From Candidatus Zixiibacteriota bacterium (GTDB lineage: Bacteria; Zixibacteria; MSB-5A5; DG-27): a stretch of 64,000 bases of DNA. Below the pieces are notes generated by a model. The model saw nothing but the letters and a program-made list of their open reading frames with translations. It was not told where the DNA came from and searched no databases. The position numbers were made by a program, and so were the translations under genes. The DNA lies in the NCBI GenBank assembly GCA_030605835.1, contig JAUWHO010000048.1, positions 1 through 64,000 of the forward strand. The letters run 5' to 3'. Positions 1 to 64,000 of the stretch are shown one piece after another. How positions within the stretch are numbered: position 1 is the stretch's first letter; each line of letters opens with the position of its first letter.

Positions 1-420
1 CAAAAATGCCGCTCCCAGGTAACCTCCAATTATCGGTCCGGGGTCGGGATTTCCCAGAATGGTCAAAACGATCGGGATCGGGAAGGTGCCGGCTAGGGCA
101 ACAAGATAGAAAGCGAAACTGGCAAAGAACTTCCCTAAAACCAACGTGTGAGGCTTCATGGGGAAGCTCTGCAATAGAAGGAGGGTGCCGCCTTTGCGAT
201 CCTCCGCCCAGAGGCGCATGGTGATGGCGGGGATGAAGATGATCAGGGTGATGATCAAGGCTCCGAAGAATCCCCGCATGTCCGCCCTCTCCGCCAGAAA
301 GAAGGAGGTCATGTAGAGCCCGCAGTTTATCACCAGAAAGACGATGATGAAAATGTAGGCCAGGGGGACGTTGAAGTATGCTCTAAATTCTCTCTTGAAA
401 ATGGTCCAAAAGTTCTTCAT
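1..420 (-). CDS. ABC-2 type transporter permease, GldF-like (3' end beyond window)
   Basis: An open frame runs from ATG at 420 off the left edge, giving 140 visible residues. It begins MKNFWTIFKREFRAYFN and has hydrophobic helices at about residues 18-38, 50-70 and 103-125, separated by a cytoplasmic loop containing RLWAEDRKGGT. This layout is typical of ABC-2 permeases of the gliding/NosY type, where the loop after the second helix contacts the ATPase. It starts 15 bases after the stop of the upstream ATPase gene, so the two form an exporter operon. The substrate cannot be read. GldA/GldF-like pairs are widespread in FCB bacteria and do not by themselves imply gliding. The C-terminal half is not visible. 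Confidence 0.85.
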   Translation of the reverse strand, partial: MKNFWTIFKREFRAYFNVPLAYIFIIVFLVINCGLYMTSFFLAERADMRGFFGALIITLIIFIPAITMRLWAEDRKGGTLLLLQSFPMKPHTLVLGKFFASFAFYLVALAGTFPIPIVLTILGNPDPGPIIGGYLGAAFL

Positions 421-435
421 GCTCTTCTCCTCGAC

Positions 436-1389
436 TCAGCGCTCGACCGTCGGGCCTCTGGAAGCCTTGGTGAGAGCGATGAAGGTGTCTTCCAGAGAGA
501 GTTCCTGGGGCTTCAGCTCCTTCACGACCCAGTGGTTGTCCTTTATCAAAGCAGCTAGCTCCTCCCACAGCCCCTCCCGAGTGGAAGCCTCCAGTTGATA
601 CGTCAGAAGCCCATCCTCCTCCTTCATCAGCTTGAACCCCTTGCAGCCAGAGAGGCTTTCCAGAGCTCTTTCGGCGCCCTCCTTTTCGGCCTTGACCGAG
701 AGAATCGTCATCGGGGAAACATCGACTCTGGCCTGGAGCTCCTCTGCGGTGCCATCGGCTGTTATCTCTCCTTCGTTTATGATGACGATGCGGTCGCTGA
801 TGGCGGAGGCCTCCTGCATAATGTGAGTGCTGAAGATGATGGTCTTGTCTTTGGCGAGTTTTCTTATCAGATTTCTGATTTCGATGATCTGCAGGGGATC
901 CAAGCCGGAGGTGGGCTCGTCCAGGATCAGAACCTCAGGATCGTGAATCAGAGCTTGCGCCAGCCCCACCCTCTGCTGGTAACCTCGGGAAAGCTCGCCG
1001 AGCGGTCGGCGATAGACCTCCTTGATTTTGCAGTTCTCCACCACCCAGGTGAGTCGCTCTTTCAACCCGTTTTCCTGCAGGTTCCGTCCCTCCCCTACGA
1101 ATTGAAGGTACTCGACCACCTCCATATCTCCGTAGAGGGGGTTGACCTCCGGCAGATACCCGACCAGTCTCCGAATTTCGATCGGGTCTTCGTGGATATC
1201 GTATCCTCCCACGGTGGCGGTGCCGGAGGTGGGGACTATCTGGGTTGCCAGGATGTTCATGCAGGTGGTTTTGCCGGCTCCGTTGGGACCTAAAAGCCCC
1301 ACGATCTCACCCTTGGAGGCCTTAAAAGAGGCCTCCTTTACGGCGACGGTGGAACCGTAGGTCATCGTTAACTGTTTCGCCTCTATCAT
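436..1389 (-). CDS. ABC transporter ATP-binding protein, GldA-like
   Basis: Energises the ABC-2 permease encoded just downstream. The 317-residue protein has Walker A GPNGAGKT (34-41), a Q-loop region around LPEVNPLYGD, the ABC signature LSRGYQQRVG (about 135) and Walker B LILDEPTSGLD (about 157), then a STHIMQEA switch histidine. About 100 C-terminal residues follow the ATPase core, as in GldA/DrrA-type proteins. A GTG at 1404 extends the frame by five codons, but the ATG at 1389 has a GGAG nine bases upstream and gives the family-typical MIEAKQLTMTYG start, so I prefer it. The promoter at 1484-1513 reads into this gene. Confidence 0.93.
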   Translation of the reverse strand: MIEAKQLTMTYGSTVAVKEASFKASKGEIVGLLGPNGAGKTTCMNILATQIVPTSGTATVGGYDIHEDPIEIRRLVGYLPEVNPLYGDMEVVEYLQFVGEGRNLQENGLKERLTWVVENCKIKEVYRRPLGELSRGYQQRVGLAQALIHDPEVLILDEPTSGLDPLQIIEIRNLIRKLAKDKTIIFSTHIMQEASAISDRIVIINEGEITADGTAEELQARVDVSPMTILSVKAEKEGAERALESLSGCKGFKLMKEEDGLLTYQLEASTREGLWEELAALIKDNHWVVKELKPQELSLEDTFIALTKASRGPTVER

Positions 1390-1483
1390 AGCAGAAATCT
1401 CCACTGGTATCGAAAAAGACTTATAACAATAAACCTCTCAGCAGACCTCTATCGATAAGCATCCCTGAGCAAGTCGAAATAAT

Positions 1484-1513
1484 ATTATACTAAAAAAAGG
1501 CCTTCGTGTTCAA
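1484..1513 (-). promoter_or_regulatory. Promoter of the GldA/GldF-like ABC operon
   Basis: On the minus strand TTGAAC (1508-1513), 18 bases, then a perfect TATAAT (1484-1489), about 95 bases ahead of the ATPase start. Confidence 0.65.
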
Positions 1514-1882
1514 GAAAAAATGAGGCTCTCAATCTAGCAGTGTCCTCGCTTGACACTCGGCGGTCGCCGAGCCAACAGCTTCCTATCGATTCTGAGTGGG
1601 GTGAATTCTCTTGCGGAAACGATTGCATCGGTGTGAAAGGTCTTACACACAATTCCGCTAATTACCATCTGACGCAAAAACTCACCAGAAGTCAGAGATA
1701 GCCCATCCCTTTTTCCTATTCTGTTGCCAATCACCATCTTGGTGACTTCTGGACCTGCTCCGGCTGGACTTCGGAGTAAATCTCCGCAAAGAGAGGTCCG
1801 GAGGCACAGCAGTTGCGCTTGTCTAATTCCGAAGCAGAGAGTCTTCTTAAGTCCACCTCACCTTCTATATAAGGAGGTCAGC
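1514..1882. other. Intergenic region between divergent ABC operon and subtilase
   Basis: No gene is supported here. It holds a perfect 7-bp hairpin CTCGGCG-GT-CGCCGAG (1556-1571) and a 10-bp inverted repeat, CCAGAAGTCA (1685-1694) with TGACTTCTGG (1743-1752), 48 bases apart, inside the presumed leader of the protease gene. No riboswitch class was recognised. A TTG-led frame from 1724 is continuous with the protease but codes for an implausible N-terminus. Confidence 0.4.
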
Positions 1883-3634
1883 TTGAAGTTTGCGAGAATT
1901 CTGTTATTTCCGTTTCTGATTGTGGCGCTCTTTTTTTTTCTCCCGCAGAGATCGAGAGGCGCTACCTCGGTTCCTGATTTCATCTCCGAGTTAGAGCCCA
2001 ATGAGAGGGCCTCAGTTTTAGTCTCCCTCTCCGACTCTGAGGACATCTCCGTTCTCAAATCGAGGCTCATAGCCTCGGGATTGAACAGGGCGCGGATTCA
2101 CAGAGAAATCGTCAGCACTCTGAAGAAAAGATCTTTCAGTTCCCAGCGTCGTCTGATCGATTATCTGAAGGAACGCGAAAGGCTTGGTTTCGAGATAGAC
2201 TACCGACCCTTCTGGATTTCCAACACCATTTCAGTTCGTGCTCCCAAAGAGGAATTGCAGAGGATTGCAGCCCTTCCCGAAGTGGAGGCGCTTTTCCCCG
2301 ACCTCCCGATTACGCTTATAGAACCTCTGTTGGGTGACAATTCCACCGCGGTTACAGGTGGCCCGGAGTCTGGACTCAAGGCCATCGGCGCTCCCGAGGC
2401 CTGGGGACAGGGCTATACCGGAGCCGGACGATTAGTCTGCAACTTCGACACCGGGGTTGACGGAAATCACCCGGCGCTCTCTTCCCGTTTCCGGGGCAAC
2501 AACGGCGCCAGCCCGGAGGCTTCTTGGTTTGACCCTTACAGCAATACCGACCATCCAGCAGACGAGAGGGGTCACGGAACTCACACCATGGGGATTATGT
2601 GCGGAGCGGAGGGTGCGGATACTGTCGGGGTGGCGATCGGTGCTGAATGGATAGCCGCGGGAGTGGTCGATAGAGGGGGTAAGATGGAGACCACCATCTC
2701 CGATATTCTATCAGCTTTCGAGTGGGCGGTCGATCCCGACGGAGATCCGGAGACCTTTGACGATGTCCCCGATGTCATAAGCAACTCCTGGGGAGTGCCG
2801 TTAAGTTACCTGCCGGCTTGTGATCAGACCTTCTGGGAGGCGATAGATAACGTTGAGGCCTGTGGAGTGGTGGTCATCTTCGCCGCCGGCAACGAAGGTC
2901 CCCAAGCCCAGTCTCTTCGCACTCCTGCCGATAGAGCCACCTCCCCCACTAACAGCTTCGCGGTCGGAGCCATAGATGCTCACAAGCCTGACTATCCCAT
3001 CGCCTATTTCTCAAGCCGCGGGCCTTCCGGCTGCGATGGGATTACGATCAAACCGGAGGCGACCGCTCCGGGATACTCGATCCGCTCCTGTTTCCTTAAT
3101 GGGGAGTATCTGAATCTGAGCGGAACTTCGATGGCAGCTCCGCATGTCGCCGGTGCGGTGGCGATTTTGAGACAATTCAAGCCGGAGGCCACTGTCGAGG
3201 AAATCAAAACCGCACTGATGTTCACCGCACGAGATTTGGGACCGACCGGAGAAGACAACACGTATGGTTGGGGGCTGATTGACATTCCTAAAGCGATGGA
3301 GTTTCTGGTTAATCCGTCGGTTGTGACCTTCAATTCCTCCTCTTTCGAGTTCCCCAAGAATTTCAGCCTGCTTGGAAACTATCCCAATCCCTTTAATCCC
3401 TGCACCCGGATAGCATATAGTATAAACGAACCGGGCGCGGTCACCCTGGAGATCCTGAATCTCCTTGGAGAGCAAGTAACTCTTCTGGAGAGCGGTTACA
3501 AATACCCCGGTCAATATGTAACGATTTGGAACAGTATGAACAGCGGCGGCGACAAGGTAAGCTCCGGCTTATACTTCTATCGCCTCAGTCTGGGTGATGA
3601 ATATCGCCTCGGAAGAATGACGCTCGTAAGATAG
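1883..3634 (+). CDS. Secreted subtilisin-like serine protease (S8) with T9SS C-terminal tail
   Basis: Exported endopeptidase of 583 residues. A perfect AAGGAGGT (1871-1878) four bases before TTG 1883 fixes an unusual TTG start and gives a clean signal peptide (LKFARILLFPFLIVALFFFL). The reading frame extends upstream to 1724, but that part lacks a ribosome site. The catalytic triad is visible: Asp189 in NFDTGVDG, His231 in RGHGTHTMG, Ser416 in SGTSMAAPHVAG, with oxyanion Asn337 in AAGNEGP. An inhibitor-like prodomain occupies about 30-170. The last 90 residues are a Por/type IX sorting domain with LLGNYPNPFNP and a final strand LGRMTLVR. It is therefore predicted to cross the outer membrane by T9SS and be anchored or released. 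Confidence 0.93.
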   Translation: MKFARILLFPFLIVALFFFLPQRSRGATSVPDFISELEPNERASVLVSLSDSEDISVLKSRLIASGLNRARIHREIVSTLKKRSFSSQRRLIDYLKERERLGFEIDYRPFWISNTISVRAPKEELQRIAALPEVEALFPDLPITLIEPLLGDNSTAVTGGPESGLKAIGAPEAWGQGYTGAGRLVCNFDTGVDGNHPALSSRFRGNNGASPEASWFDPYSNTDHPADERGHGTHTMGIMCGAEGADTVGVAIGAEWIAAGVVDRGGKMETTISDILSAFEWAVDPDGDPETFDDVPDVISNSWGVPLSYLPACDQTFWEAIDNVEACGVVVIFAAGNEGPQAQSLRTPADRATSPTNSFAVGAIDAHKPDYPIAYFSSRGPSGCDGITIKPEATAPGYSIRSCFLNGEYLNLSGTSMAAPHVAGAVAILRQFKPEATVEEIKTALMFTARDLGPTGEDNTYGWGLIDIPKAMEFLVNPSVVTFNSSSFEFPKNFSLLGNYPNPFNPCTRIAYSINEPGAVTLEILNLLGEQVTLLESGYKYPGQYVTIWNSMNSGGDKVSSGLYFYRLSLGDEYRLGRMTLVR

Positions 3635-3866
3635 AACTGACAGGTTCTTTTCTGAGAAACGTCCAGAATCCTGACACCTCCCCCACTTTTCGTAAGCTCT
3701 TGTGAGAATGATCGTTAAGGCCCTGAAATCCATTCCGCTGAAGAAAACGTCCAGATTGCGGACGGGAGCTCTTTCGGGGCGGTTCAGACGACTCCGTGGG
3801 CAAAGTTAAGTCTTTGGGTACCAACAGAATAACAGGCATCATAAAACTGGTTTTCTGGCATACTTA

Positions 3867-3895
3867 TTGAGTAGTATTTCAATGAAATGTAATTT
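3867..3895 (+). promoter_or_regulatory. Probable promoter of the PEP-CTERM gene
   Basis: TTGAGT (3867-3872), 17 bases, TAATTT (3890-3895), 25 bases ahead of the ATG at 3920. A moderate match. Confidence 0.4.
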
Positions 3896-3919
3896 TAACC
3901 CTTTTGATCGGAGGTCTGA

Positions 3920-4624
3920 ATGAAGAAAGTTATGATCTTGCTGGTTGCAGGGCTTTTCTTATGGTCTGCGAACAGCTTCGCCTATGTCTGGCCGGGCGAC
4001 CCTTATGTTGGCCTGGGAAGCCTTCAGGGCTACCTTCTCGACGATTACGCCATCCAGATTGAGGACCAGATCGAGGCTGAGGTCTTCTTCCAGACGGCCG
4101 CAGAGTATGCCACTGTGATTGTTCGTGAGGCTGGCTGGGCAGAGAATGAGGCCTTTGGCTGGTATCGGGAAGGCAATTTCGAGAACGAGATTGTCCCTGA
4201 GGGCCTGTATGGAACCTACTATTTCGACACCGGCCCGGGAGCATTCGGCTTTGAGATCTACGGCGAGTTCAACCAGAGTTACGGCTGGACTGCCTGGTAT
4301 TCGGAGAGGTTCCGGAACACCTCGCACGGAGAGGACCCCACCTTGCAGCACCTCTTGATTTTCCCGAACTACGAGTGGGATCCTGCGCATCCGGGGCAGT
4401 TCGAGTATCGTATCAGAGTTCCTTATTCTTATGTGCTCTGCTGGGAGGATCAGGTTCGGAATCCCGACAGCCCCTATTTCACGACCTGCACAAAGGACTT
4501 TGACGATTTCGTCGCTGAGGTTGGAGGTATTACCGTGGTTCCGGAGCCCGGCACTCTCGCGCTGTTAGGAATGGGACTGCTCGGCTTGGGCGGAGCCGCT
4601 CGTTTCAGAAGGAAGAAGAAATAA
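3920..4624 (+). CDS. PEP-CTERM sorting-domain secreted protein
   Basis: 234 residues of unknown function. The N-terminal signal peptide is MKKVMILLVAGLFLWSANSFA. The C-terminus has the three parts of a PEP-CTERM sorting signal: VPEPGTLALLG, a hydrophobic helix GMGLLGLGGAA, and the basic tail RFRRKKK. In this family an exosortase cleaves near the PEP motif and the protein goes to the outer surface or extracellular matrix. The middle is rich in Trp, Tyr, Phe and acidic residues, consistent with a beta-rich secreted domain. GGAGG lies seven bases before ATG 3920. No exosortase gene is in the window. It is flanked by a promoter and a strong terminator, so it is a single-gene unit. Confidence 0.85.
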   Translation: MKKVMILLVAGLFLWSANSFAYVWPGDPYVGLGSLQGYLLDDYAIQIEDQIEAEVFFQTAAEYATVIVREAGWAENEAFGWYREGNFENEIVPEGLYGTYYFDTGPGAFGFEIYGEFNQSYGWTAWYSERFRNTSHGEDPTLQHLLIFPNYEWDPAHPGQFEYRIRVPYSYVLCWEDQVRNPDSPYFTTCTKDFDDFVAEVGGITVVPEPGTLALLGMGLLGLGGAARFRRKKK

Positions 4625-4655
4625 CCCTACAGACTGGAATTACCCTCTCACCATG

Positions 4656-4689
4656 GGGCGTTGACAGAAGGTCAACGCCCTCTTCTTTT
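4656..4689 (+). terminator. Rho-independent terminator after the PEP-CTERM gene
   Basis: A perfect 10-bp stem, GGGCGTTGAC (4656-4665) with GTCAACGCCC (4671-4680), five-base loop, then TCTTCTTTT. Confidence 0.85.
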
Positions 4690-4765
4690 GCGTTTTATGA
4701 GCCTTGTAGCGGAAAGCCTCAAGACTCCTTAGAGCTGTAGCTTTCCACGTGCCCTGGGCCTGTTG

Positions 4766-5185
4766 CTATGCCGATGCCGGGGCCGCTTTACCCAGCTTCA
4801 CATTGTTGCCTTTGATCACGAAGTAAAGCTGAATGAGCAATAACACTAACTGGAACTCTATCCCGCCCATAGGATGCGTCTGTGAGGGGATGAAGCTCCA
4901 CTGTCCCCAGTGAACCATGAAGATGGCGCCGAGCATTACCGGAATTTGCATCAGGGCACCGAGGCGGGTCATCCAGTCCTTCCAGAATCCGCCCAGGAGG
5001 ATGAGAAGCGATCCTACGGTCTCCGCCAATGCTACCAGTAACACTATGAAAACCGGCATCTGCATCATTTGCCCCAATTGCGGCAACTGCGGAAATTTTC
5101 CCAGGCCGTGATACAGAAACACGCTTGCTAACGCCAAACGCAAAACCCAATGAACGTGCGGGGCAAGGTTATCGAGAAATTTCAT
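4766..5185 (-). CDS. DoxX family membrane protein
   Basis: 139 residues with four hydrophobic segments: HWVLRLALASVFLYHG near 13-28, PVFIVLLVALAETVGSLLILLGG at 44-66, LGALMQIPVMLGAIFMV at 75-92, and FQLVLLLIQLYFVIKG at 110-125. The pattern RLxLAxVFLYHGLGK followed by AETVGSLLILLG is characteristic of DoxX/DoxD-type inner-membrane proteins, linked in other organisms to quinone or thiosulfate redox and oxidative-stress complexes. AAGGAGG lies just upstream of ATG 5185. It stands alone, so the context does not narrow its role. Confidence 0.85.
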   Translation of the reverse strand: MKFLDNLAPHVHWVLRLALASVFLYHGLGKFPQLPQLGQMMQMPVFIVLLVALAETVGSLLILLGGFWKDWMTRLGALMQIPVMLGAIFMVHWGQWSFIPSQTHPMGGIEFQLVLLLIQLYFVIKGNNVKLGKAAPASA

Positions 5186-5235
5186 GGTATCCTCCTTACA
5201 TTTTCTGATGCATTCATCATCCTGATGGTTCTATT

Positions 5236-5430
5236 CTAACTTAACTCTGATAACCCTTTGCCGCCAGCGGGGGTTCCCGCCTGGAGCAGGAAAGGGCACA
5301 GGGACCGCCGGAGATAGGACTCACATGCCAGCAGTGTGGCCGACAGCACGCCACCAATAGCACAGGCTATGAATTTTGCCACGGAAGGCTTGAGCTTTCC
5401 ATCTGATGTTCCGTGCAGGGGTTCAACCAC
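5236..5430 (-). CDS. Possible small membrane protein coupled to the helicase gene (doubtful)
   Basis: A 64-codon frame starts at GTG 5430 inside the last codons of the helicase gene and overlaps its stop by eight bases, which would allow translational coupling. It has one hydrophobic stretch, FIACAIGGVLSATLLAC (about 20-36), that could be a membrane helix. I recognise no family, and no separate ribosome site is visible. It may equally be non-coding. The region carries no other gene. Confidence 0.25.
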   Translation of the reverse strand: MVEPLHGTSDGKLKPSVAKFIACAIGGVLSATLLACESYLRRSLCPFLLQAGTPAGGKGLSELS

Positions 5431-7429
5431 TGGACGAGCTAATGTGCTCTAAGAAGTTCACTCCATCAGCAGGGATAACAGGTGCATCGACAAGAAATCT
5501 CGTGAGAGTCCTTCTAGAGTCACCACTGCTTCGTCCCGTGTGCATTTGCCTTCCCGTACGTTGGTCGCAATAAGTCACAGCAAGGAAGTGGCGAGCTCGT
5601 GTCAGAGACACATAGAGCAGACGTCGCTCGTCGCCTTCCCTTTCTCCTGTTTGTCTTCCCGGTATGTATTCGTCCTCCGCCGCTACGACAACGACAGCGT
5701 CAGCTGTGAGCCCTTTAGCCTTATGCATTGTCATGATATTGACGCAATTGGGGTCCAACTCTTGTTCTTGGTCTCCAAGAGATGAAGACAATGCTTGCAG
5801 GAGTTCTTTGTGGTCTGTTGACTCTGTTTCCGCAGCGATTTGGTAGAGGAAGTCCAGCACTTCTTTTCTGACGTTGACATCCAGTATTACATCCTCAGCC
5901 AGATTGTGTAGTGCTTCCTGTAATTGGTCTGCCTCAGAAGAAGTAATGAGAGCATCAAAACGTTCTCGGTGTCTATTAAGGATGACCCATATATCTGCAG
6001 CCTCCCTGCTGATTCGGCCACCTAAACGGGAAACTAACTGAGGTTCTGCCGCGACCCTCCGAACCGACTGTGAGAACGTCTCGCCCTTTTGGCGCGCAAG
6101 CTCGTAAACAGCTGAAGAACTCTCTCCGCCGACCTGATTCTCTCGCAACTGAAGGAGAGTACGGAGGGCCAAACTGTCAGCGTCGTCCGCAATCAAGCGT
6201 AGGAATGACAAGAAGACTCTTCCTTCTTCCGTATCCACTGGCGTACCTTCCGCTCGAATCGCTACAGGAACGTTCTGTCTCTCCAGGGCCTCCCGAATCA
6301 ATGAGGAAAAGGCACCGTGGCGGTCGCTCCGCATCAAGATCAGAACGTCCTTGCCGGCCATAGCCCTTTGATCCAGCAGGTACTTACACAGTCTTGCTAT
6401 TCCAGTAGCCTCGACATTCTGATTGCCAAATCTCAGTAGGTGTACCTCGCCATTCTCAGCGTCTGGACGGGGTTCCAGAGGCTTAGGCAACCGCCTCGGG
6501 TCCAGATTAGCAACAAATGAAGAGAACTCGATTATCCTCCTGTCACAACGCACGCATGTAGATAGATCAAGCGACCGTGACGGAACGAAGTCACTGTCGA
6601 AGCTGCGTATTCCTTCTGGGTGTGCGTATCTGAAGCCATAGATGCTTTGGTCATCATCGCCAGCTCCAAAGATCTCTATGCCTCTGTCCCCAAGGGCCTG
6701 GATTAAGGCTAGATCGCAACGGTTTAGGTCTTGGTATTCGTCGACGAGCAAATATGAAAACTGTGTCTCAAGTGACAAATTCCCTGTTTGCTCGAGTGCG
6801 TGCTTTAGCTGATACACTAACTCCGAACGCAATGTGTAGCCGAAGACCTTGCGGTGTTCACGCCACGCGCCCAGAAACTGTGGGTCGGGGAAGCGATCTT
6901 CCCACCCCTCTGCGTCTGCGTCGAGGGTTTGCCAGTCGGCAGAAAGCTTGTTAAGCTTGTCTCTTACATCGGAGATTCTGCACCTCAAGATGTGCTTCAG
7001 ATCCTCCAAAATTATCATACGCTCTTCCCAATCGTCAGCTATGCGCAAAGGTTGCGGGAGCGCTCTGATGCGGTCGGCATTACGGAGAAGCTGGCGGAGT
7101 GCGAAGGAATGCAGAGTGGACACAGTTGGAACCTCTTCTGCATGTCTTGCCAATACATTTGCGATTCTATTGCGGAGCTCGAAAGCCGCAGCACGCGTAA
7201 AGGTGAGGGCCAAGATATTGGTCGGTGTGATGGCACGCTCAGTTACCAAGAAGCAAACGCGGCGAGCCAAAGTGAGAGTTTTGCCCGTACCCGGACCTGC
7301 TAGCAAACGGGCATGTGTCCCAGTATATGAGGCAGCTACTCTCTGGTCTTGTAGTAAACCTTCATCCCATGCCAATTGATCAATTGCCTCCTTTGAGCAA
7401 ACTACACTGTAGAGGCCTACGGCTAACAC
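5423..7429 (-). CDS. UvrD/Rep-family superfamily 1 DNA helicase
   Basis: ATP-dependent 3'-5' DNA helicase, up to 668 residues. Motifs in order: Q-motif region LLQDQRVAASY, Walker A AGPGTGKT (44-51), motif Ia TFTRAAAFELRNRI, motif II LVDEYQDLN, motif III GAGDDDQSIYGFR, motif V MTMHKAKGLTADAVVVV and motif VI RRLLYVSLTRARHFLAV. It is shorter than housekeeping UvrD/PcrA (about 720) and lacks their Tudor-like tail, so it is more like an accessory UvrD-type enzyme. The start is uncertain: GTG 7429 opens the frame, but an AAGGAGG near 7385-7391 points to the TTG at 7375. By eye the gene is less GC-rich than nrdJ beside it, hinting at separate ancestry. No nuclease domain is seen. Confidence 0.9.
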   Translation of the reverse strand: MLAVGLYSVVCSKEAIDQLAWDEGLLQDQRVAASYTGTHARLLAGPGTGKTLTLARRVCFLVTERAITPTNILALTFTRAAAFELRNRIANVLARHAEEVPTVSTLHSFALRQLLRNADRIRALPQPLRIADDWEERMIILEDLKHILRCRISDVRDKLNKLSADWQTLDADAEGWEDRFPDPQFLGAWREHRKVFGYTLRSELVYQLKHALEQTGNLSLETQFSYLLVDEYQDLNRCDLALIQALGDRGIEIFGAGDDDQSIYGFRYAHPEGIRSFDSDFVPSRSLDLSTCVRCDRRIIEFSSFVANLDPRRLPKPLEPRPDAENGEVHLLRFGNQNVEATGIARLCKYLLDQRAMAGKDVLILMRSDRHGAFSSLIREALERQNVPVAIRAEGTPVDTEEGRVFLSFLRLIADDADSLALRTLLQLRENQVGGESSSAVYELARQKGETFSQSVRRVAAEPQLVSRLGGRISREAADIWVILNRHRERFDALITSSEADQLQEALHNLAEDVILDVNVRKEVLDFLYQIAAETESTDHKELLQALSSSLGDQEQELDPNCVNIMTMHKAKGLTADAVVVVAAEDEYIPGRQTGEREGDERRLLYVSLTRARHFLAVTYCDQRTGRQMHTGRSSGDSRRTLTRFLVDAPVIPADGVNFLEHISSSSG

Positions 7430-7549
7430 ATATTCAATACAAGGTTGAGGGCATCAGAGAGCATCTGCATTCTTCCTGCTGACTCCCTGGTACTCTCCCT
7501 TAACTTCTTGGATTTCCCATTTGTGTGTTCGTGCAAACGGGTGCACGTC

Positions 7550-9796
7550 TCAGCACTTCGAGAAGCCGCACTGGTGGCAGACCTCGCAGCCGCCCGCATG
7601 CTCAATCCGTCCCCCGCAATCGGGGCAGACATCGTAGTAGCTGTTTCGATTTCTCCTGACCCTATCCTTCTCGCCGAAATGACTTTGAAGCACTTTTGCA
7701 ATGGCATCCGGAATCGAGGTTATGAGCCCACCCTTTTGGTAAACCTGGGAAGCGCCTCCAATCCCCTCCAGCTGGTCGATTATGTCACCGACGTCCACCC
7801 CGGAACGGAGCGACAGAGAAATCAACCTGCACACCGCCTCGGTGTCGGCCATGGTGGTGTAACCGGATTTACCAATCTGGGCGAAGACCTCGAAGGGCTG
7901 TTCCCCGAGGGTGTTTATGGTCACGTAGAGGTTGCCATAGCCGGTCTTTATCTTCTCGGTGATCCCTCCCAATCTCTCCGGGCGCTCCTTGACCACTACC
8001 CTCTCTCTTTTCCTTTGAGCCTGCTTTGTGGAGAGCACCTGTTCGACTCTGCTGCCGTCACGATAGACCGTAATTCCCTTGCACCCCGAACGGAAAGCCA
8101 ACTTGTAAGCCGAGGCGACATCTTCAACGGTTGCCCCGCGAGGCAGATTTATGGTTTTGGAAACGGCATTATCGGTATACTTCTGGGAGGCGGCCTGCAT
8201 TCTGACGTGCCACTCCGGACTGATGTCGTGCGCGGTCACGAAAACCCTGCGAACCTCCTCGGGAATCTCCTCCATCTCCACGATGGAGCCTTTCTCCGCG
8301 ATCTTCTTGAATAGATCTTTGCTGTAGAAACCGACTTCCTTAGCTTTCTGTTCGAAGATCGGATTTACCTCCAATAGTTCGGTCCCGCCCATGACGGTGC
8401 GGGTGAAACAGATGGCGAAGGCGGGCTCAACCCCGGAAGAGCAACCGGCGATAATGGAAATCGTCCCCGTGGGAGCAACGGTCGTCACCGTGGAGTTGCG
8501 CATCTTCCGGCCGCTTTTGGTCTTCTCATCATAAAAGAAGCTCTGCTCCCACCTGGGGAAAGTTCCTCTCACCTCCGCCAGCTCCTCGGAGGCTTTGTAT
8601 CCCTCTTCCTGGATGAAGGACATCACCTTTTCCATCAAACTCAAGGCCGCTTCGGAGTCATAGGGGATTCCCAACTGGAAGAGCATATCCGCCCAGCCCA
8701 TCACCCCCAGACCGATTTTGCGGTTCTCTCTGGTCTCCTCTTTGATCTCCGGAATTGGGTATTTGTTAGCCTCGATCACATTATCCAGGAAGTGGACTGC
8801 GGTCCTAACGGTCTTTTTCAGCTTCCCCCAATCGACCTCGTGGCGATAGGGGGTCTTGGGGTTTTGGGGGTCAACAACCGCCTTGAGCATTAAAGCGAGA
8901 TTGACCGAGCCGAGGTTACAGCTATCGTGTGGCAGGAGCGGTTGCTCTCCACAGGGATTGGTGGCTTCATACAGAGCGACCTTTTTGACCGGGTTGCCTG
9001 CGTTCATGCGGTCAATGAACATCACTCCCGGCTCCGCACTCTTCCAGGCGTGCTCGACGATCATCTCGAAGACCTCTTGAGCATTGAGCCTCACCGGCCT
9101 CCCCTCCACGAAATACTCTTTGCCGGTGCGAGGATCGATGAGGGGGTATTCACGATTCTCCTCCACTGCCTCCATGAAATCGTCCGGGATCGCCACCGAG
9201 ATATTGAAGTTGGTCAGCTCCGAGAGATTATCTTTGCAGGTGATGAATTCCACTATATCGGGATGGTCAACCCGCAAGACCCCCATGTTGGCGCCACGTC
9301 TGGTGCCACCCTGCTTGACGGCTTCGGTGGCGGCGTTTATCACCTTCATGAACGAGACCGGGCCGGAGGCCACCCCGCTGGTGGAGGCCACCATCGAGTT
9401 TTTGGGCCTGAGCTTGGAGAAGGAGAATCCAGTCCCACCGCCGGATTTATGGATCAGGGCGGTATTTTTGACGGCCTCGAAAATCGAGTCCATGGAGTCT
9501 TCAATCGGCAGAACGAAGCAGGCGGAGAGCTGTCCCAAGGGACGCCCGGCGTTCATCAGGGTGGGGGAGTTGGGCAGAAACTCCAAAGAAGCCGTCATAT
9601 CATGAAACTGTTCAGCCACCTTCTCGATTTCCGATGGATCCGCCCCGAACTTCTCCTCCGGAGCCGCAATCGCCTTTGCCACCCGCAGGAAGAGTTCCTC
9701 CGGTTTCTCTATGATCTTCCCCCGCTGGTTTTTGATGAGGTAGCGCCTCTCCAGTACCTTCCTGGAGTTATTCGTCAAATTCGTCTTCTGAAGCAT
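7550..9796 (-). CDS. nrdJ: Adenosylcobalamin-dependent (class II) ribonucleotide reductase
   Basis: Reduces ribonucleotides to deoxyribonucleotides without oxygen, using a B12 radical. The 748-residue protein shows Cys93 in LSACFVLPIEDS, the finger-loop active site NPCGEQPLL with Asn280, Cys282 and Glu284, and Cys293 in SCNLGSVN. The SGGGTGFSFSKLRP region and KQGGTRRGANMG are family-typical. The C-terminus carries a zinc-ribbon-like set of cysteines (CPDCGG, CEVCHQCGFSKC) that also supplies the redox pair. A GTG at 9811 opens the frame, but ATG 9796 follows GGGAGGAG with correct spacing. It lies about 100 bases downstream of thyX in the same direction, so both deoxynucleotide genes are probably co-transcribed. 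No cobalamin riboswitch is seen in the short gap. Confidence 0.96.
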   Translation of the reverse strand: MLQKTNLTNNSRKVLERRYLIKNQRGKIIEKPEELFLRVAKAIAAPEEKFGADPSEIEKVAEQFHDMTASLEFLPNSPTLMNAGRPLGQLSACFVLPIEDSMDSIFEAVKNTALIHKSGGGTGFSFSKLRPKNSMVASTSGVASGPVSFMKVINAATEAVKQGGTRRGANMGVLRVDHPDIVEFITCKDNLSELTNFNISVAIPDDFMEAVEENREYPLIDPRTGKEYFVEGRPVRLNAQEVFEMIVEHAWKSAEPGVMFIDRMNAGNPVKKVALYEATNPCGEQPLLPHDSCNLGSVNLALMLKAVVDPQNPKTPYRHEVDWGKLKKTVRTAVHFLDNVIEANKYPIPEIKEETRENRKIGLGVMGWADMLFQLGIPYDSEAALSLMEKVMSFIQEEGYKASEELAEVRGTFPRWEQSFFYDEKTKSGRKMRNSTVTTVAPTGTISIIAGCSSGVEPAFAICFTRTVMGGTELLEVNPIFEQKAKEVGFYSKDLFKKIAEKGSIVEMEEIPEEVRRVFVTAHDISPEWHVRMQAASQKYTDNAVSKTINLPRGATVEDVASAYKLAFRSGCKGITVYRDGSRVEQVLSTKQAQRKRERVVVKERPERLGGITEKIKTGYGNLYVTINTLGEQPFEVFAQIGKSGYTTMADTEAVCRLISLSLRSGVDVGDIIDQLEGIGGASQVYQKGGLITSIPDAIAKVLQSHFGEKDRVRRNRNSYYDVCPDCGGRIEHAGGCEVCHQCGFSKC

Positions 9797-9893
9797 TTCC
9801 ACTCCTCCCACCGGAGTTGGGTCCTCTCCGGCGACAATAAGATCGCAGATTGTTGGAAGAATACTCTCCCTGTCCTCTCAACACTCATTTATT

Positions 9894-10556
9894 CTAAGCT
9901 TGTAGCTTTCCAGGGTCAATTGAAGCACAAACGTTATCTTCATCGAGTATGAAATCGCAAAACACCGTCGGGGCCTCCCTTTTCATTATCGTCAACATTT
10001 GCAGGCACACTTCCCGAATCTCCCAGTGGGCCCTGGGCTGACACCTCACCGCGAAAAGGTGACGGAATTCCCGGAAGTTGGCGGTGATCACAATCTCGGA
10101 GGTGGTGGCGTTGGGCAAGATGTAGCGGGCATCCTCCGGCGGCACTCCCTTCGACAGAAGCTCTTCGTAGAGGTTGTAAGCTGCCTCCGCCCCGTCTTGG
10201 AAAACCTGCTCAGAGCCACTTTTCTTCACCGTCTCCGGAATCTGGTATTCGAAATCCTTAGTCTTCTTTCTATCCGGTTTGTCGGCGTAGCAGACATACC
10301 TCTGACTCTCCTGGGAGGGGGAGACGAAGCGATGTCTCACCAGCTCGTGAGTGAAGACTCGGGAGCCACCCTTGATGCGGAAGGTGGCGGAGGCATGTTC
10401 CAACACCGAGTGATGCCCCTTGCGGATCACTTTCCTGATGAGCTCTGCGGTCGACTTCGGGGGATCGTAGCGGTCGAAGCTGAGATAGCAAGTTCTGCAA
10501 GCCCTCTCGATTAAGTCTTCAGCGTTTGGGGTGATAGAGACTAATTCGACCTTCAT
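9894..10556 (-). CDS. thyX: Flavin-dependent thymidylate synthase
   Basis: Methylates dUMP to dTMP using methylene-tetrahydrofolate, FAD and NADPH. It has 220 residues, the usual length. The ThyX signature RHRX7S is exact: Arg74-His75-Arg76, then Ser84 within SPSQESQRY. GHHSVLEHASATF and FREFRHLFAVRCQPRAHWEIR match conserved FAD/dUMP-binding blocks. The gene is first in a thyX-nrdJ unit whose upstream region carries two NrdR-box-like elements and a TTGACA promoter (10722-10814), so control by the deoxynucleotide sensor NrdR is likely. Confidence 0.97.
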   Translation of the reverse strand: MKVELVSITPNAEDLIERACRTCYLSFDRYDPPKSTAELIRKVIRKGHHSVLEHASATFRIKGGSRVFTHELVRHRFVSPSQESQRYVCYADKPDRKKTKDFEYQIPETVKKSGSEQVFQDGAEAAYNLYEELLSKGVPPEDARYILPNATTSEIVITANFREFRHLFAVRCQPRAHWEIREVCLQMLTIMKREAPTVFCDFILDEDNVCASIDPGKLQA

Positions 10557-10721
10557 GGTTCGTCACTCGCTTTTGTGCAGTCCGGACGGCAAGTCACTCC
10601 TTAGCCCGCAAGTGGAACACCAATGAATATTGATGGTCTGGGACTTCACCTCTTGTGAGCAGGCAGCTCGAAGAGAGATCTCCCGGTACCGACTTCTTTT
10701 AAGACTTCCGTGCGAGGTTCC

Positions 10722-10749
10722 AATAAAAGAGAAAATGATTCTGTGTCAA
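10722..10749 (-). promoter_or_regulatory. Promoter of the thyX-nrdJ operon
   Basis: On the minus strand a perfect TTGACA (10744-10749), 16 bases, TTTATT (10722-10727), followed by a leader of about 160 bases to thyX. The paired boxes at 10768-10814 lie directly upstream. Confidence 0.55.
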
Positions 10750-10767
10750 GATTTTTTTAGAGAAAAA

Positions 10768-10814
10768 TTCCAACATGTTGTGAATTCGACTTTTTCTCTT
10801 ACAAGATGTTGTGC
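10768..10814 (-). promoter_or_regulatory. Pair of NrdR-box-like operators
   Basis: Two near-palindromes, TTCCAACATGTTGTGA (10768-10783) and TTACAAGATGTTGTGC (10799-10814), match the NrdR box ACACAATATATTGTGT at 10 and 11 of 16 positions. Their centres are 31 bp apart, the three-helical-turn spacing known for tandem NrdR boxes. NrdR is a zinc-finger/ATP-cone repressor that senses dATP/ATP. The position upstream of thyX-nrdJ fits. Confidence 0.6.
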
Positions 10815-11169
10815 ACTTTCGCATTTCAACCTGAAGACCTGGACTCTTGAGATACTTTCTTGGCTGACCGTTCTGAGCGGTGCCGATGAACGTTACCCGG
10901 AGGATAGGAGCTTTCGCTTTTTGAGAAGTTAGAGACCATTCGGTTTGATTTCCGAGCGAGATTCTCTTCGTGAGGAATCTGTAGCGATGGATCAGCCCCC
11001 GAGGCTTCCTTAATAATGTAGGGAGATCGAATCGGCCCGTTGAGTTGCAGTCGGACGGAAACAGAGCTGATCAATCTTCGAGCAAGACTGGAAGGGACAG
11101 AATCCTCTTAAGCCTCGTCAATCCACGGCCAGCCCTTATCTAACCGCTCCAGAGCTTGCCTGCTTTCTC

Positions 11170-11198
11170 TTGACATTGGAGTGAGGGCCGTATATATT
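11170..11198 (+). promoter_or_regulatory. Promoter of the tRNA-Ala / thioredoxin unit
   Basis: TTGACA (11170-11175), 17 bases, TATATT (11193-11198). The expected start near 11205 is about 80 bases before tRNA-Ala. Confidence 0.7.
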
Positions 11199-11213
11199 CG
11201 ACCGAGTATTGAT

Positions 11214-11279
11214 GAAGGGTTGTCGCCACAGGTTACCCAGCGCGGAAACGGCGACCCACCAATGGTGGAACCACCCTTC
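11214..11279 (+). other. Potential three-way-junction structure in the tRNA-Ala leader
   Basis: Outer stem GAAGGGT (11214-11220) pairs with ACCCTTC (11273-11279). Inside, GTCGCC (11222-11227) pairs with GGCGAC (11250-11255), and CCACC (11256-11260) with GGTGG (11264-11268). The 66-base unit is tRNA-sized with a 7-bp closing stem, but it lacks a recognisable anticodon or T-loop. It may be a decayed tRNA, a processing signal, or one of the intergenic palindromic repeats. Confidence 0.4.
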
Positions 11280-11286
11280 AGAGATT

Positions 11287-11359
11287 GGGGCCGTAGTTCA
11301 GTTGGGAGAACGTTTGACTGGCAGTCAAAAGGTCACCGGTTCGAGCCCGGTCGGCTCCA
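11287..11359 (+). tRNA. tRNA-Ala (anticodon GGC)
   Basis: A complete cloverleaf. The acceptor GGGGCCG pairs with CGGCTCC and contains the G3-U70 wobble that marks alanine tRNAs. The D-arm is GTTC/GAAC, the anticodon stem TTTGA/TCAAA with loop CTGGCAG (GGC reads GCC), and the T-arm ACCGG-TTCGAGC-CCGGT. Discriminator is A; CCA is not encoded. The thioredoxin-like gene begins 28 bases later on the same strand, so the two may share a transcript. Confidence 0.95.
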
Positions 11360-11387
11360 TTTTTATATCACCTCTTGGGAGATTCAG

Positions 11388-11912
11388 ATGTTGGGAACGC
11401 GAGTTTTCATCTGGCTAACAGTTTCACTCCTCCTCGTGGCCCTACCCCTTCTTGCGCAAGAGGGACAGCCAGCCCCCGATTTCACCTTGCAGGACTTAGA
11501 GGGGGAAAGCTACACCCTCTCGGAGCTCAAAGGGAAGGTAGTCCTCTTAGATTTCTGGGCTACCTGGTGTAAACCGTGCGTGGTATCCATTCCCCACTTA
11601 AACAAGCTAAGCCTGCGCTTTCAGGAGGAAGGATTCTTGCTCTTAGGTATTAACGTCGACCGCTTTAAAAGCATTAGCTCCCTGAAGAGGTTCGTTAAGC
11701 AATATGAGATCAACTACCCGGTGCTTGCGGACAAGAGCGGGAAAGTGGCCGCTCGATATCGGGCTTTCGCCCTGCCGACCTCTTTCCTTATAAATGAGGA
11801 GGGTAGGATCGCCAAAAGAATTTTCGGAAGCAGTCCCACGTTGCAGAAGGAGCTTGAGGAGGAGATCGAGAAGCTTCTGAAGGGGGCAGGCCCTGAAGAG
11901 GGTGAAGAATGA
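11388..11912 (+). CDS. TlpA/ResA-like thiol-disulfide oxidoreductase, exported
   Basis: A 174-residue periplasmic redoxin. The signal peptide is MLGTRVFIWLTVSLLLVALPLLAQ. The AhpC/TSA-like thioredoxin fold follows with PDFTLQDLEGE, the redox motif WCKPC in LDFWATWCKPCV (about residues 60-68), and cis-proline in ALPTSFLI. Such proteins reduce disulfides in apocytochromes or cell-envelope partners. The frame is open upstream through the tRNA to 11181, which is accidental; ATG 11388 has GGGAG upstream and creates the signal peptide. No cytochrome maturation genes are nearby, so the partner is unknown. Confidence 0.92.
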   Translation: MLGTRVFIWLTVSLLLVALPLLAQEGQPAPDFTLQDLEGESYTLSELKGKVVLLDFWATWCKPCVVSIPHLNKLSLRFQEEGFLLLGINVDRFKSISSLKRFVKQYEINYPVLADKSGKVAARYRAFALPTSFLINEEGRIAKRIFGSSPTLQKELEEEIEKLLKGAGPEEGEE

Positions 11913-12037
11913 TCATCTTGATTGATCAATATTTTTTACTTGACATTCAAGGCCGGCAGAAATTTCTTTGATCTTATAGGCGATAGTCGGTTCAGGAAGT
12001 TATCGGCCTTGTCTTGGGGTGAGGTCACGGAGCAAAT

Positions 12038-12109
12038 GCGGGCGTAATTCAGCGGTAGAATGCAAGCTTCCCAAGCTTGACGTCGAGGGTTCGACTCCCT
12101 TCGCCCGCT
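12038..12109 (+). tRNA. tRNA-Gly (anticodon CCC)
   Basis: Acceptor GCGGGCG/CGCCCGC, discriminator T as usual for glycine. Anticodon stem CAAGC/GCTTG has loop TTCCCAA (CCC reads GGG), and the T-arm is GAGGG-TTCGACT-CCCTT. CCA is not encoded. A run of seven T follows directly and probably ends transcription. Confidence 0.94.
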
Positions 12110-12289
12110 TTTTTTATCGTCGGTAGAGAGGTGATATAGATCACCGTGTTTGAGGTTGCCCAACAGTTAATTCTCAAGACCTTGAAAGAACGGATAGATT
12201 ATGGTGACAGAATTCGGGGATCTCTTGGAAACCCCGAGAAGGAGGTGACGAAGACTTCTCCTTACGGATCATTTACGAGCTGACCCCCG

Positions 12290-12306
12290 CTGCCCGCCTC
12301 GGGCAG
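12290..12306. repeat. Short palindrome ahead of the LPP20 gene
   Basis: CTGCCCG-CCT-CGGGCAG, a perfect 7-bp stem with a 3-base loop. It is one of about sixteen such intergenic hairpins in the window. Confidence 0.6.
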
Positions 12307-12354
12307 GCCTCAGGTGGGACAGACTTAGTCTCGAACCTTTTTTGGAGGTGAAAA

Positions 12355-13182
12355 ATGTCAGTGAAGTTTAGAGTTTTGTTCTCGGGTCTTATCTGTCTTT
12401 TCCTCTCGTTTAGTCTCGCCTTCGGACAGGAAGCTCTGATGCAGGAGGTGGCCGGAGGGAAGATCGATTGGGGAGACCAGCTGGTGATAGTCACCGGAAT
12501 CGGGGCTCCCAATCCCAGGCTCTCCCCGGCCCAACAGCGCACCAGCGCCCTAACTGCCGCCCGCATTGACGCCCAGAGGCGACTTCTGGAAATCATCAAG
12601 GGGGTGACCCTGACCGCCGAGACGGTGGTCAACAACTCCATGGTGGAGTCGGACATTATCAGGACCACCGTGGAGGGGACCATCAGAGGTTTCCGCCAGG
12701 CGGGAGCACCGCGCTACATAGAAGATGGCACCGTGGAGATCGATGTGGAGGTGGCACTCTCCGGGCGCATTCTGGGAGCGGTTCTGCCGCCGACCGGCTC
12801 CAAGCAGACCGAGTACGAAAGCAAGGAGATCCCCTCCGATCCGAGCAGCTCTTACACCGGGATGATTGTTGATTGTCGGGGCCTGAACGTTCTGTTTGCC
12901 TTGGCACCTCGGGTCTTAAACGAGCTGGGGGAGGAGGTCTACGGTCCCGATTGGGTCGATCGTGACGTCGCTGCCGAGACCGGCGTGGTCGGTTACTACG
13001 CCTCCGAGGAAGATTGCAGGACTCGTGCTGGAAACAATCCCTTCATGGTCAAGGCCATGAGGAGTGCTGGCAGCAACAACTGCGATGTCCTCATCCCCAA
13101 CGTGGATGGCACCGTCCTATCCTCCACCGAGGAGAATCTGATTTTCATGGACCAGTGCAAGGTGGCCTTCTGGGTTGACTGA
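12355..13182 (+). CDS. LPP20-domain exported protein
   Basis: 275 residues. The signal peptide MSVKFRVLFSGLICLFLSFSLA ends near FGQ with no lipobox Cys, so this is not a lipoprotein. Residues about 35-145 form an LPP20-like domain with IVTGIGAPNP, AARIDAQRRLLEIIKG, and DGTVEIDVEVALSG; in Vibrio the LPP20 protein FlgP partners FlgO and FlgT at the outer-membrane flagellar ring. A second half (about 165-275) contains MIVDCRGLNV and KAMRSAG and resembles the tail found in envelope paralogues of this type. GGAGG lies eight bases before ATG. It leads a five-gene cluster (to 17528) of FlgT-, CsgG- and FecR-like envelope proteins. Confidence 0.82.
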   Translation: MSVKFRVLFSGLICLFLSFSLAFGQEALMQEVAGGKIDWGDQLVIVTGIGAPNPRLSPAQQRTSALTAARIDAQRRLLEIIKGVTLTAETVVNNSMVESDIIRTTVEGTIRGFRQAGAPRYIEDGTVEIDVEVALSGRILGAVLPPTGSKQTEYESKEIPSDPSSSYTGMIVDCRGLNVLFALAPRVLNELGEEVYGPDWVDRDVAAETGVVGYYASEEDCRTRAGNNPFMVKAMRSAGSNNCDVLIPNVDGTVLSSTEENLIFMDQCKVAFWVD

Positions 13183-13234
13183 GGAAGCGGTACGGACGCT
13201 GTCGGAATAGTCTTCATATTTGAAAGGTAAAACC

Positions 13235-14422
13235 ATGAGGAAGTTCTCGGGGCAGTTCCTGCTTGTGATTCTTTGCCCCTTATGCATCCTTGTCCTTGCT
13301 GCCGATATTTCGGCTCAGGAGGAGATCACCGTAACCTCCACCGGGCTGGGGGTCATAATCGCCGGGGATGTCGGCAAGGCCCGAGATGAGGCTCTAAACG
13401 ATGCCCTGCGGAAGGCGGTGGAGCAAGCAGTGGGAACCATCATCTCCGCCCGGAGCGTCGTCGAAAACGCCGTGCTCATCCAGGATAATATCTACAGTAA
13501 GACCTCCGGCTACATCAAAAGCTACAATCTGGTGAGGGAGGGCAAAAGCGTCAATATCCCCAACACATACGAGGTGGCGATCACCGCCACCGTCTCCAAA
13601 GCCAGCATCAAGGACGATTTGGCCGCCCTCGGCATTCTGATTGAAAGAAAGGGTTTTCCTCGAATGATGGTCCTAATCGAGGAGAAAAACATCGAACAGC
13701 ACCAGTGGGTCAGGGAGGCTCACAACCTCAACACCGCCGAGCAGAAAGTTCAGGAGATCTTCAGGAACAAGGGTTTCGAGTTCGTTGACCAAAAGACCGC
13801 CTTCAGGAACCTACAAAGGGACCAGGAGATGGCCATAAATCGCGGCGATACCGAGGCTGCGGTCGCTTTGGGGAATCGTAGCGGTGCTGAGGTCATCATC
13901 ACCGGAAATGCGATCGCTAAAAAATCGAGCGCCAGCGTTGAACTCGGGGGAATGATTTCTGTCCAGGCTAACGTCAACATGCGGGCGATTCGAACCGACA
14001 ATGCCGACATTATCGCCTCCGCCTCCGCCTCCGCCCCCCAGGTTCACATCGACGATGTTACCGGCGGGGTCATGGCCATCCAGAAGGCCACCGAGAAGGT
14101 GGCAGAACAGCTCTCGGAGCAGATTATCTCCACCTGGAGCGAGGATTTAGCCTCCGGGATGCGAGTCAACATCATCGTTCACAACATTCAGTCTTTCGGA
14201 GATCTCAACGACTTCAAATTCGTCCTGAAGGATTATGTCCGCGGCACCAAATCCGTAGATATGAGGTCCTTCTCCAGCGGTGTCGCCGAATTCGATCTGG
14301 AGACCACCAGCACCGCCAACGACATTGCCGAATCTCTGACTGGTAAGGAGATCGAAAAATTCAGGGTTGAAGTCTTGGGAGTGACGCAGAACAAACTGGA
14401 ATTGAGAATTCATAGGAAGTAG
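13235..14422 (+). CDS. FlgT N-terminal-domain protein, exported
   Basis: 395 residues with signal peptide MRKFSGQFLLVILCPLCILVL. Residues about 27-130 match the FlgT_N domain: GDVGKARDEALNDALRKAVEQAVG, VVENAVLIQDNIYSKTSGYIKSY and NTYEVAITATVSK. The rest (130-395) has an alpha/beta LPP20/TolB-like fold with AVALGNRSGAEVIITGNA and a closing TQNKLELRI strand. In Vibrio FlgT the N, middle (CsgG-like) and C domains are one polypeptide; here the next gene carries the latter two. The frame extends to TTG 13220, but ATG 13235 is preferred with AAAGGT upstream. The gene lies 52 bases after the LPP20 gene. No flagellar genes are in the window. Confidence 0.78.
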   Translation: MRKFSGQFLLVILCPLCILVLAADISAQEEITVTSTGLGVIIAGDVGKARDEALNDALRKAVEQAVGTIISARSVVENAVLIQDNIYSKTSGYIKSYNLVREGKSVNIPNTYEVAITATVSKASIKDDLAALGILIERKGFPRMMVLIEEKNIEQHQWVREAHNLNTAEQKVQEIFRNKGFEFVDQKTAFRNLQRDQEMAINRGDTEAAVALGNRSGAEVIITGNAIAKKSSASVELGGMISVQANVNMRAIRTDNADIIASASASAPQVHIDDVTGGVMAIQKATEKVAEQLSEQIISTWSEDLASGMRVNIIVHNIQSFGDLNDFKFVLKDYVRGTKSVDMRSFSSGVAEFDLETTSTANDIAESLTGKEIEKFRVEVLGVTQNKLELRIHRK

Positions 14423-14441
14423 AGGAGGGAAAAGGATAATA

Positions 14442-15353
14442 ATGGCCATTAAGAAAATCCTGACCGGGGTCTTGCTTTCGGCATTCATTCTGGTCGCTGC
14501 CGGGTTTGCTCAGGAGGTTGAAGAGAAGCCCCTCACCGGGTTGAAGAAGCGTATCGCGGTTTTCAATTTCGAGAACAAGAGTGACTACGGCAAGGGCAAC
14601 GTGGGTGAGGGCATGGCGGACATGTTGACCACCGAGCTGGTCAAGTCCGGCAAATACCGGGTCATCGAACGTGGCCAGATACAGACGGTGATGCAGGAGC
14701 AGAAGTTAGGCCTCACCGGAGCGGTGACCTCCAACACCGCCAGCCAACTGGGAAAGCTCTTAGGAGTGGAGTTAGCGGTCTTCGGGTCGGTGACGGAGTT
14801 CGGGCAGAAAAAGGAGGAGAAGGGAACCGGGTTTAAGGGGCGCTCTTTCGGTATGACCAAGACGGTGGCTCGGGTGGCCATCGACGTGAGGATCGTCAAC
14901 ACCGAGACTGGCGAAATCCTGGCCGCTGACAACGTCGCCAAAGAGGAGAAAAAAACCGGCCTGAGTGTGAAGGTTCCGGACTTCAACTTCCAAGACAAGT
15001 CCAGCTTCGACAAAACCTTGGTGGGGAAAGCGACTCGTGCCTGCATCCAGGAGATCATCCACAAAATCGATGCTCAGATGGGAAAGGTCCCCTGGTACGG
15101 AAAGATAATAAAGGAGAGCGGCGGGATTGTTTACATCAACCGCGGGGTTAGCTCCGGCTTGCAGGTCGGTAATGTCCTGGAGGCTTACTCTCCGGGAGAG
15201 GAATTGATCGACCCCGAGACTGGGATCTCCCTCGGGAGCGAGGAGACTAAAATCGGCAGGGTGCAGATAGTCGACGTCCAGCAGAGATTCTCCAAGGCGA
15301 TAATAAAGCAGGGTGCCGGCTTCAAAGCGGGAGATCTGGTCAAGGAATACTAG
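14442..15353 (+). CDS. CsgG-family protein with FlgT C-terminal-like domain
   Basis: 303 residues with signal peptide MAIKKILTGVLLSAFILVAAGFAQ. The CsgG/FlgT-M core (about 35-205) shows KRIAVFNFENKS, GEGMADMLTTELVKSGKYRVIERGQ, KLGLTGAVTSNTASQLGKLLGVELAVFGSVTEF cut across several blocks, and VARVAIDVRIVNTETGEIL. Residues 220-303 form a small SH3-like domain (GIVYINRGVSSGLQVGN, KIGRVQIVDVQQRFSKAII) that resembles the FlgT C domain and binds peptidoglycan or ring partners in homologues. It starts 19 bases after the FlgT_N gene with AGAGGAGGG upstream. A terminator follows, so LPP20, FlgT_N and this gene form one transcription unit. There is no lipobox. Confidence 0.82.
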   Translation: MAIKKILTGVLLSAFILVAAGFAQEVEEKPLTGLKKRIAVFNFENKSDYGKGNVGEGMADMLTTELVKSGKYRVIERGQIQTVMQEQKLGLTGAVTSNTASQLGKLLGVELAVFGSVTEFGQKKEEKGTGFKGRSFGMTKTVARVAIDVRIVNTETGEILAADNVAKEEKKTGLSVKVPDFNFQDKSSFDKTLVGKATRACIQEIIHKIDAQMGKVPWYGKIIKESGGIVYINRGVSSGLQVGNVLEAYSPGEELIDPETGISLGSEETKIGRVQIVDVQQRFSKAIIKQGAGFKAGDLVKEY

Positions 15354-15373
15354 GTTTTATTATCCAGTCTGTG

Positions 15374-15410
15374 GAAACCCCGGGAGGTGACTTCTGTCGG
15401 GGTTTCTTTT
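15374..15410 (+). terminator. Rho-independent terminator after the CsgG/FlgT-like gene
   Basis: Nine-bp stem GAAACCCCG (15374-15382) with CGGGGTTTC (15398-15406), 15-base loop, then TTTT. Confidence 0.75.
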
Positions 15411-15433
15411 ATACCCAAAGCACCTTGTAAGAT

Positions 15434-15515
15434 AGGGAACAGGAGACAGGAGATAGGAGATAGGAAACGGGGAATTATCCTTAAACTATGAACCATGAAC
15501 TATGAACTGTGAACC
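15434..15515. repeat. Heptanucleotide tandem repeats, locus 1
   Basis: Five 7-base units of the type AGGRRAC/T (15434-15468: AGGGAAC, AGGAGAC, AGGAGAT twice, AGGAAAC). A second array of four units AACYRTG (15484-15511: AACTATG, AACCATG, AACTATG, AACTGTG) lies 15 bases on. The gap between the CsgG/FlgT gene and the FecR gene (15354-15659) holds these, the terminator and one palindrome, but no gene. Confidence 0.8.
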
Positions 15516-15522
15516 GACGTGG

Positions 15523-15549
15523 GTAGCCCCCGGCCTCTGCCGGGGGAAT
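15523..15549. repeat. GTAG-headed GC-rich palindrome
   Basis: GTAG, then CCCCCGGC (15527-15534), loop CTCT, GCCGGGGG (15539-15546). A closely similar element lies at 20955-20985. Confidence 0.8.
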
Positions 15550-15659
15550 CAGATAATTCTGTTGCCCTTTGGGTGCTGAATTGATATTTTAAGGAAAGTC
15601 CGGTTCAGGATTTGACGATTATTGAGCATAAAAGACAACTTCCGGAAGGCAGGTAAGGT

Positions 15660-16388
15660 ATGAAGAGAATAATCGTCTTTTTCAGTTGTTTTCTCCTTGT
15701 AGCAGCTTTCTTCGAGGGATCCGCCTCCGGTGGGCAGAGTCTCTCCGGGGGGGATGATCCTGCCAAGCTTTCCTTTTTCCTCGGGGAAGTGAAGAGCAAA
15801 GTGAATGAGAACTCCGAGTGGCAGCCGGCGGTGCTGAATCAGGGGCTATCTCAACAGACCTCTCTTAAGACCGGAGAGGAGTCCAGGGCAGAGGTTAGCT
15901 TCCACGATGGCAGCGTTGCTCGCGTGGATCAGAACTCGCAGTTGAGTTTCACGGAGCTTGTGAGCGATGCCGAGGGTCAGAAGGTGGAGGGTCGCCTCTC
16001 GGTTGGTAAGTTATGGGCGAACGTTAAGAAACTGGGGGGGAAGAACTCCTCCTTCAAAACCCAGACCACCACCGCGGTGGCAGCCGTTCGGGGGACCGTC
16101 TTTCGCCTCAATCTGCTGCCCGATTCCACCACGGAGTTATACGTCTATGAGGGGGAGGTGACGGTGAAACCTTTCTGGGCGAAGGCCAAACCCTCCTGGC
16201 CACCCAAGGAGGTGGAGCCACCCAAGGAGGTCGGCCTCAAGGAGTGGACCGAGATCGTGCGGGCACAGATGAAGCTCATCGTCAAGCCGGACAAGGCACG
16301 CACCAGGTTGGTGGAGAGTTTCAATCCGGAAGAGGATTTAAAGGACGAATGGGTAATGTGGAACAGAAAGAGGGATGCTTTGCGTTGA
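15660..16388 (+). CDS. FecR-domain exported protein
   Basis: 242 residues with signal peptide MKRIIVFFSCFLLVAAFF. A FecR domain spans about 40-165: LKTGEESRAEVSFHDGSVARV, QLSFTEL, VGKLWANVKKLGG, FKTQTTTAVAAVRGTVFRL and ELYVYEGEVTVK. In TonB systems FecR relays to a FecI sigma factor, but many stand-alone FecR proteins sit in envelope assemblies with CsgG/LPP20 relatives. No sigma gene is adjacent, so the second role is more likely. The tail has a KEVEPPKEV repeat and charged residues. No strong ribosome site is seen before ATG 15660. It is the fourth gene of the 12355-17528 cluster. Confidence 0.85.
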   Translation: MKRIIVFFSCFLLVAAFFEGSASGGQSLSGGDDPAKLSFFLGEVKSKVNENSEWQPAVLNQGLSQQTSLKTGEESRAEVSFHDGSVARVDQNSQLSFTELVSDAEGQKVEGRLSVGKLWANVKKLGGKNSSFKTQTTTAVAAVRGTVFRLNLLPDSTTELYVYEGEVTVKPFWAKAKPSWPPKEVEPPKEVGLKEWTEIVRAQMKLIVKPDKARTRLVESFNPEEDLKDEWVMWNRKRDALR

Positions 16389-16466
16389 CATCACGATCTC
16401 AATACGGACTGTTCCAGCATCAGCGATAACAACTTGGCTCCACAGATTGCTGAAGGGTGAACGAAT

Positions 16467-17528
16467 ATGGATCCTTTCCGCAAGGCTCCAGAAATAGATT
16501 TCAACTCTTATTTGGTTTTGCTGCTGGCGTTCTGTTTCCTTCTATCCTGTGCTGCGCCCAAGACCTCTCTGCGGGTGATCCGCCCCGCGGAGGTCGATAT
16601 GTCCGACTATCGCAAAATTGCGGTCGCCGACTTTCGTGGACCGGGGCGTTCCGGCTCCCTGGCGGCCTCGATTCTCACCTCCGAGATCTTCAAGAGCGGC
16701 TATTTCGACCTCCTCGAACGGCAACACATGAAAAAGATCTTAGAGGAACAGGCATTCTCCCTGACCGGTGCCGTCGATGTCGCCACCGCCGCCGAGATCG
16801 GCGAGATGTTGGGAGTGGAGGCTCTGATCTTCGGTGAGGTCACCAGCTACAGCGTGGAGGATTTGGAGGGCACCGAAAAAGTAAAAAAGAAAGTCTGGAC
16901 CGGAGAATACGAGAAGGACAAAGATGGAAATATCATCTACGAAAAGGGGCTTTTCGGCATAAAGCACAAGAAGAAGAAATACAAGGAGGAGTTCGTCGAC
17001 GAGCCCTATGTTGTCCGCTCGGCCTCGGTGGCGGTGAATTTCCGGGTGGTCGCGGTCGAGACCGCGGAGCTTCTGGCAGTCAAATCCAACTCCAGCAGTT
17101 ACAACAAGAAGGCGACTGGCACCGACCAGATCGGGAAATTACCCGCCAAAGAAAGTATCTTGGAAAACCTCAGCCGCAAAGTGGTCGACACCTTCGTCCG
17201 CCAAATTGCACCCTATTATGCCACCGTCACCAAGAAGTTCGAGAAGGGGAGTGGGGCTTCCAAACAGGCGATCAAGATGGCGCAAAACGGCCTGTGGGAT
17301 AAGGCCCTGGAGATCTTCCAAAGAGAGGCTCAGATCCATCCTAAACCTGAGAATTATTACAACATCGGAGTATGTTATGAGGCCTTAGGGAGGTATGATA
17401 TGGCAGAAAAGCAGTATGAAACCGCCCTGAGCCTCAAAGCCAAGGACCTGTATATAAAAGCAGTTGCCGACATCAGAAAACTGAAAGAGGAAAGAGAGAT
17501 TTTGAGGGAAAGGGAAAAAGAGGAGTAG
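16467..17528 (+). CDS. CsgG-like lipoprotein with C-terminal TPR repeats
   Basis: 353 residues. The hydrophobic segment LVLLLAFCFLLSCAAP ends in a lipobox (LLSC), so it is probably lipid-anchored after a 12-residue hydrophilic lead. The CsgG-like core runs to about 255: KIAVADFRGPG, SILTSEIFKSGYFDLLERQHMKKI, AEIGEMLGVEALIFGEVTSYS and a Lys-rich insertion (KHKKKKYKEE). Residues about 265-340 hold two TPR-like repeats (MAQNGLWDKALEIFQREAQ and YYNIGVCYEALGRYDMAEK). A highly charged helix ends the protein. CsgG forms the outer-membrane curli pore in enterics, but here no curlin genes are present. It follows the FecR gene by 78 bases and closes the cluster. Confidence 0.85.
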   Translation: MDPFRKAPEIDFNSYLVLLLAFCFLLSCAAPKTSLRVIRPAEVDMSDYRKIAVADFRGPGRSGSLAASILTSEIFKSGYFDLLERQHMKKILEEQAFSLTGAVDVATAAEIGEMLGVEALIFGEVTSYSVEDLEGTEKVKKKVWTGEYEKDKDGNIIYEKGLFGIKHKKKKYKEEFVDEPYVVRSASVAVNFRVVAVETAELLAVKSNSSSYNKKATGTDQIGKLPAKESILENLSRKVVDTFVRQIAPYYATVTKKFEKGSGASKQAIKMAQNGLWDKALEIFQREAQIHPKPENYYNIGVCYEALGRYDMAEKQYETALSLKAKDLYIKAVADIRKLKEEREILREREKEE

Positions 17529-17619
17529 AGACTCTTACTAGTGACTCCGCCTCTGCTGCCGGTACTTGGGGGTGGATGGCTAATCTCCGTAGAAGAAATT
17601 GTCGTCTTCTCAAGAAACA

Positions 17620-18261
17620 ATGTCAAAGCAGGATCAGGTTGTTGCCAGAGGGAAGAGAACCACAACCAGGATCTTCACCCGGGATGACGTCGATAAGATG
17701 CAAGCCTGGAAGGAACACACCGACCCCTTCTATGCGGTATATAACATCAAGCCCCTGACGCCCGGGGAGCGGGATGAGTGGTATCAGCAAAGAACCACCA
17801 AGCCCAACTACCGCATGTTCGCCATCGATAATGAAAAGGGTGATATGGTCGGGCGCATTGTCCTCTGGAAAATCAACCCTCGAACGAAAGGCACCTTTCT
17901 GGGAATAGAGATCGCTGCGGGATATATCAATCAAGGCTACGGCTCCGATGCCCTTCTTGCTTTCCAGGATTTCTATTTCCAGAACATGCAATTCGAGACT
18001 TTGAAGCTTCACGTCTCGGCGGTGAACAATCGCGCCAAAGCTTGCTACCTCGGGTGTGGCTTCAAGCATACCAACCTCTTCTGGACGCCGAGCGCCAAGC
18101 AAAGTGAACTGGACATCTTCGGGGATGATCGTTACGCTCATATCCGTCACTTCTTCAGAAAAGCTGGTGACCACTTGGAGGTTTTATTCCACGAGATGAC
18201 CATGACTAAGGAGGATTGGGAGGCGCGCGGGGAGCTTTCGGCTTCTGAGGCGAAAGAATAA
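17620..18261 (+). CDS. GNAT-family N-acetyltransferase (RimJ/RimL-like)
   Basis: 213 residues. The fold of the Acetyltransf_3 group is visible: substrate-facing TRIFTRDDVDKMQAW, beta strands GDMVGRIVLWKI, acetyl-CoA site GYINQGYGSDALLAFQDFYF (matching the QGxGxxA pattern) and LKLHVSAVNNRAKACYLGCGF. It transfers acetyl from acetyl-CoA to an amine; the substrate is unknown. ATG 17620 is preferred over TTG 17599, as no good ribosome site favours the longer form. It lies between the envelope cluster and the DUF512 gene without clear operon partners. Confidence 0.85.
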   Translation: MSKQDQVVARGKRTTTRIFTRDDVDKMQAWKEHTDPFYAVYNIKPLTPGERDEWYQQRTTKPNYRMFAIDNEKGDMVGRIVLWKINPRTKGTFLGIEIAAGYINQGYGSDALLAFQDFYFQNMQFETLKLHVSAVNNRAKACYLGCGFKHTNLFWTPSAKQSELDIFGDDRYAHIRHFFRKAGDHLEVLFHEMTMTKEDWEARGELSASEAKE

Positions 18262-18321
18262 CGTCTATTCTCACCCCTTTCTCAACCAGCCGTCATTCAA
18301 CATCCGGTTTCTATTTTGTCG

Positions 18322-19623
18322 ATGATGAGGATTTCGTCCGTTAAAGTCCGAAGCCTCGCCGAGAGACATGATGTTCAAGTCGGGGAGCAGCTCCTTTCCA
18401 TAAATGGGCACCGGATCTCTGATCTTATCGATTACCGTTTTTATCAAGCTGACGAATTCCTGCAACTACAATTGCGAAACAAAGAGGGGAAGATCTATTC
18501 GCTGGAAATAACAAAAGACCCCGATGAAGATTTAGGTCTGGTTTTGGAGGAACCCAAATATAAGAGCTGTCCTAACAAGTGTATCTTCTGCTTCGTCCAT
18601 CAGCTTCCGGGGGGCTTAAGGAAGTCTTTGTATTTCAAAGACGAGGATTACCGCCTGTCGTTTCTCTACGGGAACTATATCACTCTGACCAATATCACTT
18701 CCAAAAATACCAAAAGAATCAGGGAACAGAACCTCTCCCCGCTTTACATCTCGGTTCACACCACCGACGAGGTCTTGAGGAAACGGATGCTGGGCAACCC
18801 CAAAGCTCCAGATTTGCTTCCATTGATGAAGAGGTTGACGGAGGCGGGAATGGAACTCCACACCCAGGTGGTGGTCTGTCCGGGAATAAACGACGGCGAG
18901 GCTTTAGAGAAGACCATAAAGGATTTGTCTAAGTTTTTCCCGCAGGTGAAGTCAGTAGCAATCGTCCCGGTGGGGTTGACCAGATACAGGGAAGGTCTCC
19001 CGAAAATCGAGTCGGTGGATAAGGAGAAAGCGATTGAGATCCTCTCGATGATCGAGAAGTGGCGAACGTGGGGTCGGAAGAATCTCGGTGGCAACTTCGT
19101 TTACGCCTCCGATGAGCTCTATCTCCTCAGTGACCTTGACATCCCCAAATGCGACTATTATGATGATTTCTGGCAGATCGAAAACGGGGTGGGACTGGTC
19201 AGACGCTTCGTGGACGATTTCGAGAAGAATTCTCAAGCGCTTCCCGAAACACTCCCCCGGCCGGTGGAGGTGAATTTCGTCACCGGAAAACTGGCCTCCA
19301 CAATCTTTGAAGAGACCGTGATCAGAAGACTTAAAAGGATAAAGAATCTGAAAGCCTCATTGACGGTTATCGAAAACGACTTTTTCGGACAGACCGTGAC
19401 AGTCTCCGGGCTTCTCACCGGCAAGGATATTCTGCGTTCCATAGACGAGAACACCGAACTGGAGACTATCACCTTTCTCCCTCCAGACTGCGTTAACCGC
19501 GAAGGGCTGTTCTTAGACGATCTGAAGGTTGAAGACCTCAGCGAGAAGTCAAAACGCAGAGTAATCCTCGGCCGTTACGACTTAGCCTCGCAGCTTGCGG
19601 CCTTTCTCAAGAAGGGGATGTAA
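18322..19623 (+). CDS. PDZ/radical SAM/DUF512 family protein
   Basis: About 433 residues in three parts. An N-terminal PDZ-like domain (VGEQLLSINGHRISDLIDYRF) comes first, then a radical SAM-like cysteine motif CPNKCIFC (Cys83, Cys87, Cys90), then the DUF512 region with VCPGINDGEALEKTI, LTRYREGLP and the C-terminal FLPPDCVNREGLFLDD. The biochemical function of the family is unknown. Its stop TAA overlaps the start of der as TAATG, and this DUF512-der pairing is common in other bacteria, which suggests a role linked to ribosome assembly. The frame opens at TTG 18316; ATG 18322 or 18325 is the likely start. Confidence 0.9.
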   Translation: MMRISSVKVRSLAERHDVQVGEQLLSINGHRISDLIDYRFYQADEFLQLQLRNKEGKIYSLEITKDPDEDLGLVLEEPKYKSCPNKCIFCFVHQLPGGLRKSLYFKDEDYRLSFLYGNYITLTNITSKNTKRIREQNLSPLYISVHTTDEVLRKRMLGNPKAPDLLPLMKRLTEAGMELHTQVVVCPGINDGEALEKTIKDLSKFFPQVKSVAIVPVGLTRYREGLPKIESVDKEKAIEILSMIEKWRTWGRKNLGGNFVYASDELYLLSDLDIPKCDYYDDFWQIENGVGLVRRFVDDFEKNSQALPETLPRPVEVNFVTGKLASTIFEETVIRRLKRIKNLKASLTVIENDFFGQTVTVSGLLTGKDILRSIDENTELETITFLPPDCVNREGLFLDDLKVEDLSEKSKRRVILGRYDLASQLAAFLKKGM

Positions 19624-20939
19624 TGTCAACACCGATCGTCGCCATAGTCGGTCGTCCCAACGTGGGCAAATCCACCCTCTTCAATCGCCTGATAAAGAGA
19701 AGAGTTGCCATCACCGACGAGACCCCGGGAGTAACCAGGGATCGCAACTATGCTCCGTGCTCCTGGAACAGCAGGGATTTCCTTTTGGTCGACACCGGCG
19801 GTCTGGTTCCGAATCCGAAGGAGTTTTTAGAATCGCAGGTGAAATCCCAGGTGGAGGTTGCCATCGAGGAGTCAGAGCTCATACTCTTCCTTCTGGATAC
19901 TCAAACCGGGATCGTGGGCGTAGATTCGGACATCGCCGATCTCCTGCGCTCAAGAAAAAAAGAGGTATTGGTGGTCGCCAACAAGGTAGATGACTCCAGG
20001 TCAGAAACCGACGCTGCTCTATTCCACAAGCTGGGATTGGGCGAGGTCATCTCCGTCTCGGCCTTAAACGGTCGCAACATCGGCGAGCTTTTGGATTTGA
20101 TTGCAGGCTCGCTTCCCTCCGTTCCTGAGAAAATCGAAGAGGAGGAGATACCTCGAATCGCGATTCTGGGTCGGCCCAACGTCGGCAAGTCCTCCCTGAT
20201 CAACAAGCTCCTGGGTCAGGAGAAGATGATTGTCGCCGCCACCCCGGGAACCACCAGAGATGCAATTGACACTGAGATAAACTACGGCGGGCGCAGATTG
20301 ATTCTCACCGACACTGCGGGATTACGGAAACGAGCAAGAGTCAAGGAGGATATAGAATTCTATACGAATCTTAGAGCTATAAGAAGCATCGAGCGTTCGC
20401 AGGTGGCTTTGCTCCTTTTAGATGGATACGAGGGATTGACCAATCAGGATTTGAAGATCGCCGAGGAGGTCACCTCCCGCTGGCGGGGATTGGTGTTGGT
20501 GGTCAACAAATGGGACTTAGTCGAGAAGGATTCAAACACCGCCCATCTTTACGCCGAGCAGATAAAAAAGAAGGCGGCGCTTTTGGCTTACGTCCCGGTG
20601 GTCTTCACCTCCGCCCTCACCGGACAGAGGCTGAGTAACGCCTTAGACACCGCCTTGGAGGTATATGATCAGAGACAGATGAGAGTGAACACCCGCAAGC
20701 TAAACGAGGTGTTGAGGGGTGAGATCGATAGAAGACCGCCGGCGGCGGTGAGGGGAAAGTTCATAAAATTCTCATACATCGCTCAGGTCGGAGTCGCTCC
20801 CCCCACTATTGTCTTTTTCTGCAACCGTCCCGAAGATCTCCAGAAGAGCTATCTGAGATTTCTGGAGAACAGAATTCGAGAGCATTTCGGTTTCATCGGA
20901 TGTCCCATAAGAATGAAGTTCAAGAGGAAACATAACTGA
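19623..20939 (+). CDS. der: Ribosome assembly GTPase Der (EngA)
   Basis: 438 residues with the tandem GTPase domains that define Der, needed for 50S subunit maturation. Domain 1 has G1 GRPNVGKST (10-18), G2 DETPGVTRD, G3 DTGG and G4 NKVD. Domain 2 (from about 178) has GRPNVGKSS, ATPGTTRD, DTAGLRKR and NKWD. The C-terminal KH-like domain ends with FGFIGCPIRMKFKRK. Translation is coupled to the DUF512 gene by the TAATG overlap. A GTAG-headed palindrome follows the stop. Confidence 0.98.
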   Translation: MSTPIVAIVGRPNVGKSTLFNRLIKRRVAITDETPGVTRDRNYAPCSWNSRDFLLVDTGGLVPNPKEFLESQVKSQVEVAIEESELILFLLDTQTGIVGVDSDIADLLRSRKKEVLVVANKVDDSRSETDAALFHKLGLGEVISVSALNGRNIGELLDLIAGSLPSVPEKIEEEEIPRIAILGRPNVGKSSLINKLLGQEKMIVAATPGTTRDAIDTEINYGGRRLILTDTAGLRKRARVKEDIEFYTNLRAIRSIERSQVALLLLDGYEGLTNQDLKIAEEVTSRWRGLVLVVNKWDLVEKDSNTAHLYAEQIKKKAALLAYVPVVFTSALTGQRLSNALDTALEVYDQRQMRVNTRKLNEVLRGEIDRRPPAAVRGKFIKFSYIAQVGVAPPTIVFFCNRPEDLQKSYLRFLENRIREHFGFIGCPIRMKFKRKHN

Positions 20940-20954
20940 CTTTCCCTCAAATAA

Positions 20955-20985
20955 GGGTAGCCCCCCGGCTTGCGCCGGGGGGATC
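20955..20985. repeat. GTAG-headed GC-rich palindrome
   Basis: GTAG, then CCCCCCGGC (20961-20969), loop TTGC, GCCGGGGGG (20974-20982). A relative of the element at 15523, with one more C-G pair and a different loop. Confidence 0.8.
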
Positions 20986-21001
20986 GAGAAAGGGTAAGGA
21001 C

Positions 21002-21496
21002 ATGGAGACGATTTTCAGAGGCAAAGCCTTCAAGTGCGGCGACGACATCGACACCGACCAGATCTATCACGGTCAATATCTTCCCCTGACCGACCCCAAG
21101 GAGATGGCCAAGCACGCCATGGAGTTCGTTCCCGGACTGGAAAATTTCATAAACGAGGTCAAGCCCGGAGATATGGTCGTCGCCGGGAGGAATTTTGGCT
21201 GTGGCTCCTCCCGGGAGCATGCGGTGATCTGTCTTAAGGAGAACGGGGTCTGTTGCGTTATCGCGGAATCGTTCGCCCGGATTTTCTACCGCAACGCCGT
21301 CAATTTGGGCCTTGCGCTTCTGGAGTGTCCGGGAATTTCTCAGTTCGCCGAGACCGGGGACAGTCTGGAGGTGAATGCCTCCTCCGGCAAGGTCAGAAGC
21401 CTTTCCTCCGGGAAGGAGATAGAGGGGCATCCTATCTCCGGTCTGGAAAGGGAGATCACCGAAGCCGGAGGGCTTCTGCAGTTTATCAAGAAGTAG
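21002..21496 (+). CDS. LeuD-like small subunit of an isopropylmalate/homoaconitate-type dehydratase
   Basis: 164 residues, the short archaeal-type LeuD length. Conserved blocks: [14 protein letters not shown], the swivel-domain loop [35 protein letters not shown]. This subunit pairs with an iron-sulfur large subunit to isomerise 2-isopropylmalate (leucine pathway) or related hydroxyacids. No large subunit or other leucine gene is in the window, so the exact substrate is open; citraconate or homoaconitate hydratase subunits look alike. AGGG lies upstream of the ATG. It is 14 bases from the following methyltransferase gene and probably co-transcribed with it. Confidence 0.85.
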
Positions 21497-21510
21497 ACTG
21501 AATAATCCTG

Positions 21511-22875
21511 ATGAGTGTCCATTCCGGCGACATCGTCGACTTAGAGATAACAGATATGGCTCACGGGGGGAGGGCCCTTGCCAAACTTGACCGCTTCGTG
21601 GTCTTCATAGACCGGGGGGTGCCGGGAGATAAAATCAGGGCTAAGATAACCAAAAGAAAAAAATCGTATGCGGAGGCGAGGGTATTAGAGATAATACAAC
21701 CCTCTTCGATAAGAGTCCAACCGAGATGCAGTCATTTCGGAAAGTGTGGGGGATGTCGCTGGCAGGATATCCCTTACCCGCTGCAGTTGAAATTCAAAGC
21801 CCAACATGTCAGAGACAACCTGACACATCTGGGAGGCTTTGTCGAACCTCCAGTTGCCGAGGTAATCGGATCCGAAGATGTTCATTTCTATCGGAATAAA
21901 ATGGAGTTCTCTTTTTATCCTGACGAGTCCTCTGAACTTCTTTTGGGCTTGCATAAATCGGGAAGCTACAATGAGATTTTCGATTTGAAGCAATGCTTTC
22001 TCCAATCGGAGTTGTCCAACCGGATCGTGGAGTTGGTCCGCAGGAAGGCAAAAGAGTTCGATCTCCCCGCGTATCATTCCTCGGGACACACCGGCTTCTT
22101 GCGCTTTCTTATGATTCGTGAGGGGAAAAACACCGGTGAGGTGATGATTAATCTTGTCACCTCTGCTGAGAGCCACGAAGGCTTGAACGATTTCTATGAG
22201 TCTGTTAGAAGAGAGTTTCCGCAGATAACCAGCTTGATGCAGAACGTCAATCCCACCAAGGCGAATATCGCCACCGGACTTTTCGAGAGACACATCTCCG
22301 GCCAGAAGTCCATCACCGAGAGGATAGAACCTTACACTTTCGAGATATCCGCAAACTCATTCTTTCAGACCAACACCGGGCAAGCGGCGAAGCTCTTTTC
22401 GACCGTAGTTGAGTTCTGTGGTTTCAAGGGGGGTGAAAAGGTCTTGGATCTATACTCAGGCACCGGCAGCCTCAGTATCTTCGTCTCCCAATATGCTGAC
22501 TCTGTAACCGGCATCGAAATCTCAGACAGCGCCATAGATGATGCCAACCGGAATTGTGAGTCAAACGGGATAGACAACTGCAGCTTCATTCAGGGTGACG
22601 CCATCAAGGTTTTCGGGAAGCTCTTAACCTCCGGGGATAAGTTCGACCTGGTCATCGCCGACCCCCCCAGGGCTGGCCTTCATCCTAAAATCGTCAAATG
22701 CCTTCTGCAGGAGTTACCACCAAAGATAGTCTACGTTTCCTGCAATCCCGCCACCCTGTCCAGAGACTTGAAGCTTCTATGTCAGGAGAGATATGAGCTG
22801 AAGAAGGTTCAGCCGATTGATATGTTCCCGCACACTGCTCACATCGAGACCGTCGCCACCTTAACGAGAAGGTGA
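21511..22875 (+). CDS. 23S rRNA (uracil-5-)-methyltransferase, RlmD/RumA type
   Basis: Methylates uridine C5 in rRNA or tRNA using SAM. 454 residues: an N-terminal TRAM domain (1-60), an iron-sulfur cysteine set (Cys73, Cys79, Cys82 in CSHFGKCGGC, with a fourth Cys in LKQCFLQ), and the methyltransferase domain with LDLYSGTGSLSIF, VIADPPRAGLHPKIV and the catalytic Cys region YVSCNPATLSRDL. These match RumA/RlmD rather than TrmA, which lacks the Fe-S cluster, but RlmC-type specificity cannot be excluded. It follows the leuD-like gene closely. Confidence 0.93.
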   Translation: MSVHSGDIVDLEITDMAHGGRALAKLDRFVVFIDRGVPGDKIRAKITKRKKSYAEARVLEIIQPSSIRVQPRCSHFGKCGGCRWQDIPYPLQLKFKAQHVRDNLTHLGGFVEPPVAEVIGSEDVHFYRNKMEFSFYPDESSELLLGLHKSGSYNEIFDLKQCFLQSELSNRIVELVRRKAKEFDLPAYHSSGHTGFLRFLMIREGKNTGEVMINLVTSAESHEGLNDFYESVRREFPQITSLMQNVNPTKANIATGLFERHISGQKSITERIEPYTFEISANSFFQTNTGQAAKLFSTVVEFCGFKGGEKVLDLYSGTGSLSIFVSQYADSVTGIEISDSAIDDANRNCESNGIDNCSFIQGDAIKVFGKLLTSGDKFDLVIADPPRAGLHPKIVKCLLQELPPKIVYVSCNPATLSRDLKLLCQERYELKKVQPIDMFPHTAHIETVATLTRR

Positions 22876-22925
22876 TATCTCACCGCTTCAAGCAACTTGA
22901 GAATATGATTGGGAGTATAATAATC

Positions 22926-22973
22926 TTGACGAGGGTGACTTGAGAGGTTATAATATCCCCAAATCCTGGGGAT
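22926..22973 (+). promoter_or_regulatory. Promoter with adjacent palindromic operator-like element
   Basis: TTGACG (22926-22931), 17 bases, perfect TATAAT (22949-22954). ATCCCC (22955-22960) and GGGGAT (22968-22973) form an inverted repeat over the expected start point, a position typical of a repressor site. It drives the YqeB-like gene. Confidence 0.65.
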
Positions 22974-23070
22974 TATCCCGGTAAGATGTCAGCCCGGAGA
23001 AGCGAAGAAAGATAATCCCCGATTGATTCACTTGTAAGGATTCGCAAAACCTCAGCTGTTGAGAAAACCT

Positions 23071-23883
23071 ATGTTTACCGACAAGAAAGTTCTAGTCAAA
23101 GGGACCGGGGAGGTAGCCAGCGCCTGTGCCAGAAGGCTTCATGTGGTGGGCTTTCAGGTGCTGTTGACCGAGCGGGAACTCCCCCCAACAATCACCTCGC
23201 CAGCCTCGTTCGCCAAGGCCCTCACCGAGGAGCGTGTCGAGGTTTTCGGCACCACCGGCATCAAGATAGACACTCCAGTCGAGGCCGAGGCGGTCTGGAG
23301 GAGAGATGACATCCCGGTACTGCTCGACCCCGAGGCTAAGGCCTTAGAGGAGCTCTCTCCGGGAATCGTAGTTGACGCTCGAATGGCGAGCTCCAACGTG
23401 GGAACCAGAATCGATGAGGCTCCCATCGTTGTTGGAGTGGGCCCGGGATTTCAGGTCGGGGTCGATTGCGGCGCAGTAGTGGGCGCGATCCCCGGACAGA
23501 ACCTAGGGATGGTCAGCTATTCGTCGGCGGAGGAGTCTCTCGTTCCGCAAGCTACAACTGAGATCGCTCCCGGCGGAGGAGTCACTTTAGCCTCTCCCTC
23601 GGAGGGAATTCTGAAGACCTTCAAGGGGACTGGCCAGAAAGTCCGAAAGGGGGAGATAATAGCGGAGGTCAACGGTAGGGCCATCCGGTCTCCGGTTGCG
23701 GGCACCCTGGAGAGCTTGTTGTCGGCTGGAAGTGAAATCGCCTCCGGGCAGAAATTGGGCGAGATCCTTTCTTCCGAGAAACCTGCTCTCCCCAAACCCT
23801 CTGCAGATCTCTCCGTTGCGGCAGCCGCCATCTCTGGTGGGGTCTTAGAGGCGATCCTCTATCTTCTGAGGCAACAGGGGTAG
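23071..23883 (+). CDS. yqeB: YqeB/EF2563-family protein of the selenium-dependent molybdenum hydroxylase system
   Basis: 270 residues. Diagnostic blocks: VLVKGTGEVASACARRLHVVGF near the N-terminus, LLTERELPPTI, IPVLLDPEAKALEEL, DARMASSNVGTRIDEAPIVVGVGPGF, VGVDCGAVV and the closing AAISGGVLEAILYLL. In other bacteria yqeB occurs beside yqeC, the selenium chaperone genes and xanthine-dehydrogenase-like selenoenzymes. Here none of those is nearby, so it is an orphan copy. Residues 170-245 look like a biotinyl/lipoyl-type barrel (GEIIAEVNGRAIRSPVAGTL). ATG 23071 is preferred over TTG 23059; no clear ribosome site is seen. A palindrome overlaps the region just past the stop codon. Confidence 0.85.
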   Translation: MFTDKKVLVKGTGEVASACARRLHVVGFQVLLTERELPPTITSPASFAKALTEERVEVFGTTGIKIDTPVEAEAVWRRDDIPVLLDPEAKALEELSPGIVVDARMASSNVGTRIDEAPIVVGVGPGFQVGVDCGAVVGAIPGQNLGMVSYSSAEESLVPQATTEIAPGGGVTLASPSEGILKTFKGTGQKVRKGEIIAEVNGRAIRSPVAGTLESLLSAGSEIASGQKLGEILSSEKPALPKPSADLSVAAAAISGGVLEAILYLLRQQG

Positions 23884-23884
23884 C

Positions 23885-24092
23885 GGAAACCTCTAGGTTT
23901 CCATTTCTTGAATTCACCCATCAAAAGCCCCAAACTGTAGGGCGGTGAATTTATCACCGCCATGTCTGTGAACCGTCAACCGGGCCAGAAAATAGAAGAG
24001 TTGATGGGACCTCTCTCGCAGATGAACCAATCAGGGTCGGATGAATTCCGACCCCTACGGAACGAGATTGTAACGGAAACCTTCAGGTTTCC
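23885..24092. repeat. Cluster of four palindromic repeats
   Basis: GGAAACCT-CT-AGGTTTCC (23885-23902). GGCGGTGA-ATTTA-TCACCGCC (23941-23961), headed by GTAG. GGGTCGGA-TGAAT-TCCGACCC (24034-24054), with CTACG on its far side, i.e. a GTAG header on the other strand. GGAAACCT-TC-AGGTTTCC (24075-24092). They fill the gap between the convergent yqeB-like and DUF72 genes and may also act as a bidirectional terminator. Confidence 0.8.
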
Positions 24093-24097
24093 ACTGC

Positions 24098-24883
24098 CTA
24101 TCCGATCTCTCCCCCTTCTGCATACATCCTGAGGGCCATCTTGGCGGCCTTGACCGCCTGCCCCAGCCTGCAATTGTTGAAATAGAGACGCGCTTCCTTC
24201 GCCTTCTTTGCCATCTCCATTAAGAGCTCTTTCCACTCCCCTAATTCCTCCTCTGAATAATCATAGTCATAACGGAGGCTTCCCTCCCCAGACCACCAGG
24301 TCTTCTTATTCCGCCCGTGAAAGCGCAGATAAGCAATCGGTCCGACCACCTTATTCTGAGGCGGCAGCAGGCCTGGCAGTTGAGGCTCATCGACGTTGAC
24401 GTAGCCTAAGCCCTCCTTCTCCAGAAGTTGGAAGACCTCCTCATTCAACCAGCTTCTGTGTCTGAACTCCACGAATAGAGGCACCCTCGGGAGGTGTTTG
24501 GGTGTCTCTCGCAAGTATTCCATGTTGGCCTTCGTCTTCTTGAAAGACCAGGGGAACTGCAGAAGAAAGCCAGCCAGCTTTCCGGCTTCTTCCAGAGGCC
24601 TGACGGCTTCGCTGAGTTTTTTTGCCGGCTCCTCGTGGTCTTTTCTGGAGTGGGTGAGAGATTTATGCGCTTTCACGACGAAGTCGAATTTGTCGTCCAT
24701 CTTCTTGAGCATATTGTGAAAAACCGCAGGGTGGGGAATGCCGTAATAGGTGGAATTGATCTCGACGGTGTCGAAGTGCTGTTGATAATAGTCGAGCATC
24801 TTGCCCTTTTCAATCCCGGGGGGATAGAAGGGGCCCACCCAGTCAGCAAAGCTATAGCCCGAAGTTCCGATTCTGATTTTCAT
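24098..24883 (-). CDS. DUF72 (YecE-like) protein
   Basis: 261 residues of a widespread TIM-barrel family of unknown biochemical function. Family marks: RIGTSGYSFADWVGPFYPPG at the start, VEINSTYYGIP, FVVKAHKSLTHSRKD, LLQFPWSF, VPLFVEFRHRSWLNEEVF, AYLRFHGRNKKTWW and LYFNNCRLGQAVKAA, where the usual family text is FNNC..G.A..NA. The start ATG 24883 gives the canonical MKIRIGTSGYS. It is on the opposite strand to yqeB and separated from truA by a palindrome, so it is probably monocistronic. Confidence 0.92.
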   Translation of the reverse strand: MKIRIGTSGYSFADWVGPFYPPGIEKGKMLDYYQQHFDTVEINSTYYGIPHPAVFHNMLKKMDDKFDFVVKAHKSLTHSRKDHEEPAKKLSEAVRPLEEAGKLAGFLLQFPWSFKKTKANMEYLRETPKHLPRVPLFVEFRHRSWLNEEVFQLLEKEGLGYVNVDEPQLPGLLPPQNKVVGPIAYLRFHGRNKKTWWSGEGSLRYDYDYSEEELGEWKELLMEMAKKAKEARLYFNNCRLGQAVKAAKMALRMYAEGGEIG

Positions 24884-24951
24884 AGTCGTGGAACCATAGC
24901 GGTTCGCTCCGAAAAGGTGATACTGTTTCCTATTTTCTTCAAAGAAGGTTT

Positions 24952-24971
24952 GTCGGGCAAGAATGCCCGAC
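24952..24971. repeat. Short palindrome between truA and DUF72 genes
   Basis: GTCGGGCA-AGAA-TGCCCGAC, a perfect 8-bp stem with a 4-base loop. Confidence 0.75.
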
Positions 24972-24988
24972 CCATCAACTATTAGATG

Positions 24989-25720
24989 TCAATATCTCAC
25001 TGCCACCAGGCAGAGCCCCTTTGCGGGTGCAGTTGGCCCGGCCTTGGTGCGGTCTTCAAGCTGCAGTATCTCTCCGAATTGTTCTTTGGGCAGAAAGCCT
25101 CGCCCCACCTCAACCATCGTCCCCACCAGGCTCCTCACCATGGTGTGCAAAAACCGGTCGGCCTCGATATGAAATAGAAGTTCCCTTCCCACTTTTTTCC
25201 AGTCGGCGACCATGACTTCACAACTGCAGTCATTCTTCTGGGATTTGGCCACGCAGAAGGAGGTGAAGTCGTGCTCCCCTCTGATCGCCTCGGCACACCA
25301 TTTCAATTCCTCTAATTGTAGATCGTAGATGAGCTCCCAGAGGTAGCGGTGGTTCAAGGCGCTCCTGCCGAGATGTATGCGGTAGGAGTAAATCCTGCTT
25401 ATGGCGCTGTAACGGGCGTGGAAGTCCTCCGGAACCTCTGTCAATTCTCGGATCACAATATCTGTGGGAAGCATAGAGTTCAGAGAGTGCAACAGCTTGG
25501 GCAGATCAACCTCTTCTTCGATGACGAAATTCGCCACCTGCCCGAAGGCGTGAACTCCGCTGTCGGTTCGCCCGGAACCGACGAGCTCAGTCTTTTTGCC
25601 GAGGATGGTGGTCAAAACCTTCTCCATCTCCCCCTGGACGGTCCTTTCACTCGGTTGGATCTGCCATCCGGCGAAATCGGTGCCGTCATATTCGATGGTG
25701 AGCTTGAGGTTTTTGGCCAT
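24989..25720 (-). CDS. truA: tRNA pseudouridine(38-40) synthase TruA
   Basis: 243 residues. The N-terminus LTIEYDGTDFAGWQIQP and the catalytic aspartate Asp53 in GSGRTDSGVHAFGQ are exact TruA features, with FTSFCVAK and FLHTMVRSLVGTMVEVGRG near the C-terminus. It modifies U38-U40 in the anticodon arm of tRNAs. ATG 25720 overlaps the TGA of ecfT, so the pair is translationally coupled; the same gene order (ecfT-truA) is common in Firmicutes. Confidence 0.96.
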   Translation of the reverse strand: MAKNLKLTIEYDGTDFAGWQIQPSERTVQGEMEKVLTTILGKKTELVGSGRTDSGVHAFGQVANFVIEEEVDLPKLLHSLNSMLPTDIVIRELTEVPEDFHARYSAISRIYSYRIHLGRSALNHRYLWELIYDLQLEELKWCAEAIRGEHDFTSFCVAKSQKNDCSCEVMVADWKKVGRELLFHIEADRFLHTMVRSLVGTMVEVGRGFLPKEQFGEILQLEDRTKAGPTAPAKGLCLVAVRY

Positions 25721-26520
25721 CAACTCAAGATCAGAAAACAGGTGAATAGAAAGAAAAAAGAGACTCCAGCAAAAACCAGCCGATCCTGCCGGCCCAAGGA
25801 TAACTCTCTTAAGTGACTCCTTTCGGCCCCCACCCGGAAACCCCTCACCTCCATCGCCACCGCCAGCTCATCCGCCCTTCTGAAGGTATTGAGGAAAAGA
25901 GGCAGAAGCAAGGCGGAGAGGTGTCTTGCCCTTTTGAAGAGATTCCCACTGTAGGTTATGCCTCGAGCCTGTTGAGCCCGCTTCAAGGTGATTAGCTCCT
26001 CGAAAAGGATGGGGATAAACCTCAACGCAATGGTGAAGATCAAGGTCAGCTCCGAGATCGGAATCTTGAATTTCTTCAGGAAGGAGAAGGTTTTCTCGAA
26101 GGCCTCCGCAAAATCGAGTGGGGTGGTGGTAGCCGCCAGAATAACGGCAGAGTTCAGAAACACAGAAAGCCGCAGGCAGTAGAACAACCCCTTTAGAACA
26201 CCCTCTCCACTGGGTTTCAGAAACCAGAGTTGAAAGATAGGCTGACCCGAGGTGAAAAACAGATGTACCAGAAAGGTGAATGCAAAAAACCAGCTGAATC
26301 CCTTCATGTTTCTCCACAGGAATTGAGCTGGGAGTCTCGCCAAGAGGTAAGTGAAAAGGAGCACCAAGTTCAGAATCAAGAAGAGAAGCGGGTTGAAGAA
26401 AACCGCCGCCAGAAGAATCAGGCACAAAGCTGCAAACAGCTTGGTCCGGGGATCTAAGCGGTGGAGAGGGGAAGACAGAGGTAGATATTGCCCAATGGTT
26501 ATGTTCTCTATCAATGACAT
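25720..26520 (-). CDS. ecfT: Energy-coupling factor transporter transmembrane protein EcfT
   Basis: 266 residues with five or more hydrophobic helices (for example LFAALCLILLAAVFF near 30, and FLILNLVLLFTYLLA). Two cytoplasmic coupling motifs, KRAQQARGITYSG and VAMEVRGFRVG, match the Ala-Arg-Gly motifs that dock onto the EcfA ATPases. The N-terminal SPLHRLDPRTKLFAALCL is family-typical. EcfT links substrate-binding S components to two ATPases for vitamin or metal uptake. Neither ecfA gene nor an S component is adjacent, so they must be elsewhere or the gene is a remnant of an ecfA-ecfA-ecfT-truA operon. Confidence 0.9.
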   Translation of the reverse strand: MSLIENITIGQYLPLSSPLHRLDPRTKLFAALCLILLAAVFFNPLLFLILNLVLLFTYLLARLPAQFLWRNMKGFSWFFAFTFLVHLFFTSGQPIFQLWFLKPSGEGVLKGLFYCLRLSVFLNSAVILAATTTPLDFAEAFEKTFSFLKKFKIPISELTLIFTIALRFIPILFEELITLKRAQQARGITYSGNLFKRARHLSALLLPLFLNTFRRADELAVAMEVRGFRVGAERSHLRELSLGRQDRLVFAGVSFFFLFTCFLILS

Positions 26521-26585
26521 TCTTTGCAGCCAACTTCCACTCGTAGAATATAGACAGGCGACAAGGCCATGTCAATTGCGAGGAC

Positions 26586-26730
26586 AGGAAACGGGTGACA
26601 GGGAACAGGGTACAGGAGACAGGAAACAGGTGACAGCGACTAGGAGGTTTTGGTGTTGCTGGTAATAACCGTTTGCTCCGGAGCGATGCCATTGGCCATT
26701 TACTATTCACCATTCACTATTCACCACTCA
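26586..26730. repeat. Heptanucleotide tandem repeats, locus 2
   Basis: Seven units of the AGGNNAC type (26586-26634: AGGAAAC, GGGTGAC, AGGGAAC, AGGGTAC, AGGAGAC, AGGAAAC, AGGTGAC), then about 60 bases on, five units of CYATTCA type (26696-26730). Same unit length and consensus as locus 1 and locus 3. The 300-bp gap between divergent ecfT and the flippase-like gene holds these and a promoter. Confidence 0.85.
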
Positions 26731-26744
26731 CGAATCGCTTGTCG

Positions 26745-26773
26745 TTGACAAGGACTTGTCATTTCGCTATAAT
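26745..26773 (+). promoter_or_regulatory. Consensus sigma-70 promoter
   Basis: TTGACA (26745-26750), 17 bases, TATAAT (26768-26773): a perfect match to the housekeeping consensus. Drives the flippase-like gene and probably fetAB. Confidence 0.85.
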
Positions 26774-26822
26774 TTTCGTCAACTCGGTGCTTCGGAAGCT
26801 TATTTGAAGGAGAGCGGGGACT

Positions 26823-27818
26823 TTGCTGAAGAAGAAGAGATTCTGGGGAAGTGTGCTGGCAATTGCCATCCTGATATTCTGCTTCTACGATTACGATTTC
26901 AAAACCGTGGGACGATTGGCTAAAGAGGCCAACTACTGGCTCTTACTCCCGATGGCCTCTCTGGAGATATTGCTGGTATTCGTAAGAAGCCAGAGGTGGC
27001 GATACATAATCGATCCCATCAAGAGGACCGACATGTTCCCGATGTTCTCGCTATACTCCATCGGGGCTTTCATAAACCTCTCGCTGCCGGCTTTGACCGG
27101 TCAGATGGCGCGCACCTATCTTCTGAGTAAAAAGGAGAGAATCAGCAAAACCTCCGCTGCCACCAGCATCATCCTGGAGGTGCTCTTCGACGGGTTCAGT
27201 CTGGTGGGATTGATGCTTTTAGTCTCAATGGTGTTTGTTTTCCCGGGCTGGTTGACCAAGTGGGAGGTGGGGCTTGGCGTTGGGGTGATTGCGGGGTTCG
27301 TATTGTTGTATTTCATCAGTCACCAACACGAAAGTCTGGCTTCGCTGGCCAAGAAAAATCTCTCCTTCTTGTCTCCGCGTTTCTACGAAAAGCTCAAAGA
27401 TGCCTGGTACTCGTTTGTGGCCGGGCTGACGATGCTCCGAAGCACCAAACATCTGGCGGTGGTCATACTCTTTTCCCTGTTCTCGTGGCTCGCCAGGGGG
27501 GCGGTCATTTTCTTTTTGGTGAAAGCTCTCAACTTCTCCATGCCGGTGTGGGGTGCTCTGGTGGTGATGGTCATAAACTCCCTAATGATAATGATCGTGA
27601 TTACTCCCGGCAATCTGGGGACCTTCAACCTCGCCTGTCTTTTCGGTTTATCCCTATTCGGGATAGGTAAGACCGAAGCCATGAGCTTTTCGATCCTTCT
27701 CTATGCGGTCACCTTCCTGCCCATCATAGTCTTAGGGTTGGCGTTCGTCCTCAAAGAGGGGTTATCCTTCAAGGAGCTGGGGGTGGAGTCGGAGGCATCC
27801 CTTTCCAGGTCAACTTAG
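26823..27818 (+). CDS. Lysylphosphatidylglycerol synthase TM-region / UPF0104 family membrane protein
   Basis: 331 residues with about eight membrane helices and the family's conserved ASLEILLVFVRSQRWRYI, LPALTGQMARTYLLSKKE and a late ITPGNLGTFNLACLFGLSL block. These proteins are flippase-like, moving lipids or lipid-linked sugars across the inner membrane; the substrate is not known here. The start is a TTG at 26823 with AAGGAG ten bases upstream. A consensus promoter lies 50 bases ahead. It is three bases from the ATPase gene that follows, so the three genes form one operon. Confidence 0.88.
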   Translation: MLKKKRFWGSVLAIAILIFCFYDYDFKTVGRLAKEANYWLLLPMASLEILLVFVRSQRWRYIIDPIKRTDMFPMFSLYSIGAFINLSLPALTGQMARTYLLSKKERISKTSAATSIILEVLFDGFSLVGLMLLVSMVFVFPGWLTKWEVGLGVGVIAGFVLLYFISHQHESLASLAKKNLSFLSPRFYEKLKDAWYSFVAGLTMLRSTKHLAVVILFSLFSWLARGAVIFFLVKALNFSMPVWGALVVMVINSLMIMIVITPGNLGTFNLACLFGLSLFGIGKTEAMSFSILLYAVTFLPIIVLGLAFVLKEGLSFKELGVESEASLSRST

Positions 27819-27821
27819 ACC

Positions 27822-28568
27822 ATGCCGGTCCCCAAACTCAGAATCGAAAATCTCTCCAAAACCAAAGTCGTCAGAGAGGGCAAGAAACGGCGGAAGATTT
27901 CAGTCCTCAGAGATATCTCTCTGGAGATCAAATCCGGAGAGTTCATAATCATTCTGGGACCTTCCGGCGCCGGGAAATCGACGCTGTTGCGCTTGATCAA
28001 TCGTTTGGAGGAGCCAAGCTCGGGAAGCATATATCTGGATGGCACCAATATCAGCGAGCTTCGCACTGATAGAGTGCGACAGAGGATCGGTCTGGTCTTC
28101 CAGGTGCCCGTAATTCTAACCGGTTCGGTTCGTGAAGAGCTAAGCCTGCCCCTGGAACTCCACGATATCAAAGTTGAAAGCGACAATCACCCCGAAGAGC
28201 TCCTCCGAATGGTTAGTCTGGATACCGGCTTGGCAGACAGGGATCCGACTCAATTCTCGTTGGGACAGAAACAGCGGTTGGCTCTGGCCCGCTCGTTGGC
28301 TTTGAAGCCGGAGGTTCTGCTTTTAGACGAGCCCACCTCCGCCTTAGATCCGGCCTCAAGTCTGGCAATTGAAAACTTAATCTTAAAGCTCAACCGAAAG
28401 ATGGGTTTGACCATTCTCTTCGTGACTCACAACGTGGAGCAGGCTAAAAGATTAGGGAAAGATTGTGCCATCATCATAGATGGGGGGATTATCGAAACTG
28501 GAAAGCCGGAGGAGATCTTCGAGCGGACCACCAATCGGGCAATCTTAAATTATCTGGGGAGGAGCTAA
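27822..28568 (+). CDS. fetA: ABC transporter ATP-binding protein, FetA (YbbL)-like
   Basis: 248 residues with Walker A LGPSGAGKST (about 47-56), Q-loop IGLVFQVPVI, signature FSLGQKQRLALARSLAL, Walker B LLLDEPTSALD and switch VTHNVEQA. It stands next to an unmistakable fetB, so it is the ATPase of the FetAB (YbbLM) iron-homeostasis exporter. The signature reads LGQKQR in place of LSGGQ, tolerated in this family. Two bases separate it from fetB. Confidence 0.87.
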   Translation: MPVPKLRIENLSKTKVVREGKKRRKISVLRDISLEIKSGEFIIILGPSGAGKSTLLRLINRLEEPSSGSIYLDGTNISELRTDRVRQRIGLVFQVPVILTGSVREELSLPLELHDIKVESDNHPEELLRMVSLDTGLADRDPTQFSLGQKQRLALARSLALKPEVLLLDEPTSALDPASSLAIENLILKLNRKMGLTILFVTHNVEQAKRLGKDCAIIIDGGIIETGKPEEIFERTTNRAILNYLGRS

Positions 28569-28569
28569 C

Positions 28570-29325
28570 ATGCTCACAGGATATTATCAGGTGCTGATGG
28601 CTTTAGTCCTGATCGCGGTGGCGGTGGTTTTGTCCCGCTGGCAAAGGGCCAGGCTCGAAAAAGATCTTCTGGTTGGAACCGTCAGGGCTTTCGTGCAACT
28701 GGTTGCGATCGGATACGCCTTAGAGTTCATCTTCGACTTGAACCACCCGCTTCTCATCCTGTTGACGATTGTGATAATGATGACTGTGGGCGCTTACACC
28801 GCCGCCGGGAGAGTCAGAGAGGTGCCCTCCGCTTTCGGAATTGCCCTGCTGTCGATTTCCCTGGGCACCTTTTTCACCATAGGTCTGATGCTTCTAACAC
28901 GGATAATCAGCACCGACCCCAAGTATGTTATCCCCCTGGCGGGAATGACGATCGGGAACTGCATGATCGCCACCACTCTCGGTCTGGAACGCATTCACGC
29001 CGAGATCGTCGGCAAGAAAGAGAAAATCGAGGCCATCCTGGCGTTGGGGGCAAGCTCGCGGCAAGCATCTTTAGAGTCCTGTTGTGTCTCCGTCAGGGCG
29101 GCGATGACCCCCATCGTCAACATGATGAAGGTGATCGGGCTGGTGCAGTTGCCGGGTGCGATGACCGGAATGATCTTGGCCGGTGCCAGTCCAGTAGAGG
29201 CGGTGAGAATTCAGATCGTTGTGATCTATATGTTAGCTTCTGCGGTGGGCATCGCCTCCCTCTCCGCCACCAGACTGAGCCTCAGAAGCTACTTCACCAA
29301 ATTCCACCAACTGCGGGAGGTTTAA
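28570..29325 (+). CDS. fetB: FetB (YbbM/UPF0014) membrane permease
   Basis: 251 residues with seven predicted helices. Family blocks: GTVRAFVQLVAIGYALEFIF, TVGAYTAAGRV, VIPLAGMTIGNCMIATTLGLERI, ILALGASSRQASLESCC, and KVIGLVQLPGAMTGMILAGASP followed by AVRIQIVVIYMLASA. FetAB in E. coli exports iron and protects against oxidative stress. The protein is of full length. It ends the operon that starts at 26823; a palindrome (29333-29351) follows the stop. Confidence 0.93.
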   Translation: MLTGYYQVLMALVLIAVAVVLSRWQRARLEKDLLVGTVRAFVQLVAIGYALEFIFDLNHPLLILLTIVIMMTVGAYTAAGRVREVPSAFGIALLSISLGTFFTIGLMLLTRIISTDPKYVIPLAGMTIGNCMIATTLGLERIHAEIVGKKEKIEAILALGASSRQASLESCCVSVRAAMTPIVNMMKVIGLVQLPGAMTGMILAGASPVEAVRIQIVVIYMLASAVGIASLSATRLSLRSYFTKFHQLREV

Positions 29326-29332
29326 ACGTAGC

Positions 29333-29351
29333 CCAGGTTGTCCCAACCTGG
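29333..29351. repeat. GTAG-headed palindrome after fetB
   Basis: GTAGC header (29328-29332), CCAGGTTG (29333-29340), loop TCC, CAACCTGG (29344-29351). May act as terminator stem, though no T-run follows. Confidence 0.75.
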
Positions 29352-29375
29352 AGACTCACCAGTCAGCAATTACAG

Positions 29376-29403
29376 TTGACAAGGATTGAATATATTTTAT
29401 TTT
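29376..29403 (+). promoter_or_regulatory. Probable promoter of the nth-corA operon
   Basis: TTGACA (29376-29381), 16 bases, TATTTT (29398-29403), 33 bases before the ATG at 29436. Confidence 0.55.
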
Positions 29404-29435
29404 TGAATTTAATGATTTGAAAAGTTCCGGCAACA

Positions 29436-30119
29436 ATGAACGTGGAATCTAAAATAAAAAGGATTGATCTACGCCTCCTCGAAGCATACGGGGAGCCGAA
29501 AAGAAAACGAAGACGTGAAGCCCTGGACGAACTCATCCTCACCATCCTCTCTCAGAACACCACCGATACTAACAGTCATCGTGCCTACGAAAACCTCAAA
29601 AGCCGTTTCAAAGGCTGGGAGGAAGTTCGAAAGGCACCAACAGCGCTTCTGGAGGAGACAATCAAAGTCGGAGGCTTAGGAGGGATCAAGGCCCCGAGGA
29701 TTAAGAGAATCTTAGAAGAGGTCAAAAACGGCAACGGCAGTTACGATCTCTCTTTCTTAAGAAAATGGCGAACTGATAAGGTTTTCTCATACCTGACGGG
29801 CTTTCAAGGCGTTGGAGAGAAGACCGCCGCCTGCGTTCTCCTCTTCTCCTTAGGTCGGCCGGTGATGCCGGTGGACACTCACATCTTGCGGGTCTCAAAG
29901 CGATTGGGGTTGGTCGAAGAAGATGACACTCCATCTTTCACTCAGGAAAAGCTAAACCGTCTGGTCCCGAAGACTGCCATCTATCGCTTTCACCTGAACC
30001 TGATCAGGCACGGTCGCTTAATCTGCAAGGCTCAAAACCCTCGATGTGAAGTCTGTTTCCTCAGAAGGAACTGTCGCTGGTATAAGGAAAACAAGAGAGT
30101 TCGCGTTAATCCACAATGA
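29436..30119 (+). CDS. nth: Endonuclease III-like DNA glycosylase/AP lyase
   Basis: 227 residues. The helix-hairpin-helix is LTGFQGVGEKTAACVL with catalytic Lys129, followed by the Gly/Pro-rich loop and catalytic Asp147 in PVDTHILRVSKRLG. Four C-terminal cysteines (C-x6-C-x2-C-x5-C, CKAQNPRCEVCFLRRNC) bind a 4Fe-4S cluster. It removes oxidised pyrimidines and cleaves at abasic sites. It is slightly longer than E. coli Nth (211), with a basic N-terminus PKRKRRREAL, as in the Nth subgroup annotated as endonuclease III-related. The stop overlaps the corA start as ATGA. Confidence 0.93.
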   Translation: MNVESKIKRIDLRLLEAYGEPKRKRRREALDELILTILSQNTTDTNSHRAYENLKSRFKGWEEVRKAPTALLEETIKVGGLGGIKAPRIKRILEEVKNGNGSYDLSFLRKWRTDKVFSYLTGFQGVGEKTAACVLLFSLGRPVMPVDTHILRVSKRLGLVEEDDTPSFTQEKLNRLVPKTAIYRFHLNLIRHGRLICKAQNPRCEVCFLRRNCRWYKENKRVRVNPQ

Positions 30120-31084
30120 TCAGGACTGTACATTATAGTCGCGATAGCGGCATAAGTCAGCTAAGTGGAATCTCCAATTTCAGCGAGCTGGCAAGCTCGG
30201 ATGGTTCTGTCATCTGGGTGGATATGGATCGTCCCACCGACGAGGAGGCCTATTGTCTTACTCACGATTTCAAATTCCATCCCCTGCTGGTCGAGGACGT
30301 TATCGCAGAAGCGCATGCCCCCAAGATCGATGAATTCGAGGACTATCTTTTCGTGGTGTTTCACACGCCTTATTATGATCACGAGGGGGAGGGATTGGGA
30401 ACCAAGGAGATCGATCTCTTCATGGGGAAAAACTACCTCGTCTCCATACGTTATCAGGATTTTCCACCTCTGGATGAGATTGTCAAACGATGCATGCGGG
30501 ATGAGAGGGTCATCTCCCGTGGCCCGGAGTTTCTGCTTTACACCATTCTCGACTATCTGGTTGACGACTACGATCAGTCCTTGAAGGCGATTGAGAACAT
30601 CATCCGCCAGTTGGAGAAGGAGGTCTTCGGCGATCCTCCTAAAGAGACTTTGAGGAAGATTTTCGATCTGCGGGAGGACATTGTCGAATTGAAGCAGATT
30701 GTTGCTCCCCAGCGGGCGATGTTAGCACGCCTTTCTCGCCACACCTCGGAGCTGATCTCCGAGAAAGCCGGAATCTATTTCCGAGACGTTTACGACCACC
30801 TCTCTCGCATAGATGATTTAGCCGACAGCTACCGGGAACTCTTGAGCACCTTCTTGGAGGTCTATTTTTCCACTCTCTCCCAGAGAACCAACGAGGTGAT
30901 GAAGGTCTTGACCATAATCGCCACCATATTTCTGCCCTTGACATTTCTCGTCGGGGTTTACGGGATGAATTTCCAGTTTATGCCGGAGCTGACCTTGAAG
31001 TATGGTTACTTCGGGGTCTGGTTTTGTGCGGCGGTCATCGTGGCGGGCCTGCTTTTCTTTTTCAAACACAAAGGCTGGCTGTGA
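30116..31084 (+). CDS. corA: CorA-like magnesium/cobalt transporter
   Basis: 322 residues. A long cytoplasmic N-domain (DYLFVVFHTPYYD, IDLFMGKNYLVSIRY) leads into coiled helices (LEKEVFGDPPKETLRKIFDLREDI), then two C-terminal membrane helices with the selectivity motif YGMNF between them and KGWL at the end. CorA pentamers admit Mg2+ and gate by binding Mg2+ in the N-domain. Four-base ATGA overlap with nth suggests co-translation. The pairing with a DNA glycosylase is not functionally obvious. Confidence 0.94.
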   Translation: MIRTVHYSRDSGISQLSGISNFSELASSDGSVIWVDMDRPTDEEAYCLTHDFKFHPLLVEDVIAEAHAPKIDEFEDYLFVVFHTPYYDHEGEGLGTKEIDLFMGKNYLVSIRYQDFPPLDEIVKRCMRDERVISRGPEFLLYTILDYLVDDYDQSLKAIENIIRQLEKEVFGDPPKETLRKIFDLREDIVELKQIVAPQRAMLARLSRHTSELISEKAGIYFRDVYDHLSRIDDLADSYRELLSTFLEVYFSTLSQRTNEVMKVLTIIATIFLPLTFLVGVYGMNFQFMPELTLKYGYFGVWFCAAVIVAGLLFFFKHKGWL

Positions 31085-31221
31085 AGTCGAGATCATGCGT
31101 ATGAAGACTCCATTATAGGGTGAACGAGCAGAAAGAGGGGTGACTTGCTACAGCACAATATCTCTCAGATCAGAACATAGCATGACACCAATCAAAGAAC
31201 GCACGCATCGAGTGGCTCAGC

Positions 31222-31260
31222 ATGAGTACTGAACAGGAAAACAGTTTACATTCGTTATGA
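31222..31260 (+). CDS. 12-codon leader ORF ahead of the radical SAM gene (speculative)
   Basis: ATG 31222 to TGA 31258-31260 reads MSTEQENSLHSL. Its stop overlaps the ATG of the radical SAM gene as ATGA, the arrangement used for translational coupling, whereas the radical SAM gene itself lacks a ribosome site. Too short to be confident that it is translated. Confidence 0.3.
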   Translation: MSTEQENSLHSL

Positions 31261-32471
31261 CTAGACATCTCAGGTACAGATATGCTTTGTCCTTGACCAG
31301 TCAGTTCTATTTCTGTGGTGTACCGTTCAGATTGGACACTACCCCCAAGTGTTCGTTAGACTGCGTTTACTGTTTTGCCAAGTCCCGGGGCGGTCGGAGA
31401 ACGTCAAAGGAACTCATTGCTGACTTCGGCTCGCTGCAAGGAAAATTCCGGCGTGTCTTGGAAGCCGATACACACAACACTGATGTAAATGGGGAGATGC
31501 TTGCGAGGAGAGTCCCACTTCATTTCGGTGGAATTAGCGACCCGTTTGCAGACACACAGGCATCGAGCGTCTCGAGGAAGATCCTAGCCCTCTTGAGCAC
31601 ATATGACTATCCTGTGATACTTAGCACCAAGAATACGAGAGAGTTGCTCAAAGATGAAACCACCAGGCTCTTAAAAGACGTGAGATACCTTGCCGTTCAA
31701 GTTTCTATTACAACGCTTGACAGAAGTGTAGCTAAACAGATTGAACCCAACGTTCCTTCACCCCAACAAAGGATAAAATCTATCGAAGCTTTGTCAAAAG
31801 AAGGGATATACACAATCGTCCGTCTACAGCCGTTTTTCTTCCCCTGGCTCAGGCAAGTGGTGGACGACTTGATCCCAATGCTTGGGTCTGCGCGCTGCAG
31901 GCATGTTGTCGTCGAGTATTTGAAGTTGCCCGTTGAAAGGAATATCTCACTTGTGAACGATCTGTTCAAGGTCACTGGATGGAATGCATATGACTTCTAT
32001 GCGAAAAAAGACGCTGAACTAATTGGGCGAGAATGGATTCTTCCTAATCCATTTAAATGGGATAACCTGCAACCAGTAATTACTGCTCTTCGTCAGCACG
32101 GGATGACCTATGGTAGTGGCGACTACGGTTTGAACCACATGGGGGACACCGACTGTTGCTGTGGAATCGACCAGTTAGAGGGGTTCGGGAAGTGGTTTAA
32201 GGGTAACTTCGCAAATGTGATAAGACACTCAGGTAACCAGTATCTTTCCTTTCACGAGGTTGAGAAGCACTGGTTTCCCAAGAGGAGCATAAAGATGTTT
32301 ATGAACTCCAATTGTCGTCTAACACACAGGAACGACGTCCTGTCCTACCTGAGGCAGAAATGGAATGCGCCAGGAACAGTCAACGCGCCAGACAGCTTTC
32401 TCGGGGTGTCGTGGTTCGGCGAGTATGACGAGAGAGGGAACTGCATATACCTGAAGGAGAAAGTATTGTGA
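31257..32471 (+). CDS. Radical SAM enzyme, SPL/COG1533-like, of unknown function
   Basis: 404 residues. The cluster motif is CSLDCVYC (Cys32, Cys36, Cys39). Following blocks PLHFGGISDPFADTQ, YPVILSTKNTREL, LAVQVSITTLD and IVRLQPFF fit the barrel of the spore-photoproduct-lyase-like/COG1533 group. The C-terminal half has unusual features: HMGDTDCCCGID with three consecutive Cys, and NSNCRLTHR, which could hold a second metal site. True spore photoproduct lyase is shorter and its organism is a spore former, so a DNA photoproduct role is not implied. It is fused by a four-base GTGA overlap to a membrane protein gene. The pair looks less GC-rich than its neighbours, suggesting a transferred cassette. 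Confidence 0.8.
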   Translation: MTRHLRYRYALSLTSQFYFCGVPFRLDTTPKCSLDCVYCFAKSRGGRRTSKELIADFGSLQGKFRRVLEADTHNTDVNGEMLARRVPLHFGGISDPFADTQASSVSRKILALLSTYDYPVILSTKNTRELLKDETTRLLKDVRYLAVQVSITTLDRSVAKQIEPNVPSPQQRIKSIEALSKEGIYTIVRLQPFFFPWLRQVVDDLIPMLGSARCRHVVVEYLKLPVERNISLVNDLFKVTGWNAYDFYAKKDAELIGREWILPNPFKWDNLQPVITALRQHGMTYGSGDYGLNHMGDTDCCCGIDQLEGFGKWFKGNFANVIRHSGNQYLSFHEVEKHWFPKRSIKMFMNSNCRLTHRNDVLSYLRQKWNAPGTVNAPDSFLGVSWFGEYDERGNCIYLKEKVL

Positions 32472-33220
32472 GAACCAGAAAGTTGAACCTGAAAACAGAG
32501 GAACAGAAGCGTCTCACTGAGCTACAGTGCTCTATCAACCAAGAACTTCACTCTATCCGTGAACTGGATGAAGAACGAAAAAGGCTCAAGGACGATGACA
32601 TTAAGTCCATGATTGCTTACTACCGGGCTATGACCGATAAGATCGACGACAGGCGAACCCACATCCACAACTTCTCCCTTCAAATGCTTGCCATTTGCAT
32701 AACTGGTGGACTCGTTCTATACACACTATACGCGCAAGGGCTAGTGCTCCCGACTCTGTTCTGGTTCATCGAGCCAGTTTTGCTGGTACAGATACTGTTC
32801 TCTCTCTACTCCGCATTCGTATACGGAAAGCAATCAGCATTCAACTACGCCTTTCTTGAGGCCTCCGTTCAGGAGCATGCAAACAAGTGGAAGTGGTTCT
32901 ACCGTGGCAGCACCACGCTGGCGAAGATCAGCACCCGCTGCATACGAAGGTCAAGGAGCTTCAATAACACTGTCGAACCCTATCTGGAAGGCCTGCACGA
33001 GTTCGTCTACGACTACGCGCAAGAAACCTTGGACACCCAGATATCAAACAACATTCAGCAGTTGTATGTCCTACGAGTCCACAACTATTACAAGAACAGG
33101 TTCTATTTGGAGTTGACGAAGATAAGGCAATGGTCCATATACTGGATCTTCGTGGTGCCTGCTCTCATAGCGGTGACATACTTGGTCTCTTCAATAACAG
33201 GTTGCCCGATACTCAAATAG
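32468..33220 (+). CDS. Three-helix membrane protein with coiled-coil N-terminus, partner of the radical SAM enzyme
   Basis: 250 residues, family not recognised. Residues 1-65 are highly charged and helical (EEQKRLTELQ, ELDEERKRLKDDD) and likely coiled coil. Then a hairpin of two helices (MLAICITGGLVLYTLYA near 75 and VLLVQILFSLYSAFVYG near 105), a soluble region 115-215 and a last helix (SIYWIFVVPALIAVTYLV). This layout recalls small membrane effectors of defence systems such as SLATT proteins, but no SLATT motif is certain. The GTG start overlaps the stop of the radical SAM gene by four bases, so the two are made together. No hydrolase or transporter motifs were seen. Confidence 0.7.
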   Translation: MRTRKLNLKTEEQKRLTELQCSINQELHSIRELDEERKRLKDDDIKSMIAYYRAMTDKIDDRRTHIHNFSLQMLAICITGGLVLYTLYAQGLVLPTLFWFIEPVLLVQILFSLYSAFVYGKQSAFNYAFLEASVQEHANKWKWFYRGSTTLAKISTRCIRRSRSFNNTVEPYLEGLHEFVYDYAQETLDTQISNNIQQLYVLRVHNYYKNRFYLELTKIRQWSIYWIFVVPALIAVTYLVSSITGCPILK

Positions 33221-33433
33221 CCATGTTAGAGGATTCATGCTCGGAAGTCGGACTTGGGTCACACTCTTATTGTGTTCCTAAGCGTCTGCAAGTCCTGTTC
33301 GGATTGCTTGCACTACGCCAGCTCTCTCAGCTATGCGGACCCTATCATCTTAGGGTCTATCACACTGGTTCGCGAAACGCTCCTTGACAAATCCCTTCAT
33401 CTTTCTTTTGTTTCTCAAACTCAGAGTCTGGCT

Positions 33434-34147
33434 GTGAAGTCCAAATGTGTAAACGTGACCGGATATTATGACGACAAGCTCTCCGCCCAGCGACTTTTGC
33501 GTTGCTACGAAATAGCCCCGCCACGTGTTAAACAGTATCTAGAAGCGGAGGTCGATTACGTTCTCCAGAAAGTCGGCCACGGCGATCTGGTTTTAGAGCT
33601 GGGCTGCGGTTACGGGCGAGTTCTCCGCCGGCTCGTCTCAAAAGCCCGCATGGTTATCGGCATTGACACCTCTCTTGCCAGTCTGCTTCTCGCTCAGGAT
33701 ATGCTCCACGGTGTCTCGAATTGCCAGTTGATTTCGATGAATGCACTTCATCTCGCCTTTTGTGACCGGACTTTCGATTTGGTCGCTTGCATCCAGAACG
33801 GAATTTCGGCATTTCATGTCAATCAAAAAGAGCTGATCCGGGAAGCCATCCGCGTCACCAAACCGGGGGGAACGGTCCTCTTCTCTAGCTATTCCGATAA
33901 GTTCTGGGACGATCGATTGGAATGGTTCAGGGTGCAGTCGGAGGCCGGGCTGTTGGGGGAAATGGACCCCGAAAAGACCGGCGACGGTGTTATCGTATGC
34001 AAGGATGGCTTCACCGGAACGACGGTCCGCCCCGAGCAATTCCTATCGCTGACCGCTGGATTGAATGCGGATGTTCAGCTCGTCGAAGTTGACGAATCAA
34101 GCCTGTTTTGCGAGATCATCCCAGGTGAAACCGGCCGTTTCTCTTGA
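33434..34147 (+). CDS. SAM-dependent class I methyltransferase
   Basis: About 237 residues. Motif I is LVLELGCGYGRVLRRL, motif II MVIGIDTSLASLLLA, then LISMNALHLAFCDRTFDLVACIQ, and IREAIRVTKPGGTVLFSSYS as the motif after strand beta4. The methyl acceptor is unknown. The frame is open back to 33254, but that part is not conserved-looking; GTG 33434 or GTG 33455 is the likely start (giving VTGYYDDKLSAQRLLRCYE near the N-terminus). A TTGACA lies near 33383. It sits just after the radical SAM cassette but is separated by about 210 bases, and its composition resembles the host. Confidence 0.85.
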   Translation: MKSKCVNVTGYYDDKLSAQRLLRCYEIAPPRVKQYLEAEVDYVLQKVGHGDLVLELGCGYGRVLRRLVSKARMVIGIDTSLASLLLAQDMLHGVSNCQLISMNALHLAFCDRTFDLVACIQNGISAFHVNQKELIREAIRVTKPGGTVLFSSYSDKFWDDRLEWFRVQSEAGLLGEMDPEKTGDGVIVCKDGFTGTTVRPEQFLSLTAGLNADVQLVEVDESSLFCEIIPGETGRFS

Positions 34148-34321
34148 CATCTCAGAGTGCACAAGCTTATCTTAACGCTTGAAAATGAGCTAATGCCAAC
34201 TCGGGCTGGGACATCTCGTTTTTTGCGTTAGTCTTATCATCATTCAGCGGCGTTTACGCAAGTTCTTTCCCATTTGAATAGGGCTAGAACCTCTCGTGAT
34301 TCGAAGAAACAGGAGGCAATA

Positions 34322-34471
34322 ATGGTTTTAAAAGGAATCGTCGCAACTTTCACATTGGTCTGCTTTTGCGTCTACCTGCAGGGATGTTATTCCAACCGTC
34401 TGATTCCTCCCCAGGAATTGGAGCAAAATCCCGATTACCGCATCGCTAAAGTGCCTCAGGATTCGAGTTGA
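34322..34471 (+). CDS. Small lipoprotein (49 residues)
   Basis: ATG 34322 follows AGGAGG (34311-34316). The protein MVLKGIVATFTLVCFCVYLQGC has a signal peptide ending in lipobox LQGC at residue 22, then 27 hydrophilic residues (YSNRLIPPQELEQNPDYRIAKV). It is predicted to be lipid-anchored in the envelope. I know no family. A reading frame from 34274 exists but the ribosome site favours 34322. Confidence 0.75.
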   Translation: MVLKGIVATFTLVCFCVYLQGCYSNRLIPPQELEQNPDYRIAKVPQDSS

Positions 34472-34583
34472 CGAATGGATTCCCTCTATCTATATTAGTA
34501 GGAAGAGAGGTAGAGTATCAACGGGGCGTGGGCTCAGAGCTGGCAGCGAGTAAAGAAGTCAAAGCCCCAAGGAGGTAGCTGAG

Positions 34584-35930
34584 ATGAAAAAAGCAGACGT
34601 AGTTGTTGTTGGGGGAAGTGCTGCAGGACTAACTGCAGCGATAACATCTCGGAGGCACTACACCGAGAAGAGGGTATTGTTGATCAGGAAAGAGAAGCAG
34701 GTGCTAGTTCCTTGTGGCATACCGTATATCTTTGGAACCTTGGGGAGTTCAGAGAAGAACCTTGTCCCGGATGCGGTTCTCGAAAAGAATGGGATCGAGC
34801 TTCTGGTCAATGAGGTTACGGATATTGAGCGCACCGACCGTTTTGTCACGTTGTTGGGTGGGGAGAAGATCGGTTATGAGAAACTGGTGCTTGCCACCGG
34901 CTCGATTCCGATGATACCTCCGATCACTGGCACGGACATAAAGAATATCTTCGTGATAAAGAAGGATGTGGCCCATTTACAGCAGATGCTCGAGCAGTTA
35001 GACAGGTCCTCGAATCTCGTCATCGTGGGTGGCGGTTTCATCGGCGCGGAACTGGCTGATGAATGTTGTAAGAACCGGCAGATTAAGATCACCATAGTGG
35101 AGATGCTGTCACACTGTCTGATGCTGACCTTCGATGAGGACCTCTGTGCGGTTGCGGAAAATATTGAGAGAGAACGTGGCATTGAAGTGCTGGCACCGGA
35201 GAAAGTGGAAGCCTTCCTGGGGAACGGCACCCTCACGGGAGTGAAACTCGCAAGCGGCAGGGAGCTGAAGGCGGATATGGTGATCCTCGGTATCGGTTGT
35301 CTTGCGAATACGAAGCTTGCTGAAAAAGCAGGTCTGGAATTGGGGCCCACCGGGGGTATTCAAGTCAACCGTTACATGCACACCAGCGACGAAAGCATCT
35401 TCGCTTGTGGCGATTGTGCTGAGAAGCTCTCCTTTTTCGATGGCAAACCCTCTAACCTCAAGCTGGCTTCGACCGCGACCAGGGAGGCAAGGATAGTGGG
35501 GGCTAACCTCTACGGGACCCGGCGGATGAATTGTGGTGTAATCGGCGTTTTCTCCACGGTATTGGGCGAGACCGCCTTTGCCCTGGCGGGACTCTCCGAG
35601 AGAGAAGCCCGGGAGAAAGGGTATGATGTCGTTGTCGGAGAAGCCGAGTCGCCAAACCGCCATCCTGGGGGGATGCCAGAGGCGACCGATTTGAAAGTGC
35701 GGCTGGTTTTCGAGAGAGGCACGGGTATAATCCTAGGAGGACAGGTCATGGGTGCCAAGTGCGGTGGGGAGCTGATAAATGCCGTCAGCGTCTGCATTCA
35801 TGAGAGAATGACCGTGGATAATATCGCAACCTTCCCGATGGGGACACATCCAGCGTTGACCGCCTCGCCGATTGCTTACCAGCTCACTAATGCCGCGGAA
35901 ATGGCTATCAAGGGAATGAAGTCACATTAG
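34584..35930 (+). CDS. FAD-dependent pyridine nucleotide-disulfide oxidoreductase, CoA-disulfide reductase/NADH oxidase-like
   Basis: 448 residues. FAD motif VVVVGGSAAGLTAAI (6-20), active cysteine Cys44 in VPCGIPYIFG in the position used by CoA-disulfide reductase and NADH oxidase, LATGSIP, NAD(P) motif VIVGGGFIGAELA (about 147-159), ILGIGCLANTKLAEKAGLELG, FACGDCAE near 272, and a dimerisation domain with NAVSVCIHERMTVDNIA. Substrate may be CoA disulfide, polysulfide or oxygen. A bacillithiol-disulfide role is conceivable because bshC-bshA lie 7 kb away, but known Bdr enzymes are of a different subfamily. AAGGAGG lies nine bases before the ATG. Confidence 0.9.
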   Translation: MKKADVVVVGGSAAGLTAAITSRRHYTEKRVLLIRKEKQVLVPCGIPYIFGTLGSSEKNLVPDAVLEKNGIELLVNEVTDIERTDRFVTLLGGEKIGYEKLVLATGSIPMIPPITGTDIKNIFVIKKDVAHLQQMLEQLDRSSNLVIVGGGFIGAELADECCKNRQIKITIVEMLSHCLMLTFDEDLCAVAENIERERGIEVLAPEKVEAFLGNGTLTGVKLASGRELKADMVILGIGCLANTKLAEKAGLELGPTGGIQVNRYMHTSDESIFACGDCAEKLSFFDGKPSNLKLASTATREARIVGANLYGTRRMNCGVIGVFSTVLGETAFALAGLSEREAREKGYDVVVGEAESPNRHPGGMPEATDLKVRLVFERGTGIILGGQVMGAKCGGELINAVSVCIHERMTVDNIATFPMGTHPALTASPIAYQLTNAAEMAIKGMKSH

Positions 35931-36171
35931 AAGCCGGAACCGAATCCCACTTGCGTCTCCCCTAACTGGGCCGGGCTGGGGCTTGACTGCTACATTTCAG
36001 AAATGCTCCAATTCGCCTGACAGTCCCTCTGTGGCCCGGGGAGTTTACGCTCACTCTGGGGGAGCCCAGTCAATTGGCTCCAGCATTTGGTGGAGATCCG
36101 GAACGTTTGCTGCTTCCAGAATAGTCTTCCTCAATCATCTGAACATCACTCATCGATTGAGAGGGTTTTCC

Positions 36172-36224
36172 TCGACAAACTCTTAAAGGATCTCTACTAT
36201 TGACCGAAAAACGATATTAGTCTA
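36172..36224 (+). promoter_or_regulatory. Upstream promoter/operator module of the efflux operon
   Basis: TCGACA (36172-36177), 17 bases, TACTAT (36195-36200), then a 24-base element starting TGACCGAAAAACG (36201-36224) that is repeated exactly at 36337-36360. Confidence 0.55.
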
Positions 36225-36304
36225 GTTGTTCACTCGATCTGTCGAGGGTTAACTGAGGAAGTGACAAGAGCTTACAAGAAACTCATGGAATCCCAAGAGA
36301 TTGC

Positions 36305-36360
36305 TTGACAAGGAATGTGTAAAGAATTATGTTATCTGACCGAAAAACGATATTAGTCTA
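36305..36360 (+). promoter_or_regulatory. Proximal promoter/operator module of the efflux operon
   Basis: TTGACA (36305-36310), 17 bases, TATGTT (36328-36333), then three bases and the second exact copy of the 24-base element (36337-36360) covering the start point. The element has imperfect dyad ends, GACCGA and TTAGTC. Probably the binding site of the TetR protein encoded from 36373. Confidence 0.65.
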
Positions 36361-36372
36361 AATGTTCAGTTG

Positions 36373-36954
36373 ATGGGATCGGAACAGAACAGAAAAACAG
36401 CGATAATTCTGGCAGCCCAGAAGCTGTTCGCCCAGTTTGGTCTGCGTAAGACTTCAGTCGATGAAATTGCGAGGGGCGCTCAGGTTGCCAAAGGGACGAT
36501 CTACAACTACTTCGCAAGCAAGGAAGAGATCTTCTCTGCGGTGGTGCATCACGAGGCCGCCAGCTTGATCGAGCAGATCCGTCAAGCTGTTGATAAGGAG
36601 ACTGACTGCATCGGGAAGTTGCGAGCCTATTTGCTGACCAAAATCAGCAAGATAAGGGAGCGTGTCAATTTTTACCAGGTGACAAGGGAAACCTTCAATG
36701 AATACTGGCCCTATGTTGAGGGAGTCAAGGAGGAGCACCTCAAAGCGGAGAAGTCAATAGTTCACGATATTCTTACTGAGGGGAATGCCGGGGGTGAACT
36801 CGTGGTCTCCGACCCCGGGCTGGTTGCCCACGTTATTGTTGTAAGTACTTCCGGAATGGAGGCCACCTGGCTCCTCAGCGACATCTCCATCAGTCTGGAG
36901 GAATTTGTGGATTCCACCGTAGAGGTGATTGTCAGAGGAGTTGCGCGGAAGTGA
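36373..36954 (+). CDS. TetR/AcrR-family transcriptional regulator
   Basis: 193 residues. The N-terminal helix-turn-helix is ILAAQKLFAQFGLRKTSVDEIARGAQVAKGTIYNYFASKEEIF (quoted parts: FGLRKTSVDEIA, VAKGTIYNYF). The C-terminal ligand domain is divergent. It is first in the operon with tolC, mfp, RND and a PG0541-like gene, so it probably represses its own transcription through the 24-base elements at 36201 and 36337. ATG 36373 is three bases inside a TTG-led frame; no strong ribosome site is seen. Typical of self-regulated multidrug efflux units. Confidence 0.92.
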   Translation: MGSEQNRKTAIILAAQKLFAQFGLRKTSVDEIARGAQVAKGTIYNYFASKEEIFSAVVHHEAASLIEQIRQAVDKETDCIGKLRAYLLTKISKIRERVNFYQVTRETFNEYWPYVEGVKEEHLKAEKSIVHDILTEGNAGGELVVSDPGLVAHVIVVSTSGMEATWLLSDISISLEEFVDSTVEVIVRGVARK

Positions 36955-37026
36955 TTACAACAGGTGGCTTCAAACATCCGCGGAACCAATGAGCAACCAA
37001 AGAGTAAATTCTTCCTAGGAGAACAG

Positions 37027-38439
37027 ATGAGAATCTTCCGAGGGATTTTAGCAATACTGCTTCTTGCAACTTTCTGCCTGGTTCCAAGCGTATGTTCAGC
37101 GGGGGAGAGGTTGACTCTCAGCCTGGAGCAGGCGATCGAGCTTGGTCTGGAACACAACCGCACTCTCAGGATCGCGAGGGAGCGGGTGCAAGCCAGCGAA
37201 TATCGAGTCAGATCGGCCAGAACCGCCTTTTTTCCTCATCTCTCAGGCGGCGGAACTTACACCCGTTTGGACCAGCGTCCCTTCATCGACGCCTCCGGCT
37301 TCGGAAGGATGTTCGATCCCTTGATGGCCCCCTTCGATGATCTGGTCGACAAGGGTTATCTCGACCCCGCCACCTTGGAGGGGCTTCAGGGTGATGGCGT
37401 CGACAAAATCTATGTCGGGCAGGCGGACAATTACCAATTGAAGCTCTCACTGCAGCAACCTCTGTTCACCGGAGGAGCTCTGAGAAACAGCTACAAGATC
37501 GCCCAGCGGAATGCGGAAACGGAGAGGTGGAACCTCCAGCGTGACCAAAGGCAGGTGCGCCTGGATGTTACCGAGGCCTTCTTAGGATTGGTGAAGGCTC
37601 AAGGATTCCTGAAGGTGACCAAAGAATCGATCTTGCAGTTGGAGGCCCACATCAACGACCTTGAAAACCTTTACGCCGAGGGGATGATCATCGAAAACGA
37701 CCTTTTGAAAGCACGGGTACAGTTATCCACCGTGAGACTGCTCAACAACCGCGCCGAGAACGGCGTGAAGATGGCGAGCTCCTATCTCTGTCACCTTCTG
37801 GATTTGAATCTGGACACCGAGATCATTCCGGAGGAGATTCCGCAACCGTCGGAGACAAGCTTACGGAGCCTCAATTCTTACACCACAAATGCTCTCCGGA
37901 AAAGGGCGGAGCTGAAGGCGATGAGCGCTCAGAATGAGATGGGTAAGTCCCTTGTGTCGCTGCAGAGAGCCAAGTATTTCCCCAGCCTCTTTCTGGTGGG
38001 GAATTACGACTGGAGACGTCCCAATCGCCAGTACGAGCCCGAATTCTACGGAAGCTGGAATGCAGCTTTACTGCTGCAACTTGATCTTTTCAACTGGGGC
38101 GAGACCCATTACAGGATCCAGGAGGCCAAATCCAGATACCAACAGATTTCGGAAGCCACCCGACTTCTGGAGAACAGAGTTGCCCTCCAGGTCAAGCAGG
38201 CATATCTGGGACTAGAGGAGAGTCGCAGGGCGGTGGAGCTGGCAGAGGAGGCTTTGAGGCAGGCGGAGGAGAATTACCGGGTCACCAGCGAGAATTTCCA
38301 CGCCGGGATGGCCACCAACACCGATCTTTTGGATGCCCAGGCGGATTTGACAAAAGCCAAGACCGAGAAAATAAATGCTCAGGCGGATCTGCTCGTCGCC
38401 GAGGAGAGATTCAAATTCGCAACTGCAGGATACCAGTAA
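37027..38439 (+). CDS. TolC-family outer-membrane efflux protein
   Basis: 470 residues. Signal peptide MRIFRGILAILLLATFCL; then two OEP repeats starting LSLEQAIELGLEHNRTLRIARERV and, in the second half, LNSYTTNALRKRAELKAMSAQNE, with long coiled helices (LENRVALQVKQAYLGLEESRRAVELAEEAL in pieces) and NTDLLDAQADLTKAK. It forms the outer-membrane duct. ATG 37027 has CTAGGAG just upstream; the frame is open from 36964. The stop overlaps the start of the adaptor gene. Confidence 0.94.
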   Translation: MRIFRGILAILLLATFCLVPSVCSAGERLTLSLEQAIELGLEHNRTLRIARERVQASEYRVRSARTAFFPHLSGGGTYTRLDQRPFIDASGFGRMFDPLMAPFDDLVDKGYLDPATLEGLQGDGVDKIYVGQADNYQLKLSLQQPLFTGGALRNSYKIAQRNAETERWNLQRDQRQVRLDVTEAFLGLVKAQGFLKVTKESILQLEAHINDLENLYAEGMIIENDLLKARVQLSTVRLLNNRAENGVKMASSYLCHLLDLNLDTEIIPEEIPQPSETSLRSLNSYTTNALRKRAELKAMSAQNEMGKSLVSLQRAKYFPSLFLVGNYDWRRPNRQYEPEFYGSWNAALLLQLDLFNWGETHYRIQEAKSRYQQISEATRLLENRVALQVKQAYLGLEESRRAVELAEEALRQAEENYRVTSENFHAGMATNTDLLDAQADLTKAKTEKINAQADLLVAEERFKFATAGYQ

Positions 38440-39512
38440 TGAGAAATCGTCCATTTTCGAGAAAGAGCCTGACCTTACTGCCACCCCTCTTTCTGGTCGC
38501 CCTAATGCTTTCCTTGTCTGGCTGCGGGGGCGGTCCCGAAGAGAAAGAGGTGGCCACGGAGGCGATCCCAGTCGAGGTTACCTTCGCTACCAGAGCCGAC
38601 CTCGAGAGAACTCTCTCCTTTTCCGGAACGGTCGAGCCGTGGCGGGAAGCCTCCCTGGGCGCACAGATCTCGGGCAAAATAGAGAAGATATTCGTCGAGG
38701 TTGGAGAGGAAGTCAAAGCCCGAAAGCCGCTGGTTCAGATGACCGGAGAACAGTTGACCTCGGCCAAGGCGCAACTGACCTCCACCGAGAAGGACTGGAA
38801 CCGGATGAGAGTCCTCCTGGAGAAGGGAACTATCACCCAGCAGGCCTTCGACAAGATAGACGCCAGCTACGAGGCCGCCAGGGCCAACTATGAGCTGGTG
38901 CTGGAGAGCACCCGCATCAAGGCTCCTTTTTCCGGAACAATCACCGCCAAATACTTAGAGGAGGGGGAGGTCTTCACCCTCTTCGGGGGAGCGGCTGGTA
39001 GCCCGGCAATCTTAGAAATCATGCAGCTTGATCCCGTCAAGGTGATAGTTCAGATTCCGGAGAGGGAAATCCCCCATATCAAGCCCGGACTACGAGCGAC
39101 TGTAGATGTCGACGGCTATCCGAATAAGACCTTCAAAGGTAAGGTTTATTTAGTCGAGCCCGCCGCCGACAAGAAGACTCACACCGTGGCCGTACGGATT
39201 ATGATTCCCAATAACAATCGGAGGCTGAAACCGGGGATGTTTGCCAACGTCGAGATCTCCTTAGGAACCGTTTTCACTTTGCTGGTGCCTCGGGACGCCT
39301 TGGTCCGCGAGGTGGGAACTGGGAAGCATCACCTCTTCGTGGTGGACGGGGATACTGCCCGTCGTCGGGAGGTGGCACTGGGTCAACGCTATGGGGAGAT
39401 GGTGGCGATTGAAAGTGGCTTGAGCTCTGGCGAGTTAGTAATCACCACCGGACGCACCCTTGTGAACGAAGGGACTCCGGTCTTGATCACGAAAGACGAG
39501 TACGAAGAATGA
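38439..39512 (+). CDS. RND efflux periplasmic adaptor (HlyD/MFP), lipoprotein
   Basis: 357 residues. A signal ending LSLSGC is a lipobox, so the adaptor is tethered to the inner membrane. Barrel and lipoyl parts: LSFSGTVEPWREASLGAQISGKI, VEVGEEVKARKPLVQM; a short alpha hairpin (SAKAQLTSTEKDWNRM); second lipoyl half IKAPFSGTITAKYLEEGE; and the beta-barrel with MQLDPVKVIVQIPE and LKPGMFANVEIS. It links the RND pump to the TolC-like duct. Overlaps both neighbours (TAATG with tolC, ATGA with RND). Confidence 0.94.
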   Translation: MRNRPFSRKSLTLLPPLFLVALMLSLSGCGGGPEEKEVATEAIPVEVTFATRADLERTLSFSGTVEPWREASLGAQISGKIEKIFVEVGEEVKARKPLVQMTGEQLTSAKAQLTSTEKDWNRMRVLLEKGTITQQAFDKIDASYEAARANYELVLESTRIKAPFSGTITAKYLEEGEVFTLFGGAAGSPAILEIMQLDPVKVIVQIPEREIPHIKPGLRATVDVDGYPNKTFKGKVYLVEPAADKKTHTVAVRIMIPNNNRRLKPGMFANVEISLGTVFTLLVPRDALVREVGTGKHHLFVVDGDTARRREVALGQRYGEMVAIESGLSSGELVITTGRTLVNEGTPVLITKDEYEE

Positions 39513-42500
39513 ACCTCCCCCAATTCTCAGTCAACCGCCGAATCACAGTCCTGATGATTTTCTTCACCCTTTTCATCTTCGGGGCGGTTTCCTTTTTCCA
39601 ACTTCCGGTGGATCTTATGCCGGAGATTGAACCCCCGTCGGTGAGCGTCATCACTTTCTACCCCGGCGCCGGTGCCGAGGACGTGGAGACTAAGGTCACC
39701 GAGGTGATTGAGGATGCTATCTCCGTCGTCAGCAACTTGGAACACCTCAACTCTATCTCTCAGGACAACCTCTCGGTGGTTACTGCCATCTTTTCCTGGG
39801 GGACAGACCTCAACGAAGCCTCCAATGATATCAGGGATCGTCTTGACTTCGTCAAGCGTAGGCTCCCCGATGATATTGAACAACCCCGCATCTTCAAGTT
39901 TAACACCTCGATGTTCCCCGTAATGGTCGCCGGGGTTACCGCTGTGGAGAGTTATGATGGGTTACACTACCTGATTAAGGAGAAGATGGCCGACCCCCTC
40001 AAGCGGGTTCCCGGGGTGGGGGCGGTTGCAGTATTTGGTGGGAAGGAGCGTCAAATCCAGGTCAGAATCGACCCCAACAGATTAGCCGCGTATGAGATCT
40101 CCTACAACGAGATTATTGACGTCTTGGCCGCTGAGAACCTTAACCTCCCCTCGGGAACTATAAAGATGGGGCACACCGAGTATCTGGTGCGGGTTCCGGG
40201 GGAATTTGAAGATGTCTCTCAGATAAAGATGGTTGTTGTCAGTCAATATGAAGGGAAGCTGGTTCACCTTCAGGATGTGGCCGAGGTCGCTGACGACTTC
40301 AAAGAGCTGACGGTGGTTTCCCGCTCAAACGGTCGGCCCGGGGTTATCCTTCTGATTCAGAAGCAGTCCGGGGCTAACACCGTCGAGGTGGTAGACGAGG
40401 TCCGTAAGAGACTGAAGGAGGTCAAGCAAACCCTGCCTCCGGACGTGGACATCGTCGAGCTTATGGACGGCTCCATTTTCATTCGACAGGCGATCGGCAA
40501 CCTTGGGGAGGCGGTTCTCTTCGGAGGTCTGTTCGTAATTCTGGTGGTCTTCCTCTTCTTGAGGCGGCTCCGCTCCAGCCTCATCGTTATCCTGACCATC
40601 CCTTTTTCCCTCATCAGCGCCTTTTTGTTTCTCTACATCTTTAAATACAGCCTCAACATGATTTCCCTGATGAGCCTCGCCATTGCTCTGGGGATGGTGG
40701 TTGATGACGCCATCGTAATCTTGGAGAATATAACCCGGCACGTGGAGGAGGGGGAAAGCCCCTCAGAGGCTGCTGTCTTTGGGAGCTCGGAGGTTGGGCT
40801 GGCGGTGATGGCCTCCACCCTGACCACGGTGTCGGTATTCGCGCCCATGATTTTCGCCACCGGGCTGGTTGGGATAATGTTCAAACAGCTGGCCCTGGTC
40901 GTGATTGTAACGATAATGGCCTCGCTTTTTGCGGCTTTAACTCTCACTCCAGCGCTCTCCGCCTGGTTGCTAAGAAAGGAGAACCCTCAGAAGGTGACAA
41001 AAAGTAGGTGGGGCGCCAAGTTCTACGTCGCCAGCGAGAGAACCTTTGGAGGCATTGAGAATCTCTACCGCCGTCTTTTGAGCTGGGTCTTGGGTCACAA
41101 AAAGGTAACTATCCTTATAACCCTGGGGATATTCATCTCTTCACTTCTGTTAATTCCGTTAATCAAGACAGAGTTCATTCCTGAGGAGGACACCGGTGAC
41201 CTTCAGGTAACTTTGGAACTCTCACCCGGCACCAGGATAGAGCACTCTGAAGAGGTTGCAAAACGGATGGAGAAGATTTTCCGGGAGAAAATTCCCGAGC
41301 TAGAGCTGATGTTCAGCCGGGCGGGACAGACCGAGATGGGTTTTTCCGTCGTGATGGGGTTAAAAGAGGGGCCTCACATCGTCCTGGCCGGAGGGAAATT
41401 GGTGGAGCAGAAAAAACGCCACCGTTCAACGGCAGAGATTGCGGCCTCCATCCGTCCGGACTTAGGTCGAATCCCAGGGGTAGCCAAGATAGATATTGAG
41501 GCGGGAAACCCTATAACCAGCTTCCTCTTTTTTGGCGCCAAGCCGATTTCGATTGAAATCATCGGGCACGATATGGAAGTTGCCAACCACCTCGCGAAGA
41601 GCATAAAAGAGATCGTCAAGAATACCCCGGGGGCAACTGACGTTCGTATCGAAAGAGGCGAAGATCGACCTGAACTACACGTGGTCATCGATCGGGAGAA
41701 AGCCTCCAAGCTGGGTTTGAACACCGGAATGATAGCGATGGCCCTGCGTACCCAAGTCTACGGTAGGGAGGCGACCAAATTCCGCGAGGGTGGGGAGGAG
41801 TACGAAATCTTCCTCCGAACGGAAGCGGATAAACGTCGAGATATAGACGACATCGAAAACCTTCTCATCCCCACCATGAGCGGCGGCATGGCGCGCTTGA
41901 AGCAGGTTGCTACCATCGAGGAGGGGACAAGCCCCACGACCATAAACCGTCGCGACCAAGAGAGGATCATCAAAGTAGAGGCGGGAATATACAAGAGAAC
42001 GTTGGGGGAGATCACAAAAGATATAGAGCGCCAGCTCAGAAAACTCGATATCCCTGCGGATATGACTGTTGAATTCGGTGGAGAGGTGGAAGAACAGCGG
42101 AAGTCGTTAAACACGTTAATCCTCTTGCTTATCTTAGGGGTGGTGTTGGTTTATATGGTAATGGCCTCTCAGTTCGAATCCCTCCTGGACCCCTTTGTCA
42201 TCATGTTTTCGGTCCCCTTTGCCTTCGTCGGGGTCATCTGGGCATTTCTTATCACTCAAACCACCGTGAACCTGATTTCTTTTCTGGGAATGATCATCCT
42301 GATCGGGGTAGTCGTTAAAAACGCGATCGTTTTAGTGGACTATGCTAATATACTGCGTTCCCGGGACTTGGAATTGAATGAGGCTCTGGTTGTTGCCGGC
42401 GGACATCGTCTCCGACCGGTCCTGATGACCGCCTTCACCACCATGCTGGCGATGCTTCCCATGGCTCTCTCCCGCTACGAGGGCTCTGAGATATGGCGCC

Positions 42501-42622
42501 CCTTCGGCATCACCGTGATCGGGGGCCTGCTCGTTTCCACCCTGGTGACGTTAATACTGGTTCCCACTGTCTATGCCATATTTGAAAAGGGAAGGGAGAA
42601 ATTCGGAGAGTACAAGAGATGA
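39509..42622 (+). CDS. RND-family efflux transporter permease (AcrB/HAE-type)
   Basis: 1037 residues, full RND length. N-terminal VNRRITVLMIFFTLFIFGAVSFFQLPVDLMPEIEPP; conserved PGAGAEDVETKVT; helices 2-6 between about 335 and 500, with proton-relay Asp-Asp in GMVVDDAIVILENITRHVEEG; a second porter domain; and helices 8-12 with GIVVKNAIVLVDY-like IGVVVKNAIVLVDYANIL. It expels drugs or amphiphiles using the proton gradient. The KNAIVLVDY region and hydrophobic-efflux character fit the HAE2-like clade common in FCB bacteria. Its end overlaps the following small gene by ATGA. Confidence 0.96.
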   Translation: MNLPQFSVNRRITVLMIFFTLFIFGAVSFFQLPVDLMPEIEPPSVSVITFYPGAGAEDVETKVTEVIEDAISVVSNLEHLNSISQDNLSVVTAIFSWGTDLNEASNDIRDRLDFVKRRLPDDIEQPRIFKFNTSMFPVMVAGVTAVESYDGLHYLIKEKMADPLKRVPGVGAVAVFGGKERQIQVRIDPNRLAAYEISYNEIIDVLAAENLNLPSGTIKMGHTEYLVRVPGEFEDVSQIKMVVVSQYEGKLVHLQDVAEVADDFKELTVVSRSNGRPGVILLIQKQSGANTVEVVDEVRKRLKEVKQTLPPDVDIVELMDGSIFIRQAIGNLGEAVLFGGLFVILVVFLFLRRLRSSLIVILTIPFSLISAFLFLYIFKYSLNMISLMSLAIALGMVVDDAIVILENITRHVEEGESPSEAAVFGSSEVGLAVMASTLTTVSVFAPMIFATGLVGIMFKQLALVVIVTIMASLFAALTLTPALSAWLLRKENPQKVTKSRWGAKFYVASERTFGGIENLYRRLLSWVLGHKKVTILITLGIFISSLLLIPLIKTEFIPEEDTGDLQVTLELSPGTRIEHSEEVAKRMEKIFREKIPELELMFSRAGQTEMGFSVVMGLKEGPHIVLAGGKLVEQKKRHRSTAEIAASIRPDLGRIPGVAKIDIEAGNPITSFLFFGAKPISIEIIGHDMEVANHLAKSIKEIVKNTPGATDVRIERGEDRPELHVVIDREKASKLGLNTGMIAMALRTQVYGREATKFREGGEEYEIFLRTEADKRRDIDDIENLLIPTMSGGMARLKQVATIEEGTSPTTINRRDQERIIKVEAGIYKRTLGEITKDIERQLRKLDIPADMTVEFGGEVEEQRKSLNTLILLLILGVVLVYMVMASQFESLLDPFVIMFSVPFAFVGVIWAFLITQTTVNLISFLGMIILIGVVVKNAIVLVDYANILRSRDLELNEALVVAGGHRLRPVLMTAFTTMLAMLPMALSRYEGSEIWRPFGITVIGGLLVSTLVTLILVPTVYAIFEKGREKFGEYKR

Positions 42623-42915
42623 AAATGGTTTTCTTGAGTTACAAGGAGAGTCAACACGACGAGGTCATGGAGATATTTGAGGACCTGGAGGTCGCTGCCT
42701 ATACCCGTTTCAACCAAGTCCAGGCGAAGTCCCGTGAAGGTCGTCCCCGCATGGGAACCCACATCTGGCCGGGGTTCAATTCCGCGGTGCTTCTGGCCAT
42801 CGAGGCAGAAAAGGTGGCGGAGCTTATGGCCAGGATCCGGGAGTTCAACCAGAAGACCGAATTTGAGGGCATCTCGGCAATGTGTTGGGCTCTGGAGGAG
42901 GCCTGCTGGAAATAA
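42619..42915 (+). CDS. PG0541-type RND-associated small protein, P-II-like
   Basis: 98 residues: MKMVFLSYKESQHDEVMEIF, then VQAKSREGRPRMGTHIWPGFNSAVLLAIEAEKVAELM (in blocks). It resembles the PG0541 family, small cytosolic proteins with a ferredoxin-like P-II fold that recur directly after RND pumps. Its role is unproven; a sensor or allosteric partner of the pump is an inference from the coupling. The ATGA overlap ties it to the RND gene. A hairpin (42980-43001) follows. Confidence 0.8.
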   Translation: MKMVFLSYKESQHDEVMEIFEDLEVAAYTRFNQVQAKSREGRPRMGTHIWPGFNSAVLLAIEAEKVAELMARIREFNQKTEFEGISAMCWALEEACWK

Positions 42916-42979
42916 GTTGAAAAACTTGCTCTTGCGTAAATTATAGTTTTCTTCTATTTTTAGATTTCATAGAGTGGCG

Positions 42980-43001
42980 TCCGGGATCTGAGTGTCCCGG
43001 A
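42980..43001. repeat. Palindrome after the efflux operon
   Basis: TCCGGGA (42980-42986), 8-base loop, TCCCGGA (42995-43001). Confidence 0.65.
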
Positions 43002-43081
43002 ACTGTCCGATAGATCATCATGTTAGTATCTTTGGCTGGAGTTCACTTGAACCGCGCTCCCCATCCATTTTCGCTTGAACG

Positions 43082-44719
43082 ATGCTGAGATTCCGCAAAG
43101 AGGGGATAGCTCTTGAGCTGGCTCTGAGCTCCACGAAGCTCTTCGGGGACTTCTTGAATCACTTCGACAAGCTCTCCTCCTTCCTGGTCGGAGATTTCAG
43201 AGACTCGGAGAGTTACGAGAAGGTCTCGGAAACCATCGACTCCAGGGAATATCCCCGGGATCAGCTCTCCGATATTCTCACGAGACAGAATAGCCTCTAC
43301 GGGCTGAGCCGGGAGGTGGAGGCGAACATTTCCAGACTGAGGGAAGCGGAGAGCTTGATGGTCATTACCGGGCAACAGGTGGGGCTTTTGGGAGGGACCG
43401 TCCTGTCACTCTACAAGGCCATCGGGGCCATAAAGCTGGCGGGGGAGTTGTCCGAGAAGCTCTCCCGTCCGGTGATTCCCGCCTTCTGGATGGCGACCGA
43501 CGACCACGACTACAGCGAGGTCAACCAGCTTCAAGTTCTAAACTCCGCAAGCCAGATAAGCAAGTATATTTATGCCTTCTCCCCGGAGATGATGGGACGT
43601 CCGATCTCGGAGGTCAAAGTCGATGCCAGCATAGAGGGGCTCTTCGTCAGCCTCGAAAAAGCGTTGTCGGACTCCGAATTCAAAGCCGCTCTCCTGGGGA
43701 GGCTGCGAACATTTTACGCCGAGCGGAGACCCCTTTTGGAGGGGTTCGCCCGACTCTTCGCGGACCTCTTCGGAAAATACGGGCTGATTCTGATAAACCC
43801 CGCGGAACGAGGATTTAAGAGATTAGCTTCACCCCTGTTCCGAAGGGAGATCGAGGAGTTCCCCAAGCCCCTGGGGGTGATAGAGGAGACCAACAAACTT
43901 CTGGAGTCCTGCGGCTACCATCTGCAGGTGCAGAAGTCCAAACCGGGACCGAATCTGTTTTTGAGCAGAGACAAAAGGGAGCCGATCAGAGCGGGGGAGG
44001 CTCAGTTTGTCTCAGGGGAGAGCGGCCTGGAGGTCAGCTCCCAGGAGCTGCTCGGAGAGCTGAAGGAGAGCCCGGAGAGATTCTCCCCCAATGTCCTTCT
44101 AAGGCCGGTGATGCAGGGTTTTCTCTTCCCGACGGTGGCGTATGTTGCCGGACCCTCGGAGGTAGCATACTGTGTTCAGGTGAAGTCGCTTTCTCATTAT
44201 CATGAAGTTCCCTGCCCGGTGGTCTCTCCTCGTCCTTCAGCCACCATAATTGAGAGCAAGATCGGGAAGGTCCTGGACAAATACCAGGTGAATTTCCTCG
44301 ATTTCTTCAGAGACCGGGAGGGAGTCATAAACAGGATCTACTCCGAGGACTTTCCTCCGGAACTGGGGGCCAGTGCCGATGAGTTCCACCGCGAGGTCTT
44401 AAGACCGTTCGAAGAGTACAGAGGCAAGTTCCGCCACTTAGGGGAGAGCTTCACGAAGAACCTGGAGAGAGTTCAGAGCAGGTTCGATTATGAGATGAAA
44501 AACCTCAAGGCCAAAACCTTCCAAGCACATAAGAAGATGAACCAGGATGCCAAAGACCAGTTGGAGAGAGCCCATCTCTTCCTGTTCCCCACCGGCAGGC
44601 TCCAGGAGCGGGTTCTCTCGCCGGTCTATTTTTTGAACAAATACGGTCCCGAGTTCATTGAGACTCTCCATGAGGCCTTGGAGGTAAACTCCAGTGAGCA
44701 TCGTCTAATACACTTCTAG
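43082..44719 (+). CDS. bshC: Bacillithiol biosynthesis cysteine-adding enzyme BshC
   Basis: 545 residues, the usual length. It joins cysteine to glucosaminyl-malate in the last step of bacillithiol synthesis. Family marks: VITGQQVGLLGGTVLSLYKAIGAIKLA, PVIPAFWMATDDHDYSEVNQL, YGLILINPAERGFKRL, LLRPVMQGFLFPTVAYVAGPSEVAYCVQ, and a C-terminal coiled coil (FEEYRGKFRHLGESFTKNLERV). It is three bases from bshA, the first pathway gene. BshB, the deacetylase, is not in the window. Confidence 0.95.
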   Translation: MLRFRKEGIALELALSSTKLFGDFLNHFDKLSSFLVGDFRDSESYEKVSETIDSREYPRDQLSDILTRQNSLYGLSREVEANISRLREAESLMVITGQQVGLLGGTVLSLYKAIGAIKLAGELSEKLSRPVIPAFWMATDDHDYSEVNQLQVLNSASQISKYIYAFSPEMMGRPISEVKVDASIEGLFVSLEKALSDSEFKAALLGRLRTFYAERRPLLEGFARLFADLFGKYGLILINPAERGFKRLASPLFRREIEEFPKPLGVIEETNKLLESCGYHLQVQKSKPGPNLFLSRDKREPIRAGEAQFVSGESGLEVSSQELLGELKESPERFSPNVLLRPVMQGFLFPTVAYVAGPSEVAYCVQVKSLSHYHEVPCPVVSPRPSATIIESKIGKVLDKYQVNFLDFFRDREGVINRIYSEDFPPELGASADEFHREVLRPFEEYRGKFRHLGESFTKNLERVQSRFDYEMKNLKAKTFQAHKKMNQDAKDQLERAHLFLFPTGRLQERVLSPVYFLNKYGPEFIETLHEALEVNSSEHRLIHF

Positions 44720-44722
44720 ATT

Positions 44723-45844
44723 ATGAGAATCGGCATCACCTGCTATCCGGCGCAGGGGGGGAGCGGGGTTGTCGCCACCGAATTGGGGGCCAAGTTGGCC
44801 GCCAGAGGTCACCAGGTTCATTGCATAAGTTACCAGGCTCCGGTTCGGCTTCGGAGTCACTGTCCCAACATATATTTCCATCAGGTGGAGGTGATGAGCT
44901 ACCCTCTGTTCAAATACCCTCCCTACACCTTGACCTTATGTGCCAAGATGGCGGAGGTGGCCAAGAGGTGGAAGTTGGATATTTTCCACGTCCATTATGC
45001 TATCCCGCACGCGGTCTGCGGCTTTTTGGCGAAGTCGATCCTGGGGACTAAATCCCCCAAACTAGTTACCACTCTGCACGGCACCGACATAACCTTGGTG
45101 GGAATAGACAAATCGTTCTCGAACATCACCAGGTTCTCCATTGAAGTCTCCGATGGGGTAACGGCGGTATCCCGTTTTCTCGCCCAGAAGACCGTGGAGG
45201 AATTCAAGCCCTCCAGAAAGATCGAGGTGATTTACAACTTCGTCGATACCGAACGATTCCGCCCTTCAACCTCAAGCGCCAGAAAAGAGGAATTCGCTCC
45301 AAACGGCGAGAAGATCTTAGCACACCTCTCGAATTTCAGGCCGGTCAAAAGAATTCCAGACGTCATAAAGACTTTCAATCTCGTACAGAAGGAGATTCCA
45401 GCCAGGCTGCTTTTGATCGGGGATGGTCCGGAGGTGAGCGGGGCCTTGGAGTTTGTAGGTAAGCTGGGTCTCTCCGACAAAGTGATCTATCTTGGAAGCC
45501 ACAACGACGTGGAGAGTCTCTTGCCGGTCGCGGACTTATTCCTGATTCCCACGAAGACTGAGAGTTTCGGCCTGGCCTCCTTGGAGGCTTTGAGCTGTGG
45601 AGTTCCGGTCGTCGGCACCAATCTGGGGGGACTTCCGGAGGTCGTTCTTGACGGCGAGTGCGGCTACCTGGAGAAATTGGGGGATGTGGAATCGATGGCG
45701 GGAAAAGCCCTGAAGCTCCTCAGGGACCAAGACTTACTCAGCCAGTTCAAAGAAAACGCCCGCAGACGGGCGGTTGACCTCTTCGACGCTGAGCTAATGG
45801 TGCCCAAATACGAGAGATTTTACGAGAGGGTCCTTGCAGAATAA
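44723..45844 (+). CDS. bshA: N-acetyl-alpha-D-glucosaminyl L-malate synthase BshA
   Basis: 373 residues, GT4-family glycosyltransferase that adds GlcNAc from UDP-GlcNAc to L-malate, the first step of bacillithiol synthesis. The N-terminus MRIGITCYPAQGGSGVVATELG is the BshA hallmark. Also FHVHYAIPHA, TLHGTDITLVG, VSDGVTAVSRFLAQ, FRPVKRIPDVI, IGDGPEVSG, and the nucleotide-binding ESFGLASLEALSCGVPVVGTNLGGLPE. With bshC directly upstream the assignment is firm. Confidence 0.96.
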   Translation: MRIGITCYPAQGGSGVVATELGAKLAARGHQVHCISYQAPVRLRSHCPNIYFHQVEVMSYPLFKYPPYTLTLCAKMAEVAKRWKLDIFHVHYAIPHAVCGFLAKSILGTKSPKLVTTLHGTDITLVGIDKSFSNITRFSIEVSDGVTAVSRFLAQKTVEEFKPSRKIEVIYNFVDTERFRPSTSSARKEEFAPNGEKILAHLSNFRPVKRIPDVIKTFNLVQKEIPARLLLIGDGPEVSGALEFVGKLGLSDKVIYLGSHNDVESLLPVADLFLIPTKTESFGLASLEALSCGVPVVGTNLGGLPEVVLDGECGYLEKLGDVESMAGKALKLLRDQDLLSQFKENARRRAVDLFDAELMVPKYERFYERVLAE

Positions 45845-45859
45845 GGAGACACTGCAAAC

Positions 45860-45953
45860 AGGGGACAGGAAACAGGAGACGGGAAACAGGGGTAGCACGG
45901 TAGCCTCTGCCACTGGGATTGAAAATAATCGCAGCGGAAACCTTCAGATTTCC
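45860..45953. repeat. Heptanucleotide repeat locus 3 and a GGAAACC palindrome
   Basis: Four 7-base units (45860-45887: AGGGGAC, AGGAAAC, AGGAGAC, GGGAAAC). Then GGAAACCT-TC-AGATTTCC (45936-45953), the palindrome family of 24075 and 52635 with one changed base. Between them lies a degenerate GTAGCC...TCTGCC stretch like the GTAG-headed palindromes. Confidence 0.75.
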
Positions 45954-46007
45954 ACAACTTGACCTCCACTCAGCAACTAATTGCCGTCGCTCATTGAGGA
46001 ACAGAAA

Positions 46008-46637
46008 TTGAAAGCGGTATCTCTCCTCCTTATTGTATGCTTCTTCATGCTCTCGCCCTTGGGGGAGGCCTCTGAGAGAGGCAAATTTTTTCTGACCTGC
46101 AAAGTCGGTTACAAACCGACCGCCACCGTAGGCGACCTCAACAACCCGGTTTATGCCAGCCAGCCGGAACTGTATGACCTACTTCCCTTAGAATTCTCTG
46201 CAGGCTACTTCTTTAGCGAGCTTTTCAACACTCAGGTCAAACTCTCCCATCTCTCCAAAACCGACAAGAGTCTCTCCCGCCAGAAAACCACTATCAAAAA
46301 CCTGGGGCTGTCGATTCATGCCTCTCTATACTGGCCCCTGACCGACTCCGGGGACTGGATCCTTACGCTTTTCGGAGGACTCACGTTCGGCTGGGGAGAA
46401 GTCAAATATTCCACCAGAAGCAGTTCCGACCAGACCCGGGGTGAGGCCTTTGGGCTTTCGGGTGGTTTCGGCTTCGATTACTACCTATCTGGTCACCTCT
46501 TCCTCAGCTCCAACTTCAACTACACAGTTCTAAACATCCCCACCGAGGGGCATTTCGATACAAGTGCAGCCTTGAGTAAGGTCGACCTCGACTTAACCGG
46601 GCCGGGTCTGGATTTGGGATTGGGGTGGAGATTCTAG
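46008..46637 (+). CDS. Outer-membrane beta-barrel protein
   Basis: About 209 residues. TTG 46008 has GAGGAA upstream and yields the signal peptide LKAVSLLLIVCFFMLSPLG; the frame opens at 45981 without such support. The mature part shows alternating amphipathic strands (FSAGYFFSELFNTQVKLSHLS, LGLSIHASLYWPL, LSGGFGFDYYLSGHLFLSSNFNYTVL) and ends in LGLGWRF, a terminal Phe as recognised by the BAM machinery. Function unknown; an eight-strand porin or adhesin-type barrel is likely. Confidence 0.75.
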   Translation: MKAVSLLLIVCFFMLSPLGEASERGKFFLTCKVGYKPTATVGDLNNPVYASQPELYDLLPLEFSAGYFFSELFNTQVKLSHLSKTDKSLSRQKTTIKNLGLSIHASLYWPLTDSGDWILTLFGGLTFGWGEVKYSTRSSSDQTRGEAFGLSGGFGFDYYLSGHLFLSSNFNYTVLNIPTEGHFDTSAALSKVDLDLTGPGLDLGLGWRF

Positions 46638-46798
46638 CAGGATCTACTTCCGTTTCCTGACAAAGATCCGCCGTCGAAGAGAAGCAGTCTGTCTGTAACG
46701 TTTTCGATTGTGGAATATCTCTTCGATCAGGTGTCTAACAGAACCGCAGAGATGCCCTTCCAGATTGTGCTCTTATCATTTGCTGAGAGAACACCACC

Positions 46799-47044
46799 TT
46801 AGCCAACGGCCTCGTTAGTCAGTAGCCGCCAATTGGAGGGCTCTTCGGGCTGACGAGAAGTCGAAAGGAATCTCTCAAGCATAGAAATCAGATCATCTTG
46901 CTTGAAAACTCTCAATAGGGCCATTAGCTGCCCGGCGTCCGAGAAATCGATGGCGACGAATTCATCGAAAGGGAAATAGATCCTCAGGGAGGCGATTGTG
47001 CCTTTATCCCGTGAATCGGAGAATCTTAAAGTAAAACCCAGCAT
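46799..47044 (-). CDS. Hypothetical 81-residue protein
   Basis: ATG 47044 is preceded by GGGGGAAGGT. The sequence begins MLGFTLRFSDSRDKGTIASLRIYF and continues FVAIDFSDAGQLMALLRVF and LERFLSTSRQPEEPSNW. It is acidic, with no membrane segment and no family I know. A consensus promoter (47084-47112) lies 40 bases upstream on the same strand, which supports a real gene. A longer frame reaches 47212 but crosses the promoter. Confidence 0.6.
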   Translation of the reverse strand: MLGFTLRFSDSRDKGTIASLRIYFPFDEFVAIDFSDAGQLMALLRVFKQDDLISMLERFLSTSRQPEEPSNWRLLTNEAVG

Positions 47045-47083
47045 ACCTTCCCCCAATTTAGGTTCCGTTTGCACTCCGATTAG

Positions 47084-47112
47084 AGTATAATCACGCTTGC
47101 AATATTTGTCAA
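47084..47112 (-). promoter_or_regulatory. Promoter of the 81-residue protein gene
   Basis: On the minus strand TTGACA (47107-47112), 17 bases, TATACT (47084-47089). Confidence 0.75.
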
Positions 47113-47289
47113 GCAAAAAAGAGAATTTTCTTGCACAAAAGGGGATCCTGTTCGCATTTCCCCCAGCGGGAGGGTTTTCTTTGGTCGCCCCAGCCCAGTT
47201 CCTGAACCACATAACTCGTTGTAATTACAGAAACTATCTCGGGACGCCGCGAAATCGATGGTTGCACCGAAAAAATTCGAAAATTTTAC

Positions 47290-47317
47290 TTGACAGGGAA
47301 TAAGTTCTGCTTATATT
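47290..47317 (+). promoter_or_regulatory. Promoter of the TSUP permease gene
   Basis: TTGACA (47290-47295), 16 bases, TATATT (47312-47317), 54 bases before the start codon. Confidence 0.7.
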
Positions 47318-47371
47318 ACGCCGAGAGTATGAATAGAGTCCGAACGTAGTATTGCACGTGAGGAGGTGTCA

Positions 47372-48253
47372 GTGAGACAAGTCGCAGTCGCCTGGGGAGG
47401 TACGCTGGTCATCGCATCTTTAGTCTTCGGAGGGGTTTCATTTCTAGCCTGGCAGGCCGGCTTCATCCACTCGGTGCCTGGAATAACCGTCCCCTGGACT
47501 CCACTTATGATCGTAATCTTAGCCTTCTGCTGCGAATATGTTGATTCCACCTTAGGAATGGGTTACGGCACCACCTTAACCCCTCTTTTGATGATACTTC
47601 TGGGTCTAGACCCTTTAGTTATCATTCCTGCAGTCTTGCTTTCGGAGCTTCTAACCGGCACAACCGCGGGGCTTTTGCACCACAAGGCTGGTAATGTCAA
47701 TTTTAGGCGCGGTTCCGTTCATTTGAAGATCGCCGGAGTCTTAACAGCCTGTAGTGTAGTAGGAACCTTGGTTGCGGTTGCGGTCGCAATCAGCTTACCG
47801 AGTTGGGCTCTCAAGACCTGGATTGGGGTCATGGTCCTCACTATCGGGATTGTGATCCTGTCGACCATGAACAAAGAGTACGGTTTTTCCTGGAAGAAGA
47901 TCACCGGGCTAGGATTGGTTGCGGCATTCAATAAGGGGATGAGTGGAGGTGGTTATGGTCCGGTTGTCACCGGCGGCCAACTCTTAGCCGGTGTGAACGG
48001 CAAGAATGCCATCGGCATCACCTCGTTGGCTGAGGGGTTGACCTGCGCGGTGGGGGTGATCGCTTACATGCACGTACTTGGCACTCTCAATTGGTATCTG
48101 GTGATTCCCCTGGTCTTCGGCGCCCTTTGCTCGGTCCCGGTGGCCACTTTCACGGTGAAGAAGATCCAAACCAGCAAGCTGAGGGTTGCGATCGGGATTG
48201 CCACTGTCATCCTGGGAGTATTCACTTTACTGAAGGTTGTTGGCCTTATCTAA
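47372..48253 (+). CDS. TauE/SafE (TSUP) family permease
   Basis: 293 residues with about eight helices. GTG 47372 is preferred because AGGAGG lies five bases upstream; a GTG six bases earlier overlaps that site. The TSUP repeats are seen as CCEYVDSTLGMGYGTTLTPLLMILLG and AAFNKGMSGGGYGPVVTGGQLLAGV (quoted in parts), with PVATFTVKKI near the end. TSUP proteins export sulfite, sulfoacetate or related organosulfur anions. A link with bacillithiol or cysteine metabolism nearby is possible but unproven. It stands as a single gene with its own promoter. Confidence 0.9.
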   Translation: MRQVAVAWGGTLVIASLVFGGVSFLAWQAGFIHSVPGITVPWTPLMIVILAFCCEYVDSTLGMGYGTTLTPLLMILLGLDPLVIIPAVLLSELLTGTTAGLLHHKAGNVNFRRGSVHLKIAGVLTACSVVGTLVAVAVAISLPSWALKTWIGVMVLTIGIVILSTMNKEYGFSWKKITGLGLVAAFNKGMSGGGYGPVVTGGQLLAGVNGKNAIGITSLAEGLTCAVGVIAYMHVLGTLNWYLVIPLVFGALCSVPVATFTVKKIQTSKLRVAIGIATVILGVFTLLKVVGLI

Positions 48254-48384
48254 GAGAACTCTCTGGTTTTGGGGGGGCTACAAGGCTGTCGGTGTTACCG
48301 GCAGTCTCTTTTTTTGGAAAGTTGTCTTTGCCTTTATTTCATTAGATTCATTAATTCAGCCAAGAGAGGAGGTAATTGCATCAG

Positions 48385-49050
48385 ATGAGAAGCTTGCACA
48401 GACCAATAATCTTCTGTCTTTTAGCAGTAGTGCTGCTGGGGGGAGGAAGCGTCTCTGCTTACGATGACGGAGATTGGCAATACTGGAACAGAGAAGGGAT
48501 TGAAGGGAATATAAGCAGGGATTTGAAAGCGAAGATGGAGGTGGAATTCCGCTTCGGAGACAATTGTAGCGAGCTCTATCATCAATATTGCGAGCTGGGG
48601 TTATCCTATCGGTGTGCCGGATGGTTAAACCTTGGCCTCAACTACAGGCAGATCTATGAGAAGAAAGGGGAGGTGTGGAAGCAAGAGAACAGACCTCACA
48701 TAAATGCCACCTTCAAGTGGCGCTGGTCGAATTTCAAACTCGAAGATAGATCCAGATTGGAATATCGAGTCAGGGAGGGAAAAGACGATGTTTTCAGATA
48801 CAGGAACAGACTCCTCCTCAAACTCCCGCTGAAGTGGACAGATCTTAATATCCAACCCTATGTGGCGGATGAGATCTTCCTTGATTTCGAAAAGGGAGAG
48901 CTCAACCGCAACAGGCTCTATTTGGGCGCAAACGGCAACATCGGGAGAGGTCTGAAAGCAGAGGCATACTACCTCTGGCAAACCAGCAAGTCGAAAGATC
49001 ACTGGGATGACCATAACATGATCGGTACGAAACTGAAAGCAGCGTTTTAA
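48385..49050 (+). CDS. DUF2490-like outer-membrane protein
   Basis: About 221 residues. Signal peptide MRSLHRPIIFCLLAVVLLGGGSVSA; mature part with WQYWNREGIEG, KAKMEVEFRFGDNC, LNLGLNYRQIYE, FKLEDRSRLEYRVREG, VFRYRNRLLLKLPL and a final KLKAAF. This repeating pattern of strands with RxRxEYR motifs matches DUF2490, predicted 10- to 12-strand outer-membrane barrels of unknown role. AGGAGG upstream fits either TTG 48376 or ATG 48385, so the first three residues are uncertain. Confidence 0.8.
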   Translation: MRSLHRPIIFCLLAVVLLGGGSVSAYDDGDWQYWNREGIEGNISRDLKAKMEVEFRFGDNCSELYHQYCELGLSYRCAGWLNLGLNYRQIYEKKGEVWKQENRPHINATFKWRWSNFKLEDRSRLEYRVREGKDDVFRYRNRLLLKLPLKWTDLNIQPYVADEIFLDFEKGELNRNRLYLGANGNIGRGLKAEAYYLWQTSKSKDHWDDHNMIGTKLKAAF

Positions 49051-49130
49051 CTGGAGATTGGGTTAAAAGGGACTCAATTCGCTTGCGTGAATCGAGCGAA
49101 ATGCGCCCACACTAGCTTTCAAGTAATTCA

Positions 49131-49158
49131 TTGACACTATCCCCGTTTCTGGTATATT
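49131..49158 (+). promoter_or_regulatory. Promoter of the carboxypeptidase gene
   Basis: TTGACA (49131-49136), 16 bases, TATATT (49153-49158). Confidence 0.7.
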
Positions 49159-49218
49159 TCTTTCGTTGGGCACACGACCAGGGAGGTCCATATCCCTCGA
49201 ACGATGGGTGGAGGGAAG

Positions 49219-51078
49219 ATGGTGAAATCACAGCAAAGCCACCTTTTAGTTCTAACCTGCGTCCTGATATTGTTTTTGCCCGCGCAGGCTCTCTGTCAGG
49301 TCAGGGCCGAGGATATAACCGCCGATTTCGAATCCGGCAATATCACCGGTGTCACTGATAACGGCCCCAATGACCTTTACATGAGAATCCGTCTGGATGA
49401 TAATCACGGCGATCTATACGGCTGGTTCTATTTCAAAATCAAGGAGCACGCCTTAAACCAGACCGTCACCTTCCACATCACCAATCCGGACGGTTGGGTC
49501 AACTCCGATTATAGGCCGGTCTATTCTTACGAGCGCATGGTCTGGAACCGGGTCAGCAACACAACCTTCTCCGGCGGGAGTCTGATCTTCGGGCACACTT
49601 TCAGCCGCGACAGCGTCTATATCGCCTTCTGCCTCCCTTACACCACAACCGACCTCGACCAGTTCTTAGACTCCGTTGAAGATAGTCCCTACCTCTCCAG
49701 GGAGATAGTCGGCCAGAGCGCCGGCGGTCGCGACATCGAACTGGTCACCATCACCGACTTCGAGCTGCCGGTTCTGGGCAAAAAGACCGCCTGGATAATC
49801 AGCCGTCAACACCCGATGGAGACCGGAGCCACGTTCTTAATTGAGAATCTGATATCCTCTCTTATAGATACAACCGATGAGATCGGGAGCCTCCGAAAGA
49901 GAATGACCTGGAAAATCAATCCCATAGTGAACGTTGACGGGGTATACGAGGGGCTTTCGCGCCACAATATCAACGGGATCAACCTCAACCGCAATTGGGA
50001 TTACAACGGTAATTACCAGAATGAGGAGCCGAGCGTGGCTGCTGTCCACCGGGCGATAGACGAGTGGATAGACCAAGGTCACAGCATTGATTTCTTCATA
50101 GATATGCATTGTGCCCCGGACTATTACGATTTCGGGTTCAAGTTGGCTTTGGGGTATGTTCCCCTCTCTTACTGGTTGAACCAGAAAAGCTTCCTCCACT
50201 TCTTAGAGACTTACGACCCCTGGCAGAACGCCTCCCTGTGGCGGGACATCGATGAGAGTTACGGTGGTGGGCTCTCGATGATGGCGATGTTCAGACAGCA
50301 CGAGATTGATGCTCTCTCCTCCGAGAATCCCTGGCTGATGAGGGACAACGGCTCTTATGTGACCATGTCCAGTTACAGAGGCCAAGGACCTCCGACGGCC
50401 CAGGCAATTTACGATTACCTTTTCTGTGTCGAATTCACCGATTCTGCCGGGGGGCTGACCGAGACTTACCCCTGGGAGGAGCTGGTCTATCTGACGGTGG
50501 AGGATCCGGACGAGAACCACTCAATGTATTACCTCGACGAGGTAGAGGTGACCGTGACCACCTCCGCAAGCTCCGACACCGAAGTGGTGCTATTGACGGA
50601 GATAGAGGAGAACGCCGGCATTTTCAGGAATCTCATTGGACTTCCCCTATCGAAGGGCTCTCCCTGTAATAATAATGGCATAATAGAGACTTCTGCTGGA
50701 GCGGTCCTTTATGCCCTCTATCAGGACGACGATTATCCGAAAGACGAGAGCACCGACACCGCCCTTGTCGGCCAGCTGACTTTGGTGGAGACCAGCGAGT
50801 CGGCGGGAATTCCGGGGTCAATCGAGCTTTTCGAGAGCTATCCCAACCCCTTCAATAGCTCAGCATCGATCAGCTACCAGCTGGAGTCTCGTGGCCACGT
50901 TTCCCTGAAGATCTACAACCTTCTCGGACAGCAGGTTGCAACCCTGGTGGAGGGGCATAGGCCTGAAGGTCGGCACACCGTCACCTGGAATGCAGACAAT
51001 TCTCTCAGTGGGATATACTTCTGCAGATTGGAATTCAGAACTGAAAGCAGGGTTCTAAAGATCATCTTGCTAAGATAA
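49219..51078 (+). CDS. Secreted M14-family zinc carboxypeptidase with T9SS tail
   Basis: 619 residues. Signal peptide around HLLVLTCVLILFLPAQALCQ. An N-terminal beta domain (FHITNPDGW, PVYSYERMVW) precedes the catalytic domain, as in cytosolic-carboxypeptidase-like M14 enzymes. Zinc ligands are His198 and Glu201 in RQHPMETGA and His297 in FIDMHCA; substrate-side NPIVNVDGV and NLNRNWD are present, and Glu405 in CVEFTD is the likely catalytic base. A linker domain (430-520) leads to a type IX sorting tail with FESYPNPFN, IYNLLGQQVATLVEG, SGIYFCRLEF. ATG 49219 follows GGAGGG. Like the subtilase at 1883 it is predicted to be exported by T9SS. Confidence 0.92.
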   Translation: MVKSQQSHLLVLTCVLILFLPAQALCQVRAEDITADFESGNITGVTDNGPNDLYMRIRLDDNHGDLYGWFYFKIKEHALNQTVTFHITNPDGWVNSDYRPVYSYERMVWNRVSNTTFSGGSLIFGHTFSRDSVYIAFCLPYTTTDLDQFLDSVEDSPYLSREIVGQSAGGRDIELVTITDFELPVLGKKTAWIISRQHPMETGATFLIENLISSLIDTTDEIGSLRKRMTWKINPIVNVDGVYEGLSRHNINGINLNRNWDYNGNYQNEEPSVAAVHRAIDEWIDQGHSIDFFIDMHCAPDYYDFGFKLALGYVPLSYWLNQKSFLHFLETYDPWQNASLWRDIDESYGGGLSMMAMFRQHEIDALSSENPWLMRDNGSYVTMSSYRGQGPPTAQAIYDYLFCVEFTDSAGGLTETYPWEELVYLTVEDPDENHSMYYLDEVEVTVTTSASSDTEVVLLTEIEENAGIFRNLIGLPLSKGSPCNNNGIIETSAGAVLYALYQDDDYPKDESTDTALVGQLTLVETSESAGIPGSIELFESYPNPFNSSASISYQLESRGHVSLKIYNLLGQQVATLVEGHRPEGRHTVTWNADNSLSGIYFCRLEFRTESRVLKIILLR

Positions 51079-51150
51079 ATCCCCGCAAAAGCCAATAACC
51101 AGCCATAATTCTTCAACTTCCGAGAACGGGCAATCATCCCACGAATTTTC

Positions 51151-51179
51151 TTGACAGGAAAAGCCAAAATAACTAAGAT
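51151..51179 (+). promoter_or_regulatory. Probable promoter of hisS
   Basis: TTGACA (51151-51156), 17 bases, TAAGAT (51174-51179). Confidence 0.5.
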
Positions 51180-51239
51180 AACAGCCGATAGATTGATGAT
51201 AAACAGAATCGAAGTTTAGGAATCGAGCTTGCTTTTGCG

Positions 51240-51257
51240 GCGGGGTTTTCACCCCGC
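51240..51257. repeat. Palindrome in the hisS leader
   Basis: GCGGGGT-TTTC-ACCCCGC. It lies between the promoter and the start codon and would form a hairpin in the mRNA; no T-box features accompany it. Confidence 0.7.
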
Positions 51258-51297
51258 TTCTGAATTTAGGGCAGCTAGTTTCCCGATTCGGATCCGT

Positions 51298-52545
51298 ATG
51301 CAGAAGAAATACCAGGCACTTCACGGAACAAGAGATATTCTCCCCCCGGAAAGCTCCCTGTGGCAATACATCGAGGCCAAAGTCCGGGAAGTGATGAGAA
51401 TCTACAACTACCGGGAGATCCGTTTTCCGATATTTGAGCACACGGAGCTATTTCAACGGGGAATAGGTGAATCCACCGACATCGTCACCAAGGAGATGTA
51501 CACCTTCAAGGACCTGGGGGGACGCTCCTTGACCTTGAGGCCGGAGGGGACCGCCCCGGTCGTGAGGGCTTACATTCAGCATTCGCTGGCGAAGAAAGCG
51601 CCTGTCAACAAGCTGTACTACCTCGGCCCGATGTTCCGTCAGGAGCGACCCCAGAAGGGACGGATGCGGCAGTTTCACCAGTTCGCTGCCGAGCTTCTGG
51701 GGACTTTAGACCCCGCCGCCGACGTCGAAATGATAGACTTAAACTTAGAGGTTTACCGCAGATTGGGCCTAAAAAACCTGAAGCTCTACTTAAACAGCGT
51801 CGGCTGCCCCAAGTGCCGGCCACAACATCGCCAGAAGCTCTTAGCTTTCGCGAAAGATAAGCTGCCGGAACTGTGCTCGGATTGCAACCTACGTTACACT
51901 CGAAACCCCTTGAGGATGTTCGATTGCAAGGTCGAGACCTGCCAGATTATTCTCAAAGAGGCTCCGGTGATGTTGGATTCTCTTTGTCATGAGTGCCGGG
52001 AGCACTTCGAGAGAGTGAAACAGAACCTGGAATATCTGGAGATAGATTTCGAGCTCGACGACCACATGGTTCGGGGTCTGGATTATTACACCAAAACCGC
52101 CTTTGAGATAAGGTCTGAGGAGTTGGGGGCGCAGGACAGCCTCTCCGGCGGGGGGAGATACGATCTCCTAGTTTCGGATTTAGGAGGAGAGGAGACACCC
52201 GCGATTGGATTTGCCGCCGGGACCGACCGTTTGATTGTGGCCATCGAGAGCCAGAAGATCAGTTATCCTTCCGATGAGAAGATCGATATCTTCATCGCTC
52301 CCGTGGGAGAGGAGGCAAAAAAGACCGCCATGAAATTGCTCTTCAGCTTGCGAAGGAAGGGGCACTCCTGCGAGATCGATTACCTCGACCGGAGCTTGAA
52401 AGCCCAGATGCGGGAGGCGAATAGATTAGGAGCAAAGAAGGTCATTATCGTTGGAGAGAGGGAGTTAGAGGAGGGAGTCTACGAAGTCAAGGACATGCAA
52501 ACCGGTGAGCAGGTGCGCATGCCACAAGCGGAGCTGAAGGTATAA
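51298..52545 (+). CDS. hisS: Histidyl-tRNA synthetase
   Basis: 415 residues, class II synthetase. ATG 51298 gives the canonical MQKKYQALHGTRDILPPESSLW; the frame is open to 51229. Motif 1 region REIRFPIFEHTELF, motif 2 MFRQERPQKGRMRQFHQF, the histidine-specific blocks GLDYYTKTAFEI and GGGRYDLLVSDLGG, motif 3 IGFAAGTDRLIVA, and the C-terminal anticodon domain. It also has a cluster of Cys (CPKCRPQHR, CSDCNLRYT) in the insertion domain, seen in several bacterial HisRS. aspS follows after three palindromes, a common hisS-aspS order. Confidence 0.96.
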   Translation: MQKKYQALHGTRDILPPESSLWQYIEAKVREVMRIYNYREIRFPIFEHTELFQRGIGESTDIVTKEMYTFKDLGGRSLTLRPEGTAPVVRAYIQHSLAKKAPVNKLYYLGPMFRQERPQKGRMRQFHQFAAELLGTLDPAADVEMIDLNLEVYRRLGLKNLKLYLNSVGCPKCRPQHRQKLLAFAKDKLPELCSDCNLRYTRNPLRMFDCKVETCQIILKEAPVMLDSLCHECREHFERVKQNLEYLEIDFELDDHMVRGLDYYTKTAFEIRSEELGAQDSLSGGGRYDLLVSDLGGEETPAIGFAAGTDRLIVAIESQKISYPSDEKIDIFIAPVGEEAKKTAMKLLFSLRRKGHSCEIDYLDRSLKAQMREANRLGAKKVIIVGERELEEGVYEVKDMQTGEQVRMPQAELKV

Positions 52546-52560
52546 CCGGAATTCCCAAGT

Positions 52561-52652
52561 GCCGTCAGGTGTTTCCACCTGACGGCGGGTGTCAGGAGGG
52601 AACTCCTGACACCACCGTGAAGAAGGATTGCAGCGGAAACCTTCAGGTTTCC
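52561..52652. repeat. Three consecutive palindromes between hisS and aspS
   Basis: GCCGTCAGGTG-TTTC-CACCTGACGGC (52561-52586). GGTGTCAGGAG-GGAA-CTCCTGACACC (52588-52613). GGAAACCT-TC-AGGTTTCC (52635-52652). The first two have perfect 11-bp stems and sit back to back with one base between. Confidence 0.88.
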
Positions 52653-52691
52653 AGAATTGGAGAGTAAGAATACCATCGCTGAAACCAAACC

Positions 52692-54515
52692 ATGACAACT
52701 GATTTCTCCAAGCTCAAACGCACTCACACCTGTGGGGAATTGCGAAAGGATAAAAGCGGTGCAGAGGTCACCCTCAACGGCTGGGTGAACGCCTGGCGGG
52801 ACCACGGGGGACTTTTCTTCGTCGATCTCCGCGACCGATACGGCGTCACCCAGGTGGTTTTCCATCCCGAGAATCTCTCACCTGAGGATATGGAGACCGC
52901 AAAGAAATTGCGTTACGAAGATGTCGTCTCCGTCTCCGGCAAGGTGAGCTCCCGCCCCGAGGGCGCCGTCAACGAGGAGATGGAAACCGGCGAAATCGAG
53001 CTTACTGCGAATTCAGTCACTCTCCTGAACAAGTCCAAGACACCACCGTTTTTGGTGGAGGATGAAATCAGCGCCTTCGAGGATTTGAGGTTGAAATACC
53101 GCTATATAGACCTGCGACGTCCGGTACTCAAAAAGAAGATCGAGATCCGTCACAAAGTCACCATGGCGGTGAGGAACTACTTAGACTCCAAGGGCTTTTT
53201 GGAGATCGAAACTCCCCTTCTGATGCGAAGCACCCCGGAGGGAGCCAGAGATTATATCGTCCCCTCCCGGACCAACCCCGGCAAGTTCTATGCCCTGCCG
53301 CAGTCTCCCCAGCTTTTCAAACAGATCCTGATGATTGCGGGATTCGACAAGTATTTCCAGTTAGCCCGCTGTCTGCGGGATGAGGATCTGCGTGCCGACC
53401 GTCAGCCGGAGCACACCCAGATCGATATGGAGATGTCCTTCGTCACCATGGATGACGTTTTCGAAATCACGGAGGGGATGTTCGCTCATATCTTCAGAGA
53501 GGTGTTGGGAGTTGAGGTTGAGACCCCCTTCCCGCGACTGAAATTCGAAGAGGCCATGAGAAGATTCGGCAGCGACAAGCCCGACACCCGCTTCGGGATG
53601 GAGATGATCGACATTTCCGATATCGCTGGGGAGAGTGGGTTTAAGGTTTTCTCGGAGACGGTGAAATCTGGAGGCGTGGTCAAGGGGATAGTCCTCCCCA
53701 AAGGTGCGGAGATGACCCGGCGGGAGATTGATGAACTTCAGGAAATCGTCAAATCGACTGGAGCGAAAGGACTCGTCCACCTCTCAGCTTCTCCGGAGGG
53801 ATTGAAATCGCCGGCGCTAAAATTCCTGGGAGAGGAGATCTCCAAGACCATCGCCTCTATGGTGAAATTAGAGACAGGGGACATTGCTTTCTTCATCGCC
53901 GCGGAGGAGAAAATCTGCAATCTCTCTCTGGGAAATTTGCGCCTCCATCTGGCAAAAACGAGAGGTTTGATTCCGGGGGGAAAGTGGAACTTCGTCTGGA
54001 TTTACGAGTTTCCTCTTTTCGAATACAATCCCGACGCGAAAAGGTTTGAGGCCATGCATAATATCGTCACCTCTCCTTTCGAGGAAGATATACCGCTTTT
54101 AGAGGAGGGTTTCAAAACCGAATTGCCTTTGGATTCGAACGACCATCCCTGGGCAAAGATCAGGGCTAACCAGTACGATCTGGTCTTAAACGGTACCGAG
54201 ATCGCCTCCGGCGGCATCCGTATTCACTCCCGACGGCTGCAAGAGAGGGTGTTCGAGGTCCTCGGCATTGGGGAGAAGAGCGCTCAGAAGAGATTCGGCT
54301 TTCTCCTGGATGCCTTAGAATATGGCGCCCCCCCTCACGGGGGCATTGCCCCGGGCTTGGATCGAATCGTGGCCCTGATGACCGATTCCGAATCGATACG
54401 GGAGGTCATCCCCTTTCCGAAGACCACCGCGGCGCAGTCTTTGATGGACGGCTCCCCGGCGGAGGTTGACCCGGAACAGTTACAAGAGCTGGGAATTGCG
54501 ATAAAGAAGAAGTAG
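52692..54515 (+). CDS. aspS: Aspartyl-tRNA synthetase, probably non-discriminating
   Basis: 607 residues, bacterial type with the GAD insertion (about 290-420). Anticodon domain LNGWVNAWRDHGGLFFVDLRD, motif 1 KIEIRHKVTMAVRNYLDSKGFLEIETPLL in pieces, motif 2 FQLARCLRDEDLRADRQPEHTQID, motif 3 GIAPGLDRIVALM. His38 (in RDHGG) and Gly91 (in RPEGAVN) match the residues that make Pseudomonas AspRS non-discriminating (His31, Gly83); E. coli has Leu and Lys there. The enzyme may thus also make Asp-tRNA-Asn, to be amidated by GatCAB. The specificity call is an inference. Confidence 0.95.
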   Translation: MTTDFSKLKRTHTCGELRKDKSGAEVTLNGWVNAWRDHGGLFFVDLRDRYGVTQVVFHPENLSPEDMETAKKLRYEDVVSVSGKVSSRPEGAVNEEMETGEIELTANSVTLLNKSKTPPFLVEDEISAFEDLRLKYRYIDLRRPVLKKKIEIRHKVTMAVRNYLDSKGFLEIETPLLMRSTPEGARDYIVPSRTNPGKFYALPQSPQLFKQILMIAGFDKYFQLARCLRDEDLRADRQPEHTQIDMEMSFVTMDDVFEITEGMFAHIFREVLGVEVETPFPRLKFEEAMRRFGSDKPDTRFGMEMIDISDIAGESGFKVFSETVKSGGVVKGIVLPKGAEMTRREIDELQEIVKSTGAKGLVHLSASPEGLKSPALKFLGEEISKTIASMVKLETGDIAFFIAAEEKICNLSLGNLRLHLAKTRGLIPGGKWNFVWIYEFPLFEYNPDAKRFEAMHNIVTSPFEEDIPLLEEGFKTELPLDSNDHPWAKIRANQYDLVLNGTEIASGGIRIHSRRLQERVFEVLGIGEKSAQKRFGFLLDALEYGAPPHGGIAPGLDRIVALMTDSESIREVIPFPKTTAAQSLMDGSPAEVDPEQLQELGIAIKKK

Positions 54516-54542
54516 AAACGAGGTATTGAGCAGAGCTTGGAT

Positions 54543-55550
54543 ATGACCATCAATCAGAAAGTAACTGAGAAGATCGACCTTTCCGGAGTGGACCAGCGAG
54601 GCCTGTTCGGACAGAAGGGCGCCTATCTGAACCTCATCGAGTCGCAGTTCGAGGCCAAAATCGTCGCCCGGGGGGACTGGATTACCATCGAAGGTGAACC
54701 CGGGGAGATAGGAAGACTGCAGACTCTGTTTTCGGACCTCATCTCTTATCTCTCCAAGAACGGGGAGCTGAACGAACGTTACATTCTCTATTCCATCGCC
54801 ATCATAAAGGAGAACGGCCGTGGGCCCACGGAGCTGATGGACACCGAGAGTGCAGTCACCTCCGTCGCCACCAAGGGGGCGATCCGCCCTAAAACCATCG
54901 GACAGGATCGGTATGTCAAGACCATCGAGGCCAATGACATCGTCTTCTCAATCGGCCCGGCGGGCACCGGGAAGACTTATCTGGCGGTCGCCAAGGCGGT
55001 CTCTTTTTTCAAGCGGAGATTAGTGCAGCGGATCATTCTGACCCGACCGGCGGTGGAGGCCGGGGAGAGCTTAGGTTTCCTCCCGGGCGATATCCGCGCC
55101 AAGGTCGATCCCTATCTGAGGCCGCTGTATGACGCTCTGCAGGATATGCTGGCGGCAGAGAAGATCAAAAAGCTGATGGAGCTGGGAACCATCGAGATTG
55201 CCCCCTTGGCCTTCATGCGGGGGAGGAACCTGAGCAACTCCTTTGTCATCTTAGACGAGGGTCAAAACACCACCACCGGACAGATGAAGATGTTTCTGAC
55301 CCGCCTGGGTCTCGGCTCCAAGGCCGTCATCACCGGCGACATCACCCAGATCGACTTAGACGACAAAAAGGGCTCGGGGCTGGTGCGCGCCCAGAAAATC
55401 CTTGCGGGGATTAAAGGGATAGAGTTCGTTTACTTGACCGAGAAGGATATCGTTCGTCACCGCCTGGTTCAGGACATAGTCAAGGCTTACGAGCGTCATG
55501 AGGGAAGGCTCTCCAAGGGGAGAAAGGGGGGAGTGAAAAAGAGGTCGTGA
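54543..55550 (+). CDS. PhoH-like ATPase
   Basis: 335 residues. N-terminal KH-like part ([22 protein letters not shown]), then the P-loop domain with [35 protein letters not shown], and [23 protein letters not shown] as Walker B and sensor regions. PhoH-like proteins are linked to RNA or ribosome quality processes and commonly precede ybeY. ATG 54543 is preferred over TTG 54537. Its stop overlaps the next gene (GTGA), placing it first in the phoH-pgpH-ybeY-corC operon. Confidence 0.94.
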
Positions 55551-57796
55551 AGTTGAATTCGAAGTTTCGCAAGATAGGTAAGAACAACAGAAAAGATCGC
55601 CGCAAGCGGGAGGAGTCAAGTCTAGCTCGGTGGTGGGCGCAGTATCTCTCCAAGATCCTTTTAGGTCTTGGGGTTGCCATTCTCATATCACTGCTGTTCC
55701 CGAAACAGATACCGTATTATGCCACCAGTCTTCCCCTTTTCGGGGAGGTCGCCACCGAGGAGGTGGTCGCCCCCTTCGATTTTTACATCCTCAAGGAGGC
55801 CTCCGAGTACAGGGCTGAGAAGAATAGAGCCCTGGAGGCTTTAGTCCCGGTCCTGAAACTCGACCGCCAGCGGAAAGCTAAGATCTTGAGCGGGTTCAGA
55901 AGTTTCATAACCGAGGTGGAGCGACATCAGGCTACGGAGCTGACCCCGGAGGAGAAAATCGATCAACTGCACCGGAGCTTTCCCCGGCTCGAGAGAAAAG
56001 ACTTAGCGGCGATTCTGGAGGGGGGGAGTGTCGGTCCGGCTACCGACTTCATCTCCTTCTGGCTGGATAGCTTGCTGCAGGTGGGAATCATTGCGAATTC
56101 GGCCGAGCTGCCCAGCTCCCCGGCAGGGAAGTTCGAGTTCCACAACGGCGAGAAAGCCCGGCTGGTTCTCAGAGAGAGGGTTTTAGATGTGGAGGCTGCC
56201 AAAAGCCTTCTTGAGAGGAAGCTCTCCGCCCTGCCAGGGACAAGCTCCAGCTTCCGGAGGGCGATCATGGGAGTGATCTTCTCCCTATTAGAGCCGGACC
56301 TGTTTTATGAAGAGACCCAGACCGAGAGGCGCCGCCAGCAGATTCTGGCTGCAGTCAAGGAGTATAAGGGGGTGGTCTCCAGGGGGGAGGTGGTCGTCTC
56401 CGCCGGCGAGAAGGTTGGTCCCGAGGCCGCCGCCAAACTTCACTCCCTGATCCAGACCAAAGCCAGGATAGAGAGCCCGAGTCTGTTGAAGGCCCTATTC
56501 CCCTTCGCGGGGAGGGTTCTTCTGATCTCGTTCCCTATTTTCTTTTTGGGGCTTTTTTTGAGATTCTTCAAGCCCCGGATTTTTGAGAAGTTCACCAATC
56601 TGCTCCTTATGGCGCTCTTACTGTTGATCTTATCGATCATTGCTCACCTCTTGAATCAGAGCGACTTGCTCTCGAAATATCTGGTGCCGCTGGCAATCGT
56701 CTCCATGCTTCTGACCATTCTGTTCGACCTGGAGGTGGGGTTGGTGGCGACCCTGGTTTTCAGCCTGGTGGTAGGACAGCTTTATCGCTTCGACTTGGAG
56801 CTGGTGCTGGTCTCTGCCCTGGCGGGAACGGTGGCAGCCTTCAGTGTTCGGGAGGTGCGTCATCGCTCCAGGTTCTACCGCCCCATCCTTTACACCTCGT
56901 TAGCCTATGTGGTTTTCATATACGTGATGGAGTCCTTCAAGCTCAAGGCTCCGGTGGAGATTCTGCCCCAGTGTGCTTTCGGGCTGGCCAACGGCTTCCT
57001 CTCTCCGATCTTGACCATCGGTCTTCTGCCCTTTTTCGAAATCGCTTTCGGCCTCACCACCGACATAACCCTGCTTGAGCTTTCGGATCTTAATCGTCCT
57101 CTGCTCAAGAGGATGGCCCTGGAGGCCCCTGGCACCTACCACCATTCCATCATGATGGGTACCCTGGCGGAGGCCGCCGCCAAGGAGATCGGGGCCAACT
57201 CCCTTCTGGCGCGGGTGGGTGCCTACTATCACGACATCGGCAAGATGCTCAAACCGGAATACTTCGTCGAGAATCTCATGGGGAGCAAGAACAAACACGA
57301 GAAGTTGGCTCCCTCCATGAGCGCCTTGATTTTGGAGGCCCACGTCAAGGAGGGACGGGAGCTGGCCAAGAAGGCGAAGCTGCCGAAGGTGGTGAGCGAC
57401 TTCATCGAACAGCACCACGGCACTTCCCTCATGGCTTATTTTTATCGCAAAGCCATCGACCAGGGAGCCGACCCGGCGGAGATTGAGAGCGATTTCCGTT
57501 ATCCCGGTCCCAAACCAGCTTTCAAGGAGTCTGCCATTGTGATGTTGGCCGACTCCATCGAAGCGGCCGCCCGCACCCTGGAGGATCCGCATCCGGCCAG
57601 GATTCGCAGCCTGGTCACCAAAATCACCGACGACAAATCCAGATCCGGGGAGCTGGACGATTCCAACCTTACCTTCAAAGAGATGCATACTATCGAGGAG
57701 AGTTTCATCCAGGTTCTCAACGCCTTGTTCCATCACCGCATAGAGTATCCGGAGGAGACCCCTGAAGAGGATGTCAAAAAGGCATCAACGATTTAG
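55547..57796 (+). CDS. 7TM-HD family phosphohydrolase, PgpH/YqfF-like
   Basis: 749 residues. N-terminal helix (LLGLGVAILISLLF), a large extracytoplasmic 7TMR-HDED domain (about 60-300), seven helices (about 305-500), then the HD domain with PGTYHHSIMMGTLAEAAAKEIG, GAYYHDIGKMLKPEYFVEN and VSDFIEQHHGTSLMAYFY. PgpH proteins hydrolyse the second messenger cyclic di-AMP to pApA. The start is a GTG overlapping the stop of phoH; the end overlaps ybeY by 26 bases. Whether c-di-AMP is made here is not shown by the window. Confidence 0.94.
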   Translation: MKLNSKFRKIGKNNRKDRRKREESSLARWWAQYLSKILLGLGVAILISLLFPKQIPYYATSLPLFGEVATEEVVAPFDFYILKEASEYRAEKNRALEALVPVLKLDRQRKAKILSGFRSFITEVERHQATELTPEEKIDQLHRSFPRLERKDLAAILEGGSVGPATDFISFWLDSLLQVGIIANSAELPSSPAGKFEFHNGEKARLVLRERVLDVEAAKSLLERKLSALPGTSSSFRRAIMGVIFSLLEPDLFYEETQTERRRQQILAAVKEYKGVVSRGEVVVSAGEKVGPEAAAKLHSLIQTKARIESPSLLKALFPFAGRVLLISFPIFFLGLFLRFFKPRIFEKFTNLLLMALLLLILSIIAHLLNQSDLLSKYLVPLAIVSMLLTILFDLEVGLVATLVFSLVVGQLYRFDLELVLVSALAGTVAAFSVREVRHRSRFYRPILYTSLAYVVFIYVMESFKLKAPVEILPQCAFGLANGFLSPILTIGLLPFFEIAFGLTTDITLLELSDLNRPLLKRMALEAPGTYHHSIMMGTLAEAAAKEIGANSLLARVGAYYHDIGKMLKPEYFVENLMGSKNKHEKLAPSMSALILEAHVKEGRELAKKAKLPKVVSDFIEQHHGTSLMAYFYRKAIDQGADPAEIESDFRYPGPKPAFKESAIVMLADSIEAAARTLEDPHPARIRSLVTKITDDKSRSGELDDSNLTFKEMHTIEESFIQVLNALFHHRIEYPEETPEEDVKKASTI

Positions 57797-58226
57797 AATC
57801 GAGGTCTTGAGCCATCGCGGCAGGATTGATGCCCGCTGGGTGATCCCCCTGTGCAAGAAGATCCTGGCCTCCGAGCTTAGGGCTCCTATCCGGGTGAACG
57901 TCGTCGCCACTGACAACAAATATATCCGACAGCTGAACCGCGACTATCGCGGGAGAAACCGCGCCACCGATGTTTTAGCGTTCAATCTTTGCGACGAAGA
58001 CGATTCAGAGGAGCAACCGCTCTTAGGCGAGATTTACATCTCCTGTGAGAAGGCCAGACAGCAGGCAGAGGCTTACCACCACTGTTTTCGCGAAGAGGTG
58101 AGGAGGTTGGTCGCCCATGGGCTTCTGCATCTTTTGGGTTACGACCACGAAGATGACAAATCCAGGAAGAGGATGCAAGAGAAAGAAGAGGTCTATCTGA
58201 CCGGAAGGAAGGTAGTCACAGCTTGA
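57771..58226 (+). CDS. ybeY: Endoribonuclease YbeY
   Basis: 151 residues. The zinc motif HGLLHLLGYDH supplies His116, His120 and His126; the upstream strand NRATDVLAFNL and GEIYISCEKA are conserved. YbeY matures 16S rRNA 3' ends and takes part in ribosome quality control. The gene starts inside pgpH (26-base overlap) with GAAGAGG upstream, and its stop overlaps the TTG start of the CBS-domain gene. Confidence 0.95.
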   Translation: MSKRHQRFRIEVLSHRGRIDARWVIPLCKKILASELRAPIRVNVVATDNKYIRQLNRDYRGRNRATDVLAFNLCDEDDSEEQPLLGEIYISCEKARQQAEAYHHCFREEVRRLVAHGLLHLLGYDHEDDKSRKRMQEKEEVYLTGRKVVTA

Positions 58227-59143
58227 AGGAGAAAGAGGGGGCGGATCCAGCCCGGAGCCGCTGGGGGCATCTTCTCAACAAGATCGGGTTGGGTCGGTTG
58301 AGGCATACACTCTTTGGGAGAGAGAAAATCTCCAGCAGAGAGGAGACCGAAAAGAGAGTCTTAGAAACCATCGAAGATGCCGTCGGGAGCAAAGAAATAG
58401 ATTTCGAAGAGGACGAGAAGGAGATGATTCACTCCATCTTCGAGCTGGGCGAGACCACCGCCAAGGAGATAATGATTCCCAGGGTGGATATGGTATGTGC
58501 GGAGGTCAACACGGAGTTGCAGCATCTGAGAGAGCTAGCGAAAGAGAAAGGGCATTCCCGCTTCCCGGTCTATCGGGAGGATATAGACAATGTCCTGGGG
58601 ATAGCGACGGTGAAGGATCTGCTCTTCGTGGATGATTTCTCCGAGACCAGGTTGGAAGCTTTGATCCGTCCCACTTTCTTCATCCCCGAAAGCAAAAAGA
58701 TCGATGAGCTCCTCCGGGATATGAGAAAGAAGAAGATGCACATGGCCATCGTCCTGGACGAATACGGGGGCACCTCCGGTCTGGTCACTCTGGAGGATAT
58801 TCTAGAGGAGATCGTGGGGGAGATCGAGGACGAGACCGACAAACAGCCGCCGCCGATTCGGAAGCTGGATGAGCGCAGCTACCGGGTTGATGCCACCTTG
58901 AGCATAAAAGACCTGAATGAAGCCATCGGCTCCCAACTTTCGGAAGAGGAGTTCGAGACCGTCGGGGGGCTGATTTACGATTTGGCCGGGAGCCTCCCGG
59001 AGGAGGGTTACAGTGTCGAACACCAGGGATTGAGATTCATCGTCGAGAAGGTGGAAGGACAGAGGATTGAAACTGTCAGGGTGGTATTCCTCAGAGAGGA
59101 AGTCTCCCCTGACGAGGAAACCTCAACGGATGTCAGCAGCTGA
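58223..59143 (+). CDS. CorC/HlyC-type CBS-domain protein
   Basis: 306 residues. Two CBS domains (about 75-195: MIPRVDMVCAEVNTELQHLRELA, HSRFPVYREDIDNVLGIATVKDLL, KMHMAIVLDEYGGTSGLVTLEDILEEIVGEI in parts) then a CorC_HlyC domain (DERSYRVDATLSIKDLNEAIG, TVGGLIYDLAGSLPEEG). It lacks the DUF21 membrane domain of full CNNM/TlyC proteins, so it resembles soluble CorC, linked to magnesium and cobalt efflux. The TTG start overlaps the ybeY stop by four bases. It ends the operon that begins at 54543. Confidence 0.92.
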   Translation: MKEKEGADPARSRWGHLLNKIGLGRLRHTLFGREKISSREETEKRVLETIEDAVGSKEIDFEEDEKEMIHSIFELGETTAKEIMIPRVDMVCAEVNTELQHLRELAKEKGHSRFPVYREDIDNVLGIATVKDLLFVDDFSETRLEALIRPTFFIPESKKIDELLRDMRKKKMHMAIVLDEYGGTSGLVTLEDILEEIVGEIEDETDKQPPPIRKLDERSYRVDATLSIKDLNEAIGSQLSEEEFETVGGLIYDLAGSLPEEGYSVEHQGLRFIVEKVEGQRIETVRVVFLREEVSPDEETSTDVSS

Positions 59144-59187
59144 TAAACAGGAAATCAGAGGCTAGTGACGTCGACAGAAAAGCTAAG

Positions 59188-59502
59188 ATGAAAAGTGCGA
59201 AAGGCAAAACCGAAGAAATTCTGGGAAAAGAGAGGGCAGAAAGAATATGTGAACAGTATGACATATCCTTTCTTGGCTTATTCGGTTCTCACGCCAGGGG
59301 GGATTTTTCTGATCAAAGTGATATAGATCTCATTGTCAGATTCTCCAAAAAGAAAAGCCTTTTGGATTTGGTCAGGCTAGAAAGGATGTTCTCCGAAATA
59401 CTGGGACGAAAAGTGGACTTATTAACTGAGAATTCGATCAGTCCGTATCTTAGAGACAAGATAGCAGTTGATCTGAAGGTCATTTATGATCAAAAAAGAT
59501 GA
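59188..59502 (+). CDS. mntA: MntA-like nucleotidyltransferase antitoxin
   Basis: 104 residues. The minimal nucleotidyltransferase motif GSX10DXD is exact: Gly33-Ser34, Asp45, Asp47 in FGSHARGDFSDQSDIDLIV. The later segment GRKVDLLTENSI carries the third acidic residue. In type VII MntA-HepT systems MntA adds AMP to a tyrosine of the HEPN toxin and silences it. The gene overlaps hepT by 17 bases, the typical arrangement. It sits between corC and a GAF/HD-GYP gene. Confidence 0.93.
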   Translation: MKSAKGKTEEILGKERAERICEQYDISFLGLFGSHARGDFSDQSDIDLIVRFSKKKSLLDLVRLERMFSEILGRKVDLLTENSISPYLRDKIAVDLKVIYDQKR

Positions 59503-59830
59503 CAAAGCTTACCTGCAGCACATCTACGACGCTGTCCTGAGAATCCAGACCTATGTCAAGGATATCACATATGAGGATTTTTGCGAGAAGGTCATCATTC
59601 AAGATGCTGTGATCAGACAATTGGAGATCATTGGTGAGGCTACAAAAAGAATCTCGTCCGACACCAGAAGAAGAGCTGCGGACATTCCCTGGAAGGACAT
59701 CGCCGGGATGAGAGACAAACTGATACATAATTACCTGGGAGTAGATATAGAGCTGGTCTGGGAAACCATTGGCGGAGAGATGCCTCGCTTAAAGGAGGGG
59801 GTCAGGCGGATTCTTGAAGAGTTAGAATGA
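59486..59830 (+). CDS. hepT: HepT-like HEPN ribonuclease toxin (DUF86)
   Basis: 114 residues. The HEPN catalytic motif RX4HXY is intact: Arg76, His81, Tyr83 in MRDKLIHNYLG. DUF86 features AVIRQLEIIGEATKRIS and DIPWKDIAGM are clear. As a toxin it would cleave RNA; Tyr83 is the residue AMPylated by MntA. Its stop overlaps the start of the HD-GYP gene as ATGA, so toxin, antitoxin and the signalling protein are translated as a unit. Confidence 0.93.
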   Translation: MIKKDDKAYLQHIYDAVLRIQTYVKDITYEDFCEKVIIQDAVIRQLEIIGEATKRISSDTRRRAADIPWKDIAGMRDKLIHNYLGVDIELVWETIGGEMPRLKEGVRRILEELE

Positions 59831-60954
59831 CAATCGCAGACACTCAAAGTCTCTTAGCCGAAAATCAACGCTTAAAAGTCCTCTTAGAGGTGGGGCAGGC
59901 GATAAGCTCGCTTATGGAACTGGACGATCTTTTGCTTCTGATCGCCCGGGAGACCGCCAGAGTTCTCAAAGCTGACCGCTGCACCCTTTTCCTGCTGGAT
60001 GAGAAACGAGAGGAACTGTGGTCGAAAGTCGCCATGGGGGAGGAGAAGATCCGACTTCCCAAGGAGAGCGGGATCGCGGGGTTGGTGGTCACCACCGGAG
60101 AGACGCTCATAATCGATGACCCCTATTCAAACCCGCATTTCAACCCCGAAATCGACAAGAAGACCGGGTACCATACCCGCTCTCTGCTTTGTGGACCGAT
60201 GCGGGATTCCAAGGGGGAGGTCTTGGGGGTATTTCAAGTTCTGAATAAACTCGATGGCGGTTTCCAGCAGGAGGATAAAGAGTTGTTGGAGGCGGTGGCG
60301 GCCTTCTCAGCCATCGCCATCGAGAACGCCAGGTTATATGCGGAGCTCAAGAAAACCTTTTACAGCTTCATCGAGACTTTAGCCGCCACTATCGATGCCC
60401 GGCATCATCTCACCGCCGGCCACTCTCACCGGGTGGCCAAATACACCGTCGGGATTGCCAGGGAGATGGGCTTACCAAAAAAGGAGATCGAAATCTTAAG
60501 AGTGGCGGCATTCCTGCACGACTACGGAAAGATCGGCATCCCCGACAGCATCCTGGCGAAGCCGGGCAAGTTGACGGAGGAGGAGTACGCCCAGATGAAA
60601 CGCCATCCCGCTCTCACCAAAGAGATTCTGGGCAAGATATACCTCTCCGACGATTACAGGGGGATTCCCGGGCTGGCCTCCACTCACCACGAAAGGCTCG
60701 ACGGCAGCGGCTATCCTTTCGGCCTCAAAGATGGCAAGATACCTCTCGGCGGAAGGATCATGGCAGTGGCGGATGTCTTCGACGCCATCACCTCCAAGAG
60801 GGACTATCGTGAAGGGATGCCCTATCCGGAGGCTTTGGAGCAATTGAGGGAGGATGTGGGAAAGCATTTCGATCCAGAGGTTTTCGATGCCTTCGAGAGA
60901 TATTTGAGAAAGGAGCTGGCAGACAAAACTGATGAAAAGAAAAAGCCATCTTAG
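59827..60954 (+). CDS. GAF-domain HD-GYP phosphodiesterase-like protein
   Basis: 375 residues. A GAF sensor domain (about 24-172: LKADRCTLFLLDEKREELWSKVA, SGIAGLVVTTGETLIIDDPYSNPHFN, in pieces) precedes an HD-GYP domain with GHSHRVAKYTVGIAREMGL, AAFLHDYGKIGIPDSIL and HHERLDGSGYP (from His287). The HD pair and the GYP motif are intact, so it probably hydrolyses cyclic di-GMP or a related dinucleotide. The start overlaps hepT by ATGA, an unusual linkage of a toxin-antitoxin pair with second-messenger signalling. Confidence 0.93.
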   Translation: MTIADTQSLLAENQRLKVLLEVGQAISSLMELDDLLLLIARETARVLKADRCTLFLLDEKREELWSKVAMGEEKIRLPKESGIAGLVVTTGETLIIDDPYSNPHFNPEIDKKTGYHTRSLLCGPMRDSKGEVLGVFQVLNKLDGGFQQEDKELLEAVAAFSAIAIENARLYAELKKTFYSFIETLAATIDARHHLTAGHSHRVAKYTVGIAREMGLPKKEIEILRVAAFLHDYGKIGIPDSILAKPGKLTEEEYAQMKRHPALTKEILGKIYLSDDYRGIPGLASTHHERLDGSGYPFGLKDGKIPLGGRIMAVADVFDAITSKRDYREGMPYPEALEQLREDVGKHFDPEVFDAFERYLRKELADKTDEKKKPS

Positions 60955-60993
60955 GGGCTTAGACTCAGAGCGATATTTCCCGGGAGCTCCTTT

Positions 60994-61995
60994 TCAATCC
61001 AGGACTCCCTCCTGTCTCAACCTCTCATAAACATCCAGATTCTCGTATATCAGCTTTTTCAGGGGTTCATCAACTCTCAGACTCCCTCTGAGGAACTCCT
61101 TGTCTCTCTTCAACAGCTTTTCTAAGAACTCGAAGGCCTTACCGACATCGTTTCTGAGGAGTTCAAGCTCGAACGAATTATACAAGAGCATGAGGTTATC
61201 TGGGTCAAATCTGGCGGCCTCCGCGAGATGCTTCTCCATCACAGGGAATTTCAATTCCTTGGAAAAAATAACATAGAGCCACAGGTTGGCAGAAACATAG
61301 TGAAGGGCCAATTTGGGATTATCTATCCTTTGTGGATGAGAGGCAACCTCGTAGAAGCAAACCTTAGCCAGCTCCTTCTGTTGGTATTCCCAAAAACAGT
61401 GACCCAATCTCACGATGGCAGCACTTCTGAAGTGACGTCCGTCCGGACTCGTCAGCCCGGCCAAAAAAAGCACCGCCTCCAGACCAAAGAGGCAGGAGAG
61501 GCGCAGGCAAAGCTCTAAAGGGATTTCCTCCTCCACGCTTTTGAGCTCTTCAACATAGCTTTTCAGAGGTCGGAGGCTAACGCCTCCAACAGCATCCCCC
61601 GGCTCGAAAAGCTTTATGGCTCTAATCCGGTTGACAATCTCACCGTAGCTCTTTGTCAAAGGAGCGGGAACGCCGACCCCGAGAACCGGTTGTCTCCGGC
61701 TTAGACTATCGTAGCGCTTCTGAAGAAAAGAACTGATGCGGAAACAGAAGACCCCCAGATCTTCGCGGTAAGAGCTCACCAGTTCCGGGCGAAGGAACTC
61801 AAAGGGATCTTTTTCGGCGCGTTCCTTAAGGCCGATTTCTCTCCTCTCCATAACTTCCAAAGAGAGCACAACCTCCCCGGGTTTGCGGAGAATGTCCAAA
61901 TTCAGGAGGGTTTCGGTGGCCAGATATTCTATGGCCTCGTCGCCAATTCCGGCCTCTGTGGGAGAGAAAATCCAGTCCGGGATCAGATTCTTCAT
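60994..61995 (-). CDS. Hypothetical TPR-like helical protein next to a sigma factor
   Basis: 333 residues, family not recognised. The N-terminal half is alpha-rich without signal peptide (MKNLIPDWIFSPTEAGIGDEA). The C-terminal half has helices such as ELAKVCFYEVASHPQRIDNP, EKHLAEAARFDPDNLMLLYNSFELELL and FEFLEKLLKRDKEFL that resemble TPR repeats. ATG 61995 is three bases from the sigma factor stop, so it is in the same operon. It may bind the sigma factor as a regulator, which is an inference from position. Confidence 0.65.
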   Translation of the reverse strand: MKNLIPDWIFSPTEAGIGDEAIEYLATETLLNLDILRKPGEVVLSLEVMERREIGLKERAEKDPFEFLRPELVSSYREDLGVFCFRISSFLQKRYDSLSRRQPVLGVGVPAPLTKSYGEIVNRIRAIKLFEPGDAVGGVSLRPLKSYVEELKSVEEEIPLELCLRLSCLFGLEAVLFLAGLTSPDGRHFRSAAIVRLGHCFWEYQQKELAKVCFYEVASHPQRIDNPKLALHYVSANLWLYVIFSKELKFPVMEKHLAEAARFDPDNLMLLYNSFELELLRNDVGKAFEFLEKLLKRDKEFLRGSLRVDEPLKKLIYENLDVYERLRQEGVLD

Positions 61996-61998
61996 AAA

Positions 61999-62889
61999 CT
62001 AAAAGTGGGGAGAGGCAGCGAGGGTGGGTAGAACTTGCCTTAGGTCTTGATGATGGTGGCGTTTCTTCAGGAAATGTTGTCTTATGATCTTCAGTATCTT
62101 GCGGCGCAGAATCTTGAAGTTGATATCCGAAAGGTTCAAAATCTTCTGAATCTCTCCCGGCTGATAGCCAGATCTTAAGAGCTGGAAGAACTCTCGGAGT
62201 TGGGCAGGCAAAAGCTCCTCAGCCTGGTCGAGGGTCAAACGATTGACGTAGGCCTCCTCGTAATCGACGTTATTACTGAGGTCCTCCATAGCTAAAATCC
62301 TCTCCTCGGAGCGGTCTTGAGGCCCGGAGAGCTCCGGCAATTTGATCAGGAACTCTCTCTCCAGCTTCTGCCGTCGGAGATAATCTATACAGCTGTTTTT
62401 GGCAACCCGGTAGATGAGGGCGTTCAGGCTGACGGCTTGAGGTTCAAGCTCGGAGGGGAGCTTCTCGGAGGCGGTTTTGTGATATAAGTAATCCCCACCC
62501 GTTATCATCCGCAGGCACTCTTTGAAAAGCTTTACCTTGATTTCGCTGGCCAGGTCTTGAACTACGTCCGGTGCGGTCTGGTTTGCCAAGTTGAGCCGGA
62601 CGATTCTGCTCAGATAGTTTCTGTATTCCAAGGTTCTGGTAAGTACCAGCGCCAGTCCCCTGACGTCCTCCGGCGATAGTTCTCCGGTCTTCTCCTGATA
62701 GTATATGGAGAGATTTATTATCTCGAAGGTGACCGTCAAATGGGAAACCTCAGGTGGGAGTTGCGAGAACTTCTCCAGATAGACCTTACGAAAATCCCGA
62801 GAAATGACCCTCTCGAAGTCCGAGAGCAGCTTTGCGGTAAATGGATCCGCGAATTTCAGACTATCTTGTTTTACAATTTCTGCCTTCAT
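61999..62889 (-). CDS. Divergent sigma-70-like (ECF-type) factor with N-terminal extension
   Basis: 296 residues. Sigma region 2 is seen as VVQDLASEIKVKLFKECLRM and LNALIYRVAKNSCIDYLRRQKLEREFL; region 4 as LLPAQLREFFQLLRSGYQPGEIQKILNLSD and FKILRRKILKIIRQHFL (in parts). Region 3 is absent, so it is ECF-like. About 95 N-terminal residues before region 2 are unrelated to known sigma regions. The protein is unusually long for an ECF sigma (about 190). It lies between a small secreted protein gene and a TPR-like gene in one direction. Confidence 0.8.
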   Translation of the reverse strand: MKAEIVKQDSLKFADPFTAKLLSDFERVISRDFRKVYLEKFSQLPPEVSHLTVTFEIINLSIYYQEKTGELSPEDVRGLALVLTRTLEYRNYLSRIVRLNLANQTAPDVVQDLASEIKVKLFKECLRMITGGDYLYHKTASEKLPSELEPQAVSLNALIYRVAKNSCIDYLRRQKLEREFLIKLPELSGPQDRSEERILAMEDLSNNVDYEEAYVNRLTLDQAEELLPAQLREFFQLLRSGYQPGEIQKILNLSDINFKILRRKILKIIRQHFLKKRHHHQDLRQVLPTLAASPHF

Positions 62890-62955
62890 GGGTACTCCTC
62901 ACAACCGCGATAACCAGAAAGTGAAACTTCAGAAGATCTTCCCGGTTACGAGTTG

Positions 62956-63246
62956 TTAAAGTGAGAGCCCCAAGGACTGGCAGACAAGATAGATCTGCAA
63001 CAGCAACTCTTGCGGCGATGAATTCAGAGAAGAGCGCGGGTCTTGCTCTTCTCCTCTCAGGAAACCGCCACCGCCGGGATCACTCTCGGTGCCGTAGTAC
63101 TCCTGTCCTCCACCGTCGGGGATTATGCCTTTTTGCGGACCGTCCGCACCGGCGTAACCCACCGCTGGACAGATAAGAAGGCTCGCTGCCAGGAGGCTCA
63201 ATAGGAGTACTGTGCCTCCTTGGCTAAGGCTAGATAGCTTGCTCAT
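62956..63246 (-). CDS. Small secreted glycine-rich protein
   Basis: 96 residues; ATG 63246 has GGAGGAGG six bases upstream. Signal peptide MSKLSSLSQGG then VLLLSLLAASLLICPAVGYA; the mature 64 residues have DGPQKGIIPDGGGQEYYG, DPGGGGFLRGE and a hydrophobic tail QELLLQIYLVCQSLGLSL. I know no family. It could be a precursor of an exported peptide or an envelope sensor. It heads an operon with the sigma factor 66 bases downstream. The leader from the promoter at 63389-63417 is about 140 bases. Confidence 0.7.
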   Translation of the reverse strand: MSKLSSLSQGGTVLLLSLLAASLLICPAVGYAGADGPQKGIIPDGGGQEYYGTESDPGGGGFLRGEEQDPRSSLNSSPQELLLQIYLVCQSLGLSL

Positions 63247-63388
63247 GGCTCCTCCTCCGTTTTTAGGGTTAAAATTGAGCCGTATAGACCCTAATAGTAT
63301 AACGGACAAAAACCCGGTCTGGAACAACCCTTCCTTCCGCCTCTCCAGTGGGAAAGACGGCCCGGACTGGATAGTCCCTAACCGTTTA

Positions 63389-63417
63389 ATTATACCCACA
63401 AATCTTCGATCCGTCAA
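63389..63417 (-). promoter_or_regulatory. Promoter of the secreted-protein/sigma/TPR operon
   Basis: On the minus strand TTGACG (63412-63417), 17 bases, perfect TATAAT (63389-63394). Confidence 0.75.
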
Positions 63418-63467
63418 GAGAGATCCGGAGATTTCTTGATTTGGTGGATGCAGAAGTGAGACCCCCC

Positions 63468-64000
63468 TTAATGATAACTTTCCTTCTCCGACGGATATTC
63501 TCCGCTTTTTACGTCCCTAATATAGTCTTCGACCGCTCTCTGAATTTCTCCACCCAGATGAGCATAAAGGCGGAGGTATTTGGGGTTGAACTCCGAGGTG
63601 ATGCCGAGCATATCGTAGATCACCAACACCTGTCCGTCACAGTGAGGCCCGGCGCCGATGCCGATGGTGGGGATTTTCAGTCTTTCAGTTATCTCCTTTG
63701 CCACCTTGGAGAGCATCGCCTCCAGCACGATCGAGAAACAGCCGGCCCCCTCCAAAGCCACCGCCGAATCCACGAGATACTTCCTGGCTGTCTCCTCTCG
63801 ACCTTGAGCTTTGTAGCCTCCGAAGCGATGAATCGATTGCGGCAAGAGGCCTATATGTCCCATCACTGGTATTCCCACGCTCACCAATTTGGAGACGGTC
63901 TCGATCATCTCCAACCCCCCCTCCAGCTTGACCGCCTGCGCGCCTGCCTCCTTCAAGAACCTGCCGGCGTTTTCAATCGCCTGCGGCAGAGATACCTGAT
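63468..64000 (-). CDS. panB: 3-methyl-2-oxobutanoate hydroxymethyltransferase PanB (5' end beyond window)
   Basis: 177 C-terminal residues are visible, running off the right edge. Family blocks: AGAQAVKLEGG, LVSVGIPVMGHIGLLPQSIHRFGGYKAQGR (in pieces), EMLSKVAKEITERLKIPTIGIGAGPHCDGQVLVIYDMLG in parts, and the C-terminal region PKYLRLYAHLGGEIQRAVEDYIRDV. PanB transfers a one-carbon unit from methylene-THF to 2-oxoisovalerate, the first step to pantothenate and CoA. The start codon lies outside the window. Confidence 0.96.
   Translation of the reverse strand, partial: QVSLPQAIENAGRFLKEAGAQAVKLEGGLEMIETVSKLVSVGIPVMGHIGLLPQSIHRFGGYKAQGREETARKYLVDSAVALEGAGCFSIVLEAMLSKVAKEITERLKIPTIGIGAGPHCDGQVLVIYDMLGITSEFNPKYLRLYAHLGGEIQRAVEDYIRDVKSGEYPSEKESYH

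Follow-up and report, generated by a model that had tools for sequence, protein, structure and literature searches.

The locus studied here raises the question of what proteins built from the domains of flagellar rings do in a bacterium that lacks a flagellum. FlgO, FlgP and FlgT are regarded as flagellar accessories that increase torque, and Vibrio FlgT carries its N, M and C domains in one chain. The window, a 64-kb stretch of DNA from a 96%-complete Candidatus Zixiibacteriota genome, encodes a cluster of proteins with similar domains. An earlier note, made from the sequence alone, had described five consecutive exported proteins, a FlgT divided between two of them, and an outer membrane ring or pore related to the flagellar H/T ring but with another role.

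All five ORFs (P1–P5) encode genuine exported proteins, as the note had stated; a hydrophobic export signal is present at the start of each, and only P5 contains a lipobox (LLSC, Cys28). The 306-nt gap downstream of P3 holds an intrinsic terminator whose 11-bp stem encloses a further stem of 3 bp and precedes a U-rich tail. A single five-gene operon is ruled out by this terminator. Because it is strong and lies directly 3′ of P3, P1-P2-P3 is the core unit, and the FecR (P4) and CsgG-TPR (P5) genes are a second unit. A promoter scan at the locus gave matches near chance level.

Table 1. Positions of the cluster genes, their domains and adjoining features in the window.
Feature	Position	Strand	Description
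P1	12355..13182	+	275 aa; exported, without lipobox; LPP20/FlgP (SHS2-like) domain and Tp0624 D2-type domain
P1 C-terminal domain	12826..13179	+	Homologous to Tp0624 D2; basis: profile A6 158-271 vs 5jir 138-263
P2	13235..14422	+	395 aa; exported; LipL46-type; FlgT_N, CsgG/FlgT_M-like and C-terminal alpha/beta domains
P2 FlgT_N/LPP20-type domain	13322..13633	+	aa 30-133
P2 CsgG/FlgT_M-like middle domain	13664..14146	+	aa 144-304; AlphaFold2 secondary structure, Foldseek, Pfam matches in some members
P3	14442..15353	+	303 aa; exported, without lipobox; CsgG core and FlgT_C/TsaP-type tail
P3 FlgT_C/TsaP-type tail	15096..15350	+	aa 219-303; TsaP and FlgT_C profile matches
Intrinsic terminator, end of P1-P2-P3 unit	15373..15412	+	Fold -21.9 kcal/mol, z -3.94, U-rich tail
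P4	15660..16388	+	FecR-domain exported protein; relatives include LipL45 and Lsa33
P5	16467..17528	+	CsgG-TPR lipoprotein; lipobox LLSC, Cys28; without FlgT_C-type tail
Conserved flank: DUF512 radical-SAM protein and Der GTPase	18316..20939	+	Adjoins cluster in several families

P1 alone scored below threshold against the Pfam LPP20 model (17.9 bits; cut-off 25.9), and a WOR-3 ortholog passed it with 30.7 bits. The P1 profile (A10) matched Campylobacter FlgP (PDB: 9hmf) with an E value of 3e-12 and, over positions 40–280, residues 17–263 of Tp0624 (PDB: 5jir; E 3e-16), which spans D1-D2 end to end. In Tp0624, D1-D2 is joined to an OmpA-like domain, D3, and the authors who described the protein found D2 in no protein that lacked D1 and D3 (PMC5104382). 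P1, however, stops after D2 and gave no OmpA match in a Pfam scan; a Pfam scan of its D2-type domain returned no family match. Judged by these profiles, Tp0624 D1 is an LPP20/FlgP-type domain, and P1 and its relatives, which comprise the D1-D2 unit alone, appear to be D2 relatives outside full-length Tp0624, where none had been known. FlgP is an outer membrane lipoprotein without this extra D2 domain, whereas the Zixiibacteriota P1 proteins have no lipobox and hence no lipid anchor; many WOR-3 P1 proteins carry lipobox-like motifs.

P2 alone was also below threshold (23.1 bits against FlgT_N; cut-off 28.8), and FlgT_N matches were found in 24 of 30 members of its family, two of which passed the cut-off (33.1 and 43.9 bits). 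The P2 profile also matches FlgP, and some family members have CsgG/FlgO matches in Pfam. An AlphaFold2 model of P2 (mean pLDDT 80) had FlgT (PDB: 3w1e) as its best PDB match in Foldseek (E 1e-10), with further matches to CsgG, PelC and LptE. The TM-score of the P2-FlgT superposition was low (0.23–0.28); therefore, the packing of the domains differs. The model for Leptospira LipL46 matched 29 of the 30 P2 members and covers residues 28–355 of P2. At the level of sequence, P2 is thus a full-length relative of LipL46, and LipL46 groups with the FlgT_N proteins. LipL46 is an outer membrane lipoprotein (PMC2698987), whereas P2 has no lipobox and, at 60.5 bits, scores far below the curated NCBIfam equivalog cut-off of 400 for LipL46. 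Within the FlgP family, an insert that follows the SHS2 helix is correlated with the ability to form rings (PMC12222027). The P2-FlgP alignment is gap-free across this stretch and the P1-FlgP alignment has a single gap, located outside it, a lead towards ring formation by P1 and P2; in the P2 insert, however, AlphaFold2 predicted short helices and no β-hairpin.

P3 matched the Pfam CsgG model with 138 bits (cut-off 20.8), aligning to positions 5–206 of 210. The best PDB match of the P3 model was FlgT (3w1e; Foldseek E 2.5e-16), with CsgG as a close solved relative. In profile searches the P3 tail matched TsaP (3jc8, E 7.5e-12; 6ve2, E 8.5e-9), FlgT_C was matched in two of eight P3 orthologs (best E 3.6e-5) and FlgT_M weakly in one. 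The Pfam FlgT_C model gave no match in the source genome; the P3 tail has diverged too far to be recognized by it, yet a profile search links the tail to TsaP. The structure models of P2 and P3 thus uphold the FlgT-related assignments of the earlier note, and family profiles confirm its LPP20, FlgT_N and CsgG calls, to which the Tp0624-like architecture of P1 must be added. The N and C parts of FlgT do lie on separate chains, in P2 and in the tail of P3, but a literal split FlgT is ruled out; a CsgG/FlgT_M-type domain is present in each of the two proteins, and P2 ends in an additional α/β domain. The calls for the second unit also stand: P4 scored 57 bits against FecR and matched LipL45 below the cut-off (E 9e-16), and P5 consists of CsgG and TPR domains in Pfam.

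The likeness to the Vibrio H/T ring (FlgO, FlgP and FlgT) extends to the LPP20/SHS2 domains, the CsgG-superfamily α/β domains (FlgT_M, FlgO), the FlgT_C-type tail and the adjacency of the genes. The shared ancestry suggested by the note is borne out in that, among solved structures, P2 and P3 both match FlgT best and P1 matches FlgP. The Zixiibacteriota genome, however, has no flagellum; a genome-wide search found neither FlhA nor FlgH in the 96%-complete assembly, and no flagellar or curli genes (CsgA, CsgE, CsgF) were present among the 28 window genes scanned, the ORFs left out lying mainly beyond 51 kb. FlhA was found in none of 30 WOR-3 carriers of the module, and 85 flagellated members of the Zixiibacteriota class have no P2 (Fisher p 0.68), which supports a role independent of flagella, as the note had supposed.

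Other loci of Zixiibacteriota, and loci of WOR-3, likewise have P1-P2 beside a gene of the CsgG superfamily, and P2 with a CsgG gene is also encoded on a Deinococcus plasmid; related gene sets are thus present in at least two further phyla. The module is present in approximately 8 of 118 genomes of the class. A contig scan with one peptide pattern found nine loci and, being limited to that pattern, underestimates the spread. The P1 and P2 trees contain the same two main groups. Neighbors of the module elsewhere include LpoB, COG3014-like, DUF1425 (YcfL-like), SLH-TPR, FecR and Omp85 genes; a P4 ortholog adjoins P3 in G003/L018 and adjoins P2 in WOR-3.

With moderate confidence, we propose that the products of P1-P2-P3 assemble in the periplasm, against the inner face of the outer membrane, into a structure that is not part of a flagellum. 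The proposal draws on the observed genes, domain homologies, absence of a flagellum, conserved linkage and co-evolution. The scaffold between outer membrane and peptidoglycan is probably ring-forming. It shares its domain kit with the H/T ring of Vibrio and the basal disk of Campylobacter: P1 and P2 contribute SHS2/LPP20 domains, P2 and P3 CsgG/FlgT_M-type domains, and P3 the FlgT_C/TsaP-type tail. A position between the two layers is in keeping with the LpoB, COG3014-like, DUF1425, SLH-TPR and Omp85 genes near related modules, with the OmpA-like domain attached to D1-D2 in Tp0624, with the LysM domain attached to the tail in TsaP, and with LipL46 being an outer membrane lipoprotein. For oligomerization, location, partners and function we infer the following arrangement. 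P1 and P2 would most likely oligomerize side by side, as an arc or ring, via the segment after the SHS2 helix, with P3 attached by way of its CsgG-type core. A partner in the outer membrane or peptidoglycan may be contacted by the tail of P3 and by the Tp0624-type D2 domain. Placement at the outer membrane is indirect because none of the three proteins carries a lipid anchor in this genome; a separate lipoprotein, here P5, could supply the anchor, and in many WOR-3 this part could fall to P1, P2 or small CsgG proteins. The assembly would probably couple outer membrane and peptidoglycan or assist a different envelope machine rather than serve flagellar rotation.

Several other readings were weighed against this scaffold. 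An LpoB-like regulator complex, reaching from the outer membrane to the wall synthases to control peptidoglycan synthesis, is unlikely but would fit the gene neighborhoods of related loci; in five loci of WOR-3 (L098, L100, L101, L102 and L108), P1-P2 is directly followed by LpoB, COG3014-like and DUF1425 genes, and in two of Zixiibacteriota (L022 and L023) an LpoB gene comes after P2. P3 itself belongs to the CsgG superfamily and exceeds the LpoB cut-off (29.6 against 22.3 bits), but that superfamily is broad and the score is therefore unspecific. P3 is also longer than LpoB, has the additional tail and is no lipoprotein, and the cluster in this window contains no LpoB gene, the LpoB neighbors being found in other branches.

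The pore named as one option by the earlier note has somewhat poorer prospects. P3 would form a channel of nine subunits like CsgG, P1 and P2 would cap it in the periplasm or act as adaptors, and a polymer or protein would be exported; the near-complete alignment to the CsgG model, the core fold and a first hairpin segment of similar length to that of CsgG are in keeping with this. That segment, however, is twice as charged (0.35 against 0.17), P3 has an extra tail, and its best structural match is FlgT rather than CsgG. P3 and its Zixiibacteriota orthologs have no lipobox, the WOR-3 proteins at its operon position lack the CsgG membrane hairpin segments, and some modules have small CsgG/LpoB-type lipoproteins in its place. 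A pore is less likely than a periplasmic scaffold because P3 lacks a lipid anchor and its WOR-3 counterparts lack the hairpins.

TsaP is a secretin-associated LysM protein that surrounds PilQ, and the tail common to P3 and TsaP could point to a collar for a type IV pilus or another secretin. Four secretins are encoded in the genome, but all are on other contigs, pilus genes were recognized beside no copy of the module, and P3 has a CsgG core where TsaP has its N-terminal LysM (no LysM match in a Pfam scan of P3), which together make a collar improbable.

A relic of an H/T ring left by recent flagellum loss is largely refuted and very improbable: FlhA does occur in 92 of the 118 class genomes, the four module-bearing f3 genomes all among them, but the genes here are all intact and conserved (58–71% identity to their f3 counterparts), P2 is missing from the 85 flagellated class members, the WOR-3 carriers have no FlhA, and module genes are not beside flagellar genes.

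More tentatively, the periplasmic scaffold could belong to an undescribed, flagellum-independent outer membrane/peptidoglycan ring system that occurs in Zixiibacteriota and WOR-3 and may extend to Deinococcota and spirochaetes (Tp0624, LipL46). Such a system would share its origin with the H/T ring and the basal disk of flagella, and might be the non-flagellar source of those rings. No combined description of LPP20/CsgG/FlgT or of LpoB/FlgT was found in the literature searched. A module of FlgO/FlgP/FlgT domains in flagellum-free lineages makes the recruitment of the rings from an older envelope system testable, and it provides sequence context for two orphan spirochaete proteins, Tp0624 and LipL46.

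A general part in type IX secretion is a doubtful role for the module: sorting-domain-like C-termini recur around many of the loci, whereas the module itself is present in approximately 8 of the 118 class genomes.

The earlier claim of five consecutive exported proteins is borne out by five ORFs with an export signal on each. The genome, G000 (53 contigs, 2.68 Mb, 96.4% complete), separates P1 from P2 by 52 nt and P2 from P3 by 19 nt, and then has a 306-nt gap with a strong terminator; P4 and P5 are a second unit. Despite this, P4 is a conserved neighbor, lying 3′ of P3 in G003, of the same class, and 3′ of P2 or P3 in WOR-3. In single-sequence searches, P3 (CsgG), P4 (FecR), and P5 (CsgG and TPR) scored above Pfam cutoffs and P1 (LPP20) and P2 (FlgT_N) below them. 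LPP20 was above cutoff in one WOR-3 P1; FlgT_N was matched in 24 of 30 P2 members, with two WOR-3 proteins above cutoff.

Features and loci discussed, with coordinates
Sequence	Coordinates	Feature
Window	1724–3634	Subtilase, similar to many proteins near related loci
Window	3920–4624	Small protein bearing a PEP-CTERM sorting motif
Window	12355–13182	P1
Window	12355–17528	P1–P5
Window	43082–44719	BshC, final enzyme of bacillithiol synthesis
Window	49204–51078	Zinc carboxypeptidase with Type IX secretion sorting domain
G000, contig C43 (L026)	4425–8978	Locus of the third CsgG-TPR gene
Deinococcus actinosclerus plasmid (L113)	6821–9389	LipL46/P2-type gene, then a CsgG-type gene one gene later

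The linkage of P1, P2, and CsgG genes is conserved and not due to chance: gene order, which the earlier note had proposed comparing among related genomes, recurs in Zixiibacteriota and WOR-3, and a P2-type gene lies near a CsgG-type gene in a third phylum (Deinococcus plasmid). Zixiibacteriota families f1 and f3 have P1-P2-P3 (plus P4 in G000 and G003), and family f14 has P1-P2-LpoB or P1-P2; several loci adjoin DUF512 radical-SAM and Der genes. WOR-3 orders are P1-(SLH-TPR)-P2-P3-FecR-Omp85 in G131, P1-(SLH-TPR)-P2-FecR-TPR-CsgG-tail at two loci with both flanks present, and small CsgG-P1-P2-X-LpoB-COG3014-like-DUF1425 at five. The P1 and P2 trees contain the same two main groups. The third CsgG-TPR gene of G000 adjoins two proteins whose start, NFNFIGSGARARGMGGAFIG, resembles a WOR-3 PorV/UPF0164-like outer-membrane protein; one such protein lies downstream of the TPR-CsgG gene in WOR-3 module L031.

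Related genomes also agree with the earlier note in setting the module apart from flagella. FlhA was found neither in G000 nor in its one congener (only 52% complete), and FlgH was not found in G000; the lack of a flagellum in this genome, which is 96% complete, is thus judged by these two markers. In the class, FlhA is present in 92 of 118 genomes and P2 in 8; as 7 of these 8 are flagellated and 85 flagellated genomes lack P2, the two show no association. Among 147 WOR-3 genomes (one marker; completeness not given), P2 occurs in 30 and clear FlhA in 4, with no overlap. The single-contig genome G016, which lacks FlhA, retains P1 next to Der.

FlgT had been read as split between P2 and P3. It is the top PDB match of both predicted models, but a plain two-way split is too simple because each chain has a middle-type domain. 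The P3 model (mean pLDDT 73) matched FlgT 3w1e (E 2.5e-16), followed by FlgT in the LPHT ring and then CsgG; FlgT_C was matched in two P3 orthologs, and the P3 tail matched TsaP (E 7.5e-12). P2 comprises FlgT_N-type, CsgG-type, and C-terminal alpha/beta domains, and its model (pLDDT 80) matched FlgT at E 1.1e-10 with a low TM-score; therefore, the domains correspond but their packing differs. P2 and 29 of 30 P2 members are related to LipL46.

The P1 profile matched the D1-D2 unit of Treponema Tp0624 over its full length (E 3e-16); the N-terminal half of the profile also aligned with FlgP of Campylobacter (9HMF, the C. jejuni scaffold model) and other motors. Because P1 matches both, D1, described as trigger-factor-like (PMC5104382), appears to be an LPP20/FlgP-type domain; LPP20-type domains, like the CsgG superfamily, are a broad group. 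Tp0624 and P1 share D1-D2, but P1 lacks the OmpA-like D3. A published survey reported D2 never without D1 and D3 (PMC5104382); we found D2 in D1-D2 proteins lacking D3/OmpA, contradicting it.

TsaP surrounds PilQ and, from the molecule names of matched structures, carries LysM. SLH occurs at WOR-3 loci, LpoB is a neighbor of the module at related ones, LipL46 is a lipoprotein of the outer membrane (PMC2698987), and Tp0624 bears an OmpA-like domain (PMC5104382). Every part thus has known relatives associated with the wall or outer membrane, and we propose that the module would form a periplasmic scaffold on the inner side of the outer membrane, attached to the wall and anchored by P5 or other lipoproteins. 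The scaffold may assemble as a ring; in the FlgP family, the ability to form rings is correlated with the presence of an insert that follows the SHS2 helix (PMC12222027), and the P2-FlgP alignment is gapless through that stretch, with the single gap of P1-FlgP lying outside it. The strongest rival is LpoB-type control of the wall. A collar around a secretin is possible, given four secretin genes in G000 (contigs C6, C14, C17, and C25), but these are unlinked to the module. An outer-membrane pore, which the earlier note named as an alternative to a ring, is less likely, as P3 has no lipobox, its hairpin segment is charged, and WOR-3 counterparts lack hairpins.

Elsewhere in the window, which also encodes BshC, the subtilase probably has a C-terminal sorting domain like that of the zinc carboxypeptidase, and G000 may have two surface-sorting systems because of the PEP-CTERM motif.
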